Shown: one piece after another, positions 1-64,000 of the stretch
Numbering within the stretch: the first letter of the stretch is position 1
Layout of the letters: the number at the start of each line of letters is the position of its first letter
Origin: Bedellia somnulentella
Taxonomy: Eukaryota > Arthropoda > Insecta > Lepidoptera > Bedelliidae
DNA length: 64,000 nt
Assembly: GCA_963576735.1 (NCBI GenBank)
Contig: OY755196.1
Coordinates: forward strand, 7,979,912 to 8,043,911
Direction: 5' to 3'
Program-made: the position numbers and the translations under genes
Notes under the pieces: generated by a model
Told to the model about the DNA's origin: nothing
Databases searched by the model: none
The model's input: the letters and a program-made list of their open reading frames with translations, nothing else

Positions 1-74
1 AATACTATTGGCTAATATTTGTCCGTTTCTCCGCTCCGCCGCATCGCTCCGCTTAAATGGACAGGCAGCCTTAC

Positions 75-147
75 TCTCAGTCGCCTCTTACGATCACCCA
101 CGGGTAGAAATGGGGTAGTGTTATTCTAAGCCGACACTACACGGCGG
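75..147 (-). repeat. SINE-2 copy, head fragment
   Basis: This is the head end of a ~250-bp repeat seen about 25 times in the window (complete copies at 1180-1432, 37170-37422, 40626-40880, 55013-55264). In element orientation it starts near GTGTAGTGTCGGCTTAGAAT and ends with CCGTGAGTATATGTATGTATG. Only the head remains here. No protein-coding potential; the reading frames that cross copies are incidental. Confidence 0.75.
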
Positions 148-179
148 ATGTTATGCGGCAATATTTATGTAATATTGAT

Positions 180-310
180 CATAAATACATAGATACATAT
201 AATCAAGGCCATAAATCCCAGAAAGGCGTAATCAGAGCTTCAGAATTAGTAATTCCTCAGTCACTTTTGGAATTTGAGTTGGAAAATGATTGTGAAATAA
301 AGATCTAGGT
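180..310 (-). repeat. SINE-2 copy, tail fragment
   Basis: Diverged tail half of SINE-2: degenerate ACATA repeat, then the ATAAATCCC and CCTCAGTCACTTTTGGAA blocks. It faces the same way as the head fragment at 75-147, but the order is not that of one interrupted copy, so it is probably a separate insertion. The stretch from 311 to 500 is AT-rich with nothing I recognise. Confidence 0.65.
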
Positions 311-500
311 AGGTCTGGGTGACTCCTGAATTAAAATTGAATCCTGAAAATTATGTTTATGCTTGGCTCAGTATTTCCGAAGATTAAGCACTCACAATCA
401 CCAATAACATTCAAAGTCGCTAATTGCACCTATTTGTAAAATTTATATAAAAAAGGTAGACAGCACTCGATACTAGTTATATAAGTAAGTTAAAAATTAA

Positions 501-722
501 CCGTGATAGCTCAGTTGGTAGAACACCGCTTATCGAGCAGACGATGAAGGTTCAAATCCCGGGTCGGGCCTACACCAATTTGTCTCTTCTACAGACATGT
601 GTATGGTTAATTTATCATGGTTCTTAACGGTGAGGGAAAACATCGTAAGAAAACAGGACAGGGGGCAGGCCTATCGCCGTTTTTTACATGATAAAGTACA
701 ACTTAGCCACGTGGGTTTTTAA
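501..722 (+). repeat. SINE-1 copy (tRNA-derived SINE), 3' truncated
   Basis: The head resembles a tRNA gene: an A-box-like TAGCTCAGTTGGTAGA and a B-box GGTTCAAATCCC about 40 bases later, followed by a non-tRNA body (ACACCAATTTGTCT, GGTTAATTTATCATGG). Those boxes would form an internal RNA polymerase III promoter. No acceptor stem closes, so this is a SINE and not a tRNA gene. It breaks off near the region where full copies (11956-12322, 40203-40577) continue to their tail. Confidence 0.85.
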
Positions 723-1048
723 ATTAAATTAGTATACTAGTAGATAGAAGTTGCCCAGCGCTCGATTCTAGTAATAAAACTCAGTTAATAATTAAACAAA
801 TGATGTTTTTCGCGTGAGCAGACAATAGAGCGAATATTTTGTTTATTTAACAGTAAAATATCATGCGAATATATGCGTGTTTTACTGGCATTTCAATTTA
901 AATTACGTATGCATGTTGATGTATTGACTGAAACCAGTTCTATTAACGTTAGTTTATATTAAATATTGAGTTGAAATTTCAGTCACAGTGACCGATGTAC
1001 CAAAACGTTTCAGAATACGATTGTTTTTAAATAATGGGATACCTTGGG

Positions 1049-1133
1049 TTTGACGACATCCGTGGCCGAGTGGATGGGGGACTAACTTCTCGGTTCGGAG
1101 GTTGCAGGTTCGATCCCCGACGAGAGCAACATT
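1049..1133 (+). repeat. SINE-3 head: tRNA-like sequence with A and B boxes
   Basis: CCGTGGCCGAGTGGAT looks like the A box of a tRNA, and GGTTCGATCCCC is a good B box; GAGAGCAAC follows. A close relative lies at 10432-10512 and weaker ones at 32150-32250 and 42085-42160. No complete cloverleaf can be folded and a repeat family is present, so I call it the head of a second tRNA-derived SINE. Confidence 0.6.
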
Positions 1134-1179
1134 AATGAGATGAGCATAAAATGATTGTTTCTTAGTCTTGGGTGCTATT

Positions 1180-1432
1180 TATACATTCATACATACATAT
1201 ACTCACGGCTATAATTCCCTAGAAGGGGTAGCCAGAACCAAGGAATTACAAATTTCTCAGCCACTTTTGGAAGCTGAGTGGGGAAAAGGCGATAAAATAA
1301 AGGTTTTTGGTGATGGGTCTCCAACCGCATCGCCCAAAAATCCAATTAAAAGTCCCAATACCCTAAGTCGCCTCTTACGACACCCGTGGGTAGAAAGGGG
1401 TAGCGACATTCTAAGCCGGCACTACACGGCAT
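1180..1432 (-). repeat. SINE-2 copy, near full length
   Basis: Complete copy reading from a CATACATACATATACTCACG tail to the head at ...CACTACACGGCA. The tail block (GGGGTAGCCAGA preceded by ATTCCCTAG in this strand) matches the 3' end of the RTE LINE at 3403-5097. The 88-residue open frame across it is incidental, because the same frame is broken in sister copies. Confidence 0.85.
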
Positions 1433-1929
1433 AATTTTTAATATATCGTGGAGTTAGTATCCCATAGTACAAGTTCTATTTAGTTTGGGGCTAACTTGAT
1501 CTTTGTACTATTATGATTTGTCCTTATTGTGCGAGTACGTACCTTTTATTCTATGAATAATGCTGATGATACCATTGAATTTTTAACATCATCGATGTTG
1601 GACAACGAAACATTTAAATTGAATTGCGTTGTTAGAAAAATTTTTACGTCTACTTCTCGAATTCGATTATTTATTTCAGTGAAATCGACGCTAAGTTTGC
1701 AAATACACCGAAGTTGTCAACTTTTTCTATATCAATTGAGGCAGTACAAAGTCTGCTGGGACAGCTTGTTTTAAATATTAATGGCTGAACTCACGGGCTT
1801 TTTAACACCTTTATTTATTGCCGCATAGCTCAACGTCTTTGAGAACCAAATAGGTACGTTGACAAGTGCTATGGAAATTAATACGTTTACATGTGCCACT
1901 CTCGGAGATCTTAAGTATACTTTCGTTTA
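1433..1929. other. No gene recognised
   Basis: AT-rich intergenic DNA. An 81-residue open frame at 1529-1774 has no recognisable motif, and I do not regard it as a gene. Confidence 0.5.
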
Positions 1930-2090
1930 CGTTACAACTCAGGTATGTGGGTTTCCTCACGTTGTTTTTCCCTATGATAGGTAGCCACACATATGCCTTT
2001 AGAAAAGATAAATTAGTGTAGGCCCGACCCAGGATTTGAATCCACGCCTGTCTGCATGATAAGTGGATGTGGTACCTACGGAGCTGCTGG
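1930..2090 (-). repeat. SINE-1 copy, internal and head portion
   Basis: Reverse-strand match to SINE-1: GTGGGTTTCCTCACG, then CACACATATGCCTTTAGAAAAG, then GTGTAGGCCCGACCCAGGAT and a degenerate A box. The 3' tail is missing. Confidence 0.8.
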
Positions 2091-3400
2091 CAAACTTTTG
2101 TATAAAAGACTTTTACGTTAATTATCTCCCATCACATAAATTATTATACAATTCTAAAATATAATAATCTATCATAATACTTTGTAATTGCCAACGTAAT
2201 TTAATACCAAAAGTATTACTAAAACTTAAAACTTTGATCCCAAACAATTTAGTGTATCACCAAAACTGTGATAATGCCTCGAATTATTTAGAGGGACCCT
2301 TTGTTAATTAATTAACACTACTGAAAGCCTGAGTAAAGTACTTATTCCTTTTAAAGCGGCTCTTTGCATAATTTTATTGCTTCACTAGCTTTTACTTGGA
2401 CAATTTTGTTATTCGGCTTTTTTTCTGTACCTACGTGATGGGTAAAATAGCTATTTGTACGAAAATAAATATAATACGGATATATTCGACACTAACACGA
2501 TCATCAAGACGCACGGCAGTGCGTCAAGCCAAGCCAAGGCGGCGAGCGCGCACCGTATGTGTATATTACACGAACCATTTGGAGCGACTTTTTACACCAT
2601 CATAACTCAAAATCTAATCAACATAAACTAACCAAATTTGGCTCATTTGTTGATATCAAGGATACAAACTAGTAGCTCAATTTCCATAAATACATAACAA
2701 AGGGTTATTAAGATATAAACATCCGAAAATCGCGATTTTTTTTAGTGACTCACTGACATATAGATCAAAAAGCTAACCCACTTCCAGATATCCCAGGAAG
2801 TTGAAATTCGGCATCCAGGTCGGTGATCAAATATTAACAAAGGAAAAAATCTGAAAACGGAGAATTTTTAAGATTTTTCAATATTTCCCTCACGAGAACA
2901 TTTTGTATAGAAATCATAATAAACCCCATGATGAAATGTTGTTGACGCTAATATAAAACTCCGTTCTGAATAGGTTTAGGTATGCTATGCATACTTACTT
3001 GATCATTCATTAAACTTCGACGCTAAAGTTATTTGCAATTACAAAACTCAAACTATGAGTATAGGTACTAACTCATAGTTTGACTATGAGTATAGGTGAA
3101 GATTTGTAAATGGCATTGTGTATTCATAATTAGTATTATATTGTTTGTATTGGTCTGTTAATCTTCCAAAGAAAATAAAATAAAATAACTGTACTAGCAC
3201 AGCCCGGTTGGTTGCGAACAATAGCAATACATTTCTTCAATATATAAAAACTCAGATTCGATTCCTGTCGTACTAATTAATAGGTATCATAATACCTAGT
3301 ACCTATCTCATGTCAGCAGAACGGCGACCACTGTATGAGTCATACAGTATGACACAACATCGGATAGCGTTTTCATAATACATAGATACCTACTAATCAT
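2091..3400. other. Intergenic, no gene recognised
   Basis: AT-rich DNA. Around 2700-2830 it resembles anonymous dispersed repeat sequence. Two TATGAGTATAGG motifs at about 3055-3110 flank their own partial reverse complement. A 7-bp hairpin GACGCAC/GTGCGTC lies near 2510. Nothing here supports a coding function. Confidence 0.4.
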
Positions 3401-3402
3401 TA

Positions 3403-5097
3403 AATGGAAGAATTATTTTGAGGGACTGTTTGAAAAAGAGGATGCATCCATTTCTTCGCCAATCGACAGTAATGTTGATTGGAACGAAGAGATGGGTGAT
3501 TTCAGTGACAGTGAGATTAGTATGGAAGAAATAATGAAAGCAATGAAAAGTATGAAAGTAGGGAAGGCGGCAGGGTATGATAGGATTACTATCGAAATGC
3601 TGAGGGCTGGTAAAGGGTTGGTGGCTTCTTGGTTGTACTTCCTTTTCCAAAAATGCTGGTCGAGTGGCAAAGTTCCTCGAGACTGGTGCAAGGCGGTGAT
3701 TGTGCCTCTATATAAAGGAAAGGGGTCACACCAAGAGGCTAAAAACTACCGCGGCATCAGCTTACTCAGCATTGTTGGTAAATTGTATGCTAAGGTACTG
3801 ATTGAAAGAGTGATGAATGAAACCGATGAGAAAATATGGGATGTGCAAGCGGGATTTAGGAAAGGAATGGGATGTATGGATCAAATCTTCTCTCTAAGGA
3901 GCATCACTGAAAAGTTCTTAGCTAAGAACCAAAAGGTGTATTGCTCCTTCATTGATTTAGAGAAGGCGTATGATAGGGTGGTAAGAAAGTGTTTATGGGA
4001 GGTGTTATCCAAGTTCGGTTTGGGGAGTCAACTTATACGTGCATTGGTATCACTCTATGAGGATTCTAGTGCATGTGTAAGAGTAAACGGGGAAAACACT
4101 GACTGGTTCGGAATCTCTAGGGGTGTCCGACAGGGATGTGTAGCTTCTCCGTGGCTCTTCAATTTGTTCATGGATGAATGTTTGAGAGAGTTGCGTGAAA
4201 GTGATTATGGACTAAGGATGGGTGGATTCATCATTAAATGCCTCTTGTATGCTGACGATCAAGTGCTACGTGCATCATCGGCAGAAGAGTTGCAAGAGAT
4301 GATGAATATTGCATGTGAGTCTTTTGTAAGAAAGGGAATGAGGGTGAATGTGGATAAGACCAAAACGATGGTTTTTGAGAGACAGGAAGATGTGACAGAA
4401 TGCGTGATTGCGATTGATGGTAAGGATGTGGAACAGGTGAAGGAGTTTGTATATCTGGGAAGTTTGTTTACAAGGGATGGAAAATGTGATGAAGACATTG
4501 AAAGAAGAGTGAAAAAGGGTAATGCGGTAAATGGAGCAATGAATAGCCTAATGATCAGTCAATCGGTGTCTGAAAAGGCCCGAATGGCTGTGCATGACGC
4601 TGTTCTTGTTCCTACGCTTATGTATGGAAGCGAATGTTGGGTGTGGCAGAAGAAGCATGAGAGCAGAGTGAATGCAGTAGAGATGAGGTCCCTCAAAAAA
4701 AATTGTAATGTTAGATTGTGTGACCGAGTGAGAAATAGCGTTATTCGTGAAAAGTGTGGTGTGAAAGATGATATTGTAAGAAAGATAGAAAAAGGAATGT
4801 TGAGATGGTTTGGGCACATAGAGAGGATGGATGATAGAAAATTGGTAAAAGGGATCTATAGAGCTAGTGTGGATGGTAATGTTAGTAGAGGAGGACCACG
4901 GAGAACACACTTGGACCAAATTGAGAGTGTGCTCAAAAAGGCTGGCGTCCGAAGTATGAAGAATAAAAGAGCATGTATGAAAAGATTGATGGATGTAAAC
5001 GAAGCTAGAGAGGTTTGTCAGGATCGTACGAAGTGGCGATCGATAGTCTCTGCCTACCCCAATGGGAATTAATGGCGTGAGTATATGTATGTTATCA
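3403..5097 (+). mobile_element. RTE-type non-LTR retrotransposon, 5' truncated
   Basis: The element starts abruptly inside the reverse transcriptase and runs to a 3' end CTACCCCAATGGGAATTAAT followed by GGCGTGAGTATATGTATG. The tail is a TATG-rich short repeat, not poly(A), which fits the RTE clade. At least seven shorter fragments of the same 3' end lie elsewhere (5205-5472, 32450-32620, 36217-36314, 42255-42415, 51718-51785, 54785-54910, 58517-58798). Loss of the 5' half, including endonuclease, is typical of incomplete target-primed reverse transcription. Confidence 0.85.
3405..5072 (+). CDS. RTE-type reverse transcriptase (ORF2 C-terminal ~556 residues)
   Basis: Reverse transcriptase that would copy element RNA at the chromosomal target. 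Visible blocks in order: GKAAGYDRITIEML (fingers), NYRGISLLSIVGKLYAKVL, FIDLEKAYDRV (catalytic Asp, palm A), GVRQGCVASPWLFNL, and LLYADDQVLRA (YADD catalytic pair). A C-terminal region with WFGHIERM and a WRSIVSAYPNGN end follows. The frame is open from the truncation point near 3405; the first ATG at 3492 is internal, not a real start. No endonuclease domain is present and no ORF1 is seen. The frame has no stop, so the insertion may be fairly recent, but it cannot be autonomous. Clade placement (RTE) rests on the C-terminal GH..R signature and the tail. Confidence 0.88.
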   Translation, partial: WKNYFEGLFEKEDASISSPIDSNVDWNEEMGDFSDSEISMEEIMKAMKSMKVGKAAGYDRITIEMLRAGKGLVASWLYFLFQKCWSSGKVPRDWCKAVIVPLYKGKGSHQEAKNYRGISLLSIVGKLYAKVLIERVMNETDEKIWDVQAGFRKGMGCMDQIFSLRSITEKFLAKNQKVYCSFIDLEKAYDRVVRKCLWEVLSKFGLGSQLIRALVSLYEDSSACVRVNGENTDWFGISRGVRQGCVASPWLFNLFMDECLRELRESDYGLRMGGFIIKCLLYADDQVLRASSAEELQEMMNIACESFVRKGMRVNVDKTKTMVFERQEDVTECVIAIDGKDVEQVKEFVYLGSLFTRDGKCDEDIERRVKKGNAVNGAMNSLMISQSVSEKARMAVHDAVLVPTLMYGSECWVWQKKHESRVNAVEMRSLKKNCNVRLCDRVRNSVIREKCGVKDDIVRKIEKGMLRWFGHIERMDDRKLVKGIYRASVDGNVSRGGPRRTHLDQIESVLKKAGVRSMKNKRACMKRLMDVNEAREVCQDRTKWRSIVSAYPNGN

Positions 5098-5204
5098 TTA
5101 AAGCTACGGAAATTAAATAAAATGATTTGATTTTGTGTAATGTCAGCGCTCATAATAATATTTAATAACATAATACTATTTATGATTGTAATAATGATAA
5201 TTAC

Positions 5205-5472
5205 ATACATACATATTCTCACGCCGTTAGTTCCCATTGGGGTAGGCAGAGACTATCGATCGCCACTTTGTACGATCCTGGCAAACCTCTCTAGCTTCAT
5301 TCACATCCATCAATCTTTTCATACATGCTCTTTTATTCTTTGTACTTCGGACACCTGCCTTTTTGAGCACATTTTCTATTTGATCTAAATGTGTCCTCCG
5401 AGGTCGTCCTCTACTAACATTACCTTCCACATTGGCTCTATATATCTCTTTCACCACTTTACTGTCAATTAC
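5205..5472 (-). mobile_element. RTE LINE 3' fragment
   Basis: Reverse-strand copy of the last ~260 bases of the RTE element at 3403-5097. It begins in this strand with a TACATACATACATATTCTCACG tail followed by GGGGTAGGCAGAGAC, and it encodes the same C-terminus ending SAYPNGN. It is head-on to the longer copy only ~110 bases away, so the two 3' tails face each other. Confidence 0.88.
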
Positions 5473-5479
5473 ATACATG

Positions 5480-5855
5480 AAATAACATAAACTAACTTAA
5501 ACTTAGTCGCTACCACGTCGCTACAGGCGTGGGGCCACAGGAGATCACAGGGCAAGATGCGCGGGGTGAGGGGCAGGGGCGGGGCATGACGGGATCTGCG
5601 AACGTACCAAAGCGAGCGCCAGCCGCGCTCATACGCGCGAGCGACCCCATGCTGTTCGGTTGTCTAGCGAAATCCCGCCTATAAGGTTGAGTTTTATGCT
5701 TCGTCGTCGTATACAGCTGGTAACGGTGTTGTAAATTCTGCTTTTTTTCTTGCTGATTGTTTTTAGATTGGGTTGTTTGTAGGTTTGTTTCTTTTGCCAA
5801 TTTCATTCAAACGCAGAAAAAAAAATACCAACTTATTTCTTAACAAAAAGTAATG
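5480..5855. other. GC-rich patch of unknown nature, then AT-rich flank
   Basis: Positions ~5510-5660 are strikingly GC- and CpG-rich compared with the AT-rich surroundings (GGGGTGAGGGGCAGGGGCGG, GCGCGAGCGACCCC). The reverse strand has a 98-residue frame (5510-5806) beginning MKLAKETNLQ, with no recognisable domain. It could be a first exon or promoter, or the end of an element; the sequence alone does not decide. Confidence 0.3.
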
Positions 5856-6313
5856 ATATCCCACCAAAAACATTTTAAATGTAAAAAATGTTAGCCAAGC
5901 AAATACAATACAAAAAATTATAATATGTTAACTAAAAGACTTCGCAGACAAAAGGATTGATATCTGAATGGTTGCCAAGCACTGCAGATAATCCTGAAAT
6001 ACAAAGTAGATAACAAGTTAAATTAATGTTTTGATTTAATTTGGCTAGTTTTCACCACAAAATTAAATTAAAATGTACCTAGCAGATAAGTTGATTATCA
6101 TGATAATTCGTATGTGGAAACGAGTCAAGTTAAATCAAAACTTTAATTTAACTTGTTATCTACTTTGTATTTCAGGATTATCTGCAGTGCTTGGCAACCA
6201 TTCAGATATCAATCCTTTTGTCTGCGAAGTCTTTTAGTTAACATATTATAAATTTTTGTATTGTATTTGCTTGGCTAACATTTTTTACATTTAAAATGTT
6301 TTTGGTGGGATAT
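5856..6313. mobile_element. Foldback MITE with ~185-bp near-identical inverted arms
   Basis: The left arm starts ATATCCCACCAAAAACATTT and the right arm ends in its reverse complement. The arms (about 5856-6040 and 6129-6313) differ at roughly two positions by eye. The ~90-base loop has no coding capacity. TA flanking the CCCACC ends would fit a TA target duplication of the Tc1/mariner type, but I cannot assign a superfamily. A transcript would form a long hairpin. Confidence 0.85.
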
Positions 6314-6344
6314 ATTTATCTATATATATATATATATATTGCAC

Positions 6345-6587
6345 TTCGTTAGTCTCGCTAAAACTCAAAAGCGACTGAACCGATATGGTTGATTTTGGTA
6401 TTTAATAATCAGAATCAGAATGAATAGGCTCAATAACTAAAAGACCGATTTTAAAAATTCTTTCACCAATGGAAAGCTAAAACTTTCAGAATCAACATTG
6501 GCTATATATCATAATGCTAAATATCGTAGGGGGTAATCAGTGAAAAATACTTAACACCATCCGCGCGAAGCCGGGGCGAAACACTAG
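6345..6587 (+). mobile_element. Non-autonomous Helitron, 3' end
   Basis: Contains GACTGAACCGATATGG and ATTCTTTCACCAATGGAAAG, and ends GCGAAGCCGGGGCGAAACACTAG before a T, the Helitron 3' signature. The same type of end closes the helicase fragment at 51893. An AT dinucleotide run lies just upstream (6320-6342). The 5' end is not defined. Confidence 0.6.
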
Positions 6588-6629
6588 TTACAAATAAAAA
6601 TATTAAAATCAGTATAGATTATTTTCTTT

Positions 6630-6679
6630 CTTAAGAAGGAATGGGTCTGTGCTATTCTAAGCTGATACTACATAGCTTC
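6630..6679 (-). repeat. SINE-2 head remnant
   Basis: A short, diverged match to the head of SINE-2 (GTGCTATTCTAAGCTGATAC). The rest of the element is missing. Confidence 0.5.
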
Positions 6680-6736
6680 TGGCAATGAAAAGAACATCAT
6701 TTAATATACTTACTCCTACTAAATTTATTTATCTAA

Positions 6737-7698
6737 CTAGTGGATCGGCCCAGCTTCGCACGGGTAGCGTTGTTTTTTTAAATATCTGAGGTTCCTTTCT
6801 TCAGTCACTGCTCATGCATTGTGAAATTCAGCGCAATGTTTTCAATTTATTAAATTTATAGCACTCCCTAAACAGTGTATTTTGGTGATTTTGAATGCGC
6901 TTTAATGAACGGTTCAGTATTTCCGTTTAATAGCAAATTTTGGAATAAAACGCTATGAAGTATTTATAACAATCTAAAAAATAAATCATTACGTGATGTA
7001 GGATGCAACTACTGGCGCCATCTAGTATGTTATATGTAAATTAGTAAAGATTTGGTTTTGGTCACGGGCGCGATGGCTTATTTTATGTATAATTTCGGTG
7101 TTTCTGTATCGATTTCTATGATTCTTTTTTTATTGAATAGGTAATAATGTTACCTTTTTTAAATTAGAGATGAGTGAGAGGTTTACAAACGTAAGAGTAA
7201 ACAAATATAATAAGAATGCTCCAAACTACTAAGCTATCAGGAGTTACACATGTTATTGTGAGTCAACCATAAACGATAGACATATACTGCTGAGGATTTT
7301 TTTTAGATAATTTTATGAAGAATATTTCCGTGATACATGATTTCTATGTAAGTTTAACCATTAAGGCTGCACACGCGACGGAAGCTTAAAAAATGGAGTA
7401 ACTTCTCGCGTTTTCCCAAAATTTCCCAAAATTCCCCTTTACTACTCTGCTGGAAAGTATACAAAAACTTGCCCAGGAGTATGAAAAATAATTGTACCAA
7501 GTTTCGTTAAAATCCGTCGAGTAGTTTTTGTTTCCATAAGGCACATACAAACCGACAGACAGACAGACAGACAGACAAAAATTTTACTGATTGCATTTTT
7601 GGCATCAGTATCGATCCCTAATCACCACCTGATAGTTATTTTGAAAATATATTTCATGTACAGAATTGACCTCTCTACAGATTTATTATAAGTATAGA
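6737..7698 (-). mobile_element. Non-autonomous Helitron, both ends present (962 bp)
   Basis: Read on the minus strand it begins TCTATACTTATAATAAATC and ends GATCCACTAG. It is flanked by A on the 5' side and T on the 3' side, which is the canonical Helitron insertion between A and T without target duplication. The interior contains CCGTCGAGTAGTTTTTG, an (ACAG)n microsatellite at 7553-7578, and no coding capacity. Such elements depend on the Rep/helicase of an autonomous relative; a decayed helicase fragment lies at 51893-52480. Confidence 0.75.
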
Positions 7699-9215
7699 TA
7701 AAGCAAAAATAATTGCTAGATTTAATTTATTGACATTAGAAATATCTTAATGTAAATGAAGAGTCTCTTTCCAGTTTATTTCATAAAGAATTCCCTACAT
7801 TATTTTATGATTTGCCGCAAGAATCGTTTAATGAGTTGGAAGGAATCTCTCTTACAAAATATTAGCTCAAGATTTTTCTCAGAAGAAAAACAGATTGTGC
7901 GAAATCAAAGAAAATTCACTCAACAACAAAAACAAATATATTAAAACCGTATTTGTATTTATAATTGTGTACAAATTTTAACTATATGTATTTTAAAATG
8001 TGAAAATTATTCGGAATAACATATATACGTAGATAGGTAGATATATAAAATATTTATTTCCACTACTCAGGCACACAAAGTACAATAACATGATCACATA
8101 AAAATACATAAAAAACAACAATAGCAGAATACATTCAACAACATTAGTTCTAATTATTGTTCACCACTTTGTGTGAAAACTCTTTGGTTCTTGATACTTC
8201 GGAGGTTTTTTTAAAAACATTCTCTAATAAAAAAATATATTTTAAAAATGTACAAAAATCAACTAAAAATCTGACATGTGGTAACTAAAGGGACCAGTGA
8301 AATTCAAACAAAACATCTTTCGAACGCTTCGCTAAACTATTTAGTAAAACAACGCTTGCTGTGGAATCTCAAAAATTGTTTCCAAAACAATTTGTCCGGT
8401 GAAAGGAAATATATATTGTTATACGTTTGAGGTGTATTTGTTATCAGTAGATTTACGTTACTTTAGCACTTAATCGTGATTTTCTGAGCAAGGGTTATAA
8501 GGGTATCGTAGTTTCTTTGATGCAGAAACAGTAATAGGCGGTGTACCGCCGTGATACTAGTGGAACATCACTAGCGCAAAGAGCTGTCAACCATCTTGAA
8601 TTCCATTCATTACTTTTTATGTATTCATCTACCAATTAAAACATATTTGTAAATTACTTTAATACAAAAATATCTATGGGTTCAGATATCTTTCATTTAT
8701 AATGCTACAAGCCAAGGAATTATACAGGTGGTATAAGTTAAGATGATTTAGGGTTATTTTTATGGGACCTTTAAATTTAAGGTGAATAATTTATAAACGG
8801 GATCTTATTATTTGCAATCCAATGCTGAACTTCTAACGTAAAACAATATTTTGAGAATAAACCATAAAAATAAAAAAATAAACAGTTTTCAAAAGTACAT
8901 AATATTCGTATTAACCTAGTTAAATATTTAAAGTACAAAATATAACATTTTCCTGTTCCCGAGCATAAACAAAAAAGGCTTAAACTATCACTTTTCATAC
9001 AATGGTATTGGTAAGTAGTGTATAAATTATTATCAGAATCGATTGTATCTAATTGTATTATTATGATAAAAAAATAAAAACACCTTATATTACCTTATTA
9101 TATTAAGCAATTCCTCTGATTCCGTGTATGTAAGATTTAATAGCCTCGATTGAAATATATTGGAATATTAAAAATAAACTTTATAATGAATGTTACTGCA
9201 AGAGTATTAAAAACA
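7699..9215. other. Intergenic, no gene recognised
   Basis: AT-rich. A 62-residue frame at 7756-7944 (MKSLFPVYFIKNSL...) has no known motif. On the minus strand, about 8215 down to 8040, the order of a short open stretch, a stop, AT-rich sequence and GAAATAAATA resembles the 3' end of a gene or retroelement, but too little remains to name it. Confidence 0.35.
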
Positions 9216-9415
9216 AACATACATATATATTTAGTCACTACTATAAATCCCTAAAATGTGTGATGTGATGGGTCTCCAACCACTTCACCCAAAGACCGTA
9301 ATTATATTTCTATGCAAAGACCACTTTAAAACGCCCCGCAAACGTTGGCGCCTCCTACGACACCCGTGGTTAGAAAGGGGTAGTGATATTCAAAGCCGTC
9401 ACGTTTACACGGCAC
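9216..9415 (-). repeat. SINE-2 copy with internal deletion
   Basis: The tail end (ACATACATATATATTTAGTCAC, ATAAATCCCTA) joins directly to GTGATGGGTCTCCAACCAC and the head. About 80 bases of the body between them are missing compared with full copies. Confidence 0.75.
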
Positions 9416-9450
9416 GGGTTTATTATTGAAAAAATATTCTGAATTTTAAA

Positions 9451-9865
9451 CGATCCACAAGTCATAAATAATTTTACAAATACGTAGTCAGTTGTAAAAC
9501 CAAAACTCATCGCATCAATATTACATACATACATATACTCACGGCTATAAATCCCTTAACGGGGTAGCCAGAGCTTTGGAATGAGGAATTCCTCAGCCAC
9601 TTTTGGAAATTGATTGGGGAAAAGATGGTAATAATAAATGTTTTTGGTGACGGATCTCCAACCACATCGCCCAAAAATCACTTAAAAAGCGCCAATACCG
9701 TTAGTCACCTCTTACGTACACCCACCGAAGAAATGGGGTAGTGCTATTCTAAGCCAACACTACACAGCTATCCGATCTACGATAAGGAGCTAACGATCCA
9801 CAAGTCATTAATAATTTTACAAATACGTAGTCAGTTGTAAAACCAAACCTCATCGCCTCAATATT
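9451..9865. repeat. 72-bp direct repeats flanking a SINE-2 insertion
   Basis: Positions 9451-9522 and 9794-9865 are direct repeats (starting CGATCCACAAGTCAT, ending TCAATATT) with about three differences by eye. They bracket the SINE-2 copy at 9521-9769. The left repeat abuts the SINE tail directly; ~24 bases separate the SINE head from the right repeat. The length is far beyond a usual SINE target duplication. Confidence 0.85.
9521..9769 (-). repeat. SINE-2 copy, full length
   Basis: Complete copy from the tail TTACATACATACATATACTC to the head CCAACACTACACAGC. The body retains CAGCCACTTTTGG, GGATCTCCAACCAC and the CCTCTTACGTACACCCACCG variant of the head. It sits between 72-bp direct repeats. 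Confidence 0.88.
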
Positions 9866-10091
9866 CTGAGACAATATTACTTCGCCTTCAAAAGGTTCAT
9901 CTTTTTGTGTGCGAACACAAGTTTTATTAAGAAAAACTGGCAAGAATCTACAAAAACCGGAAACCTTTCACAATAATTTGATAAGGGCAGATGGCGGGTT
10001 GAAAAACTGTTCTCGCCGAATAAGCTGAAAACTAGCGCCCTCACTCGCATTGCCAACTAAACGAAATTTATTGAGTTTATGGAATAATATA

Positions 10092-10313
10092 CCTACATAT
10101 ACTCACGGCTACAAATCCCTAGAAGGGGTAGTCAGAGCTTCAGAATAAGAAATTCCTCAGCAACTTTTGAAATTCGATTGAGGATATGGTATTAAAATAA
10201 AGTCTTCAGCCACAACACCCAACAACCACTTTTTAACTATACCCTTGTTCGCTTCGCACACAACCAGCTGGAGCAAATGGGGTAGTGTTATTCTGAGCAG
10301 ACACTACACATCA
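10092..10313 (-). repeat. SINE-2 copy, diverged
   Basis: The tail CCTACATATACTCACGG, the block AAATCCCTAGAAGGGGTAGTC and the head GAGCAGACACTACACATC are present. The middle is shortened. Confidence 0.8.
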
Positions 10314-10431
10314 TTGTCATTTTCTTATCGCAATAATATATACAGGCTATGTCAATATCGGGCTACAGCACACTCTTAATTATATAGTCGGTTACAATGA
10401 GATAGAAGTATACGATATTTTGGAAGTTTTG

Positions 10432-10512
10432 ACAACGTCCGTGGCTGAGTGGATACGTGACTAGCTTCTCGGCCTGGAGGTTGCGGGTTCGATTCTCGCT
10501 AAGAGCAACAGC
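10432..10512 (+). repeat. SINE-3 head (tRNA-like)
   Basis: CCGTGGCTGAGTGGAT as A box and GGTTCGATTCTC as B box, 80-90% alike by eye to the copy at 1049-1133, including the preceding TTTGACRAC context. This establishes it as a repeat family and not a single tRNA gene. Confidence 0.6.
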
Positions 10513-10572
10513 AACAGTCTTGCATGTAATTTATGTGTATTATGTAGTATTCAATATATTATAGAGTTAGTG

Positions 10573-10822
10573 CTGTGTAGTGTCGGCTTAGAATAACACT
10601 ACCCCATTTCGTAAGGTGGGTGTACGTAAGAGGCGGTGTTAAGGGCTTTTAAGGAATAATTGGGCAATGCGGTTGGAGACCCATCACCAACATCCTTTAT
10701 TCTACCATCTTTTCCCCACGCAACTTCCAAAAGTGGCTGAGGAATTTCTGATTCCTTAGCTCTGGCTACCCCTTCAAGGGATTCATAGCCGTGAGTATAT
10801 GTATGTATGTATGTATGTAACC
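10573..10822 (+). repeat. SINE-2 copy, full length
   Basis: Forward copy from TGTGTAGTGTCGGCTTAGAA to a five-fold ATGT tail (10800-10820). The tail block reads TCTGGCTACCCCTTCAAGGG then CCGTGAGTATATG, which aligns with the RTE LINE 3' end. A rearranged SINE-1 starts immediately at the end of its tail. Confidence 0.88.
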
Positions 10823-11032
10823 ACCATATGTTATTAAAAAAGAAAAATTGGTGTACCCCCGACCCCAGATTTGAACCATCATCATCTGCGCAATAAGCGG
10901 TGCTCTACCCACTGAGCTATCACGATTGCGTTGAATTGAATAATGTGGTTAATTTATCATAAATGTAAACGGTGAGGGAAACATCGTGGGGAAACCCAAA
11001 TAGTTGAGTTGTACTTAGTCATGTGACAATCG
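10819..11032 (+). repeat. SINE-1 copy with inverted 5' part
   Basis: The first ~110 bases (10819-10928) are the reverse complement of the SINE-1 head, from the TGTGGTTA region back to the ACCGTGAT start. A ~15-base filler follows, and then from ~10942 the body continues in forward orientation, starting again at TGTGGTTAATTTATC. Head and body are thus inverted relative to each other with both breakpoints at the same internal site. This is the layout expected from twin priming during target-primed reverse transcription. Confidence 0.8.
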
Positions 11033-11690
11033 TACCTAACTTACTTATTAAACGTACAAACTTATTTATTCATAACCAACCACCTCTGAAAGGCGACTAA
11101 GTGACTAAGTGAGCAAAACTTGGCACATAATAAGGCAAACTCGATCATATTGTCATCAGAAGATCGTTTCTCTTAATAGCACTTCACGAAAGAGGCTAAC
11201 AATTACTGAAGAGTTTTCGATCTTTTTGACTTACATTGAGTGTTCGTTGAATCGGTGTTGGGAACTTAATATTTTAATTATTTTATTATTTTTGAGGATA
11301 ATTTTTATTTGAATAGAAAAAGTGAGATTTGTGGAAGATGCGATGTGAAAGAAAAAAGAAACCGACTTCATAATCTATTAAAAAATACAGCCATTTGACC
11401 CAAAACGATTTTTTCGTACAAAATTCGATAAACAACAGAGTTTTTCGCGTATCCATTTTAAATACTATTGTTATATTTTTCTTTTTTTACTCCCAAACTC
11501 CATTAAAATACATAGCACCTTGGATGTATCCAAACAAAAAGGAGAACTACTTTATAAATCGATTGATAATAGGCATGATGACAAATTTTGAGAAACTATT
11601 CTATAATATTTGGAAATATATATTAATTACAATAAACATAATATTTCTGCGGAAAATTTAGGTTTAGTACTTAAAAAATATTTTTTGATT
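11033..11690. other. Intergenic, no gene recognised
   Basis: AT-rich. Two open frames (11109-11312 and 11395-11661) are low in complexity and show no family motif. Both look incidental. Confidence 0.4.
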
Positions 11691-11769
11691 CATAAATTTA
11701 AAATTTGCACCAAAACGCGTCAAAGTGTCATGGCGTCGCTTGCTTACGTCACTTAAGAGAACAAGGAAC

Positions 11770-12533
11770 AGTGTGACCATTCGTGGCAGATTTCTGCCAT
11801 TTTGGCAGATTTGGACCCAAAATTTAAGCCCATAATAAAATGACAATATCCATGTATCAACAGATCAAGCGGGAAATCTCCGTGTAATCTGGGCTGGGTA
11901 TCAACAAAGACGTAGGAACAAAGGTTGCCAGATTTGGAATAAATTTTCTAGTAAACCGTGATAGCCCAGTGGGTAGAAAACTCGGTTATCGTGCAAACGA
12001 CTAGTGTTCAAATCCTGGGTCGGCCCTACACCAATTTGTCTTCTCTAAAGACATATGTGTGGTTAATTTATCATGGTTGTTAACGGTGGGGGAAAACATC
12101 GTGAGGAAACCCACATGGCTGAGTTGTAATTAGTCATGTGACAGTGTGTTTGTACAAAACGGCGATAGGCCTGCCCCCTATCACGTGAGTACACTGTCCA
12201 TGCAAAACGTGGGTATTCTGAACACCAGGTGACAAAGTCACGTTGTGGATTGCCGTATTTAGTGTACCTCTGCCAACCCCTTCGGGGATATTCGGCGTGA
12301 ACGTTTATGTTATTATGTTATGTTTCTAGTAAATATTTTCTAATTACCGTACTTAAATTATTTATTGTTCATTTTCATGCAATTTTATTTAAAATTAGCA
12401 TGATTTTATTAAAACCTTTGATATCTGCCACATTTTGAAATCGTCAGCATTATATGCTACAGCTTAAATTTTGGGTCCAAATCTGCCAAAATGGCAGAAA
12501 TCTGCCACAAATGGTCACACTGACTCTAACGTG
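11770..12533. mobile_element. Foldback/MITE-like inverted repeat interrupted by SINE-1
   Basis: About 61 bases at 11770-11830 (CAGTGTGACCATTCGTGGCA...) recur as reverse complement at 12473-12533. A weaker inverted match extends outward on both sides (both contain a TACGTCAC/GTGACGT block). Without the SINE the unit would be about 400 bases. No coding capacity. A terminal-inverted-repeat DNA element is likely, superfamily unknown. Confidence 0.7.
11956..12322 (+). repeat. SINE-1 copy, full length, 11-bp target duplication
   Basis: Full element from CCGTGATAGCCCAGTGGGTA (A box) through GTTCAAATCCTGGGT (B box), a body with a GCCTGCCCCCTATCACGTGA block, to the tail CAACCCCTTCGGGGATATTC and (TTATG)n. 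Flanked by TTTCTAGTAAA at 11945-11955 and 12323-12333, a direct target-site duplication that proves retrotransposition. It lies inside an older inverted-repeat element. The tail aligns with those of SINE-2 and the RTE LINE. Confidence 0.93.
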
Positions 12534-12797
12534 ACGTCATGCGCTCTGATTGGCGTTCAACATTTCATGGCGGATTGCCGTATTTAGCGATTTTATTTTA
12601 TCGATTGTAATATTCATCTTGCTTTTAATTATGAAAAGAATCAGAGTTTTAGAATTAGGAATTTTGTAATAATATACACACAAATAATTTCAATGAAATT
12701 TACTTGTTGTCATCATGCCTATTGACGGAGTAATCGCGTAACATACAAACAAAAAAAACAAACAGTCGAAATGAAAACCTTCTTTTTTGAAGTTGAA

Positions 12798-13004
12798 ACC
12801 GTGATAGCTCAGTGGGTGGTACAACGCCTATCGTGTAGACGATTAGGGTTCAAATTCTAATTTGTCTTTTCTAAAGACATATGTTTTATTGACAGATTCA
12901 CTGATCATAATTGAAATCGGTAAAATTATCGTGTAGAAACCCACGTGACTGAGTATTAATTACGTTTGAATGTAATAGTCTATTCATATATAGCAATGAT
13001 AGGC
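12798..13004 (+). repeat. SINE-1 copy, truncated at a BEL LTR
   Basis: The head is AACCGTGATAGCTCAGTGGG with a shortened B-box region. The body becomes diverged and stops at ...ATGATAGGC, exactly where the LTR-like TGTGTAGCC begins, so the BEL element at 13005 probably inserted into this SINE. Confidence 0.7.
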
Positions 13005-13461
13005 TGTGTAGCCGCGAGTGACTTATTTAAACTTTAAACACTTACCAGGCACGTGGCTGGCAGGGGTGGCGTTCGAACTCTCGAGAGTTTATTGATGAAT
13101 CACAGCGCAGGCTTACACTTTTCACCATAGGTCCATAGATAAATGTGGTTCAGTCCTTTTTTATCACTTTGTTCGGGAAATAGACTTGATTCGGAATTTA
13201 TTTGGTAACTTTTATACGAACGTGTGCACTCACATCGGCGTGTTGAGAAAGAGAGACTAACTTGCGGAAACGGATGTAGTTGTAAGACGTCAGACGTCAA
13301 TGTTGCCAGTTTCCTGCATCAACGAGGTAGTGTTAGAGAAAATAAGCCACATGAAATAAGTCTATTTCTAACGTGAATTAAAAAGTATGTAAAATATGTT
13401 TTGTTGTCTTGTGCACACCTAATAAAGAAAATTATAAACTAATTTGTTCCAGTACGGAACA
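13005..13461 (-). repeat. Predicted 3' LTR of the BEL/Pao element
   Basis: On the minus strand it runs from TGTTCCGTACTGGAACA (itself palindromic) to GGCTACACA, the TGT...ACA form of BEL LTRs. Inside are a TATA-like CGTATAAAAGTT (about 13207-13218) and polyadenylation motif AATAAA near 13090. It lies ~95 bases past the pol stop, and AAGGTGAGCGGG just before it could serve as polypurine tract. Boundaries are inferred because no second LTR copy is in the window. Confidence 0.6.
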
Positions 13462-13555
13462 TAAACCCGCTCACCTTAAAAGTATATAACTTTTAACAAA
13501 ATAAAAGAAAATATAACCTAACCTATGACTATGATTGAAATATGTATAAAGTACT

Positions 13556-16137
13556 CTATTCAATAGGTAGCGGACACAGTTTAACCACTGGCCGCTTAAA
13601 AAATTTGTTGTTCATTTTGAGCGTAACCACACGGGTGACGTTGTCAGTCCCGGGATGGAGCGCGTGCACGCGAGCCAGCTTCCACTGCAACGGCGGCAGG
13701 TGGTCGTCGCGTACAATAACAACAGTGCCTTCACTAATAGGAGGGCCTCGGTCTTGAAGCCACTTTTGACTTTATTGAATTTCATGAAGATATTCCCTAC
13801 TCCATCGCTTCCAGAAATGTTGGACGGATTGCTGAACCCATCGCCAGCGCGTAAGTCTGTTAGGGTTAACGTCTAGCAAGGAAACGTCGGGTAGGGCCGT
13901 AAGCGGTTCACCTATCAAGAAATGAGAGGGTGTGAGGGGAAGCGGATCTGATGCTGACGAACTCATCACGGACAGAGGACGCGAATTAAGAACCGCTTCG
14001 ATTTGACACAGAAGTGTGTGCATTTCACCGTACGTTTGGGTACGAGTTCCAACTACTCTACGTAAGTGGTGCTTAAAACTTTTCACCCCCGCTTCAAAAA
14101 GGCCCCCGAAATGGCTTGCATTGCTTGGTTGGAAATGCCAAGTTATACACTGTTGAAGAGTTTCCTTTTGTAAATTTCTTTGAACTGAATCATTACCTAA
14201 AAAGGCATAAAGCTCTTTCAAGTATTTGTCACAACCCACAAAGTTTGTACTACAGTCGGAAAATATATCGGTACATAATCCACGACGGGAAGTAAAACGT
14301 CGTAACGCAGCAAGAAAACCTTCAGTGGAAAGCTCGGAAACGATTTCGAGATGAATAGCTTTGACACTCATGCAAACAAATACTGAAACGTAACATTTTA
14401 TAACTTTGGCATTACGCACCTTATTGGCGCGAACAAAGAAAGGGCCGGCATAATCTACAGCTGTTTTAATAAATGGTCGCGCGGGCCGCAGACGAGTAGC
14501 GGGGAGAGGTCCCATGCGCGGTTGCACTGGTGTCGGACGCGCGCTGAAGCAACGAACGCAGCGATGTATACGTTGCCGCACGATATCGCGACACGAGATT
14601 ATCCAGTACTTTTGCGAGAGCAGGTACTGAACGGTCTGAGGTCCGGCATGTAGATAACACACATGAGCATCATCTATGATTAGGTTAGTTAATGTATGTT
14701 TCTTTGGTAAAATCATTTGATGTTTACTATCATAAGATAAGAGTGACTTATGAATCCTACCACCGACTCGTAACAAACCGTCACTATGAAGAAATGGTGT
14801 AATACGCCTTAATGATTGAGAAGGCAAATTCCCTTTTGAAATCTTATTTATATCTTCGGTAAAAACCGATTGTTGCACTAAAAGAACGAGTTTTTTTAAG
14901 GATTCATTATATTCTGAGACCATTATATAATCTGAGTGGTGGTTAGTTAAATGTTTGCATTTTTTGTAGAAACGAATTATCCAAGCGGTGATTCGTACTA
15001 GTTTACCTAGCGAAGAATAACGCTGTATAATCTCAATATCTGTATTAATCGTCGTAGACGCGTTTAATGAAACAATACGCTTCTCTTCATTGGTATCAAA
15101 TTGTTCATTGAAAGACGGCCATGCATGAGAAGGTCGTTGTAACCAAGCTGGGCCGTGATACCACAGGGGGTGGGCGCGTAGCGCGTGGGGCAGTGCACCG
15201 CGCGAGGCCACGTCCGCGGGGTTGTCAGCAGAACGGACATGGCGCCAACGCGATGCGGGCACAACAGACAAGATATCACTGGTGCGGTTGGAGACGAAGG
15301 TCTTCCAAGTATGAGGTGGTTGGTGTAACCAAGCTAGCACGATCGACGCATCAGACCATGCATACACGTTATCCATATCGACCCGATTGCCGTAGATTGA
15401 AAGGACTTTGTCTATTAATTGTTAAGCGCTACTTGTTAAGCGAAGATAAACACAACCGGCATACGCGGTTTCACTCGCGTCAGCAAATCCATGCACCTGT
15501 ACGGTACAAGTATTATCTAAAATGTGACGCGGAAAAGAAATACCTTTTATTATAGGTAGCTCTTGAATAAAAAGTCTCCATGAATTAATAATATCAATAG
15601 GTGGGGTTTCGTCCCAACCAATATTAGCTACCCACAGTAATTGAATTAAATGTTTTGCGTATAAGGTCAGAGGTGACAAAAATCCTAGCGGATCGTAAAT
15701 CCTAGCTATTTCAGAAAGGATTGCCCGTTTAGTGCATTTTTCAGAATTGACCTGAACATTAAACTTAAAACAATCAGTTTGCGGATCCCAATGTAACCCT
15801 AGGACTTTAGTGTGTGTATCCTTCTCGAGGTGTGCAACGGAGACGGTTTCCTGCCGCCCACCATGAGGAGAGGACGACTCAACCGCGGCAAGTATCGCCG
15901 GCGAGTTGCTGTGCCACTTTCTTAATTCAAACCCAGCCGAAGAGCAAATACCAATAAGCTCACGCTGTAACGCTAGGGCATCGGACTCGGAATTGGCCCC
16001 CGCAACCACGTCATCTACAAATATAGATTCCAAGAGTACAGGTGCAGCCAACGGGAACCGGTGACCTTCATCATGAGCTAACTGTTGAATAGCGCAGAGC
16101 GAGGAACGGGGACGAGCTAACTCCGAAGGTGACTGTA
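13556..16137 (-). pseudogene. pol: BEL/Pao pol, C-terminal part: RT, RNase H, integrase
   Basis: Polyprotein of an LTR retrotransposon that copies and integrates element DNA. In order on the minus strand: the end of the RT with FVDDVVAGA (catalytic DD), BEL-specific GLHWDPQTD and YDPLGFLSPLTL motifs, RNase H (HGFADASETAYAG), integrase zinc region (HRCVRCFSARP) and a DDE core with TAVDYAGP, FSDCSTNFVG (usually SDNGTNF) and FEAGVKSFKHH, then a C-terminal segment ending at 13556. The frame is broken: a TAA after YLHEIQ at ~13772 where the alignment continues in frame, a break near 15380-15420, and a 2-base loss near 16097 within TVTFGVSSSPFLALR/AIQQLAHDEG. Its N-terminal half lies at 24246-25235 beyond a nested insertion. 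Confidence 0.92.
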
Positions 16138-16160
16138 AAATAATAATAATAATAATAATA

Positions 16161-19100
16161 TGGCGTAGGGATGTGACGACCCCACCGCCCATTGTTGGAA
16201 TGGCATGATGACATGTTTACCAGCTTGCCATTCCAGCAATGCAAATAGTCAGCGCTTGAGTTGGTAGGTGTTGACCGTGTCTACAAACTGGTCTCAGCGC
16301 AAAAAAGAGTAATAACGGTCTCCCCGGGGCAAGTGAGCGAAACCCCGGGTGAATCTTCGCTCATCGTAAAATGCAAGACGATATAAACGATGAGCGCATA
16401 GGGCCGCTCCCCAGGGGCTAGCGCTGGGGCGCGTCTGGAGCTGGGGCTGGACGTGGCAGCATGCGGTCCCCCAGCCGCCGCGGAAAGCGATTGGGGAACA
16501 GTCTCCCTGGATTTGGATATGGTGAGGAGCGCACTCGAAGAGACGATCCTGGAATATCGCCAAGTGCCTCTCGAAAGGAGGCCAAGGCTGCCCCGAGTTC
16601 CTCTCAGCATCAAGGTTCGGGATGTCGTTGAGGCCGTCAATAACATGCTGCCCTCATTTTTAGAGAGCAGCATGGACCTTTGGGATACGGATTCAATTCT
16701 CTTTGGCGCCGCAATGACAGTTTGTCAATTTGTCGGCGTCAGGATGCCGCCAACAAGAGCTGGTGGCTCCCGCCAGGCTGGCAGTACTAGTCCCAGGACT
16801 AGAACTAGACCAGCCTGGATGAGGCGGATTGAAGGCCGTATCACAAGGGCCAGGGTCCTCATCGGCAAACTGACCAGCTTCAGATCAGGCAACAATAGGC
16901 CGAGGGTGGTGCGCTTCGTCAGGGAGGCATTCCCTGGTGAGAATGTCTTTGACAACTCACCGGAGTTTGCCTGTAGACTGGTGGAGCGCATCGATGATCT
17001 GAAGCAGAAGATCGCTGCTTGGGGTAAGCGAATTAGGCGATATTCTGAAAGGGTAAAGAGGTACCAACAGAATCGTCTCTTCATGAGTGACCAGAAGAAG
17101 TTCTACAGAACTTTGGAGCGTCCCGACGTGGTTACGACAGGTCAGCGACCGGAAAAAGCCGATGTAGTAGCCTTTTGGCGTGGGCTTTGGTCGCTGCCTG
17201 TTGATCACGAAGAGGGCCGATGGTTCGAGGCGGTCGAGGGAGCGTGCGAGCCCATAGCGCCCATGAACCCCGTCAACATATCCGAGGAGGATGTGGTGGC
17301 TGCGATCCGTAAGGCTCCGAACTGGAAAAGTCCGGGGCCGGACGGATTGCACCATTACTGGTTGAAGGGGTTCACGCGCTGTCACGCTACTCTCGCCCGT
17401 CAGTTCCAAAGCGCCCTCGAGAGTGGGACGCTCCCGAACTTCTTAACTACTGGGGTCACTCATTTAGCTCCAAAGAGCGATGCTACCGCGGATCCATCAC
17501 AATACCGCCCCATTACTTGTCTTTGTACAATTTACAAGACCTTGACATCCGTTCTGAGCTCCAAGATTACTCAACACATTGTTGATAACAATGTGATATC
17601 TGGAGCTCAGAACGGATGTAGGGGCGGTAGTCGCGGTAGCAAGGAGCTGCTCCTCATCGACGCGGTCGTAGGCCAACTGGTCAAACGCAACCGTCGGAAC
17701 TTCTCCGCTGGCTGGATAGACTACAGGAAGGCGTTCGATTCGGTACCTCATACATGGCTCATGAGGGTCCTCGAGCTGTACAAAATTGATAGTGCAGTTC
17801 GACACTTCCTCGGGCAATGTATGGGGTGCTGGAGAACGATCCTGAGTTTAGACGGTCAGCGGATGACGGACGCGGATGACCAAATTGATATAAGGCGAGG
17901 GATTTTCCAGGGCGATTGCCTGAGTCCAGTTTGGTTTTGTTTGGCCCTGAATCCTCTAAGTACACTCTTGGAGAATTCAGGGACAGGCTTTCAGTTTCGG
18001 AGAGGCGGACCACGCTTGCCTCATCTCCTTTACATGGATGACCTGAAGCTTTACGCCCCTACGGCTGAAAGATTGGCGGAGCTACTGACGATCACTAACG
18101 ATTTCAGTGGTTCCGTCAAGATGGAGCTCGGGGTCGATAAGTGTGCGGTCATTCATGTCGAGAAGGGGCATGTCGTGCACTCTGATGGTGTCGATGTCGG
18201 CACCAATCATTTGAGGGCACTCTCCGAGGCTGAAACATACCGGTATCTGGGCATGTCACAAACCATCGGTGTGAAGGTGGCAGACGTGAAACAGGGTGTT
18301 TGCGAGGAGTTTTATGAACGCCTGAAAAGTGTGCTTAATAGCTACTTGTCAGGCGTTAATAAGATCCGAGCCATTAACTCCTGGGTCATGCCTGTACTGA
18401 TGTACACGTTTGGCGTGCTCAGATGGACTCAGTCCGAACTAGACGCTCTGGACAGACGAGTCCGCACGACGATGACCTCTCATCGAATGCATCATCCGCG
18501 ATCGTCGGTTATGAGATTGTATATCCCGCGGAAGTGTGGTGGTCGAGGCCTCTTGAGTGCCAAAACCATGCACAACCGCGAGGTATGCAACCTCAGAAAC
18601 TATTTTTTGACGATGACGGATGATAGTATTCGGGGAGAGGTGGTCGCTAGTGATAAAGGACTGACTCCCTTATCGTTGGCCTCACAGGATTGGCGAACCC
18701 CGGAGGTACTTAGCACCTCTGATCGGGAGTCCGTATGGAAAGAGAAGGAGCTGCACGGGAGGTTTTACAAGGTACTTCACGAACCTTTCGTGGACCGTAA
18801 AGCCTCCCTGCATTGGCTGCGTTTCGGGGACCTCTTTGGGGAAACCGAAGGTTTTGTCTGTGCAATACAAGACCAGGTTATCGAGACGCGGAACTATCGG
18901 AAATACATCCTAAAGGACGGTACCACAGACATCTGTCGAGCATGTGGCCGTCCCGGAGAGTCACTTAGGCATGTTATTTCCGGTTGTTCGGCTCTTGCTA
19001 ACACTGAGTACTTGCACAGACACAACCAAGCAGCCAAAATCCTGCATCAGGAGCTCGCTCTGAAATACGGACTCTTGCAACAGAGGCTGCCGTATTACAA

Positions 19101-19635
19101 GTATCTGCCGGAGCCAATCCTACAAAACGACCGTGCCAAAATCTATTGGGACCGATCCGTTATCACGGACAGGACTATTCTAGCGAATAAGCCTGATATC
19201 GTGGTATGGGATCGGTCGCAGTCGAGGGTATTTCTAGTGGATGTCACTATCCCTCATGACGAGGGTCTCGTGAAAGCCGACACCGAGAAGCGTCGGAAAT
19301 ATCTCGATCTGGCTCACGAGATCACCGACATGTGGGGTGTGACTTCGACAGAAATAATCCCAATTGTTTTGTCCGCGAACGGGTTAATTCCAACCAGTCT
19401 CGCGACCAACTTGAGGCGGTTGGATTTCTGTGGCGTGTCGGTTCCAGCACAGATGCAGAAAGCGGTGCTGCTCGATACGGCTCGGATCGTCCGTCGGTTC
19501 TTGAACTTGACTCCCTGACCCCGACCGACTGTGCTCTTGTCGGGGAGTACCGCCTCTCCCATTTAAAATTCTAATTTTCTGTTTCGGCCATGGGAGAGGC
19601 GAGAAACTAAAGAATGTTCCCAAAATAATAATAAA
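16161..19635 (+). mobile_element. R4/Dong-clade LINE inserted in a TAA repeat
   Basis: Runs from TGGCGTAGGGATGTGACG, directly after (TAA)n at 16139-16160, to GTTCCCAAAATAATAATAAA at 19617-19635. Known Dong elements insert into TAA repeats, and both flanks here are TAA repeats. The 5' leader (16161-16401) contains stops; the 3' UTR is about 115 bases. A 5'-truncated relative of the last ~48 bases sits in another (TAA)n at 52799-52848. Confidence 0.9.
16453..19518 (+). CDS. Dong-like retrotransposon protein: RT plus restriction-like endonuclease
   Basis: A single ~1000-residue ORF. The N-terminal ~250 residues are basic with no zinc finger that I can see. The RT has SPGPDGLHHYWL, PSQYRPITCL, WIDYRKAFDSVPH (palm A) and LLYMDDLKLYA (catalytic DD). 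Near the C-terminus a CX2CX8HX4C knuckle (CRACGRPGESLRHVISGC) precedes a restriction-like endonuclease with KPDIVVWD and FLVDVTIPHD, the arrangement of R2/R4-type site-specific LINEs. The frame is open from 16402 after a TAG at 16399. The listed start is a GTG; the first in-frame ATG is at 16519, so the true start is unsettled. No stop or frameshift is visible across the domains. High CpG content contrasts with the AT-rich host LINE. Confidence 0.93.
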   Translation: MAACGPPAAAESDWGTVSLDLDMVRSALEETILEYRQVPLERRPRLPRVPLSIKVRDVVEAVNNMLPSFLESSMDLWDTDSILFGAAMTVCQFVGVRMPPTRAGGSRQAGSTSPRTRTRPAWMRRIEGRITRARVLIGKLTSFRSGNNRPRVVRFVREAFPGENVFDNSPEFACRLVERIDDLKQKIAAWGKRIRRYSERVKRYQQNRLFMSDQKKFYRTLERPDVVTTGQRPEKADVVAFWRGLWSLPVDHEEGRWFEAVEGACEPIAPMNPVNISEEDVVAAIRKAPNWKSPGPDGLHHYWLKGFTRCHATLARQFQSALESGTLPNFLTTGVTHLAPKSDATADPSQYRPITCLCTIYKTLTSVLSSKITQHIVDNNVISGAQNGCRGGSRGSKELLLIDAVVGQLVKRNRRNFSAGWIDYRKAFDSVPHTWLMRVLELYKIDSAVRHFLGQCMGCWRTILSLDGQRMTDADDQIDIRRGIFQGDCLSPVWFCLALNPLSTLLENSGTGFQFRRGGPRLPHLLYMDDLKLYAPTAERLAELLTITNDFSGSVKMELGVDKCAVIHVEKGHVVHSDGVDVGTNHLRALSEAETYRYLGMSQTIGVKVADVKQGVCEEFYERLKSVLNSYLSGVNKIRAINSWVMPVLMYTFGVLRWTQSELDALDRRVRTTMTSHRMHHPRSSVMRLYIPRKCGGRGLLSAKTMHNREVCNLRNYFLTMTDDSIRGEVVASDKGLTPLSLASQDWRTPEVLSTSDRESVWKEKELHGRFYKVLHEPFVDRKASLHWLRFGDLFGETEGFVCAIQDQVIETRNYRKYILKDGTTDICRACGRPGESLRHVISGCSALANTEYLHRHNQAAKILHQELALKYGLLQQRLPYYKYLPEPILQNDRAKIYWDRSVITDRTILANKPDIVVWDRSQSRVFLVDVTIPHDEGLVKADTEKRRKYLDLAHEITDMWGVTSTEIIPIVLSANGLIPTSLATNLRRLDFCGVSVPAQMQKAVLLDTARIVRRFLNLTP

Positions 19636-19913
19636 GCCTTTATTTCCCAAATTTATAAAGATTTATAACATTGACAATATTAAATTAGTGTAACAATTAA
19701 TGACAAAATTTAACTTACATCTATGTTTAGATTGTTATACAAGATTATATTTAAGGTAGGTTTTATTCATGCTATTTCTATTTTATTTTATTTTTTATTT
19801 TATTTATTTTTATTAATTGTTATTGAATAGTTAGTACATACAAGATTAATTATTATAAATGAACCCACCAATCAATTAGCAAAGAATGTTACAATTGATA
19901 TAATTATACAATC
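19636..19913 (-). other. 3' UTR of the RTE-like LINE
   Basis: AT-rich, with a minus-strand AATAAAGGC close to the TTA-repeat tail. It lies between the end of the ORF2 remnant and the Dong-like insertion, and is best explained as the 3' untranslated region of the minus-oriented LINE. Confidence 0.6.
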
Positions 19914-20779
19914 CTATGTTTGGGACGTCCATTGTTGGACGTAGGCCTCCTCCATCCGTTTCCAGCAGTGTCTGTCAGCAGCGAGGCGCGTCCAAGCGCC
20001 GCCGGCCAGCTGCACGATGTCGTCCACCCAGCGCCGCCGCGGTCGGCCCCGCCGCCTCCTCGCGTCTCGCACCTGCCAGTGCAGCACCCTCTCGCTCCAG
20101 CGCCCATCGCTAGCACGTGTCACGTGACCTGCCCATCTCCATTTAAGACTGCACGCCATCTCTACAACGTCGATAAGCTTTGTTTTTTGCCTTAATTCTG
20201 TGGTTCTAACTCTGTCGCTTAGCTTCAACCCCAACATGCTCCTTTCCGTTGACCGTTGAAAAACTTGTAGCTTATTAGTTATCGTCTTTGTGAGAGGCCA
20301 AGTTTGGCATCCGTAAAGTAGAGTAGGCAGGACTATTGTATCGTAAGCTTTCTTTTTTAATTTAAGTGGTATACGTGATTTGAATATATCTTTCAATGAC
20401 CAATATTTGTTCCACGCCCTAGCTATTCTTCTTTCAACCTCTTTTAGTGCCCAGTTTGTCATTGTGATCTTTTGCCCGAGGTATATATACTCGTTCACAT
20501 ATTTAATTTCTTTACCTTGAACAACTGTTTCTATGTGTTCACCATTTGTTAGTATACAGGTTTTTTCTGGGTTCATCTGAAGTCCGCATTCTCTACTCTT
20601 TTCATCAAGGGTGTGAAGCATAAACCTGTAGATCGTTATGGTTTTCGCTTAGTAGAACGATATCATCAGCAAATCTTAAATTATTTAGTCTTTCTCCATT
20701 GATATTTAAGCCGATAGAGTCCCATTCGAGTTTTCTAAAGATATGCTCTAGTAAGGCCGTAAAAAGTTTGTGGTAGCAT
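19914..20779 (-). pseudogene. RTE-like LINE ORF2, 3' part, frameshifted
   Basis: On the minus strand it resumes ORF2 at FTALLEHIFR, which duplicates the end of the inverted 5' segment, and carries NLRFADDIVLLSE (the catalytic FADD). One extra base near 20622 then shifts the frame. The rest is open: MLHTLDEKSRECGLQ, LLYGCQTWPLTK, KWRWAGHVTR, RGRPRRRWVDDI and a QQWTSQT end. The final ~70 residues are unusually GC-rich. The GH..R and GRP..RW.DD signatures are those of RTE-like elements. Together with 22058-24245 it would make a complete RT split by inversion. Confidence 0.88.
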
Positions 20780-21259
20780 CATCGTCTCCTAACAGAAATT
20801 ATATTGTAAGTATTTATATTGATTCAGTGCTGGAAGTGTTTTCACGAAGTTTCAGAGGGAATTATCTCTCTGGTGATGAAATTGTGAAGTGATTCTACAA
20901 AAGACGATCTATCGTTATAATAAAAGTGAGAACCTATCAGGATTGATATTAATCAAGTTTGTGCTGAGTAAGTTTTTGGAAGCTAACTAATAAGTTCCAA
21001 AATAGAGAAATAAAAAACGTTTATATTAAAATATATATTAAATCATAAAATTAAAGATATTCTGAGAAGAGGCTCCATCTTACGACCGATAGTAACAACA
21101 GTTAAAACATAATCAATGTAATAATAGATAACTTCATAGTTACAACTACTCGTCAACAGAGGTCGCTGAACAAAACCAAACTTTGTTAATAGAGGGCGCT
21201 AATAGAATCATTGATTAAATACCTAAAATTAAACCAGGCACTAACTATATACTCCAAAA
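20780..21259 (+). other. 5' UTR of the inverted RTE-like LINE segment
   Basis: The non-coding leader upstream of ORF1, starting immediately at the inversion junction (TTTGTGGTAGCATCATCG). The position suggests that reverse transcription reached, or nearly reached, the 5' end of the element RNA. Confidence 0.6.
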
Positions 21260-21961
21260 ATGGAAGAGCTAAAAATAATATTAAAACAAATACAATTGGA
21301 CATTTCTGAACAAAAAGAAAAAATAAAAAACATGGAAGAAAACATTAAACGAGCCATAAATGATAACATAAATAGCAAATTTACACTCCTAGAAAATAAA
21401 AACAAAAAAATAGAAAGTATAGTAGAAGTCCAAGAAAAGCGCCTGAATAACCTAGACAGACATATAAGAAGGAAAAATTTAATTTTCTTTGGAATTGAAG
21501 AGAATTACCAATCTTACCGAAGTCTAGAACAAAGGGTGATTGAAATTATTAAAAGTGAGATAAAGATTGATTGTGAAGATCACAATATAGATACAATCCG
21601 GAGAATAGGCACCAGAAAAGGCACAATAAGACCTGTAGCAGTAACTTTTACTACCATGGGGAAAAAAATTGAGATAATGAAAAATAAGAAGAGACTGGAA
21701 AATTCTACTTACTATATAAAGGAAGATTTCCCACCCCAAGTTTTAGAAAAAAGAAAAGAATTGCGTGAAGAACTGAAAAAGGAGATAGAGAAGGGTAACA
21801 ATGCCGTACTTAAATATGATAAAATAGTAATACTGAATGTTAAAAATGTTGACCAACGACGAAACCCAAAACGAAATCTATCAATATCACCATCACAACA
21901 AACCACAGGAAAAGAAATCACAGAAAAACCACTCAAAAAGAAAAACAAGACCATTAAATAA
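21260..21961 (+). CDS. RTE-like LINE ORF1: coiled-coil nucleic-acid-binding protein
   Basis: 233 residues, starting at the first ATG after the leader. Residues ~5-75 are a heptad-like, Glu/Lys-rich coiled coil (LKIILKQIQLDISEQKEKIK). The middle part (RRKNLIFFGIEEN, IDTIRRIGTRKG, RPVAVTFTT) resembles the RNA-binding ORF1 fold of L1-like and related LINEs. The tail is very basic (KPLKKKNKTIK). Such proteins package element RNA and chaperone strand exchange. The frame is intact. ORF2 follows after a 96-base gap in the same orientation. The function is inferred from layout and the coiled-coil/RNA-binding pattern. Confidence 0.82.
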   Translation: MEELKIILKQIQLDISEQKEKIKNMEENIKRAINDNINSKFTLLENKNKKIESIVEVQEKRLNNLDRHIRRKNLIFFGIEENYQSYRSLEQRVIEIIKSEIKIDCEDHNIDTIRRIGTRKGTIRPVAVTFTTMGKKIEIMKNKKRLENSTYYIKEDFPPQVLEKRKELREELKKEIEKGNNAVLKYDKIVILNVKNVDQRRNPKRNLSISPSQQTTGKEITEKPLKKKNKTIK

Positions 21962-22057
21962 TTTTTAGTAACGCAAGATAAAGTTGACGTCAGCTATCAA
22001 TCGGAAGGAGTCGATACTCAACATACTCAATAGCAAATAACTCAGAACCCACTACAT

Positions 22058-24245
22058 ATGAATCAATTAATACATAGAAATAATATAGAAACAAGAAATG
22101 AAAATATCAAGCAAGACAAAAAACTACACATAGAAAACCAAAGTAATAAGAATTTCTCTCCCAGTACGGTTGGTCCCCGCGGGAGTAATAGACCAAAACC
22201 CTTCATAAAAAATAGAAAAAAGCAAAACCATCTTGAAATATGCTCTCTTAATGTAAGGAGTTTGGTAGATGAGCACAGATCACACCTATTAAATAATGCG
22301 ATAAATAAAATTAACTGGGACATCCTTGGGCTTTCGGAAGTAAAAAAGGATGGCTCTCAAATTATAGAAAAAGAAAACTATATTTTTATGTGGCATGGTG
22401 AGAAAAATGGAACGAATGGCATAGGATTTATGGTGAAAAAGAGTCTAAAAGAAAATATAATTGATTTTAAACCAATTTCCGATAGAGTTGCAAGATTAAG
22501 TCTCACAGTGGGAGACAAAAATAAGAGTGATGCGCTAAACCTAATCCAAGTTTATTTCCCCACAGGCAGAGCCCCTCTCGAAGAAATAGAGAAAACATAT
22601 TTGGACCTAATGAGAGCCGTAGAGAACTGTAAAGATCCTATTATTTTTGGCGATTTTAATGCTAAAATCGGACAGCCATTAGCTGAAGACAAATGTGTAA
22701 TGGGCCCGTGGGGATATGGCACCAGAAACGAAAGAGGCTCAAGACTTATAGCATTTTGTAGGGAGAATCAGCTCTACATATGGAATTCTCACTTTAAAAA
22801 GAAGCCAAAACAGAGGTGGACTTGGAGATCTCCCGACAACGTAACCCGAAACGAGATAGATTTTTTCATCACCAAAAATAATAATAAAAGAGTGCAAAAC
22901 TTGCAAGTTATTAATACCACTTATCCCAGCGATCACAAACTTTTAAGATGTAATTATTTAGTAAATGTAAACCCCATGAAAAATTCAAGAAAATCCTTTA
23001 ATAATAAAAAGAAAAAAATATCAACACTACAAGCAGAATACTTAAAAATCATTTTCAAAAATGAACAACAAAGGACCAAGACAAATTATACCACTCCTCA
23101 AGAAATGTATGATGACATTATCTCTAAAATAACAAAATCACTTTCTTATTTGCCTAAAGACACCAAAACAACTTTAAAAGAAAACTATATTACAACAGAT
23201 ATCAAAAGCATGATCCAAGAGAGGATAGAGCTACAAAATAAAATGAATAAAACGAAAGAAGAGAGAAGTCGTCTAAGCAAACTCTACAAACAAATCAAAA
23301 CTAAAATAAATAAATCTATCAAAGAGCACAAATTAAAAATTATTGAAGAAAACTTAGATAAAAGAGGATCAATTAAGAATGCAAAATCACAATTACAAAC
23401 ATCCAGCCCGTGGATACCTGAACTATATAATATAAAAGGCAAAAGCTCTACCAACCGCATCGACCTATTAGATATAGCTTTCGACTATTACAAAAAGCTG
23501 TATGATTGCGAAAATGCTTCACCAAGTGATACTTCCGATATGAGAAATTCAATCACCGAAGATGACTCTACATTGCCATTTCTAGAGTGCGAAGTCAATA
23601 GGGTAATCTCTTCTCTGTCTTCGATGAAAACCCCAGGAGAAGACGGTATAACAAATGAGATACTAAAAGCAATCAAAGAACCACTCACTCCTTTATTGAC
23701 ATTTTTATTCAACAACATATTATATGAGAGAAGTATACCATATCAATGGGAAACTGCGGTGATCTGCTTACTGTACAAAAAAGGCGATTCCAAAGATATC
23801 GGTAACTATAGACCAATAAGTATTCTACAGACGATATACAAACTTTTTACACAGCTGATTTTAAAACGCATTACGCCTTCACTTGATTTCAACCAGCCGA
23901 GAGAACAAGCAGGATTTAGAGCCAAGTATTCGACAACCGATCACATGTTTACGTTAACCCAGATCATTGAAAAATTCTCAGAATACAAAAAAAGGCTATA
24001 TATTGGGTTTATAGACTACAAAAAGGCATTTGATTCCGCTCTTCATGATCCGATATGGACGGCTCTAAATGAACAGGGAGTGTCCAATGATTATATACTT
24101 ATATTGAAAGAAATATATAAAAAGAGCAAAGGTTTGGTCAAACTTGATAGAAAAAGTAAACCGTTCGATATCAAAAGAGGAGTAAGACAGGGTGACCCGA
24201 TTTCACCAAAACTTTTTACGGCCTTACTAGAGCATATCTTTAGAA
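22058..24245 (+). pseudogene. RTE-like LINE ORF2, 5' part: AP endonuclease and RT, cut by inversion
   Basis: 730 residues are open, up to a junction after GVRQGDPISPKLFTALLEHIFR. An N-terminal basic segment is followed by an AP-type endonuclease: EICSLNVRSL, ILGLSEVKKDG (catalytic Glu), IIFGDFNAKIG, RNEIDFFI and YPSDHKLLRC (catalytic His). A linker and the RT fingers and palm come next: SMKTPGEDGITNEIL, NYRPISILQTIYKLF, QAGFRAKYSTTDHM, FIDYKKAFDSALHDP (catalytic Asp). The FADD block and C-terminus are on the opposite strand at 19914-20779. The last codons before the stop come from BEL DNA. No stop interrupts the visible domains, so the element was intact when it inserted. Confidence 0.92.
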
Positions 24246-25235
24246 GGTGACTGTACGAAGACGAAAAGGTTCAGCAGGTGAACTCCGCCAGAGGATACGT
24301 TGGTAATCCAGATGATCTTTACACATACCTATATTTCTATACATTTGTTTACAATCTGATGTGAACCATATGAGATGAATACGAAACTTAAGAAGGATAT
24401 CCACAATGTCGGGATGAAGCTTCGGTCCAGTGAGTAGCACTTGATTCAGGGATACTCCGTTGGATGATTTACACCCTGCATCAAATACTACGCGGGTACG
24501 TGTGGTCTCACTGGACCCAATAATAAATAACCGAATACACTGTTTACAGCGAATCGGAGAACCAGGCAAACCGGAAACGATATTACCTAATAACACATGG
24601 GATAGTATATCCGCTCCTAACAACATTTCCACGGGTTGTGGAGTACGAAAATCGGGGTCAGCTAAGGTCAAATTAGTTAAATATGTCCACCCTTTCTGGG
24701 AAGGTGGTACGCTCGGCATGTGAGACATCAACTTTGGTAGAATTAAAGCTTCTAATTGAATAATAGGGTTTTGTTTACCCTTGGGTTTGACTAAACACGA
24801 AATTACACCCTTTGGTTTAACTGGTTCGCTATCACCAATACCATATACTGGAATGTTTATTTTCTTACGATTTAAACCTAACCTTTGCGCGCACGACACG
24901 ACTCAGTTATAAAGGAAGCCTGGCTTCCCGAATCCACAACACACCTAACGGTCGATAGTATAGATGAGCCAACACATACATCGATGAGCGCGGTCGATAG
25001 TAGCACCGTGCTAGTTCGCATAGAAGGAGCATTGGAATTCGAAGCGCAATCATTATGAACAGAATTCGACTCGGACTGAGTTGGTGGTACTGGGTCTACC
25101 TTGGCAGGGGGGAGGGTGATAACAGCGGAGTCACTGACTACCGGCAAGGCTTGATTAGAAAAATGAATTAAACTGTGATGCCTTTTGTGACACGAGCGAC
25201 ACACATAACTCGATTTGCAATTGATAACATTGTGA
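24246..25235 (-). pseudogene. gag-pol: BEL/Pao gag-pol, N-terminal part: zinc knuckle, protease, RT start
   Basis: The 5' half of the BEL element that continues at 16137. Minus-strand order: zinc-knuckle region (VINCKSSYVCRSCHKRHHSL), protease CVVDSGSQASFIT (DSG active site), DUF1758-like stretch with VEMLLGADILSHVLLG, then the RT start RVVFDAGCKSSNGVSLN and QMYRNIGMCKDH. The frame breaks near 24890 between the protease and the following block. The typical first zinc-knuckle cysteines and all of the upstream gag are absent; homology ends at about 25238, close to the Gypsy LTR. There is no 5' LTR, so the element is dead. Confidence 0.9.
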
Positions 25236-25292
25236 CCTACATGTAAATGAAGACCTTAATTTGCTCTTCATTACATTTAAGTTACATGCATT
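25236..25292. other. Short junction between BEL remnant and Gypsy LTR
   Basis: 57 bases that match neither element, with a small imperfect palindrome (ATGTAAATGAAG ... CTTCATTACAT). Probably a rearrangement scar. Confidence 0.4.
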
Positions 25293-25893
25293 TGTGGGCT
25301 ACACCTACATCATTATTATAAATATATTATATATATATAATACTTAAACATACAAACATAAATATTTATAATATACATTTAATTTAATTAATATATCATA
25401 TTAATTTGGTTGTATTTATATTTACTTTTATTATAAACATTGCGATCGATACTAGTCGGTCGATAATCGATTTGCATATCGATAAGCGGTTCGATGGGAT
25501 GTGACCCCGTCACTAGTTTTAACAACTTTTATTCTCGCGGGTAGTTTTGAGCTACCGCGATGATGGTTCGAGAAACGTTGCCTAACCAGTCGTGAATCAC
25601 TTATCGCGATACGTACAGCATTCGTATTATTCTCGTGTTATTTCTAATTAAGCTTAATCCGTGTTGAATATTGTTAATGTCGTTAACTGTTACTTCTTTA
25701 TTCGCTATTGTATGTGACTGTCTTCCTAATTTGTGTCTGTGTCTGAGCTGTGTAATCTTTCTTCATTGTGCCTTCTAAAATTCATAGTGTGTGTCGGTGA
25801 AAAATAAACCTGTCAAACTGTAAGTGACTTTATTATTTTATATTCGCCGACCGGTGAGATAACTCATTACATCTTCACCCCCCTCACGCTATA
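25293..25893 (+). repeat. 5' LTR of Gypsy (CsRn1/Kabuki-type) element
   Basis: 601 bp beginning TGTGGGCTACACC and ending CCCTCACGCTATA. It matches the 3' LTR (29881-30479) with about five differences (a TA dinucleotide, and substitutions near 25491, 25658, 25682 and 25737), roughly 99% identity. Very similar LTRs mean a recent insertion, since the two copies are identical at integration. Confidence 0.93.
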
Positions 25894-25911
25894 TTGGTGA
25901 CACCGACGTGA
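25894..25911 (+). other. tRNA primer-binding site of the Gypsy element
   Basis: TTGGTGACACCGACGTGA immediately follows the 5' LTR. A TGGTGAC-start sequence of this form is the usual minus-strand primer site in insect Gypsy elements; the matching tRNA was not identified. The gag ATG overlaps its last base. Confidence 0.75.
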
Positions 25912-26801
25912 TGGACAGAGAAGAAGAATTCAGAGATGCACATGGCGTGGTGACGTCATTACCGACCAGCCGTGCAGGCACTAGTGATGGGAACGAGTCG
26001 ATGAAACATATCGATGTTTTTAAAGTTAGTGCACGACTTCCACCTTTTTGGCCCGAAGAGCCTGAAATATGGTTTTCCCAGGTCGAGGGACAATTCGCAA
26101 TTTCAGGAATTTCTAGCGATGTAACCAAATTTCACTATGTCATTAGCCAGCTGGATAACCAATTTTCCAGGGAAGTCAAGGATATTATTATTAATCCACC
26201 AGCATCCGATAAATATCAGAAGCTTAAATCAGAATTGATTAAAAGATTGACCGCATCCAGAGAGGTGAAAATCAAGCAGTTATTGATGCACGAAGAGCTC
26301 GGCGATCGTAAGCCATCACAGTTCTTACGACATCTTAAAAGCCTGGCTGGCATCAATGTTCCAGACGATTTTGTGAAGACGATTTGGATAAGCCGACTTA
26401 CACACGGGATTCAAACGGTGTTAGCAGGTCAACTGTCCACATCTTCCATCGATGATCTGGCAGACTTAGCCGATCGTGTACAGGATATTGCTACTCCTTC
26501 ACCGGTTGTCGCATCTACGAGTGCTAGTCAAGGAAGTCAAGTTTCGGCGATAGAAATGCTAACCAAAGAAGTGGCTGAGCTGCGGAGACAATTCGAGAAG
26601 CTCGCTTCAGAGAGGAACAGCAGACCACACAACAGATCGAATAGGTCAGCGCGTCCTGGTTCTTCATCTAGATCGAAACGCTCAAATTCGAACTACAGAA
26701 AATACCCCATTTGCTGGTACCATACCAAGTTTGCAGAAAAGGCCAGCAAATGCATATCTCCGTGTGATTACCAGGCGGGAAACGCCAGGGGCGGTCGATA
26801 G
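25911..26801 (+). CDS. gag: Gypsy gag (CsRn1/Kabuki type, CHCC finger)
   Basis: About 296 residues starting at the ATG that overlaps the primer-binding site. Capsid-like sequence: [20 protein letters not shown], then [20 protein letters not shown] and [20 protein letters not shown] helical [18 protein letters not shown] and an Arg/Ser-rich linker lead to [18 protein letters not shown], a Cys-His-Cys-Cys finger in place of the retroviral CCHC. That finger defines the CsRn1 clade to which Bombyx Kabuki belongs. It builds the intracellular particle and binds RNA. The stop overlaps the pol frame, with pol in the -1 frame, so pol is probably made by frameshifting. Confidence 0.92.
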
Positions 26802-29800
26802 TGGCGACTGCAGACTACCCTTCAACTTCTACTGGTCGCCTATTTGTGACGGATCGAGCCTCGAAGACGCAGTTTCTGGTCAATACAGGAAGCGACCTCT
26901 GTGTTTTCCCCCGGTCCATGCTTCGTGATCGTCGTGCTAAGACTGACTATAACTTGTGTGCTGCAAATGGATCTAGTATTTCTACATATGGTTATGTACA
27001 TTTAAATTTAAATTTTGGTTTACGTAGAGAATTTAGTTGGCGTTTTGTTGTTGCGGATGTAAGTAAGCCAATTATAGGTGTTGATTTCTTAAATCATTAT
27101 TATTTGATTGTTGATTGCCGCAACAAACGTTTAATAGATAGCACAACTTCTCTTTCGTCTATAGCTAAATTAGTTAAGTGTAATAATATAGCATCTGTAA
27201 AAATCATGACTGGTGAGACTCGGTTTCATAAAATTCTCGACGAATTCCCCGAGATTACTCGACCAACTGGTATTCATCGCAATATTACACACCAAACAGT
27301 GCACCACATACGAACAACTCCAGGCCCACCAGTATCTTGCACTCCTCGTCGTTTGGCGCCTGACAAATTGAAAATTGCTCAACAGGAGTTCCAGGCCATG
27401 CTTGCTAATGGTACAGCCCGTCCTTCGGAGAGTCCGTGGGCTTCCCCACTCCATCTAACTCCCAAAAAAGATAATGGTTGGCGACCTTGCGGTGATTACC
27501 GCATGCTTAACGCCCGTACAATACCCGATAGTTATCCGATCAAACACATCAATGACTTTTCACATAGCCTTGTTGGTTGCAAAGTTTTTAGTAAAATTGA
27601 TTTACTGAAAGCCTACAACCAGGTGCCCATTTTTGAGCAAGATATATCGAAAACAGCCATCACGACACCGTTTGGCTTGTTCGAATTCCCCTATATGACC
27701 TTCGGACTCCGAAACGCAGCCCAAACTTTTCAACGGTTGATGGATGAAATCACTAGAGGACTTGATTTTACATATTCGTATTTGGATGACGTCTTGGTGT
27801 TCTCACGTGACCATCATAGTCACGAAGAGCACCTACGTCAAATTTTCACAAAGTTGAAAGAGTACGGTATGTCTGTAAATCCAGAAAAGTGTGTTTTTGG
27901 CGTATCTGAGATATCATTTTTAGGTTACTCTATAAATGAAAATGGTTCCAAGCCGCTCGATTCTAAAGTAGAGGTCATAAAAGAGTTTCCTGTGCCTAAA
28001 ACTGTACGTCAGCTTAGAGCGTTTTTAGGCATGATAAATTTTTACAGGAGATTTATCCCTGGTGCAGCTGAAATTCAAGCACCTTTAAATAATTTGTTAA
28101 CAGGTTCGATGAAAGGAGCACACCCAGTTTTTATTGAAGGTGAGGCCCTTCAAGCTTTTAATGCCTGTAAAGATAGCCTTGCTAATGCTGCTTTACTAGC
28201 TCACCCGGACTGTACGGTTCCACTTGCTTTAGTGACAGACGCTTCTGATAAGGCAATCGGTGCAGTCCTGCAACAACTTAAAAATAATTCCTGGCAACCA
28301 TTAGCTTTCTTTTCCCGAAAGTTAAGTCCATCGCAGGTGAAGTATTCGCCATACGATAGGGAACTTCTTGCCATATATGAAGGCATTAAGTATTTCCGAC
28401 ATATGCTTGAAGCCCGCCATTTTATTGTCTATACGGACCATAAACCGATTAGTTTCGCATTCCATGAAAGGAAAAAAAACTGTTCGCCTAGGCAGTATAG
28501 ACATCTGGACTTTATTTCCCAGTTCACTACTGACATTCGGCACATCTCTGGCAAAGACAATATTGTTGCTGATGCTTTGTCGAGAATAGAAGAACTAAGA
28601 GCTCCAGTCAGTCTAGAAACTTTAGCTAGCACTCAAGAATCCGATCCAGAGCTAGACAAATTGTTAATCGAAGGATCATCATCATTGCGTCTTGAGAAAA
28701 TGACTGTTCCTGGTAGTCGTGTTCCCCTGTACTGCGACGTCAGTACACCGACTACTAGGCCTTACGTCCCCAAATTTCACCGCAGGCAGGTTTTTGAAAG
28801 CTTGCATTCTTTAAGTCATCCCGGACCTAACGCGTCTGCAAAACTTGTTGCAGAACGGTTTGTTTGGCCCGAGATAAGGAAAAACTGTAGAGAGTGGGCA
28901 CGAGCTTGCATAGCTTGTCAAAAAGCTAAAGTTACTCGCCATGTTTCCTCCCCTCTAGGTTCTTTTCCCTTGCCTCGGACTCGTTTCAAACAAATCCATA
29001 TCGATTTGATAGGTCCCTTGCCAGTCTCAGAAGGTAATCGATATTGTCTGACAGCCGTAGATCGATTTACTCGATGGCCGGAAGCTATACCGATAGGTGA
29101 TATAACCGCTGAAACCGTTGCCAAAGCATTAATTTCAGGTTGGATTTCTCGTTTCGGTTGTCCAACGGACATCACCACCGACCGGGGACGCCAATTTGAA
29201 TCCGCTTTGTTTTCCGCTTTGGCAAAAATAGCTGGCTTCCAACATAAGCGCACCACGGCCTACCATCCTGCGTGCAATGGTATGATCGAAAGATTTCACC
29301 GTCAACTCAAAGCTGCAATTGTTTGTCATGGAAACAGTAAATGGTCAGAGTCCTTGCCATGGGTTTTATTAGGAATCCGAACTGCTTTTAAGGAGGATAT
29401 CCAAAGTTCTTCGGCAGAACTAGTTTATGGAGAACCACTGCGCTTACCGGGCGAATTTTTCGAATCCGCTGAAGCTGGTTCTACTGACACTTCCGATTTT
29501 TCAGTTCGCCTTAAGGACATAACATCAAAATTACGACCTTTCCCCGCTTCACGTCATTGTAAGCCTAAAGTTTTCATATATAAAGAATTAGCCACCAGTG
29601 ATCAAGTTTTCCTCCGAGAAGACGCATTACGTGGCGCATTACAACCAACGTACTTAGGCCCATATAAAGTTTTAGCGAGGGACGATAAAACATTTAAAAT
29701 ACTTCGAAACGGAAAGGAAATTACAGTATCGATAGATCGCGTAAAACCAGCCTTCATACTTAACGACCAGACCGAATCACAATCAATTCCAGAAATGTCG

Positions 29801-29860
29801 AAAAATCGCGTCACACGTTCTGGGCGGCAAGTCAGATTCCCAGATTATTATCGCCCATGA
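26801..29860 (+). CDS. pol: Gypsy pol: protease, RT, RNase H, integrase; protease active site changed
   Basis: An uninterrupted ~1000-residue polyprotein. The protease has [13 protein letters not shown] where the catalytic motif should be DTG (AAT in place of GAT), so self-processing is probably lost. The RT has [13 protein letters not shown] and [11 protein letters not shown] (YLDD). RNase H has [26 protein letters not shown] and VYTDHKPI. Integrase has an HHCC zinc domain (ending CIACQKAK) and a DDE core: [31 protein letters not shown]. No envelope gene follows; a GAAGGGGGTGA purine tract abuts the 3' LTR. The listed start is the frame opening; the true entry is by frameshift from gag. One substitution separates it from an apparently intact element. 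Confidence 0.95.
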
Positions 29861-29868
29861 TGGTCTCT

Positions 29869-29880
29869 GGAAGGGGGTGA
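29869..29880 (+). other. Polypurine tract of the Gypsy element
   Basis: GGAAGGGGGTGA lies directly before the 3' LTR and is the expected plus-strand primer. Confidence 0.75.
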
Positions 29881-30479
29881 TGTGGGCTACACCTACATCA
29901 TTATTATAAATATATTATATATATAATACTTAAACATACAAACATAAATATTTATAATATACATTTAATTTAATTAATATATCATATTAATTTGGTTGTA
30001 TTTATATTTACTTTTATTATAAACATTGCGATCGATACTAGTCGGTCGATAATCGATTTGCATATCGATAAGCGGTTCGGTGGGATGTGACCCCGTCACT
30101 AGTTTTAACAACTTTTATTCTCGCGGGTAGTTTTGAGCTACCGCGATGATGGTTCGAGAAACGTTGCCTAACCAGTCGTGAATCACTTATCGCGATACGT
30201 ACAGCATTCGTATTATTCTCGTGTTATTTCTAATTAAGTTTAATCCGTGTTGAATATTGTTAATGTCATTAACTGTTACTTCTTTATTCGCTATTGTATG
30301 TGACTGTCTTCCTAAATTGTGTCTGTGTCTGAGCTGTGTAATCTTTCTTCATTGTGCCTTCTAAAATTCATAGTGTGTGTCGGTGAAAAATAAACCTGTC
30401 AAACTGTAAGTGACTTTATTATTTTATATTCGCCGACCGGTGAGATAACTCATTACATCTTCACCCCCCTCACGCTATA
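29881..30479 (+). repeat. 3' LTR of Gypsy element
   Basis: 599 bp, TGTGGGCTAC to CACGCTATA, ~99% like the 5' LTR. The flanks (ATGCATT on the left, GGTACG on the right) show no target duplication, which is unusual for such a young element. Confidence 0.93.
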
Positions 30480-31469
30480 GGTACGATAATCACTGTCAGT
30501 TACACAGACTCATGCAACAGCTAAGGCGAAAGGTGTCTTGGCCACAGTGATGGAAGGGTAAGGAAGTGGTAGGTAAGTAATAGTCGGAGTCGAAACTGAT
30601 TGTGAACCTGTTAACACAACCCAGTCTACAAAATATCAAAAACCAAGCAGAAATTTAAAGTAAAGGAATAAGGCTAGCCTGCCACTTATTCAAAACTCAC
30701 GTGGAAATAACTTATATGATGAAATAATGTATATAACCTCTATCTAACTTAATACAGTGTGAAGCTGTACCCATTTATAAGTACTGACATATATACTTAC
30801 AAGACTATTGCAATAAAATTATAGAATTACAATTCTAGACTGCTTTTATTCAAAATAGTGCTAAACAAACAACAATTACTTTTACTGCAATTATTATGGA
30901 ATATAGATTTCAAACTTGAGGAACATATAGCATGTTAACAAACCACTCAATCAAGATCTCGGTAATTATATTAATAAAGATTAATAACCTAACACCATTA
31001 TACAAATTTATAACAAAACAATTACACTTAGAGTCAATCGAGTATGCACTTCACACTAGTTCATTTTATTTATTTTGTCCCAGAGGTTCAACTTCTTAAA
31101 TCGTGTGTAACCACGCTCTGCTACCAAAATCTATGTTCTTGTCAGAAGATAGTCATTAAAGAAAACACTTACTTGTGGTATCCTGGTGAGTTGCTCCGAT
31201 CTCCCAGGATTGCTGAAGAGGTTATTCTTCTCACTATTTGATCAGATCTGAATGCATCCAGTCTTTGATAAAAATACGAATCCCTGGCCAAGGGATATCG
31301 TGTCTAGTAGGTAAGGTAGAAAAGAGACTTTTTTTTACATTTTAAAACAGTACTTATATAAAATTATATGTTTGTATTTATATGTTTACGTTGTCAGCGT
31401 TAAATTTAACCGGATGACAGTTAATTGCCCCAGATTTATATTTGCTGATGTTCACACTTGAACAGGATG
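30480..31469. other. Intergenic, no gene recognised
   Basis: AT-rich DNA right of the Gypsy element. It does not continue the BEL gag expected if Gypsy had simply inserted into BEL. A 65-residue frame at 31044 has no motif. Confidence 0.4.
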
Positions 31470-31530
31470 TGTAGACAGGCTTAGAATAGCACTGATCCAT
31501 TTCTTCTCGAAGGTTATAATACCCACTAGT
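31470..31530 (+). repeat. SINE-2 head remnant
   Basis: GTGTAGACAGGCTTAGAATAG followed by a CACTGATCCATTTCTTCTCG-like stretch; the body is missing. Confidence 0.55.
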
Positions 31531-31685
31531 TTTTGAAAAATTTAGCGTGATGATATCGCTTATGATTCTTTTTAATACAATTCAATTCACGAAAGATTTT
31601 TTTACAATCGGTTGTGTGATTTGGAAACTTATTTATTAAAGACAAACAGATACACAAACAAATATTTCTATTTTATTATAAATCG

Positions 31686-31905
31686 ACTGTGTAGTGTTGG
31701 CTTAGAATAGCACTACCCCATTTCTTCTTCTATTTATGTAATTTTGGGCTATACGTTTAGAGACCCATCACCAACGATACTTTATTTCTACCATTTTGTC
31801 CCCTGTCGACTTCCAAATGTAGCTGAGGAGTTTCTAGTCTGAAGTTCTGCCTACCCCTTTTTGGGATTTATGTCAGTGAGTATATATATGTGTATGTATG
31901 TATAA
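31686..31905 (+). repeat. SINE-2 copy with shortened middle
   Basis: Head TGTGTAGTGTTGGCTTAGAA, body AGACCCATCACCAACGATAC, tail block CTGCCTACCCCTTTTTGGG and GTGAGTATATATATGTGTATG. The (TATG)-rich tail is intact. Confidence 0.8.
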
Positions 31906-32149
31906 TTTCATTCGTGAAAAGTTTTCGTAATCAGTCGAATAATTTCGGAGCCTTTTAATTACACACAAACAAACCTTTCCTCTTTATTATAAATATGGAC
32001 GATCAATCACGCACATCACTCCTGTTTCTAACTCGATAATTATTACTTAGTTGAATTCAACTTCTTGAGCACGAAACACTCACTAATAACTTTACGATGC
32101 CGAATTATTAAATACTTCTTAGAAGTTAGTTTGTGAAGTTGTAGCGTCG

Positions 32150-32250
32150 GGGGACTTCTTTTGTCTAGTGGTAAGAAGTAGTAAGGATGGAACTAGCTAA
32201 GTCAGAAGGTTGTGGGTTCGGTACCAGGGTAAGAGCAATTTTTTTTCGTG
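32150..32250 (+). repeat. tRNA-like SINE-3-related sequence
   Basis: TCTAGTGGTAAGAAGTA resembles a degenerate A box and GGTTGTGGGTTCGGTACC a B box, followed by AAGAGCAA and a T run (possible pol III terminator). Too diverged to be a tRNA gene. Confidence 0.45.
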
Positions 32251-32322
32251 ATGAGAATTTATGTTTGTTTGTTAGTTTAAATCTTTTTGTTCATGAAAAC
32301 CTCATGTGGGGATTATTACTAA

Positions 32323-32412
32323 TAAATAAAGAACAAATAAAGGAAAGAAAAATTATTATTTTTTCCCGCCTGTGTCGAAAAATTTTTCTTTCCTTTATTT
32401 GATCTTTATTTA
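32323..32412. repeat. Hairpin with 32-bp arms
   Basis: 32323-32354 and 32381-32412 are inverted repeats (AAATAAAGGAAAGAAAAATT in the left arm) with one mismatch and a 26-base loop. Pure AT/GA composition; possibly a tiny foldback element. It lies inside an incidental 71-residue frame. Confidence 0.75.
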
Positions 32413-32449
32413 TTTGTTTGTTAGTATTGGACACTATTTGTTACACATA

Positions 32450-32620
32450 TTTTATTAATCCTCAAGCCCATTGGCCCTTTAGGAGTAGGCAGAGACTATC
32501 GATTGCTACTTTGCACCATCCTGACAAATAATTCTTGCATTCTTTACATTAATTATTCTTCCCAAACATCCTATTGACTTGAGACTCTACCCTTTGTTAA
32601 AATGTTTTCAATCTTCAAAA
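32450..32620 (-). mobile_element. RTE LINE 3' fragment, diverged
   Basis: GGAGTAGGCAGAGACTATCG followed by ATTGCTACTTTGCACCATCC match the reverse complement of the RTE 3' end. The tail itself is degraded, so this is an old copy. Confidence 0.7.
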
Positions 32621-33304
32621 ACTATCACAATTTTCAAAACTTGCATCAATTTATTATAAATATGGACGATAGATTTTGTACGTCAGTCCTGTTTCTTACT
32701 CGTTAATTATTACTAAATTGAGTTTAACTTCTTGGAAGTGGATAAAACACGAAAATACACTTAATTACTGTATTGGGAGATTCTACAAAATATAATAAAC
32801 TACAAATCACACTTAATTATTATTATAAAAACGTAACTTTATTGTGCATGAAACAGCGCAAAATAATAGAGTTCAGTGATATTGAAAAAGTTGACACAAA
32901 TAAGGAAAAATGATACCAAACAAGTTTACTAACAAGCGGTGGGTAAGTAAGTTTTATTAAATTTTGGAGGACTTTGGGAAGAAGGGGCGTATTCAGTTCG
33001 TGGTTTTGAGTCTTAAAATATATTATTATCTTTAGAATATACGTGATGTTTGATAGATTAAGTTATACTCGTAGACTCTTCAAAATTTTGTACAACTGTT
33101 TTTTTGTCAAAATTTGCTGCAAATCCGTTGGTTTTGGAATTTTGGCAGCCTATTTTAAAGGTTTATGGGAGTTTAACTTAGAAAAGCACTATTACGCTTT
33201 GTGCTGTGAGTGTTGCATAAGTTGGATTTTGATTGTTGCATTGTGTGGATTATAATCTTTAACTCTTAACTAACACAGTGACTTTTTGTTACACTACCAA
33301 CACC

Positions 33305-33615
33305 GTGGGGTAGCAGATATATTTAATGATTGTATAAGAAATAAAATCTTTTCAAATCTCATGAAGCATAGTAAAATATTACCTATTCTTATATCCGGAG
33401 GAGATAAAATTAGTCCGGATGTGTATAGACCCATATCTATTCTGCCAGTTTAAAGTAAAATATTCGAAAAACTAATGTTCAATCAAATGCTTTTGCATTT
33501 CGCTTCAAACAAATTGTTTCTACTGATGCAGGCGTTGGAACGCAAAAATGATGCTATTGGTTTGTTTTGCGATCTTACGAAGGCATTTGATTGTGCAGAT
33601 CATGAAATCCTTTTT
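33305..33615 (+). pseudogene. Jockey-like LINE RT, N-terminal part
   Basis: The frame reads ...NKIFSNLMKHSKILPI, ISPDVYRPISILPV, stop, SKIFEKLMFNQML, then GLFCDLTKAFDCADHEILF (palm A Asp). One in-frame stop (near 33453) and a deletion between NKLFLL and ALERKND that removes the QFGFR block show decay. A repeat at 33616-34352 interrupts it, and the frame resumes at 34353. Confidence 0.85.
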
Positions 33616-34352
33616 AGGGTTCCGTAGCCAAATGGCAAAAACGGGACCCTTATAGATTCGTCATGTCTGTCTGTCTGTCCGTCCGTCCGTCCGTCCGTAT
33701 GTCACAGCCAGTTTATTCCGAAACCATAAGAACTACATTATTGAAAATTGGTGCGTAAATGTATTCTGTAAACCGCATTAATAAAATCTGAAAAAAAAAC
33801 CAAATTTTTAGGGTTCCTCATACATAGAACTGAAACTCAAATTTTTTTTTTCGTCAAACCTATACGTGTGGGGTATTTATCAAAAGGTATTTGAAAATGA
33901 TGTTGAGGTTTCTTATATCATTTTTTTCAAAACTGAATAGTTTGCGCGAGAGACTTTTCCAAAGTGGTAAAATGTGTCCCCCCCCCCGTAACTTCTAAAA
34001 TATGGGCATGATAAAACTGAAAAAAAATATATGATGTATTACTACTATACAAACTACTAACGAAAATTGGTTTGAATGAGATCTAGCCCGTAGTTCTATT
34101 TTTAAACGTCATAAATCAAATTACTTACCTAATTTATTAATTTCACTGAAATATATAACAATAATTTTACTATCACAGGCCTAACGCATAAAACGTGAAC
34201 CATTGTTTTCTTATAGTAAATCAGTGATAAGTAAATAATATTTTAACTTGCTCTGCGCTCAGAGCGTGGCTCAGTCATCCCCGCGCGGTCCCCGCCCGAG
34301 ATATCGGTAGCGCGGAACCCTTCATTAGCGAGTCCATCTCGCTCTTGGCCGC
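33616..34352. mobile_element. GGGTTCCGTA-type repeat inserted in the LINE
   Basis: Starts AGGGTTCCGTAGCCAAATGG and AACGGGACCC, has a (TCTG/TCCG)n stretch at 33665-33700, and ends GCGAGTCCATCTCGCTCTTG GCCGC before a T run. The ends split a LINE codon series cleanly (HEILF / IKLEHYG). I recognise the family as widespread in Lepidoptera but cannot assign it to a class from sequence alone. It has no ORF. Confidence 0.75.
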
Positions 34353-35455
34353 TTTTTTTATTAAATTAGAACATTATGGCAGACAAGGTAACGCACTTAA
34401 ATTAATAAACTCTTACTTTTCGGATCGGATACAAAAAGTGCAAATCAATAATACAATATCACCTGGAACTCTAAAAATGGGTGTTCCGCAGGGTTCTATT
34501 TTGGGCCCATTTTTATTTTTGGTTTATATTAATGATTTGCCGTTCATGGTCGAGAAAATGTCCGAGATAGTGTTATTTGCTGATAATACTTCCTTAGTAT
34601 TTAACATAAAAAGAAATAATGAGAATATTGACGAGGTGAATAACACGGTTTCACAGATTCAAACATGGTTTGCTTCCAATAATCTTGTACTGAATGGCAA
34701 AAAAACTAAATGCATTAAATTTGTATTACCAAATGTTAAGAGCGTTGATAAAGAAATAATTTTAAATAATTAAAATATAGTATATTCGGATGACTCAGTT
34801 TTCTTAGGGATAACTCTGGACTCCAAGCTCCAATGGGGACCTCGCATTAGCTCACTAGCTGGCAGGCTAAGTAGTGCTGCATATACCGTTAGGAAAATAA
34901 GAAACTTGACAGATGTACAAACAGCTCGATTAGTTTATTACAGCTATTTTAATTGTGTAATGTCTTACGGTATTTTACTCTATGGCAGAGCAGCTGATGT
35001 TGGTTCCATATTTATTCTCCAAAAGAGATAAATAAAAGCTATATACAATTTGAGATCCCGAGATTCCCTGAGGGAATTGTTTAAAACAATAAATATAATG
35101 ACGCTGCCATGTCAATATATTTATGAAAATATTATGTATGTAAGAAAGAATCAGGCCTCTTTTGTGAAAAATTGTGACAGACATATTCGAAATCTGAGAG
35201 ACAACAATAAAATTTCAGTACCAACATACAGATTGTCAAAATTAAATACATCTTTCATGGGGTTATGCGTAAAAATTTGTAATAAAATACCTGAGGACAT
35301 TTTAAATTTATCAGAAACAAAATTCAAAGCAGTACTTAAAAGAAATCTTAGTTCAATAGCCTATTACAATATTAATGATTACATTAATGATGAAATGGGT
35401 TGGTGTCATCAGGGCTCTGTGCAGGATGTTTCCGGGCTAACACCAAAATTGTAAT
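34353..35455 (+). pseudogene. Jockey-like LINE RT, C-terminal part; FADD changed to FADN
   Basis: Continues 33305-33615 in frame: KLEHYGRQGNALKLINSYFS, MGVPQGSILGPFLF and VLFADNTSLVF, where the second catalytic Asp of FADD is Asn. Then FLGITLDSKLQWGP, MSYGILLYGRAAD and LFKTINIMTLPCQYIYE. Stops at about 34771 and 35028 split the frame. The end, SVQDVSGLTPKL, is followed by an AT-rich 3' region. It belongs to the Jockey superfamily by the PQGSILGP and WG blocks, and is not functional. Confidence 0.87.
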
Positions 35456-36216
35456 GGAATGGATGTAAAAAAAGATGGGTGTTGACGAGTTTCTTACGGG
35501 TTCATCTCTCAACAAAACACCTTCCGAATCCGAAGTAAAGTATTAAGTTGAAATTTGACGTTCACAAAACAAAGATTTTAGATCTAAATTAAGTTACTTC
35601 AACAGTAATGGCACGTTGCTAAATTATGAAACGAAAGAAAAAGTTTTAGCCTCGGCCGTTTGTTTGCCGCTAAACTTTTTATATACCTAAAACAAAGGAA
35701 AAAAACTTAAGACTTTAATTATTTTCGAAATCCTTCTATTTTCATAACAGCAGAGCTCCAATGAACTATACGAAAAGGTTTCAGTAAATAACAGTAAAGT
35801 TTATTGTTTTAATGTTACCTTATTATAATTTTACAAGTATTTTACGCATAAATTTCTCGGTCTTTTGTTGTTATATTTTTCATGGTAATAATGTTGTGCT
35901 ATCGCCGGCCGAATTAAATTGTATAGCACTGGCTGAAATTCAGCGCCACGGTTGGTGACATCATCATCTGTGGTAACATGCTGAGCCAGTGACCAATTCA
36001 ATACATAGGATTTCTTTTTCTGTTTTTATTTTTACCTATATAGTTTTGCAACATTTTTTAGCATATTTGTTTATTTCCTTTTCACTTGTTGTGTGTTTCT
36101 CTGTGCACTGAAAAAAGTTTTGCTTTCTTTCTTTCTTTAAAACAAGGCTTAAATAAGAAAAATAAATAACTTAAATGCGAACCTTTACGCCGCAAAGCCA
36201 CGAGGCCAAAACAAAG
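35456..36216. other. Probable LINE 3' region and unassigned DNA
   Basis: AT-rich with a GC-richer island (~35900-36000: CGCCGGCCGAATTAAATTG, CAGCGCCACGGTTGGTGAC). No coding signal; part may be the 3' UTR of the LINE just upstream. Confidence 0.4.
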
Positions 36217-36314
36217 CTAGAAAGGTTTGTAGGGTTGTACAAAATGGCGATGAAAAGTCTCTGCCTACCCCAATGGGAAATAACGGTCTGAGTATTGTAT
36301 GTATGCATGTCTTT
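36217..36314 (+). mobile_element. RTE LINE 3' fragment
   Basis: AAAGCTAGAAAGGTTTGTAG through GTCTCTGCCTACCCCAATGG to GTATTGTATGTATGCATG, a ~100-base copy of the RTE end with its tail. Confidence 0.8.
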
Positions 36315-36489
36315 GTTAGTTTTGATTTTGTATAAAACCTAATTCTGAAGCTCTACCTACCCTTCTGGAATCCTAAGCAGTGAGTATATGTATGATGTAA
36401 ACTGAAATATTTCAATCGTTTTTAAGTCTGAAAAGTATTTATAAAGTAAAACTTGCGCAACTCTGTGTTGTTGGCATGCCTTTGAAATC

Positions 36490-36749
36490 CACTAATATTA
36501 TAAATCGGAAAGTGAGTTTGTTTGTTTGTTTGTTCCGCTTTCACGCCATAACTACTAAACTGATTGCTTTGAAATTTTGCCAATGTGTAGTTAGAAGCCC
36601 AGATTAAATAATAGGGTAGTTTTTATCCCGGAAAAAAAATATATTCCTGAGGGAAATCGTGGGAATGAGAAGTTGTCTTATAGTTGAGCTTTATACCGCA
36701 ATATAACCGAACGCGCGGCACGCGGGCAAAGCCGTGGGCGAAAAGCTAG
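36490..36749 (+). mobile_element. Helitron-like non-autonomous element
   Basis: TATTATAAATCGGAAAGTG, a (TTTG)n stretch, ACTACTAAACTGATTGC and ATCCCGG blocks, ending GCAAAGCCGTGGGCGAAAAGCTAG before T. The 3' end form matches the Helitron ends at 6587, 6737 and 51893. Confidence 0.65.
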
Positions 36750-36939
36750 TAAATAAATAAAATCAAGTATTCTTAAGTTGACCCGAAAGTGGGTTTAAGC
36801 GAACCTATTTAGAGGTCCTTAAATGCGGATCGAGTAAACGAAAGGTCCTAAGGGTTACATTCGATCCCATATCAAATAAGGAAGCGTGTTCTGCTTAGGT
36901 ATTACTTAGGTTGTGTTTTTTGATTGGATGTGTAAAATA

Positions 36940-37162
36940 CATACATAGATATACTCACGGCTATAAATCCCTAAACGGGTTAGCCAGACATTTGGAATGA
37001 GAAATTCCTCAGCCACTTTAGAAAATTGAGGTGGGAAAAGATGGTAAAATAATGGTTGTTGATGATGGGTCTCCAACCACACTCCCTTAACTCTTAATCA
37101 CCTCTTACAAAACCGTGGGTAGAAAGGGTTAGTGAAATTATAAGCAGGCATTATACGGCTTA
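36940..37162 (-). repeat. SINE-2 copy
   Basis: Tail ACATACATAGATATACTCACG, body CAGCCACTTTAGAAAATTGAG, head AAGCAGGCATTATACGGC. A short internal gap is present. First member of the 36.9-41.5 kb cluster. Confidence 0.82.
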
Positions 37163-37169
37163 TTAAATA

Positions 37170-37422
37170 ATACATACATACATACATATACTCACGGCTA
37201 TGAATCCCTAGAAGAGGTAGCCAGAGCTGAGAAATTAGAAATTTCTCAGCCACTTTTGGAAAGTTGAGTGGGGAAAGATGGTGAGATAAAGGTTGTTGGT
37301 GATGGGTCTCCATCCGCATCGCCCGAAAATTACTTAAAAGCCCCAATACCGTTAGTCGCCTCTTACGTACACCCACCGGAAGAAAAGGGGTAGTGCTATT
37401 CTTAGCCGACACTACACAGCAT
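37170..37422 (-). repeat. SINE-2 copy, full length
   Basis: Complete copy directly following the previous one in the same orientation (only ~8 bases between them). Carries the CCTCTTACGTACACCCACCG head variant. Confidence 0.87.
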
Positions 37423-37686
37423 ATTATAATATTGAAATACTTAGCTCAAAATGGAACATAATACAGCTAAAACTGGCTACAATTTAAAAGTAGTTAAAAT
37501 AAAGTCTGAGGACGCTGTTATGATTGAAGCCTCGTATTAAAACGATTATAAAACCAAGTTTTATAGACAAAGTTTTTATATCCGTCGTTAAATTAATAAC
37601 CGAACTAGCCTTTGGCCTTTCAGAAGGTTGAACATGGTAACAGCTTGGATCGATTATGTTAGCTGATTCGGTTAAGAATAGCATTA

Positions 37687-37745
37687 ATATAGCTGCATAG
37701 TGTAGGCTTAGGATAGCACTTAGCTCTTTCTTCCCATAGGTATGA
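37687..37745 (+). repeat. SINE-2 head remnant
   Basis: GCATAGTGTAGGCTTAGGAT and AGCTCTTTCTTCC. The body is not retained. Confidence 0.5.
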
Positions 37746-37930
37746 AGTGTTAAAGAAGTACCTTAGAATATTCGATTTTTTTCAGTGATTATTGAGTGAT
37801 GTTGCTAGAGACTAAAAAGCTCGAACGTTCACGCTATGAGTATTACATAGTCAAATTTTATACTCCTCAGCCTCTGTGAAAATTCGAAAAGATGGTTAAT
37901 TATAGGGTTCATGTATTTATCATCATAAGA

Positions 37931-38185
37931 TAACATACATACATGCATATACTCACGGCTATAAATCCCTTAACGGGGTAGCCAGAGCTATGGAATGATA
38001 AATTCCTCAGCCACTTTTGGAGGTTGTTTGGGGAAAAGATGATAATAATAAAATGTTTTTGGTGACGGGTCTCCAACCACATCGCCAAAAAATCACTTTA
38101 AATGCCCCTACACCCTTAGTCGCCTCTTACGATCACCCACGGGTAGAAATGGGGTAGTGTTATTCTAAGCCGACACTACACGGCA
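37931..38185 (-). repeat. SINE-2 copy, full length
   Basis: Tail AACATACATACATGCATATA to head GCCGACACTACACGGC; has the CTCTTACGATCACCCACGGG head variant shared with 75-147 and 40626-40880, indicating a subfamily. Confidence 0.87.
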
Positions 38186-38284
38186 CTCCATAAGATTCTT
38201 TCATCATAAGAAGCCCAAATACTAAGTTGCCTCTTACGTCAACCTCGGTAGAAATTGGTTTAGTGCTTTTTATGATTACCATCT

Positions 38285-38357
38285 TTACCCCTTTTTTTAA
38301 TACCTTAGCTCTGGCTACCCCTTCTAGGAATTTATAGCCGTGAGTATATGCATGTAT
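38285..38357 (+). repeat. SINE-2 tail remnant
   Basis: TTAGCTCTGGCTACCCCTTC then AGCCGTGAGTATATGCATG; only the RTE-like tail and a few body bases remain. Confidence 0.7.
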
Positions 38358-38542
38358 GCTCTTTTAAGCCAACTCTACACACACAAAATGGTAAAGTTAT
38401 AGAAATCGTGCTAATGTGGTTTTTAATACGATAAGAAAAACATGAATAATTATTCGATTATTACAATTTCCAACTCTTCTACTGTGGTGTTTAATATGAT
38501 AAAAGAAACTTAAAACGAATACTCGATTTTATTACACCTATT

Positions 38543-38786
38543 TACATACAAACATATACTCACGGCTAGATTTCCCTAGAAGGGGTAGCCAGAGCTAAGA
38601 AAATATATATTCCTCAGCCACTTTTGGAAGTTGAGTGGGGAAAAGATGGTAAAATAAAGGTTTTTTGATAGTTCTCCAACCGCATTGCCCAAAAATCAAA
38701 TAAAAAGCCCCAATACCCTAAGTCGCCTCTTACGACACCCGTGGGTAGAAAGCGGTAGCGACATTCTAAACTGGCACTACAAGGCA
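38543..38786 (-). repeat. SINE-2 copy, full length
   Basis: Tail ACATACAAACATATACTCAC to head AACTGGCACTACAAGGC; same head variant as 1180-1432 (CTTACGACACCCGTGGG). Confidence 0.85.
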
Positions 38787-38947
38787 AACTTATTAGGCTA
38801 CACCTTTTTCCCATCATTTAATCAATCTATTCTTTATCAAAAAACTCAACAGTCAAACTTGCTTGCTTATTTATTTATACTCACGCCATCAATGAATTGT
38901 GTCTATTATAGCTATGTACTAAGAGTAAAATATCGTCCCCCTTTCTA

Positions 38948-39150
38948 CTAGTCTCTATCCACGGGTGTCGTAAGAGGCGACTAAGGGTATGGGGCTTTTA
39001 AAGTGATTTTTAGACGATACGGTTGGTGACCAATCACCAACGATAGTTTATTTCTATCATCTTGAACCCTATCAACGTCTAAATGTGGTTGAGGAGTTTC
39101 TAGCTCTGAAGTTCTGGCTAACCCTTTTAGGGATTTATAGTCATGTTTGC
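38948..39150 (+). repeat. SINE-2 copy lacking its head
   Basis: From CCACGGGTGTCGTAAGAGGC through CCAATCACCAACGATAG to CTGGCTAACCCTTTTAGGG. The final TATG tail is missing. Confidence 0.75.
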
Positions 39151-39475
39151 AGTATAAGCTAAATATAGCCTTACCTCATTTCTTTTCGTGCTGATTCTTA
39201 GAGGCAACTTAGAGAATTGGGGCTTTTAAGGGATTGTTGGATGACAGAAAGACAGGCATGACAAAATGCATGCCCGTTTGAAAAATGTAACGGATTTAAA
39301 TAAAGTGGGAGAGGTTTCCAGTATTATTATATGATTGCATATAAGTATTTTCAAAAAAAACCTGTATGAAAACCGTTTAAAAATACAATAACTCTAAAGT
39401 TTTTATTATATCCACGTAGATCACGGTAGAAACGGGAATAAGTTTATAAAGTCCGCCATTTTGAAAAGTATTAAT

Positions 39476-39622
39476 AACATACATACATATACTCACGGCT
39501 ATAAATCCCTAGAAGGGGTAGCCAGAGCTAAGGAACTAGAAATTCCTCAGCCACTTTTGGAAAGTTGAATGGGGAATAGATGGTAAAATAAAGGTTGTTG
39601 TTGATGGGTCTCCAATCGTAAA
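39476..39622 (-). repeat. SINE-2 copy, tail half only
   Basis: Full RTE-like tail and body down to GATGGGTCTCCAATC, then unrelated AT-rich sequence. The head half is absent. Confidence 0.75.
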
Positions 39623-39699
39623 AATAACAAAGATTAAAAATAAACAAACGGCCATCCAACTTCCTAAATATAAATGGATCAATCGCCAACTGTCTTTTT

Positions 39700-39925
39700 T
39701 TTATATCCAACTTAGCTTAGGTACACTCCTTTGCCCTTCAAGGCCTTCAGCCGCCCGGCAAAACACGTTAAGGTGACGCTGCATAGGCCGTAGGGCCAGC
39801 AGCAGCGAACCGGGGGGGTTTTAGTCAGTACAAATCTGACATACCCCCGTCGCTCTCTCGAGTGGCAGGGGATCCTATGAGGATTTTCCCCCCGGTATAC
39901 AAAAAAATATGTCATTTTTGATGAC
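39700..39925 (-). repeat. GC-rich dispersed repeat, class unknown
   Basis: Minus strand: GTATACCGGGGGGAAAATCC, CACTCGAGAGAGCGACGGGG, GTCAGATTTGTACTGACTAA, then CCTACGGCCTATGCAGCG. Composition differs sharply from the surrounding AT-rich DNA. The GTCAGATTTGTACTGAC block is a good hairpin. I believe it is a recurring lepidopteran repeat but cannot name its class. Confidence 0.5.
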
Positions 39926-40202
39926 AGCTATAAAATGTCGAATCGTTTTTTTAATATTACACAATTTAACCGTCCTGGGTTTTTTTTAGAATTTAAGTTA
40001 TTTTCTTGTTTGAATCAGAAAACAAATACGGACATTTGTCATAATTTTGTCATAATAAACGAAATCAAAGCAGTGAACATTTTTGTTAATAGTAAAATAA
40101 TAAATATTATTTAAACGTGAATTAACTGAATTAACATGACTCTACCGTCGCTTGGCAAGAGATTATAAAAAGATATACTATTTTAAAGAGAAGAAGAACC
40201 AA

Positions 40203-40577
40203 CAACAACAACCGTGATAGCCCAGTGGGTAGAACACTTGGTTATCGTGCAAGCGACTAGTGTTCAAATCCCGGGTCGGGCCTACACCAATTTGTCTTTT
40301 CTAAAGACATATGTGTGGTTAATTTATCATGGTTGTTAACGGTGAGGGAAAACATCGTGAGGGAACCCACATGACTGAGTTGTACTTAGTCATGTGACAG
40401 TGTATTCGTACAAAACGGCGATAGGCCTGCCCCCTATCACGTGAGTACACTGTCCATGCAAAACGTGGGTACTCTGAACACCAGGTGACAAAGTCACGAG
40501 ATGTTCAGAAGTATTAGTACCTCTGCCAACCCCTTCGGGGATATTCGGCGTCAACGTTTATGTTATGTTATGTATGT
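40203..40577 (+). repeat. SINE-1 copy, full length, 12-bp target duplication
   Basis: Best-preserved copy: A box TAGCCCAGTGGGTAGA, B box GTTCAAATCCCGGGT, body with CCTGCCCCCTATCACGTGAG, tail CAACCCCTTCGGGGATATTC and (TTATG)n. Flanked by AAGAAGAACCAA at 40191-40202 and 40578-40589. The clean duplication and intact promoter boxes suggest a relatively young insertion. Confidence 0.94.
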
Positions 40578-40625
40578 AAGAAGAACCAAAAATCGCTTTA
40601 TTTATTATTCTCTTTATTTATTCTA

Positions 40626-40880
40626 AGCCGTGTAGTGTTGGCTTAGAATAACACTACCCCATGTCTACCCGTGGGTGATCGTAAGAGGCGAATAAGGGTA
40701 CAGAGGCTTTTTAAGTGACTTTTGGGCGACGTGGTTGGAGACCCGTCACCAAAAACATTTATTATTACCATCTTTTCCCCAATCAGCTTCCAAAAGTGGC
40801 TGAGGAATTTTTCATTCCAAAGCTCTGGCTACCCCGTTAAGGGATTTATAGCCGTGAGTATATGTATGTATGTCTTTTCA
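40626..40880 (+). repeat. SINE-2 copy, full length
   Basis: Head CCGTGTAGTGTTGGCTTAGA to tail CCGTGAGTATATGTATGTATG. Belongs to the CCCGTGGGTGATCGTAAGAG subfamily. Starts ~37 bases after the SINE-1 target duplication. Confidence 0.88.
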
Positions 40881-41039
40881 TGTATGTTTACGCCGAGGTG
40901 CTAGGTCTCTACATAGTATCTGTATACTTACTCTATGAATCCAAAAAAAATAGCAAGATTTGATTAATTATCTTTTCTCCAGCTACTTTAAAAGTTTATT
41001 GGAAATACGTTGTGGAGTTGATGAGCCTCCAAGCTCATA

Positions 41040-41150
41040 AAATACTACACTACAAAAACAACCGCTCAAAGGCTCCATACCCTTAGTCGCCTCAACGGAG
41101 TCCGCGATAAAGATAGGTTAGTGTTATTCTACGCTGACAATACACAACAT
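41040..41150 (-). repeat. SINE-2 head half, diverged
   Basis: CCATACCCTTAGTCGCCTC and GTGTTATTCTACGCTGAC blocks; tail half not recognisable. Confidence 0.6.
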
Positions 41151-41363
41151 CTTATTGTATAAATGATACATTCACGACTTCCTCGAAGGTCCAGTGATTC
41201 ATGACATGTCATAGAAAAGAATTTAGGACCGTTTTACAATCACGATAGCGTGAGTTGGAAATTAATTATAACAAGACTCAGTTTTACACTTATTTACAGT
41301 ATATTTAAGTACTCGTACAATGAAACAAGAGAGAGACCAACATGGTATTTCACTTTTGCAGTG

Positions 41364-41525
41364 TTGCGTCGGCTAAGAATCTCACCACTCTTTTCTACCT
41401 ACGGGTTTCGTAAGAAGCGACTAACGGTATGCGACTTTTTACGTGGTGTTTTGGCGATGCGATTGGAGACCCATCACCAACGATACTTTATTTCTACCAT
41501 CTTGTCTCCTATCAACTTTTAAATA
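41364..41525 (+). repeat. SINE-2 copy lacking its tail
   Basis: GTTGCGTCGGCTAAGAATC to CTATTTCTACCATCTTGTCTC, then stops at TTTTAAATATG. A truncated SINE-1 follows. Confidence 0.7.
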
Positions 41526-41544
41526 TGTAAAACCCAAATAAACC

Positions 41545-41750
41545 CAATACTTCTGAACATCACGTGACAGCGCCACCTAGTGACCAAAGTAGGTACCCAG
41601 GTTTTGCTTAGACAGTGTACTCACGTGATAAGGGCTTTACGTGATAGTGCCTATCACCGTTCTGTACGAATACACTGTCACATGGCTAAATACAACTCTG
41701 CCATGTGGATTTCCTCACGATGTTTTCGTTCACCGTTATAAGTTACATAC
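41545..41750 (-). repeat. SINE-1 copy lacking head and tail
   Basis: Reverse-strand body: TACTTCTGAACATCACGTGA, GACAGTGTACTCACGTGATA and CACTGTCACATGGCTAAAT, up to GTTTTCGTTCACCGTTA. The tRNA-like head is absent. Confidence 0.8.
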
Positions 41751-41759
41751 GTATGTAAA

Positions 41760-42050
41760 TTTTAATGACAAAATTACGTTATCCTTCAAACAGAAATCTG
41801 ACTCAACCTTGATCGGTTTTTATATTGACGCCCAAGATATTACGGCACGTGCATGACATTGTAAGGGAAATTACTCTCGTGAAAACTCATTTAATATTAG
41901 ATAGATCTGTCTCGCACCATTTTGACAGTTCTCGGAAGGAAGTTTCAATTAAAAGACTGAAAATGTCTTGGAGATAAGGTTTCAAATGATAAAGTCCATC
42001 GGAAATGAGGGTGCACACCCTATTATAATAGTTTTATGAAGAAGATTTAA
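41760..42050 (+). repeat. Paralogous block a, left copy (decayed coding sequence?)
   Basis: Matches 54060-54340 (AAAACTCATTTAATATTAGA, CACCATTTTGACAGTTCTCG). In the aligned frame it reads KILRHVHDIVREITLVKTHL, then a 4-base insertion breaks it, whereas the right copy stays open. See the entry at 54050-54375. Confidence 0.65.
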
Positions 42051-42084
42051 ATGTCGCAAATATTTTTCACACATACATATCTAC

Positions 42085-42160
42085 GGCTTCCGTGACTTGG
42101 TAGATACTTAACTAGTTTTTGAGTTCGTAAGTTGCGGGTTCGAATTCCGCTAAGTGGAAA
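42085..42160 (+). repeat. SINE-3-related tRNA-like head, diverged
   Basis: CTTCCGTGACTTGGTAGAT as A-box region and TTGCGGGTTCGAATTCCG as B box. Same layout as 1049-1133 and 10432-10512. Confidence 0.45.
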
Positions 42161-42254
42161 ATTGAATGAATATCAATGATTATTTCTTTGTCTCATATGT
42201 AACTTTGATGTGTATTATTGTGGAAACTTTAAGTTTGTATTTAATATTTATTTA

Positions 42255-42620
42255 ATTGCATATACTCACACGCCATTAGTTCCAATGAGGGCAGACGGAA
42301 AGTTATCCTTGCAAAACCCTCTGTTTACATTTATCAATAACTTCATACATGCCCGTTTATTCTTAAGAATTATGATATCTTTTAAGCCCATTTTGATTTT
42401 AAAGGGGCAGGGAGTCCCTTTAATTAATGTAGTATTCAGTAGTCCCTTATCAACTTCTAAAGGCGAAACTATTGAACACCGGATATATCGACATTTAGCT
42501 GATGACGTCAATGACATGTGCATATTGAACGGAAATGACCTGGTATTTGTGTCCATGAACAGGTTATGAAATAAGCTCTTTGATTAAATATTATGTAGAT
42601 ACACAGTTCTATACAACATA
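42255..42620. repeat. Paralogous block b, left copy: RTE remnant plus unknown conserved frame
   Basis: 42255-42415 is an old RTE 3' fragment on the minus strand (TACTCACACGCCATTAGTTC ... CATACATGCCCGTTTATTC). 42416-42620 matches 55570-55770 and is open in the plus strand as KGETIEHRIYRHLADDVNDM followed by CILNGNDLVFVSMNR. The right copy has the same RTE remnant next to the same frame, so they duplicated together. The differences in the frame are largely synonymous or conservative (E/D, Y/F, D/E, N/S), as expected of sequence that was once protein-coding. Family not recognised. Confidence 0.6.
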
Positions 42621-42720
42621 CATATACTCACGGCTACAAATCACAAAAAGGGGTAGCTAGAGCTTTAGAGCTGGAAACTTCTAAGCCACATTTGGAAGTT
42701 GATCGGGGACAAGATAGTAG
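42617..42720 (-). repeat. SINE-2 tail half
   Basis: ACATACATATACTCACGGCT to AAGTTGATCGGGGACAAGA. It is followed by 42718-42835, which recurs at 58325-58400 and 58955-59045 (CAATCCACAAAATTAATTAG). Confidence 0.75.
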
Positions 42721-43074
42721 CAAAGTGAAGTCGCAATTTGTTTGCAATCCACAAAATTAATTAGGGCGCTTTGTTTCGAATAATTTTGTCTTTAATGAGA
42801 GGTCTTTGAGCGAAGGTGTGGTTGAAATAACTTGCATATTAAAATATACTACCGGTGTGAAGTTAGCGGCCGATTCCAGCGGCCGATTATAACCCGACCA
42901 AATTAAAAAGTTTCAATATAGAAAGGTGTAAAACCAGGAATTTCAGCATCTAAGAAGCCTCATTGCCACATAAATAGCTGCATTAACACTCTAGGCCATT
43001 AACCTGCCCGAACGAGAACCTTAAACCCATGAAACAAAATGTAGAGCAGCCACCCTAGATGAATTATTAAAAAC

Positions 43075-46000
43075 TTTTCTGACATGAGCCCCAAGCTTCT
43101 ACACACCTTAATTATGGTATCAAAAGAACCGTATAAAATAGTTCTACAGGATGCATACCAAAATATTTTAATATGAAGAGATTTTAACCCTTCAATCGCA
43201 AGTTTAACCCTCAGCGGCCGATTTCAGCGAAATGAATAGTTGTGATAAAATCTGTCCAAAGCTTCTACACACCTTGAGAGTGGTATCAAAAGAACCGTAT
43301 TAAATAGCTCTACCGGATGCATACCAAAATATTTGAATATGAAGAGCTTTTAACCCTTCAATCACACAATATAGCAATTTAACGTACAAAAAAAAGATAA
43401 ATATTTTCTGACACGAACCCAAAGCTTCTACACACCTTGAGTGTGGTATCAAAAGAACCGTATTAAATAGTTCTACAGGATGCATACCAAAATATTTTAA
43501 TGTGAAGAGATTTTAACCCTGCAATCATACGATAGAGCAATTCCGCGTACAAAAAAATGATAAATATTTTCTGACACGAACCCAAAGCTTCTACACACCT
43601 TGAATATAGTATCAAAAGAACCGTATTAAATAGCTCTACAGGATGCATACCAAAATATTTGAATATGAAGAGATTTTAACCCCTCAATCGCAAGTTTAAC
43701 CCTCAGCGGCCGATTTCAGCGAAATGAATAGTTGTGATAAAATCTGTACAAAGCTTCTACACACCTTGAATATGGTATCAAAAGAACCGTATTAAATAGC
43801 TCTACAGAAAGCATACCAAAATATTTTAATATGAAGAGATTTTAACCCTTCAACCATACGATAGAGCAATTTCACGTACAAAAAAATTATAAATATTTTC
43901 TGACACGAACCCAAAGCTTCTACACACCTTGAGTATGGTATCAAAAGAACCGTATTAAATAGCTCTACAGGATGCATAGCAAAATATTTGAATATGAAGA
44001 GATTTTAACCCCTCAATCGCAAGGTTAACCCGCAGCGGCCGATTTCAGCGAAATGAATAGTTGTGATAAAATCTGTCCAAAGCTTCTACACACCTTGAGT
44101 ATGGTATCAAAAGAACCGTATTAAATAGTTCTACATGATGCATACCGAAATATTTGAATATGAAGAGATTTTAACCCCTCAATCGCAAGTTTAACCCTCA
44201 GCGGCCGATTTCAGCGAAATGAATAGTTGTGATAAAATCTGTCCAAAGCTTTTACACACCTTGAATATGGTATTAAAAAAACCGTTTTAAATAGCTCTAC
44301 AGAATGCATAGCAAAATATTTTAATATGAAGAGATTTTAACCCTTCAACCATACGATAGAGCAATTTCACGTACAAAGAAATGATAAATATTTTCTGACA
44401 CGAACCCAAAGCTTCTACACACCTTGAGTATGGTATCAAAAGAACCGTATTAAATAGTTCTACAGGATGCATACCAAAATATTTTAATGTGAAGAGATTT
44501 TAACCTTTCAATCATACGATAGAGCAATTCCGCGTACAAAAAAATGATAAATATTTTCTGACACGAACCCAAAGCTTCTACACACCTTAAGTATGGTATC
44601 AAAAGAACCGTATTAAATAGCTCTACAGGATGCATACCAAAATATTTGAATATGAAGAGATTTTAACCCCTCAATCGCAAGTTTAACCCTCAGCGGCCGA
44701 TTTCAGCGAAATGAATAGTTGTGATAAAATCTGTACAAAGCTTCTACACACCTTGAATATGGTATCAAAAGAACCGTATTTAATAGCTCTACAGATAGCA
44801 TACCAAAATATTTTAATATGAAGAGATTTTAACCCTTCAACCATACGATAGAGCAATTTCACGTACAAAAAAATTATAAATATTTTCTGACACGAACCCA
44901 AAGCTTCTACACACCTTGAGTATGGTATCAAAAGAACCGTATTAAATAGCTCTATAGGATGCATAGCAAAATATTTGAATATGAAGAGATTTTAACCCCT
45001 CAATCGCAAGGTTAACCCGCAGCGGCCGATTTCAGCGAAATGAATAGTTGTGATAAAATCTGTCCAAAGCTTCTACACACCTTGAGTATGGTATCAAAAG
45101 AACCGTATTAAATAGTTCTACATGATGCATACCGAAATATTTGAATATGAAGAGATTTTAACCCCTCAATCGCAAGTTTAACCCTCAGCGGCCGATTTCA
45201 GCGAAATGAATAGTTGTGATAAAATCTGTCCAAAGCTTTTACACACCTTGAATATGGTATTAAAAAACCGTTTTAAATAGCTCTACAGAATGCATAGCAA
45301 AATATTTTAATATGAAGAGATTTTAACCCTTCAACCATACGATAGAGCAATTTCACGTACAAAGAAATGATAAATATTTTCTGACACGAACCCAAAGCTT
45401 CTACACACCTTGAGTGTGGTATCAAAAGAACCGTATTAAATAGTTCTACCGGATGCATACCAAAATATATGAATATGAAGAGCTTTTAACCCTTCAATCA
45501 CACAATATAGCAATTTAACGTACAAAAAAATGATAAATATTTTCTGACACGAACCCAAAGCTTCTACACACCTTGAGTGTGGTATCAAAAGAACTGTATT
45601 AAATAGTTCTACAGGATGCATACCAAAATATTTGAATATGAAGAGCTTTTAACCCTTCAATCACACAATATAGCAATTTAACGTACAAAAAAATGATAAA
45701 TATTTTCTGACACGAACCCAAAGCTTCTACACACCTTGAGTGTGGTATCAAAAGAACCGTATTAAATAGCTCTACAGGATGCATAGCAAAATATTTTAAT
45801 ATGAAGAGATTTTAACCCTTCAACCATACGATAGAGCAATTTCACGTACAAAAAAATGATAAATATTTTCTGACACGAACCCAAAGCTTCTACACACCTT
45901 GAATATGAAATCAAAAGAACCGTATTAAATAGCTCTACAGGATGCATACCAAAATATTTGAATATGAAGAGATTTTAACCCCTCAATCGCAAGTTTAACC

Positions 46001-46595
46001 CTCAGCGGCCGATTTCAGCGAAATGAATAGTTGTGATAAAATCTGTACAAAGCTTCTACACACCTTGAATATTGTATCAAAAGAACTGTTTTAAATACCT
46101 CTACAGAATGCATAGCAAAATATTTTAATATGAAGAGATTTTAACCCTTCAACCATACGATAGAGCAATTTCACGTACAAAAAAATGATAAATATTTTCT
46201 GACACGAACCCAAAGCTTCTACACACCTTGAGTGTGGTATCAAAAGAACCGTATTAAATAGTTCTACAGGATGCATACCAAAATATTTGAATATGAAGAG
46301 CTTTTAACCCTTCAATCACACAATATAGCAATTTAACGTACAAAAAAATGATAAATATTTTTTGACACGAACCCAAAGCTTCTACACACCTTGAGTGTGG
46401 TATCAAAAGAACCGTATTAAATAGTTCTACAGGATGCATACCAAAATATTTTAATGTGAAGAGATTTTAACCCTTCAATCATACGATAGAGCAATTCCGC
46501 GTACAAAAAAATGATAAATATTTTCTGACACGAACCCAAAGCTTCTACACACATTGAGTGTGGTATCATAAGAACCGTATTAAATAGCTCTACGC
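43075..46595 (-). repeat. Left arm: tandem ~164-bp repeats, two unit types
   Basis: About 21 units of 163-166 bp. All share AAAGCTTCTACACACCTTGA, GTATCAAAAGAACCGTATTA, CTACAGGATGCATACCAAAA and GAAGAGATTTTAACCC. Type A adds AGCGGCCGATTTCAGCGAAA and GTTGTGATAAAATCTG; type B adds CGATAGAGCAATTTCACGTA and AATATTTTCTGACACGAACC. A and B alternate irregularly, and about 986 bp (six units) is repeated as a block (43455-44440 versus 44441-45425). The recurring 61-residue frames (MHPVELFNTVLLI...) on the minus strand are a by-product of the repeat. Confidence 0.92.
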
Positions 46596-48434
46596 ATCTT
46601 GTGTTTTTTGTTACAAAGTTGCCATTTGCCAATATTTTTTAAAAATTTGGAACTAAATGATTATTCTTAAAAATTGTGCAGTTTTTTTTTATTATTTAAT
46701 GCAATAGATTTTAAGCGAAAGCAATAATTTTCAAAAGTAACATAATTAGGGTCATTATTTAAAGATTTTATGTCAGATTGAGCAATATCTGAATTTCGAA
46801 CACTCTCAAAATCTTCAGAATCCGATGAATTAAATAATTTCTGTGCATTAACTACATCCTGAGATACCCAAGGGGATTGTAATATTTATATATAAGTTTT
46901 TAATATAATTTTCCATAAAAGCTAAATTTGTACCTGAAAATAATTTAGCCATCATATCTTTCAATATTTTCTTTTCTTCGCACCTGACATCGCTATTATC
47001 AATATCTTTGTCCATATTTTTCATAATGTGTGCACAACAAAGAAATAAAGGCGTAATATTTTTTGGTATCTGTGCTTGGAGCATATTTTCAAATATTGGT
47101 TCAGGGTTAATTTGTTGAATGCTTCACATGCGGCGTTTATTAATGCGAAAGAAAAATCGGTTACCACTCCCGAAAAACGGGCCAGGCATTACTTTTTTCA
47201 GAAAATTTCTTAAAGTCATTCAAATATGGTATTAGTGTCATGTTTTACCGATGTAAATAAGAATAAAGGGCAAATCCTTTGATTTAAACTTATGACACCT
47301 GCGTACAAAAACGTTCTCATCTTTTTTGTTTCTGTATTAAGTTTTCTCATAACACCACCCGTGGCATCAAAATACAAAGCAGCTTTTCATTAACCTTTTT
47401 TCAAATTACTACTTGTATTGCGCTGTACATTTTTATGCACAAGGGAATTTTCATGATCGTTTTGATATAAATATAGATCAAGAACATCATGTTTGTTGCG
47501 GTAATTTATGGCTAATGCCTCAGATCTATTTTTTCGGAAAACATCGTCAGATTTAATGTTTTCTAAATTTTTGTCAATTCTTAGTTTTTTGCCTTATTCA
47601 CAGACTTCAGTTGTTTTTGGTTAATTATAAAAGATTTTTCGTGTAAAAGTTGGTTTTTAGTATATTTTTTTCAATCCCTCTCACTTGATTTGTACACATT
47701 TCATTGTGACAAAAATTCTCACTTTCGCTTAGTACCGTGACTTTCGTATGTTTAATTTTATTTTGAATGACTTACAATGTTGTTGCTTGCATCTAGCAGT
47801 AACAATTATTTCTTTATTTTTTTAGATATTTAACATTTTTAAATACTAACAAACAAGTATTATTAAAATTCTTATTTATAAGTTTGCGTAGTGCATAAGT
47901 ATAGTTAGGTGTTTAGTTTATTGTTTTGGTTGAACATATTATCGTATACTAAGGGATCAATTGTGGATTTACCTTTTTTTTTATGCATTTTTTTATTTAG
48001 ACAAGTTTGCTGCGTTTTGAGTTTATTTTGGTATTATAAGCATTGAGTTTTCTCAACTGGATATCCAAATCACTAAAAGAGGAATGGAGAGGAAGGAATT
48101 GCATAAGGGTCTTTTTATTATCAAGATGATGGTCAATTGGTCTTGTGATGTCTATTCACCATTAGACCATTTTTGAGTTTCTTTTACAAAATGATGATCA
48201 TTTTGACATAGATACAGATTTAAAATAATCTTTTTTGTTGAGGTCATTGCTGATGCCTCAGACCTGATTTTTGAAAACCTTAGACATTATTGATTATAAT
48301 ATATTAAAAGTGTCGCCTTATTTGCAGACATCAGTTATTTCACTCAACTATAAACGTTCGTCGTAACAAAAAATATATCAATTATTTTCAGTTCGTCACC
48401 GCTGAACTGGTTGTTGTAATTTTATTTCCTAAAC
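46596..48434. other. Spacer between the inverted arrays
   Basis: AT-rich spacer with a MULE transposase remnant on the minus strand (46650-47830) and, at 48090-48380, a second diverged copy of the transposase segment seen at 47400-47680, in the same orientation (shared GATGATC.TTTTGA, GCTGATGCCTCAGA, CCTTATTTGCAGAC-like blocks). 47830-48090 shows nothing recognisable. Confidence 0.6.
46650..47830 (-). pseudogene. MULE-type transposase remnant (Phantom/NOF-like?)
   Basis: Read on the minus strand from ~47830 the order is: a Cys/Lys-rich N-terminal piece near 47780; EALAINYRNKHDVLDLYLYQ; ALYFDATGGVMRKL near 47360 (first Asp of the DDE triad in DATGG); TFLYAGVISLN; VVTDFSFALINAACEAFN near 47140 (second Asp); then LFLCCAHIMKNMDKDID and a tail ending KSIALNN. 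I recall DATGG...VTDFS.ALIN from MULE-like transposases abundant in insects. Stops near 47395 and 47215 and frameshifts near 47110 and 46880 make it non-functional. The third catalytic residue was not located. The assignment rests on motif memory, not a search. Confidence 0.68.
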
Positions 48435-48520
48435 TAGTTGACCCGACAGACTTCGTACTGTAAATTTGCTTATGCTAAACTTTAGGCATTTGTTCCGATA
48501 TATCTAAGCTGAATCAGACT
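48435..48520 (-). mobile_element. Helitron 3' end fragment
   Basis: ACTAGTTGACCCGACAGAC on the plus strand is the reverse of a Helitron terminus (GTCGGGTCAACTAG before T). The ~85-base remnant sits exactly between the spacer and the right array. Confidence 0.55.
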
Positions 48521-51500
48521 CTTCATATTCAAATATTTTGGTATGCATCCGGTAGAACTATTTAATACGGTTCTTTTGCTTTGGGTTCATGTCAGAAAAT
48601 ATTTATCATGTTTTTGTACGTGAAATTGCTCTATCGTATGGTTGAAGTGTTAAAATCTCTTCATATTAAAATATTTTGCTATGCATCCTGTAGAGCTATT
48701 TAATACGGTTCTTTTGATACCATATTCAAGGTGTGTAGAAGCTTTGGACAGATTTTATCACAACTATTCATTTCGCTGAAATCGGCCGCTGAGGGTTAAA
48801 CTTGCGATTGAGGGGTTAAAATCTCTTCATATTCAAATATTTCGGTATGCATCATGTAGAACTATTTAATACGGTTCTTTTGATACCATACTCAAGGTGT
48901 GTAGAAGCTTTGGACAGATTTTATCACAACTATTCATTTCGCTGAAATCGGCCGCTGAGGGTTAACCTTGCGATTGAGGGGTTAAAATCTCTTCATATTC
49001 AAATATTTTGCTATGCATCCTGTAGAGCTATTTAATACGGTTCTTTTGATACCATACTCAAGGTGTGTAGAAGCTTTGGGTTCGTGTCAGAAAATATTTA
49101 TCATTTGTTTGTACGTTAAATTGCTCTATTATGTGATTGAAGGGTTAAAATCTCTTCATACTAAAATATTTTGGTATGCATCCTGTAGAACTATTTTATA
49201 CGGTTCTTTTGATACCACACTCAAGGTGTGTAGAAGCTTTGGGTTCGTGTCAGAAAAAAATTTATCATTTTTTTGTACGTGAAATTGCTCTATCGTATGG
49301 TTGAAGGGTTAAAATCTCTTCATATTAAAATATTTTGCTATGCATTCTGTAGAACTATTTAAAACGGTTCTTTTGATACCATATTCAAGGTGTGTAGAAG
49401 CTTTGGACAGATTTTATCACAACTATTCATTTCGCTGAAATCGGCCGCTGAGGGTTAACCTTATGATTGAGGGGTTAAAATCTCTTCATATTCAAATATT
49501 TTGCTATGCATTCTGTAGAGCTATTTAATAAGGTTCTTTTGATACCATATTCAAGGTGTGTAGAAACTTTGGACAGATTTTATCACAACTATTCATTTCG
49601 CTGAAATCGGCCGCTGAGGGTTAAACTTGCGATTGAGGGGTTAAAATCTCTTCATATTAAAATATTTTGCTATGCATCCTGTAGAACTATTTTATACGGT
49701 TCTTTTGATACCACACTCAAGGTGTGTAGAAGCTTTGGGTTCGTGTCAGAAAATATTTATCATTTTTTTGTACGTGAAATTGCTCTATCGTATGGTTGAA
49801 GGGTTAAAATCTCTTCATATTCAAATATTTTGGTATGCATTCTGTAGAGCTATTTTATACGGTTCTTTTGATACCATATTCAAGGTGTCTAGAAGCTTTG
49901 GACAGATTTTATCACAACTATTCATTTCGCTGAAATCGGCCGCTGAGGGTTAAACTTGCGATTGAGGGGTTAAAATCTCTTCATATTAAAATATTTTGCT
50001 ATGCATCCTGTAGAGCTATTTAATACGGTTCTTTTGATAGCAAACTGAAGGTGTGTAGAAGCTTTGGGTTCGTGTCAGAATATATTTATCATTTTTTTGT
50101 ACGTGAAATTGCTCTATCGTATGGTTGAAGGGTTAAAATCTCTTCATATTAAAATATTTTGCTATGCATTCTGTAGAGCTATTTAAAACGGTTCTTTTGA
50201 TACCATATTCAAGGTGTGTAGAAGCTTTGTACAGATTTTATCACAACTATTCATTTCGCTGAAATCGGCCGCTGAGGGTTAAACTTGCGATTGAGGGGTT
50301 AAAATCTCTTCATATTCAAATATTTTGGTATGCATCCTGTAGAGCTATTTAATACGGTTCTTTTGATACCATATTCAAGGTGTGTAGAAGCTTTGGGTTC
50401 GTGTCAGAAAATATTTATCATTTTTTTGTACGCGGAATTGCTCTATCGTATGATTGCAGGGTTAAAATCTCTTCACATTAAAATATTTTGGTATGCTTTC
50501 TGTAGAGCTATTTAATACGGTTCTTTTGATACCATACTTAAGGTGTGTAGAAGCTTTGGACAGATTTTATCACAACTATTTATTTCGCTGAAATCGGCCG
50601 CTGAGGGTTAACCTTGCGCTTGAGGGGTTAAAATCTCTTCATATTCAAATATTTTGCTATGCATCCTGTAGAGCTATTTAATACGGTTCTTTTGATACCA
50701 TACTTAAGGTGTGTAGAAGCTTTGGACAGATTTTATCACAACTATTTATTTCGCTGAAATCGGCCGCTGAGGGTTAACCTTGCGCTTGAGGGGTTAAAAT
50801 CTCTTCATATTCAAATATTTTGGTATGCATTCTGTAGAGCTATTTTATACGGTTCTTTTGATACCATATTCAAGGTGTGTAGAAGCTTTGGACAGATTTT
50901 ATCACAACTATTCATTTCGCTGAAATCGGCAGCTGAGGGTTAAACTTGCGATTGAGGGGTTAAAATCTCTTCATATTAAAATATTTTGCTATGCATCCTG
51001 TAGAGCTATTTAATACGGTTCTTTTGATAGCAAACTGAAGGTGTGTAGAAGCTTTGGGTTCGTGTCAGAATATATTTATCATTTTTTTGTACGTGAAATT
51101 GCTCTATCGTATGGTTGAAGGGTTAAAATCTCTTCATATTAAAATATTTTGCTATGCATTCTGTAGAGCTATTTAAAACGGTTCTTTTGATACCATATTC
51201 AAGGTGTGTAGAAGCTTTGTACAGATTTTATCACAACTATTTATTTCACTGAAATCGGCCGCTAGGGTTAACCTTGCGATTGAAGGGTTAAAATCTCTTC
51301 ATATTCAAATATTTCGGTATGCATCATGTAGAACTATTTAATACGGTTCTTTTGATACCATACTCAAGGTGTGTAGAAGCTTTGGGTTCGTGTCAGAAAA
51401 TATTTATCATTTTTTTGTACGTGAAATTGCTCTATCGTATGGTTGAAGGGTTAAAATCTCTTCATATTAAAATATTTTGCTATGCATTCTGTAGAGCTAT

Positions 51501-51717
51501 TTAAAACGGTTCTTTTGATACCATATTCAAGGTGTGTAGAAGCTTTGTACAGATTTTATCACAACTATTCATTTCGCTGAAATCGGCCGCTGAGGGTTAA
51601 ACTTGCGATTGAGGGGTTAAAATCTCTTCATATTCAAATATTTTGGTATGCATCCTGTAGAGCTATTTAATACGGTTCTTTTGATACCATATTCAAGGTG
51701 TGTAGAAGCTTTGGGTT
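48521..51717 (+). repeat. Right arm: tandem ~164-bp repeats, inverted relative to left arm
   Basis: About 20 units, reverse complement of the left-arm units (CTCTTCATATTCAAATATTT, TATGCATCCTGTAGAGC, GAAGCTTTGGGTTCGTGTCA or GGACAGATTTTATCACAACT). Types A and B again alternate. The first unit (48546-48680) has an internal deletion of ~28 bases. A block of ~990 bp recurs (marker GATAGCAAACTGAAGGTG at ~50036 and ~51026), the same six-unit period as in the left arm. The last unit is interrupted at GGGTTCGT by an RTE fragment. Confidence 0.92.
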
Positions 51718-51785
51718 CGTGGCGATCGATAGTCTCTGCCTAGCCCAAAGGGAATTGACGGCGCGAGTATATGTATGTATGTTAG
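51718..51785 (+). mobile_element. RTE LINE 3' fragment ending the right array
   Basis: GGCGATCGATAGTCTCTGCC to CGCGAGTATATGTATGTATG: the last ~65 bases of the RTE family. The array does not resume after it, so the insertion coincided with, or preceded, loss of the outer end of the arm. Confidence 0.85.
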
Positions 51786-51892
51786 TAATCGGTCCAGCTT
51801 TTGACGCATGCACTCATGAATTATTTACTTATTTACCAGCTGTTTGTGCCTTGTTTTACGAAATACTTTGGTATGTTGACTTTATATATTAC

Positions 51893-52480
51893 TAGCGACC
51901 CGCCCCGGCTTCACACGGGTGCAATGCAAAATATACCTACTACAGCATGTCCTTATACACAACGTTCTCAGCTTTTTTGTCATTAGCCAATACAAACATG
52001 TTTTGCTTAGACGTTACTCTTGACAGCGCGACATATAATTGGCCATGTGAAAAACACTCAACATTCAAGTCTAATCCTGCAACGTTAAAAGTTTAACCCT
52101 GTTTGGTCATTGCAAAAGATATCTTTACCGGAAATTGTAGGCGTTTAAATTGGAACGGTAAATCTGATGGTATCAGAGGAATTCGGGGAATTAGTACATC
52201 TTCTCCGGTACCACATCCGGTGAGTATTGTGCACTCTATCATGAATTTTTTTAATGATTTTATCAGCAAACGTGTGCCATTGCAGAGCTTAGGAGGATTC
52301 AGATTTCTTAATAAAATAACAGGACAACCTACTTTCAATTCCATTTTATGAGGAGGGAGTCCAGAAGGGTTCAAAGAATTAAGAAATGTACAGCTTCTTC
52401 CGAGTCGAGAACAGTATCCACCGAGTAGTATATTTGCGTCGGCGTATCAATTTTTGCAAGAATGAAGTTGTTTGCCTTAT
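51893..52480 (-). pseudogene. Helitron PIF1-like helicase, C-terminal fragment with Helitron 3' end
   Basis: Helitron transposases are Rep/helicase proteins for rolling-circle transposition; this is the last ~190 residues. On the minus strand: NSLNPSGLPPHKMELKVGCP, NLNPPKLCNGTRLLIKSL, VLIPRIPLIPSDLPFQFKRL, QFPVKISFAMT, then ECFSHGQLYVALSRVTSKQN and a natural stop after YKDML. About 40 bases later the element closes ACCCGTGTGAAGCCGGGGCG GGTCGCTAG before T, with an ACCCG/CGGGT stem. Decay: a one-base frameshift near 52390, loss of ~4 residues at the usual T.NKAQGQT motif, and a TAA in place of a Gln codon near 52095. It fixes the family identity of the other CTAG-ended repeats in the window. 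Confidence 0.9.
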
Positions 52481-52572
52481 CTACTTAAAACTATACGTAT
52501 GATTATGAACTAATTGCACTAATTATTGGTTAGTGCTGGATTAAAAAATATTTACTTACTATTCGTTCGACT

Positions 52573-52895
52573 AAAAACAAAAGATTATCAACAACAAAAT
52601 ATACCTATTCTATTCAGTTCTTCTATGAACTAAACTATAATTTTCAATAATTGAAAATGCTCGCCCTAATACTAAATTGTCTTAACTCTAAATTCAAATC
52701 AAAGTCTTAATGGAAGAAATACCAAGAAATATGGTGTTAAGCTAATCCTATCTAACCTAATGTACTTACAATACTACTAATATAATAATAATAATAATGG
52801 AGAGATGGGAGAGGTGAGAAACTAAAAGTGTTCCCAAAATAATAATAAAAATTAAAAGATAATCAACAACAAAAGATACTTATTATATTCAGTTT
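52573..52895. repeat. ~42-bp direct repeats, one abutting a Dong fragment
   Basis: AAAGATTATCAACAACAAAA at ~52578 and AAAGATAATCAACAACAAAA at ~52855 extend to ...ATTCAGTT in both. They are 280 bases apart, bracketing unassigned sequence and the Dong fragment. Confidence 0.65.
52799..52848 (+). mobile_element. Dong-like LINE, 3' terminal fragment in a TAA repeat
   Basis: GATGGGAGAGGTGAGAAAC to GTTCCCAAAATAATAATAAA matches the last ~48 bases of the element at 16161-19635 with few differences. It follows (TAA)n at 52781-52798. It is a second, almost fully 5'-truncated insertion of the same family into the same kind of target. Confidence 0.85.
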
Positions 52896-52983
52896 AATTA
52901 ATTCTTGATATTTTCCTCGCTAGAGAGCTCCGATAAACGCGTGCGATCGCTGCAAATCATAAAGTGCGCGGCCATCGACGCGC

Positions 52984-52991
52984 TATTTATA
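52984..52991 (-). promoter_or_regulatory. TATA-box-like element in a GC-rich patch
   Basis: TATAAATA on the minus strand within a CpG-rich stretch (52920-53015: GCGTGCGATCGCTGC, CGCGCCGCCCGGGG). It resembles a core promoter, possibly of an LTR, but no gene or LTR pair could be tied to it. Confidence 0.3.
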
Positions 52992-53204
52992 GGCACGCGC
53001 CGCCCGGGGCAAACAACTACGACCCTGCATTTTAAATTTGTAATATCTTCGGTAATATTCACTTAAATTACATGCTGTAAAAAGCATATTGATGTATAAT
53101 AAATGCATAATTTATTTAAGGTACTTAATTGGATAAGGATTAATGCTGTATTGTTTAAAATCACTTCGTAAATAACCAATTTTTTAGTAAAGAATAAAAA
53201 TGGT

Positions 53205-53555
53205 TATTCTGGGTCATCCCTAAGAGATAGACATATACCATCGCGGACTTTTTTGTTGAACTTTTTAAGTTGAACAATACTGTAGTAAATTTTTTTTGTC
53301 TATCTCGTAGGGTTCAGCCAGCGTTTGCAATATAAGCGCAAAAAAACGTGCTTATTTACGACATCACATTAGAAACCTTTAAATTTATCAGTGTTTCTCT
53401 ACTATATTATGCATTTTTTATACATACAAACCTTCCTTAAGAATCACTCTATCTATTAAAAAAAACCGCATCAAAATCCGTTGCGTAGTTTTAAAGATCT
53501 AAGCATACATACGGACATACAGCGAAAGCGACTTTGTTTTATACTATGTATTGAT
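53205..53555 (+). mobile_element. Helitron-like repeat fragment
   Basis: GGGTCATCCCTAAGAGATAG, ATAGACATATACCATCGCGG, then CAAAATCCGTTGCGTAGTTT and ACTTTGTTTTATACTATGTA. The GATAGACATATAC block also occurs in the Helitron at 6737-7698 (near 7275). Ends undefined. Confidence 0.5.
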
Positions 53556-53574
53556 TGATATCGTCCTTTACTCA

Positions 53575-53690
53575 CGGATGAAGATCCCATAAAGTGTACT
53601 TTTGTACTCTGCTACTTTTTAATTTTAAATGGAGAAAAGATCGTAAAATAAAGGTCAGTTAGTGATTAGTGTTGGGCTCAAAAAGGGCAC
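53575..53690 (-). repeat. SINE-2 remnant
   Basis: TTTACTCACGGATGAAGATCCC, then GGAGAAAAGATCGTAAAATA and AAAGGTCAGTTAGTGAT. Highly diverged; the head is missing. Confidence 0.5.
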
Positions 53691-54049
53691 GCACACATCA
53701 AACTTATGTTCGACATTATAATATCGATAAAATATATGGCAAGAAATAACACCTAAAATAAAAATAAAAACTAGATTGGCAAAAACTTTGCATGCCGTAA
53801 ATTGGAGCGAAGCCGGACTAAATCAAACATGGTTTCTGTAAAAATATATATGTAATTTTCGAAACTTTTTGTTTTTCATCGATTCAGGCAAAGTAAATGC
53901 CTAGAAACTTCCGATACTCACATTAAGAAAGTGAGGAAACTTTTAAGGTTGATTATTCCTCAGTGGCACATTTTTTCCGGATAAACTTGGAGTGATGTCA
54001 CAAGTGAAATTCAAAAGTCGAAGCTAAATGGATGAGGAGGCTCCAACTC

Positions 54050-54375
54050 AACAAATATGATGACTTGCAAATTTCAAGACAAAATTGCGTTATCCTTTGA
54101 ACTCAAATCTCAATTGACTCGCTCTTGATCAGTTTTTATAGTGACGCGCAAGATATTAAGGCCCGTGAATGACATTGTAAGAAAAATTGCTTTCGTGAAA
54201 ACTCATTTAATATTAGATATGTCTCGCACCATTTTGACAGTTCTCGGAAGGACGTTTCAATTAAAAGACTTAAAATCTCTTGAAGCTACGATTCCGAATG
54301 ATAAGAACCGTCGGAAATTAAGGCGCAAGCCAATTAGAAAAGTTTTATATGTAATGTCGGAATAATGAGAGGTTT
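54050..54375 (+). repeat. Paralogous block a, right copy, with a conserved frame of unknown family
   Basis: An open frame (54141-54365) reads RPVNDIVRKIAFVKTHLILD, MSRTILTVLGRTFQLKDLKS, then a basic end with RRKLRRKPIRKVLYVMSE and stop. The left copy at 41760-42050 aligns codon by codon for much of this before a frameshift. I do not recognise the protein. Upstream of 54141 the frame is not open for long, so it is at most an exon or a fragment. Options: piece of an undescribed transposon protein, or a duplicated host exon/processed pseudogene. Confidence 0.5.
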
Positions 54376-54784
54376 TCTTTTAGAGAAATAAAAAAACAAC
54401 ATAGTTTCCTAGAGCTCTGTAGATGGCGTTGATGTAACTATGTTACTTACCACACAATTTCGCCACACAATAATTTCGCCAATGTCAACGTTAAAAACAT
54501 GTGTCACAGCACCATAGAGTAACTTTTTGGCGAGTAAAAACAACAAAAAGAATGTTAAATATAAGTACCGTCTTTGTTTATTTACTTTTAAGCTATCTTG
54601 GCTTAAACTGATGTTAATTTAGACTTTCAAATCAGAACGTTTTTATGTACGTTCCGTTTTACGATATCATTACATCCAAGTGTGAAAAACGGTGTTACGT
54701 TCCGTTCCTACCAGTAACATAGCAAGTCTGGCGCCATCTATCCTGAGAACAGGGAAGAAGAAAAAAAGGAAAACCTCCCATTGG
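54376..54784. other. No gene recognised
   Basis: AT-rich sequence with CTGTAGATGGCGTTGATG and GTCTGGCGCCATCTATC, short motifs seen in many lepidopteran intergenic repeats. No coding potential. Confidence 0.4.
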
Positions 54785-54910
54785 CATATTTCCGTATACT
54801 CACGCCAGTAACTAGTTCTCATTGGGTAGGAAAAGACTAATAGATTATTACGTTGCTGATAGTGGCAAATATCTTGAATCTCATTTACATTAATGAGTGT
54901 TTGTACTTAT
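54785..54910 (-). mobile_element. RTE LINE 3' fragment, diverged
   Basis: TATACTCACGCCAGTAACTA and CATTGGGTAGGAAAAGACTA match the reverse complement of the RTE end. A Helitron-like piece (GCTCCGAAACTACTCGACC) follows. Confidence 0.7.
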
Positions 54911-55012
54911 AACAAAAAGGAAAGATTTGTTTTTTTTACTGAATATGCTCCGAAACTACTCGACCGATTTGGAATTAAATCGGTCGTAAAAACCTTCATA
55001 AGTAATGTAATA

Positions 55013-55264
55013 TAGCTGTGTAGTGTCGGCTTAGAATAGCACTACCCAATTTCTTCCGGTGGGTGTACGTAAGATGCGACTAACGGTATTGGGGCTACAA
55101 AGGGATTATTGGGCGATGCGGTTGGAGACCCATCACCAACAACCTTTATTTTACCATCTTTTCCCCACTCAACTTTCCAAAGGTGGCTGAGGAATTTCTC
55201 ATTCCTTAGCTCTGGCTACCCCATCTAGGGCACTATAGCCGTGAGTATATGTATGTATGTATGT
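55013..55264 (+). repeat. SINE-2 copy, full length
   Basis: Head CTGTGTAGTGTCGGCTTAGA to tail CCGTGAGTATATGTATGTATG (four ATGT units). Contains the GGTGGGTGTACGTAAGATGC head variant. One of the cleanest copies. Confidence 0.89.
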
Positions 55265-55379
55265 AAGTAAGATAATAATGTAAAATTTTATAAAGTATGA
55301 GCAGTGTCTTTCTGGTAACGAATAAATGTTTTTCTTTTCTTCCTTTTCTTCTTTTCTTATACCCCAACCTATAATGCTC

Positions 55380-55770
55380 ATCAGAGATTGCTGGGACCTA
55401 TCCTGGCAAGTATTCGAGCTTCATCTATATTCATCAATCTTTAGTAAAACGTACCTATTCATTAACTGACTTCAAAAAAAGGAGAGTTCGCAATTTGACC
55501 GTATATTTTTTTCTTTATAATTCAGACGCCTGCCTTCTAAAGCCTATTTTGAATTTGGCAAGGGTAAAAGGCGTCTTTAACTAATGTAGTATTAATAATT
55601 ACATTTCACTGTATCGAGATAAGTCCTCAATGAAAGGCGAAACTATTGATCACCGTATATTTCGACATTTAGCTGATGAAGTCAGTGACATGTGCATATT
55701 GAAAGGAAATGACCTGGCATTTGTGTCCATGAACAGATATTACTGTAGATACACAGTTCTATATAACATA
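55380..55770. repeat. Paralogous block b, right copy: RTE remnant plus unknown conserved frame
   Basis: 55380-55565 is a minus RTE remnant interrupted by ~70 bases (ACTTCAAAAAAAGGAGAG...). 55566-55770 matches 42416-42620; in the plus strand it reads MKGETIDHRIFRHLADEVSD then MCILKGNDLAFVSMNR. The shared RTE remnant and order show common descent with the left copy. Confidence 0.6.
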
Positions 55771-55779
55771 CGTATAGAA

Positions 55780-55866
55780 TAGAATAGAATAACTCTTTAT
55801 TGCAAATCAAACACAAATTTACAAAAGTAATAATATGATCAAACAGTTTACAGTGAGGTACAATTG
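55780..55866 (-). mobile_element. 3' end of a minus-strand LINE, split by another LINE
   Basis: The plus strand starts with a TAGAATAGAATAGAATAAC tail (minus: (TTCTA)n after GCAATAAAGAG). The continuation of this element lies at 57698-57765, after the inserted LINE; joined, the two read ...GATAAGACCGCCAATTGTACC, a common lepidopteran LINE 3' UTR sequence. Confidence 0.8.
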
Positions 55867-57697
55867 AGTTCCCGTCATCACCAAAATCTTTAACAATTCC
55901 ATATCCTCAGGATCATTTCCAACAATATGGAAAGAAGCCCAAGTTACCCCTATTCCTAAAAAAGTCAATCCTAAGTCCTTTTCTGAATATCGTCCTATAT
56001 CTATCCTCCCTTTCCTTTCTAAAGTTCTTGAACGACTGGTTAATAGACAACTCAGTGACTTTCTCACTAAAAAAGATCTCCTTAATCCTTTTCAATCTGG
56101 TTTCCGTCCTTCTCACAGTACTGTCACGGCTATTGTCAAAATTACTGACGACATTCGTTTGGGAATGGATAAGGGTCTGCTGACTATCCTGGCATTGCTA
56201 GATTTCAGTAGTGCCTTCAACACAGTTGACTTCGAAATATTAGCTTTACTTCGTTCTCTTAACATATCTCCAACGGTGATTGACTGGTTTCGTAGTTATC
56301 TACTAGGACGACGGCAGCGTATTCGCATCGAGGAGTCTTACTCTCCCTGGTGCGAGTTAACTGCCGGTGTTCCACAAGGTGGTGTGTTGTCTCCTCTTTT
56401 ATTCGCTATATTTATTAATAGTATTTCTCTTCAACTAACTTCTTCCTACCACCTTTATGCAGATGATCTTCAGATTTACACACAGGCTAATTTTGACCAA
56501 TTAAATATGTCCATAAACTTGATTAATGTTGATTTGCAGCGTATTTTGAAATGGAGTAAAGCATATGGACTAAAAGTGAATCCAAATAAGACACAGATAA
56601 TTATAGTCGGTAGTTCTCGAATTATTTCTAGGATCGACTATAAGTCACTACCGCCTATATTATTTGACGGAACATCAATTCCTTTTAGCCCTACAGTTAA
56701 AAACCTAGGGATAATGATAGACAGCACCTTATCTTGGGTGCCACAATTAGAAATGGTTAGCCGAAAGATGTTCACTTCAGCGGGATCCCTCAGAAGGTTG
56801 CGTAATTTTCTTCCTACTGCTACTAAAACTGCGTTAGCTCAATCACTTCTCTTGCCCCTTCTTGACTATGCTGATACCTGCTACCTTGATATAACTGAAG
56901 AGCAACTTAATAAACTTGAGCGCCTCCAAAACTTTTGCATTAGGTTTATTTTTGGATTGAGGAAATATGATCATGTATCTGTATATCGCACTCAACTGAA
57001 ATGGCTTCCTATTCGTCTCCGCCGGAATGCACATACACTTTCTCTCCTTCACTCTATTTTATTCAATCCTGCCACCCCTTTCTATCTAAAAGAACGTTTT
57101 CAATTTCTCTCCTCTTCCCACGATCTTAATCTACGTTCTGAACATAATCTTCTATTAAGCATTCCCTCCCATTCAACCAATTACTATGGCTCCTCCTTCA
57201 CTGTGCAGGCTGTTCAATTGTGGAACGCACTTCCGGTAGAGATTCGTCAGGCTAAATCCCAATCTATTTTTAAGGATATGGTAAAAAAGCACTACCTCAC
57301 TGAAACGCTATAATACTGTTGCAAATTAAATTATATATATTAAGTATATAAATAAAAATATGTATCATAATATTTGTATGTAGTTTTAATTTATTGTATC
57401 ATAGTATTTATATGTTTGTTAATAGTTTATTATTTTATAACTAGATTTAAGTATGACTGGATTGTTGTATTGTTTATGCAGATTAACGCATAGTCATCAG
57501 TTTCACCATGTTGTTGTACATCTATCTCACATGACTCTAATTTATTGACCTCTCCATTCAAAGGTTGTCTGGAAGAGATCGCTTTTAGTGATAAGACCGC
57601 CAATTGTACTTTTGTTAATTCATTCTGTGTATTTGTAATTGTTTTTCCATATCTGATGTACAATAAAAAGTTTTCTATTCTATTCTATTTTCTATTC
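55867..57697 (+). mobile_element. Jockey/CR1-superfamily LINE, 5' truncated, nested in a LINE
   Basis: Starts inside the RT coding region and ends with CAATAAAAAGTTTTCTATTC plus a (TTCTA)n tail. The 3' UTR (57314-57697) contains AGGTTGTCTGGAAGAGATCG and CGCCAATTGTAC, also present in the host LINE, so both are of related families. Target duplication TACAATTG. Confidence 0.87.
55868..57313 (+). CDS. LINE reverse transcriptase, C-terminal ~480 residues, frame intact
   Basis: Open from the truncation point: PVITKIFNNSISSGSFPTIW, FSEYRPISILPFLSKVLERL, LNPFQSGFRPSHSTVTA, LLDFSSAFNTVDFEIL (catalytic Asp), TAGVPQGGVLSPLLFAIFIN, YHLYADDLQIYT (YADD pair), VKNLGIMIDSTLSW, and a C-terminal LLDYADTCYLD and LQNFCIRFIFGLRKYDHVS region typical of Jockey/CR1 elements. 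The end, VKKHYLTETL, is followed by the 3' UTR. The AP endonuclease and ORF1 are missing through 5' truncation, so it cannot move on its own. The first ATG (56159) is internal. A lack of stops suggests a fairly recent copy. Confidence 0.9.
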   Translation, partial: VPVITKIFNNSISSGSFPTIWKEAQVTPIPKKVNPKSFSEYRPISILPFLSKVLERLVNRQLSDFLTKKDLLNPFQSGFRPSHSTVTAIVKITDDIRLGMDKGLLTILALLDFSSAFNTVDFEILALLRSLNISPTVIDWFRSYLLGRRQRIRIEESYSPWCELTAGVPQGGVLSPLLFAIFINSISLQLTSSYHLYADDLQIYTQANFDQLNMSINLINVDLQRILKWSKAYGLKVNPNKTQIIIVGSSRIISRIDYKSLPPILFDGTSIPFSPTVKNLGIMIDSTLSWVPQLEMVSRKMFTSAGSLRRLRNFLPTATKTALAQSLLLPLLDYADTCYLDITEEQLNKLERLQNFCIRFIFGLRKYDHVSVYRTQLKWLPIRLRRNAHTLSLLHSILFNPATPFYLKERFQFLSSSHDLNLRSEHNLLLSIPSHSTNYYGSSFTVQAVQLWNALPVEIRQAKSQSIFKDMVKKHYLTETL

Positions 57698-57765
57698 TAC
57701 AATTGGCGGTCTTATCGCTAAAAGCGATCTCTTCCAGACAACCTTTGGAAGGTGAGATCGATAAA
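57698..57765 (-). mobile_element. Upstream remainder of the split minus-strand LINE 3' UTR
   Basis: Plus strand CAATTGGCGGTCTTATCGCT to CCAGACAACCTTTGGAAGG is the inverse of 57555-57606 in the inserted LINE's own 3' UTR, so the two related UTRs form an inverted repeat. It belongs with 55780-55866. Confidence 0.78.
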
Positions 57766-57771
57766 TTAAGT

Positions 57772-57995
57772 ATACTCAGGGCCATAAATCCCAAAAAGGG
57801 GTAGCCAGAACTTTAGAGCTGGAAACTCCTCAGCCACATTTGGAAGTTGCTACGGGACAAGATGAAGAAATAAAGTATCGTCTGTGGTGGGTCGCCAACC
57901 GCATTGCCCTAAAACAAATTTAAAAAGTTAGTCGCCTCTTACAACAGCCGTAAGTAGAAGGGGTAGTGACATTCTAAGCCGGCACTACACGGTGT
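57772..57995 (-). repeat. SINE-2 copy, near full length
   Basis: TATACTCAGGGCCATAAATC to AAGCCGGCACTACACGGTG. The ACATAC tail is reduced. It shares TTTAGAGCTGGAAACTCCTCAG with the copy at 42617-42720. Confidence 0.82.
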
Positions 57996-58394
57996 TCTAG
58001 TTCTATACAAATTTGTACAAAATATGTCTTGATTTAGGATTTGGAATGATAAATTAAAGGTTTTAAAGCCCCTAATCTCCTGGTTGCCGTATACTATATC
58101 CAAAGAAAAAGATGAAATTATAATATTTTAAGTGAACAAACTAGTAACTAAATGACGAGTTTTTAGTATAAATTCATTAAACTTGAAACTCGAGACAACA
58201 AAGATAAAAAAATATTAGAATATTAAAAAATAAAAAAGGATTAACAGTTAACACTTTAAAAAACTTTTTTTTTTAAAATTCAAAGTTGGAACAAAAGAGA
58301 TTGTTCGTAATTGTTAAACAAAGATGTAGAGCGTAAAGTCGTTTTCAATTCGCAAAATTAATTGGGGGTGCTTTTACATAAAATTATTCGAAGC
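57996..58394. other. No gene recognised; contains block d
   Basis: AT-rich. 58325-58400 (AAGTCGTTTTCAATTCGCAA, AATTAATTGGGGGTGCTTTT) recurs at 58955-59045 and 42718-42835. Confidence 0.5.
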
Positions 58395-58500
58395 AAAAGA
58401 GGTAAGAAGAGGTAGCCAGAGCTGCAGAAAGAAATTCCACAGCCCATTTTGGAAGTTGAGTGTGGAAAAGATTTTAATATGAAAATCTCAAGCCGCATCG
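58395..58500 (-). repeat. SINE-2 fragment
   Basis: AGAGGTAGCCAGAGCTGCAG and AGCCCATTTTGGAAGTTGAG, ending near AAGCCGCATCGTCCC. The tail proper and head are missing. Confidence 0.65.
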
Positions 58501-58516
58501 TCCCACAATAATATTA

Positions 58517-58798
58517 AATACATACATACATATACTCACGCAATTAATTCCCATTGGGGTAGGCAGAGACTATCGATCGCCACTTTGTACGATCCTGACA
58601 AACCTCTCTGGCTTCGTTTACATCCATCAATCTTTTCATACATGCTCTTTTATTCTTCATACTTCGGACGCCAGCCTTTTTGAGCACACTCTCAATTTGG
58701 TCCAAGTGTGTTCTCCGTGGTCGTCCTCTACTAACATTACCATCCACACTATCTCTATAGATCCCTTTTACCAATTTTCTATCATCCATCCTCAGAAA
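58517..58798 (-). mobile_element. RTE LINE 3' fragment
   Basis: ACATACATATACTCACGC tail and GGGGTAGGCAGAGACTATCG, running to MDDRKLVKGIYRDSVDGN in translation. Closest to the copy at 3403-5097. It is preceded in frame by a short hydrophobic leader (58799-58852). Confidence 0.88.
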
Positions 58799-59060
58799 AA
58801 GAAAATTAGTAACGATTATAACCAATAATATTGTGTGCACTATTTTTGGCATTGTAACAGAGCCGAATCTAAATTTTTGTAAAAAAGGAAATGTTTGTTA
58901 CAATGCTGTTGTAACACAAAAGAGATTGATCAAAATTGTTAAACATAGATGTTGGGGCAAAGTGAAGTCGTTTTCAATCCACAAAATTAATTAGGAGCGC
59001 TTTTGCTTTGAATAATTTTAACGTTAATGAGAGGTCAATGAGCGGAGCTTATCTAACATA
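58799..59060. other. No gene recognised; hydrophobic leader and block d
   Basis: On the minus strand 58852-58790 encodes MPKIVHTILLVIIVTNFLFL, directly in frame with the RTE fragment. 58955-59045 is the third copy of block d (CAATCCACAAAATTAATTAG, TTAATGAGAGGTC). Confidence 0.4.
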
Positions 59061-59165
59061 CAGTATAACCCGCTTAAGACGATTTCTCAGGGACCCCACC
59101 AAAAACGCGTCTTAAACGAAAAAGCGCATTATGCGGGATAGGGAAAATAAAACAAACGGACTATA

Positions 59166-60484
59166 CCAGGCTACTCAGAAAGTATTTCGAAAAAAGGTTT
59201 TAATGTATGAAACACTGGCCGATTGTAATGTATACTGAAAATATGAGTCTTAATAAATAAAAAAAGGTACGTTCCAATTTTTAAATTTCCCTCTTTATTT
59301 TTTACAAGCTATTTTAAATTGTCGTGTCTTACTAAAAAATGAATCTGAGCCGCGTACATTTTCGCGCTATGATTTTTTACGATTTCAAATGTCGCTTAAA
59401 ACCAGACGAATCATACGATAGACTTCAAATGGCGTTTATGGATGAAAGGCCTTCCAAGGCAACCGTGTATCGTTGGTATAACGAATTCAAGCGTGGTCGA
59501 TTAACTTTGCGGGATGAAGAAAGAAGTGGTCGCCCTCTAACGGCTGTTACGGATGAAAACGTGGTGGAAGTGAAAAATTTAATTCATGACAATAGGCGAA
59601 TAACGTCTCTAGAGATTCAACACATTATGCAGATTGGATCGGGAAGCGTTCATGAGATTTTACACGAACATCTTCACGTGAGGAGGATAGTTTCACGCTG
59701 GGTGCCACACAACCTCACCGAGGCACAGAAACAGGACCGGGTGGAATGGTGTCGTGATATGATTAATAAATTTGATGCTGGCTCGTCTCGGCGTGTTTAC
59801 AACATTGTTACAGGTGATGAGTCCTGGATTTATCAATACGATCCAGAAACGAAGCACCAGTCGACGGTTTGGGTATTTCAAAACGAAGCGACCCCTACTA
59901 AAGTGAAGAGATCTAAAAGCGGTGGGAAGATTTTGATCGCAAGTTTTTTCAATATGACTGGGTATTTGGTGTCAATTCCTTTACAAGATCAAAGAAGTAC
60001 TAACGCAGACAGTATACTACTAAATGCTTGCCAGTAGTTTTCTCAGTTGTGAGCAACAATCGACCAAACACAAGCCTCCGCGGGCTACTGCTTCACCACG
60101 AAAAGGCGCCCGCTCACACCGCGCTCAAAACGACGGACTTCCTGAACAGCACGCCGGTCTAGACCTAACTCTAGTTAGCTAACTCTTGGGTCACCCTTCT
60201 TACAGCCCTGACCTGGCACCGTGTGACTTCTTTTTATTCCCTAAAATAAAAAATCAACTCAAAGGGATACAATATTCATCGCCGGAAGATGCGCTGTCAG
60301 CGTTTCAGCGGGCTGTAAATGAGGTGTCTGCGGCGGACTGGAAAAAGTGTTTCGAAAACTGGTTTAGACGTATGAAACTTTGTATAGATGCTGGTGGAGA
60401 GTACTTTGAAAAGATTTAATAAAAACATTTTTACCCATAGAACATTTTTTTTTTATTTTCGCAAAATTTTCTGCGTGTCCCACG
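59166..60484 (+). mobile_element. mariner element, degenerate
   Basis: 1.3 kb, the usual mariner size, flanked by TA on both sides. The terminal inverted repeats of ~28 bp are imperfect: left CCAGGCTACTCAGAAAGTAT, right (reverse complement) CGTGGGACACGCAGAAAATT. Contains one decayed transposase gene. Confidence 0.85.
59339..60419 (+). pseudogene. mariner transposase, two frameshifts, catalytic site changed
   Basis: Cut-and-paste transposase with an N-terminal paired-type DNA-binding region (KATVYRWYNEFKRGR, EERSGRPLT, SVHEILHEHLHVRRIVSRWV) and a DDD catalytic domain. First Asp: IVTGDESWIYQYDPETK (intact). The second motif, normally HHDNAPAHT, reads HHEKAPAHT at ~60094-60117, so the catalytic Asp is Glu. 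Third: SYSPDLAPCDFFLFP (intact). The coding sequence runs through three frames: 59339-60037, a middle piece around 60091, and 60186-60419, giving at least two frameshifts. Fossil, not active. Resembles the mauritiana/cecropia group but subfamily not determined. Confidence 0.92.
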
Positions 60485-61174
60485 TATATTATGTATTTTG
60501 TTCATAATATTTAAAATTATGTACATTCAATACAGTATTTAAAATAATCACTTATTTCGGTTTGAAAAATAATTTCACTTTTATCCAAAGAAGCAACATA
60601 GCGCCTTAAATTTAACTAATAATGCATTAGGCACTTTCTCGCATATTATGGGGCCATTTATGGACAGTTGTGAAGCTCGCTTGCTTGATGAAGCCATTCC
60701 ATCAAAAGTTTTTCCTATTTATACAACTTTCCTACCATTTGCTTTTTACTCTGCACACCTCCCAATCTGCATCTTTCTTTAATTTATTCTCAATTTTTTA
60801 AAATGGTTCGTAACGTATTAACAGGTAATGAACAGGTGAAGCTCAGCAGCTAACTAAGTTTTATTTGTTGTTTGTGACTGTTTACCAAAAACTTTCAATT
60901 TTTTTTGAAGTGACAATGTACTTCGCTCAATTGTAGTCTAATTTAAACAAATTTAATAAATGATGCACTATTACAAAATAATCAAAGCGTACGCGCGATA
61001 AGTCAAGAAATGACGATCGGGCAGAGGCGTATTAAACAGGAAGATGAATCTTATTAAGCGATAAAATTTTTATGAGATTATATTTCAAGTTGCAGGGACT
61101 GACGTAAAAACGCGTATTATGCGAGAAATCGTATTAAACGTGATCGTATTAAATGGGTTCTACTGTACATACAT

Positions 61175-61290
61175 ATACTCTACTGTATATAATCACGGTT
61201 ATAAATTCCTAGAAGGGGTAGCCAGAGCTGCAAAATAAGCAATTCCTCAGCCACCCTTGAAAGTATAATGAGGAAAAGACTTTAATATAA
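61175..61290 (-). repeat. SINE-2 tail half, split by the pogo-like element
   Basis: ATAATCACGGTTATAAATTC, GGGGTAGCCAGAGCTGCAAA and CTCAGCCACCCTTGAAAG. The ACATACATATACTC part of the tail sits at 61166-61180 right against the pogo-like end. Confidence 0.65.
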
Positions 61291-61299
61291 CTTCCCCCT

Positions 61300-61435
61300 C
61301 CCTTCATAGAAACCGGTAGTACTCTGTGCAATATTAACACTGACACAGAAGAAGTTATGAAACTTTTTTCATCCCTTGACCCTAATGGGGGAGCAGGTAC
61401 CGATGGTATTTTACAATATTTTATTTAGAACATAA
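61300..61435 (+). pseudogene. LINE RT fragment (fingers), split by SINE-1
   Basis: In the plus strand it reads EEVMKLFSSLDPNGGAGTDG, similar to the start of Jockey-type RT domains (normally ...LNP.KSPGPDGI). It continues at 61802 after a SINE-1 insertion with NNLSTPLTIIFNRSFS and FCPSIWKEALIVSIHKKG. Stops and frame changes abound. Confidence 0.6.
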
Positions 61436-61801
61436 AAACATAACATAACATAAACGTTCACGCCGAATATCCCTGAAGGGGTTGGCAGAGGTACTAATAC
61501 TTCTGAACATCACGTGACTTTGTCACCTGGTGTTCAGAGTTCCCCCGTTTTGCATGGACAGTGTACTCACGTGATAGGGGGCAGGCCTGTCGCCGTTTTG
61601 TACGAATACACTGTCACATGACTAAGTACAACTCAGCCATGTGGGTTTCCTCACGATGTTTTCCCTCACCGTTAACAACCATGATAAATTAACCACACAT
61701 ATGTCTTTAGAAAAGACAAATTGGTGTAGGCCCGACCCAGGATTCGAACACTAGTCGTTTGTACGATAAGCTAGTGTTCTACCCACTGGGCTATCACGGT
61801 T
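61436..61801 (-). repeat. SINE-1 copy, full length
   Basis: Minus-oriented: tail (CATAA)n then CGCCGAATATCCCTGAAGGG, body GGGGGCAGGCCTGTCGCCG, head with GTGTAGGCCCGACCCAGGAT and CTACCCACTGGGCTATCACGG. It sits within a LINE RT fragment. Confidence 0.92.
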
Positions 61802-61960
61802 GTATTTATTAAGAAATGTTCGAATAATCTCTCCACACCGCTCACGATAATTTTTAATCGCTCATTTAGTTAAGGATTTTGTCCATCAATTTGGAAGGAA
61901 GCATTAATTGTCTCCATACACAAAAAAGGTCCTAAGTATAAAGGATCATGGGCATTTTTG
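61802..61960 (+). pseudogene. LINE RT fragment, continuation after SINE-1
   Basis: Continues 61300-61435; SIWKEALIVSIHKKGPKYKG is the RT block before the YRPIS motif of Jockey-like LINEs. Homology fades after ~61950. Confidence 0.6.
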
Positions 61961-63089
61961 TATTGGAGCTGGGCGTTATACCAACAGTAATAAAATGTGT
62001 TGTAATTTACTTTATTGAACGTCTTGATAACCCCTACATACTTGTTATCCCCAATATGGACCGGGTATTATTGCAAAAAAAACACAAAGGTTGGTTAAAT
62101 AATACTTTGCCGTCAGGCGAAATAAAATCTTCGGTCATCGTCTTAAGGACTATATTCGTTTGATCGCAAATCTAATACTGACACCTTATTAGTTCACCTC
62201 ACTTATGCATTGCTGTTCTCTCGCAGGGAAAAATAACTCTCCACACATGGTGTTAAGACCTATATTTGTTTGCTGTTAAATCACTATTCGTTTACACAAA
62301 TACAAAAACATAAATATGAGGTTCGAGACCCGTCAATGAGTTATTTTTAATGTTTATTTTCTAATAGTGAAAATATTAGTAATGTTTTGGTTGTCAGTCC
62401 TAAGCCTGGAAAGTATGGAGGACAATCGAGATATTTATTCTTACTGATACTTCATGATAAATAACTATATTTCTGCAAAATTAAATACAAGTAATACAAC
62501 ATATGGGACTCATTCATTAAACATTATCAAAAGCATCATTTTTTTCATTCGCGAACTAGCGAATGTTATAAGAAAGATACGAGAACGCGAGAACCGCAAG
62601 TTATTCATCTTTCCAACTCAATCTCTTCATTTAGTCCAATTCGATCTGCAGTTCATTTAGTCCAACGGCTCTGAAGGAGCCTAATGAGCCGCTGAACGAA
62701 GTGGACTACTGGACTACATTCGCGAAGTAGTTCTTTTAAGTGAAGGAACTAAATGAACTAAGTACGTTTCTGAAGCTGAAGCGTTATGCGCATGTCTAAC
62801 TGACGCGCAGTGACGCGTACGCACGCTTTCTTCGTTCGGTACCTGAGTGAGAGACGTTAGAAAGGGATATAATGCAGTAATTCGTTAGGTTACCAACCAA
62901 TAGGTTGATATCTTTTGCCTAGTACTGCACGATATTGTCCGTGTTGTCTCTGCGGTGAGCGATTGTTTTGGATTCTATGCGTTTGAACATCACTGAATAT
63001 CTCTGTTCTCCGGTTGTTTGGGTAATCGCCGTCATAGTATAAAATTAAGTTATGATCATTAGCTTTCGCATAAAATATATTTTAACGCT
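61961..63089. other. No gene recognised
   Basis: AT-rich with scattered short frames. 62625-62770 has repeated CATTTAGTCCAA and a loose inverse (GGAACTAAATGAAC), and AGTGGACTACTGGACTAC. CpG-richer at 62780-62830. No coding evidence. Confidence 0.4.
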
Positions 63090-63491
63090 GTTGGTGTTAC
63101 GCCCATTTTGACCGAGACCCTTTCAAATTATAGACCAATTTCGATTTTAAATGCATCAAATTGCAAAAAAATTGCATACAAGCGAATTTATCCTATAGTT
63201 AAACCTGGGATTCCTACACAACAACATTGCTTCACACAGGGAAAATCTGTTAATACTAATTTAATTTACAGATTATGTACTAAAGACATTGAAAAAGCCT
63301 TTGACCGAGCAGACCATATTATTCACAGGCTCAAATTATATCGTCTCGGTGTGCAAGGAAATCTGTATCGGTGGATAAGGTCGTATATCATTCAATCTCT
63401 ACTCCTTCCAATTTTGGATTATGCTGAGACGTGTTTTTCTGATTTAATTTATTATTTATTTTATTTGGAAGATTTACAGCGTATACATTAA
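63090..63491 (+). pseudogene. Jockey-like LINE RT with large internal deletion
   Basis: Reads LSNYRPISILNASNCKKIAY, QHCFTQGKSVNTNLI, KDIEKAFDRADHIIHRLKLY (palm A), then WIRSYI joins directly to LLLPILDYAETCFSDL. The normal stretch between (PQGS block, YADD block, thumb; roughly 150 residues in relatives) is missing, so the catalytic pair is gone while the frame remains open. The product would be inert. Confidence 0.8.
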
Positions 63492-63696
63492 CTAAACAAT
63501 AAAGTAAACAGTGCAATGCCAATTAAAAATCTCCACCTACAACAATAAAAATTAAAAACAACAACTTACAGACTAAAAGTAAATTCAAATAACAGACTGA
63601 GAACAATAGAAATAACGGTAACAACACTAAAAACTAAATTAATTATTGCTAAATAAGAAAAATATAAAAATAATTAACTTAAATGTTCTGAAAAAA
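63492..63696. other. AT-rich 3' region between two LINE fragments
   Basis: Very A-rich (ACAATAAAAATTAAAAACAACAAC-like, split in short runs), probably the 3' UTRs of the two facing LINE fragments. Confidence 0.4.
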
Positions 63697-64000
63697 TTAA
63701 TTGGTAAGTGATCGCTTGATTGCTGGAATGCTGGAGTTAAATATATCGAAATCATTTTGAATTTCATTATATTCCCTAGAAACTCGTATTATAAATGAAT
63801 TCTGCCTGTAGTTGGTTCTGGCCTGAGGCAAATGTAATAAAGACCGCTGACGTAATGCCATCGGATTTGTACGCAGCTGTACCTTGGACAGTAACTCAGG
63901 ACAATTAACCGAACCATTTGCTATCTTAGCCAAGTTACAGATATCTGAAATGTTACGTCTAACATCGAGTGGGACGAAATGATATTTTTTGCAACGCTCA
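63697..64000 (-). pseudogene. LINE ORF2 C-terminus, continues beyond the window
   Basis: Minus strand: KKYHFVPLDVRRNISDICNL, AKIANGSVNCPELLSKVQLR, then LPQARTNYRQNSFIIRVSRE and a stop after KRSLTN. The RRNISDICNLAKIANG and R..FFIRV.REYNE blocks are the C-terminal domain typical of Jockey-superfamily ORF2. Convergent to the fragment at 63090-63491; not the same copy, since the strands differ. The gene is open to the window edge. Confidence 0.8.

Follow-up and report, generated by a model that had tools for sequence, protein, structure and literature searches.

A probable MULE-type foldback copy with satellite-like arms, and its dispersed relatives, in Bedellia somnulentella

A stretch of 64,000 nucleotides (hereafter the window, G000:C28:7979912-8043911) contains two satellite-like arrays that face each other around the remains of a transposase, which raises the question of whether they are the arms of a transposable element or ordinary satellite DNA on either side of an old insertion. 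On the basis of searches of the 549-Mb assembly (486 contigs), we conclude that the window very probably holds a dead, right-truncated, non-autonomous foldback copy of the IS256/MULE type, produced by the mechanism proposed below. The family to which it belongs has defined ends, target duplications, inverted arms, spacerless copies, a dispersed distribution, and, lying between such ends, long transposase frames free of stops.

Self-comparison of the window confirmed the two facing arrays in opposite orientation that had been proposed from the letters alone (Table 1); the arms were inverted to each other in all arm-arm pairs among the 60 longest self-alignments listed, and these alignments extended up to 3.2 kb at 79-90% identity. 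The spacer between the arrays was also present, with a measured length of 1984 bp rather than the 1.8 kb first given, and the peptides DATGG and VTDFSFALIN were both recovered in one of its minus-strand frames. The limits originally placed at 42844..51717 required revision: comparison with other copies set the left boundary at 42851, and the array was found to run to 51721, where it ends against a fragment of a palindromic repeat and the right terminal domain is missing. When this domain was sought between 51701 and 64000, the sole match was 12 bp in length (E 0.31). Because the window copy has no right end, its own target duplication cannot be seen. The left arm comprises 21 full units plus one partial unit, and the right arm 19 units. 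The 163-bp and 166-bp units represent two types with ∼100 bp in common, the remainder being different; type A (166 bp) contains CAGCGGCCGATTTCAGCG, and type B (163 bp) does not. The earlier description of alternating 163/166-bp units was correct for the two lengths but not for strict alternation, as the left-arm order is the irregular ABBABAABBABAABBBBABBB.

Table 1. Coordinates of the features of the window copy.
Feature	Position in window	Strand	Remarks
Left terminal domain	42851..43067	+	Begins ACCGGTGTGAAG; other copies carry it inverted at their outer ends, beside target duplications
Left arm, tandem 166-bp (A) and 163-bp (B) units	43068..46593	+	Outermost unit is type A
Spacer	46594..48577		1984 bp; 98% identity to part of the C12 copy core
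Transposase remnant, internally deleted	46594..47903	-	27 stops counted in the match
Second transposase segment, partial and degenerate	48179..48277	-	C19 frame residues 15-49, 54% identity, E 2e-4
Right arm, inverted array of left-arm A/B units, terminal domain lost	48578..51721	-	From self-comparison
Fragment of another interspersed palindromic repeat, adjoining the broken right end	51719..51782	+	Matches 5033-5092, 5203-5266, 36245-36305, and 58520-58583

Several other repeats were observed in the window. The palindromic interspersed repeat also occurs at 4823-5467 and 58507-58793. A Gypsy-type LTR element (25293-30479) with direct repeats of 99.0% identity (25293-25893 and 29881-30479) encloses a 1030-aa reverse transcriptase/RNase H/integrase frame and was probably inserted recently. 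An uninterrupted 1038-aa frame with a reverse transcriptase domain (16402-19518) probably derives from a non-LTR retroelement, and a 233-aa mariner-type transposase fragment (HTH_48) is located at 59336-60037. Just outside the element, at 51890-52300, is what we take by eye to be a Helitron-like 3' end (hairpin plus CTAGT, minus strand) beside helicase-like sequence.

The ends of the element were examined across the genome. A 27-bp end sequence occurred 194 times with three or fewer mismatches, compared to zero occurrences of the reversed control pattern, and a 601-bp piece of the spacer had 33 matches. The units, spacer, and left flank were placed on the surroundings of ten further copies (two of them extended). 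Window positions 42851-43090 correspond to the terminal domain, which other copies carry inverted at their far ends; a search with this domain provided at least 42 matches (40 of 203 candidates scored), including unpaired ends. At C37, C39, and C68 no terminal domain was found within the 20 kb examined; C39 was also devoid of units, and the arrays at C37 and C68 adjoin transposase sequence. For 24 head-to-head end pairs, the target duplications were exact over 9 bp in 21 cases and exact over 8 bp in one, with one 7/9 match and one pair having none. The first set of 14 pairs (13 from the terminal-domain search together with C25) included 12 exact 9-bp duplications, with 7/9 agreement for C22 and 3/9 for C393. 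None of these pairs agreed over 10 bp, and left flanks compared with the right flanks of other copies agreed at no more than 6/9 positions in 182 comparisons. The second set, ten of at least 15 complete GATTTC pairs, yielded nine exact 9-bp duplications and one of exactly 8 bp. The 24-pair count leaves out five of the 15 listed GATTTC pairs (that at C9:14.6 Mb was inspected by eye only) and the exact-end pairs C3:7.46 Mb, C5, C29, C50, and C69. The sequence-only reading had proposed, as a check, a search for copies that have two outer ends and 8-10-bp duplications; such copies were found, the duplication being exact over 8 or 9 bp in 22 of the 24 pairs. The tested pairs conform to the duplications of Mutator/MULE elements (8-11 bp, typically 9 bp), and the family shows the features of Foldback elements, namely long inverted repeats of variable length with tandem units and movement as a unit that leaves target duplications. 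The ends at G000:C393:29092-48779 are 19.7 kb apart with no target duplication and could represent two elements, a rearrangement, or an assembly join.

Other copies differ widely in their anatomy. C14a (1.1 kb), C26b (2.3 kb), and C26a (3.7 kb) consist of a terminal domain, an array, an inverted array, and a terminal domain, with no spacer. By eye, the central junctions of these three copies and of C1 are unlike each other, so they probably had separate origins. The C12 copy (16.4 kb) has arms measuring 6.0 and 2.0 kb. The C18 copy (31.3 kb) has arms measuring 2.7 and 14.05 kb, and its core contains what look by eye like retroelement frames. C12, C18, and C19 share a core containing two transposase copies arranged tail to tail and ∼91% alike; in long matches, the C19 and C18 cores showed 99.5-100% identity to the C12 core. 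The window spacer equals one end of the C12-type core (98%) and is joined straight to the opposite arm, and the window copy is thus best read as a core-deletion derivative. At the other extreme, a 0.64-kb copy (G000:C9:14606960-14607690) has short inverted ends, no array, a sequence that by eye resembles a 183-bp unit described below, and flanks carrying the duplication AATGTTATT; such a copy is a possible starting point of an array. The family therefore ranges in size from 0.64 kb without an array up to 31 kb, with copies dispersed over many contigs.

The transposase in the spacer had been assigned to the MULE type, and weak Pfam scores, motifs, and fold are in keeping with this view; on these grounds we regard it as probably IS256/MULE-like. 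Segments around the D of DATGG, the D of VVTDFS, CCAH, and the ENY E-motif are recognizable in the window remnant, in different frames, and a Pfam search with its broken pieces gave a chance match alone. Between their ends, two long copies contain frames of 1068 and 1140 aa uninterrupted by stops. The E values for PF10551 (MULE) were 0.059 for the C19 frame and 0.0013 for P0002, with both scores falling short of Pfam's cut-off. A structural match to ISCth4 had a high rmsd, within the range where a common arrangement is possible according to the tool, and ISCth4 was absent among the 50 Foldseek matches listed. The structural matches listed were mostly Ulp1-like chains. Relatives of the transposase were identified in an aphid and two beetles, and none was found in viral contigs searched with the transposase alignment. 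In the relatives the MULE-like catalytic part is fused to PHD and Ulp1 domains and sometimes to YqaJ, with the protease part following the catalytic part within one frame. P0007-P0012 (1434-1487 aa) all possess a YqaJ-like nuclease domain, and the Ulp1 protease was also detected in P0008 and P0010. Ulp1 was undetected by Pfam in the C19 frame and in P0001, and its assignment in this genome is based on alignment with P0002. To our knowledge, a MULE-like transposase with PHD and Ulp1 (plus YqaJ in some cases) appears unusual for an animal cut-and-paste element, and no description of a MULE transposase fused to Ulp1/YqaJ was found in the titles and abstract openings of the open-licence literature.

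These features bear on whether the element belongs to the described Phantom subclass (FLYWCH plus MULE), like NOF and Tm1. Its foldback form and 9-bp duplications resemble those reported for Tm1 (PMC3169594), the aphid and two beetle relatives fit such an assignment, and the N-terminal four-stranded sheet with cysteines predicted in the P0002 model could be FLYWCH-like; Pfam, however, gave no FLYWCH match at E<=1 in P0001 or P0002, and PHD and Ulp1 lie outside the description of Phantom in the accessible part of the Tm1 paper (PMC3169594). No FLYWCH-type structure was among the structural matches listed, an absence that carries no weight given the predominance of Ulp1-like chains there. We consider membership in Phantom to be possible but somewhat doubtful.

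The repeat units provide a record of how the arms changed. Mean identities of A units were 0.954 within the same arm, barely higher at that than the 0.951 from one arm to the other of a copy, and 0.933 from copy to copy; the corresponding values for B units were 0.931, 0.927, and 0.916. Of 162 A units, 74 had their nearest neighbor solely within their own arm, 5 solely within the opposite arm, and 51 solely within a different copy; among 189 B units, these numbers were 84, 5, and 63, respectively. The pattern suggests recent exchange inside arms superimposed on inherited variation, with no strong arm-arm conversion. The preference for same-arm neighbors would also be expected if a short MULE bearing normal terminal repeats had been the mobile unit and satellite had expanded inside each copy only after insertion, and the same can be said of the very unequal arms within the C18 and C12 copies and of the 0.64-kb copy without an array. 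Growth of this kind does not readily explain why the C12 right arm is colinear over its whole 2276 bp with the outer part of the C18 left arm at 98.1% identity, or why type A is outermost in all 11 arms tested. The C12/C18 match indicates that the arms travel with the element; most other arm pairs had shorter stretches, or none, at >=95% identity. We therefore judge arms that arose wholly after insertion to be unlikely, and length change after insertion, added to inherited arms, to be likely.

Two copies of GCGGCCGATT are located inside the first ∼60 bp of the terminal domain. The terminal domain and unit A share a 17-bp match at 94%, a suggestive hint that the arms may contain binding sites, and GCGGCCGATT has persisted at five places in the diverged C3 array described below. 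As a general rule, the idea that the arms are arrays of transposase-binding sites was rejected: in unit A of the window subfamily, the 18-column segment containing GCGGCCGATT ranked 76/149 in conservation, not above the rest, and the ∼183-bp arms of L079 lack the sequence altogether.

The window alone, with its satellite-like arms and broken transposase, would fit an ordinary satellite in which two blocks became inverted by chance around an old MULE insertion. The sequence-only reading had named a unit occurring solely as ordinary satellite without MULE ends as the outcome that would speak against it; instead, element terminal sequence accompanied 15 of the 16 unit clusters listed (39 of 83 candidate regions scored, with poorer matches lying outside the listing). 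The exception, C260, with no terminal-domain match listed, and the C37 and C68 arrays with no terminal domain in 20 kb are what a free satellite would produce. Exact unit 19-mers numbered 758 genome-wide. The loci compared contain 430 of them, with 408 at loci having at least one terminal domain and 22 at C37 and C68; a further 52 listed on C5 and C6 adjoin a terminal domain, and 276 of the 758 remain outside this placement. The 408 of 430, together with the same outer ends, inverted arms, and exact 9-bp duplications at independent loci, make an ordinary satellite very improbable, and its combination with an unrelated MULE insertion is refuted as a general explanation. Misassembly of a head-to-tail array in inverted order, conceivable given that palindromic arrays are hard to assemble, is even harder to credit because the mirror plan with matching duplications recurs at many independent loci, mostly on contigs of 12-23 Mb, and the 1.1, 2.3, and 3.7 kb copies are short enough for one long read to span.

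The foldback copies do not all carry the same repeat. Three arm types were found on one kind of end: the window unit, a unit ∼70% identical to it, and an unrelated ∼183-bp unit. The terminus common to the three subfamilies is the first ∼55-60 bp of the terminal domain. The copy at C3:16.09 Mb, one of the ten tested GATTTC pairs, is spacerless with ∼183-bp arms; by blastn its unit had no similarity to the window units beyond 8-9-bp words, and GCGGCCGATT was not found inside its array. Among the matches listed (18 of 124 candidates scored), the ∼183-bp unit also forms opposed arrays at C6 (around the 1140-aa frame), C3:17.85 Mb, C25:4.76 Mb, and C20. A 29-kb copy on C3, examined over its first 1.5 kb, begins with a window-type end (61 bp at 96.7%) followed by a ∼165-bp array of 69-73% identity to the window units (alignments of >=100 bp), with GCGGCCGATT at five places; its transposase has 72% DNA identity to that of the window, so arms and transposase there diverged to a like degree. 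These comparisons indicate that the arm repeat was replaced at least once while the ends were kept. At G000:C13:2868270-2874364, an exact 9-bp duplication flanks a copy in which the ∼183-bp units listed (2868871-2873806) are all on one strand; not every copy need be a foldback, and this one is perhaps a head-to-tail version.

A complete element is flanked on each side by the 9-bp target duplication. Between the duplications it consists of a terminal domain starting ACCGGTGTGAAGTTAGCGGCCGATT, a satellite-like array, where present a core containing transposase sequence, and then the array and the terminal domain again in inverted orientation. We propose that a MULE-type transposase acting in trans would recognize the outer ends, and possibly also the GCGGCCGATT copies in type-A units, excise the element including its arms, and insert it at a staggered 9-bp site. 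Unequal exchange would lengthen and shorten the arms, and internal deletions joining them would repeatedly give rise to spacerless palindromes. The window copy would have undergone a core deletion that left part of the transposase gene, followed by decay and loss of the right end. More tentatively, with somewhat less than an even chance of being correct in full, one end may serve interchangeable satellite arms, an active foldback lineage may maintain those arms, the MULE-PHD-(YqaJ)-Ulp1 transposases may constitute their own subclass, and foldback transposition may be a standing creator and disperser of satellite families.

How satellite DNA and transposons generate one another has so far been inferred mostly from relics. 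Here exact target duplications flank at least 22 insertions in a single genome, and members of the family range from an array-free 0.64 kb to a copy with a 14-kb satellite arm. The same ends carry two repeat units unrelated to each other and one diverged version, and some copies contain long transposase frames free of stops. The system makes it possible to test whether array growth precedes or follows insertion, whether the repeats act as binding sites for the transposase, and at what point they depart from the element.

Among known systems, FB/NOF of Drosophila melanogaster has long inverted tandem-repeat arms around a MULE-type coding unit and 9-bp duplications; FB arms are built of nested repeats much shorter than the units here. 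Plant Kaonashi elements are MULEs that carry Ulp1-like genes, linking MULE to a C48 protease; in the relatives of the present transposase, a single frame encodes the catalytic part and then the protease, and some of these relatives also carry a YqaJ nuclease domain. The element had been suggested to be of an undescribed kind, and the interpretation of the window is supported, but the general plan and the passage from foldback to satellite were already published for Tetris of Drosophila virilis, a foldback transposon whose repeats became satellite arrays (PMC4079207). As described there, Tetris resembles the present element in its foldback plan, with a terminal flanking domain, ∼220-bp tandem repeats, and a middle, in its 8-10-bp duplications, and in arrays that reach satellite size; the stretch common to its terminal domain and repeat is 37 bp, compared to 17 bp at 94% here (PMC4079207). 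According to that report, Tetris copies lack coding capacity, no transposase is known for them, and their terminal repeats measure at most 1.7 kb (PMC4079207), whereas here arms of up to 14 kb occur in copies whose duplications are exact, and long transposase frames free of stops are found between ends of this kind. Tetris repeats also fill contigs without Tetris ends (PMC4079207), whereas 15 of the 16 unit clusters listed here carry element ends. The Tm1 transposase of Meloidogyne combines FLYWCH and MULE domains and was placed in Phantom by its authors (PMC3169594). Tm1 is described as a Mutator/foldback element with mostly 9-bp duplications, no clear target preference, and composite terminal repeats that vary in length and are unequal within a copy, all as found here; its repeats of ∼14 bp and asymmetric outer 7-bp motifs are different, and PHD and Ulp1, present in the relatives studied here, are unmentioned in the accessible part of that paper (PMC3169594). 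In Galileo the terminal inverted repeats are likewise long and rich in repeats, and the repeats hold additional sites for transposase binding, but Galileo is described as a member of the P superfamily with a P-type, THAP domain-containing transposase rather than a MULE (PMC3688188, PMC4079207). No description of the present family was found in the titles and abstract openings of the open-licence literature on foldback elements and satellites. It differs from the foldback elements compared above in its satellite-scale arms in exact-duplication copies, its long transposase frames, the domain set of its relatives, and the presence of unrelated repeats on the same ends.
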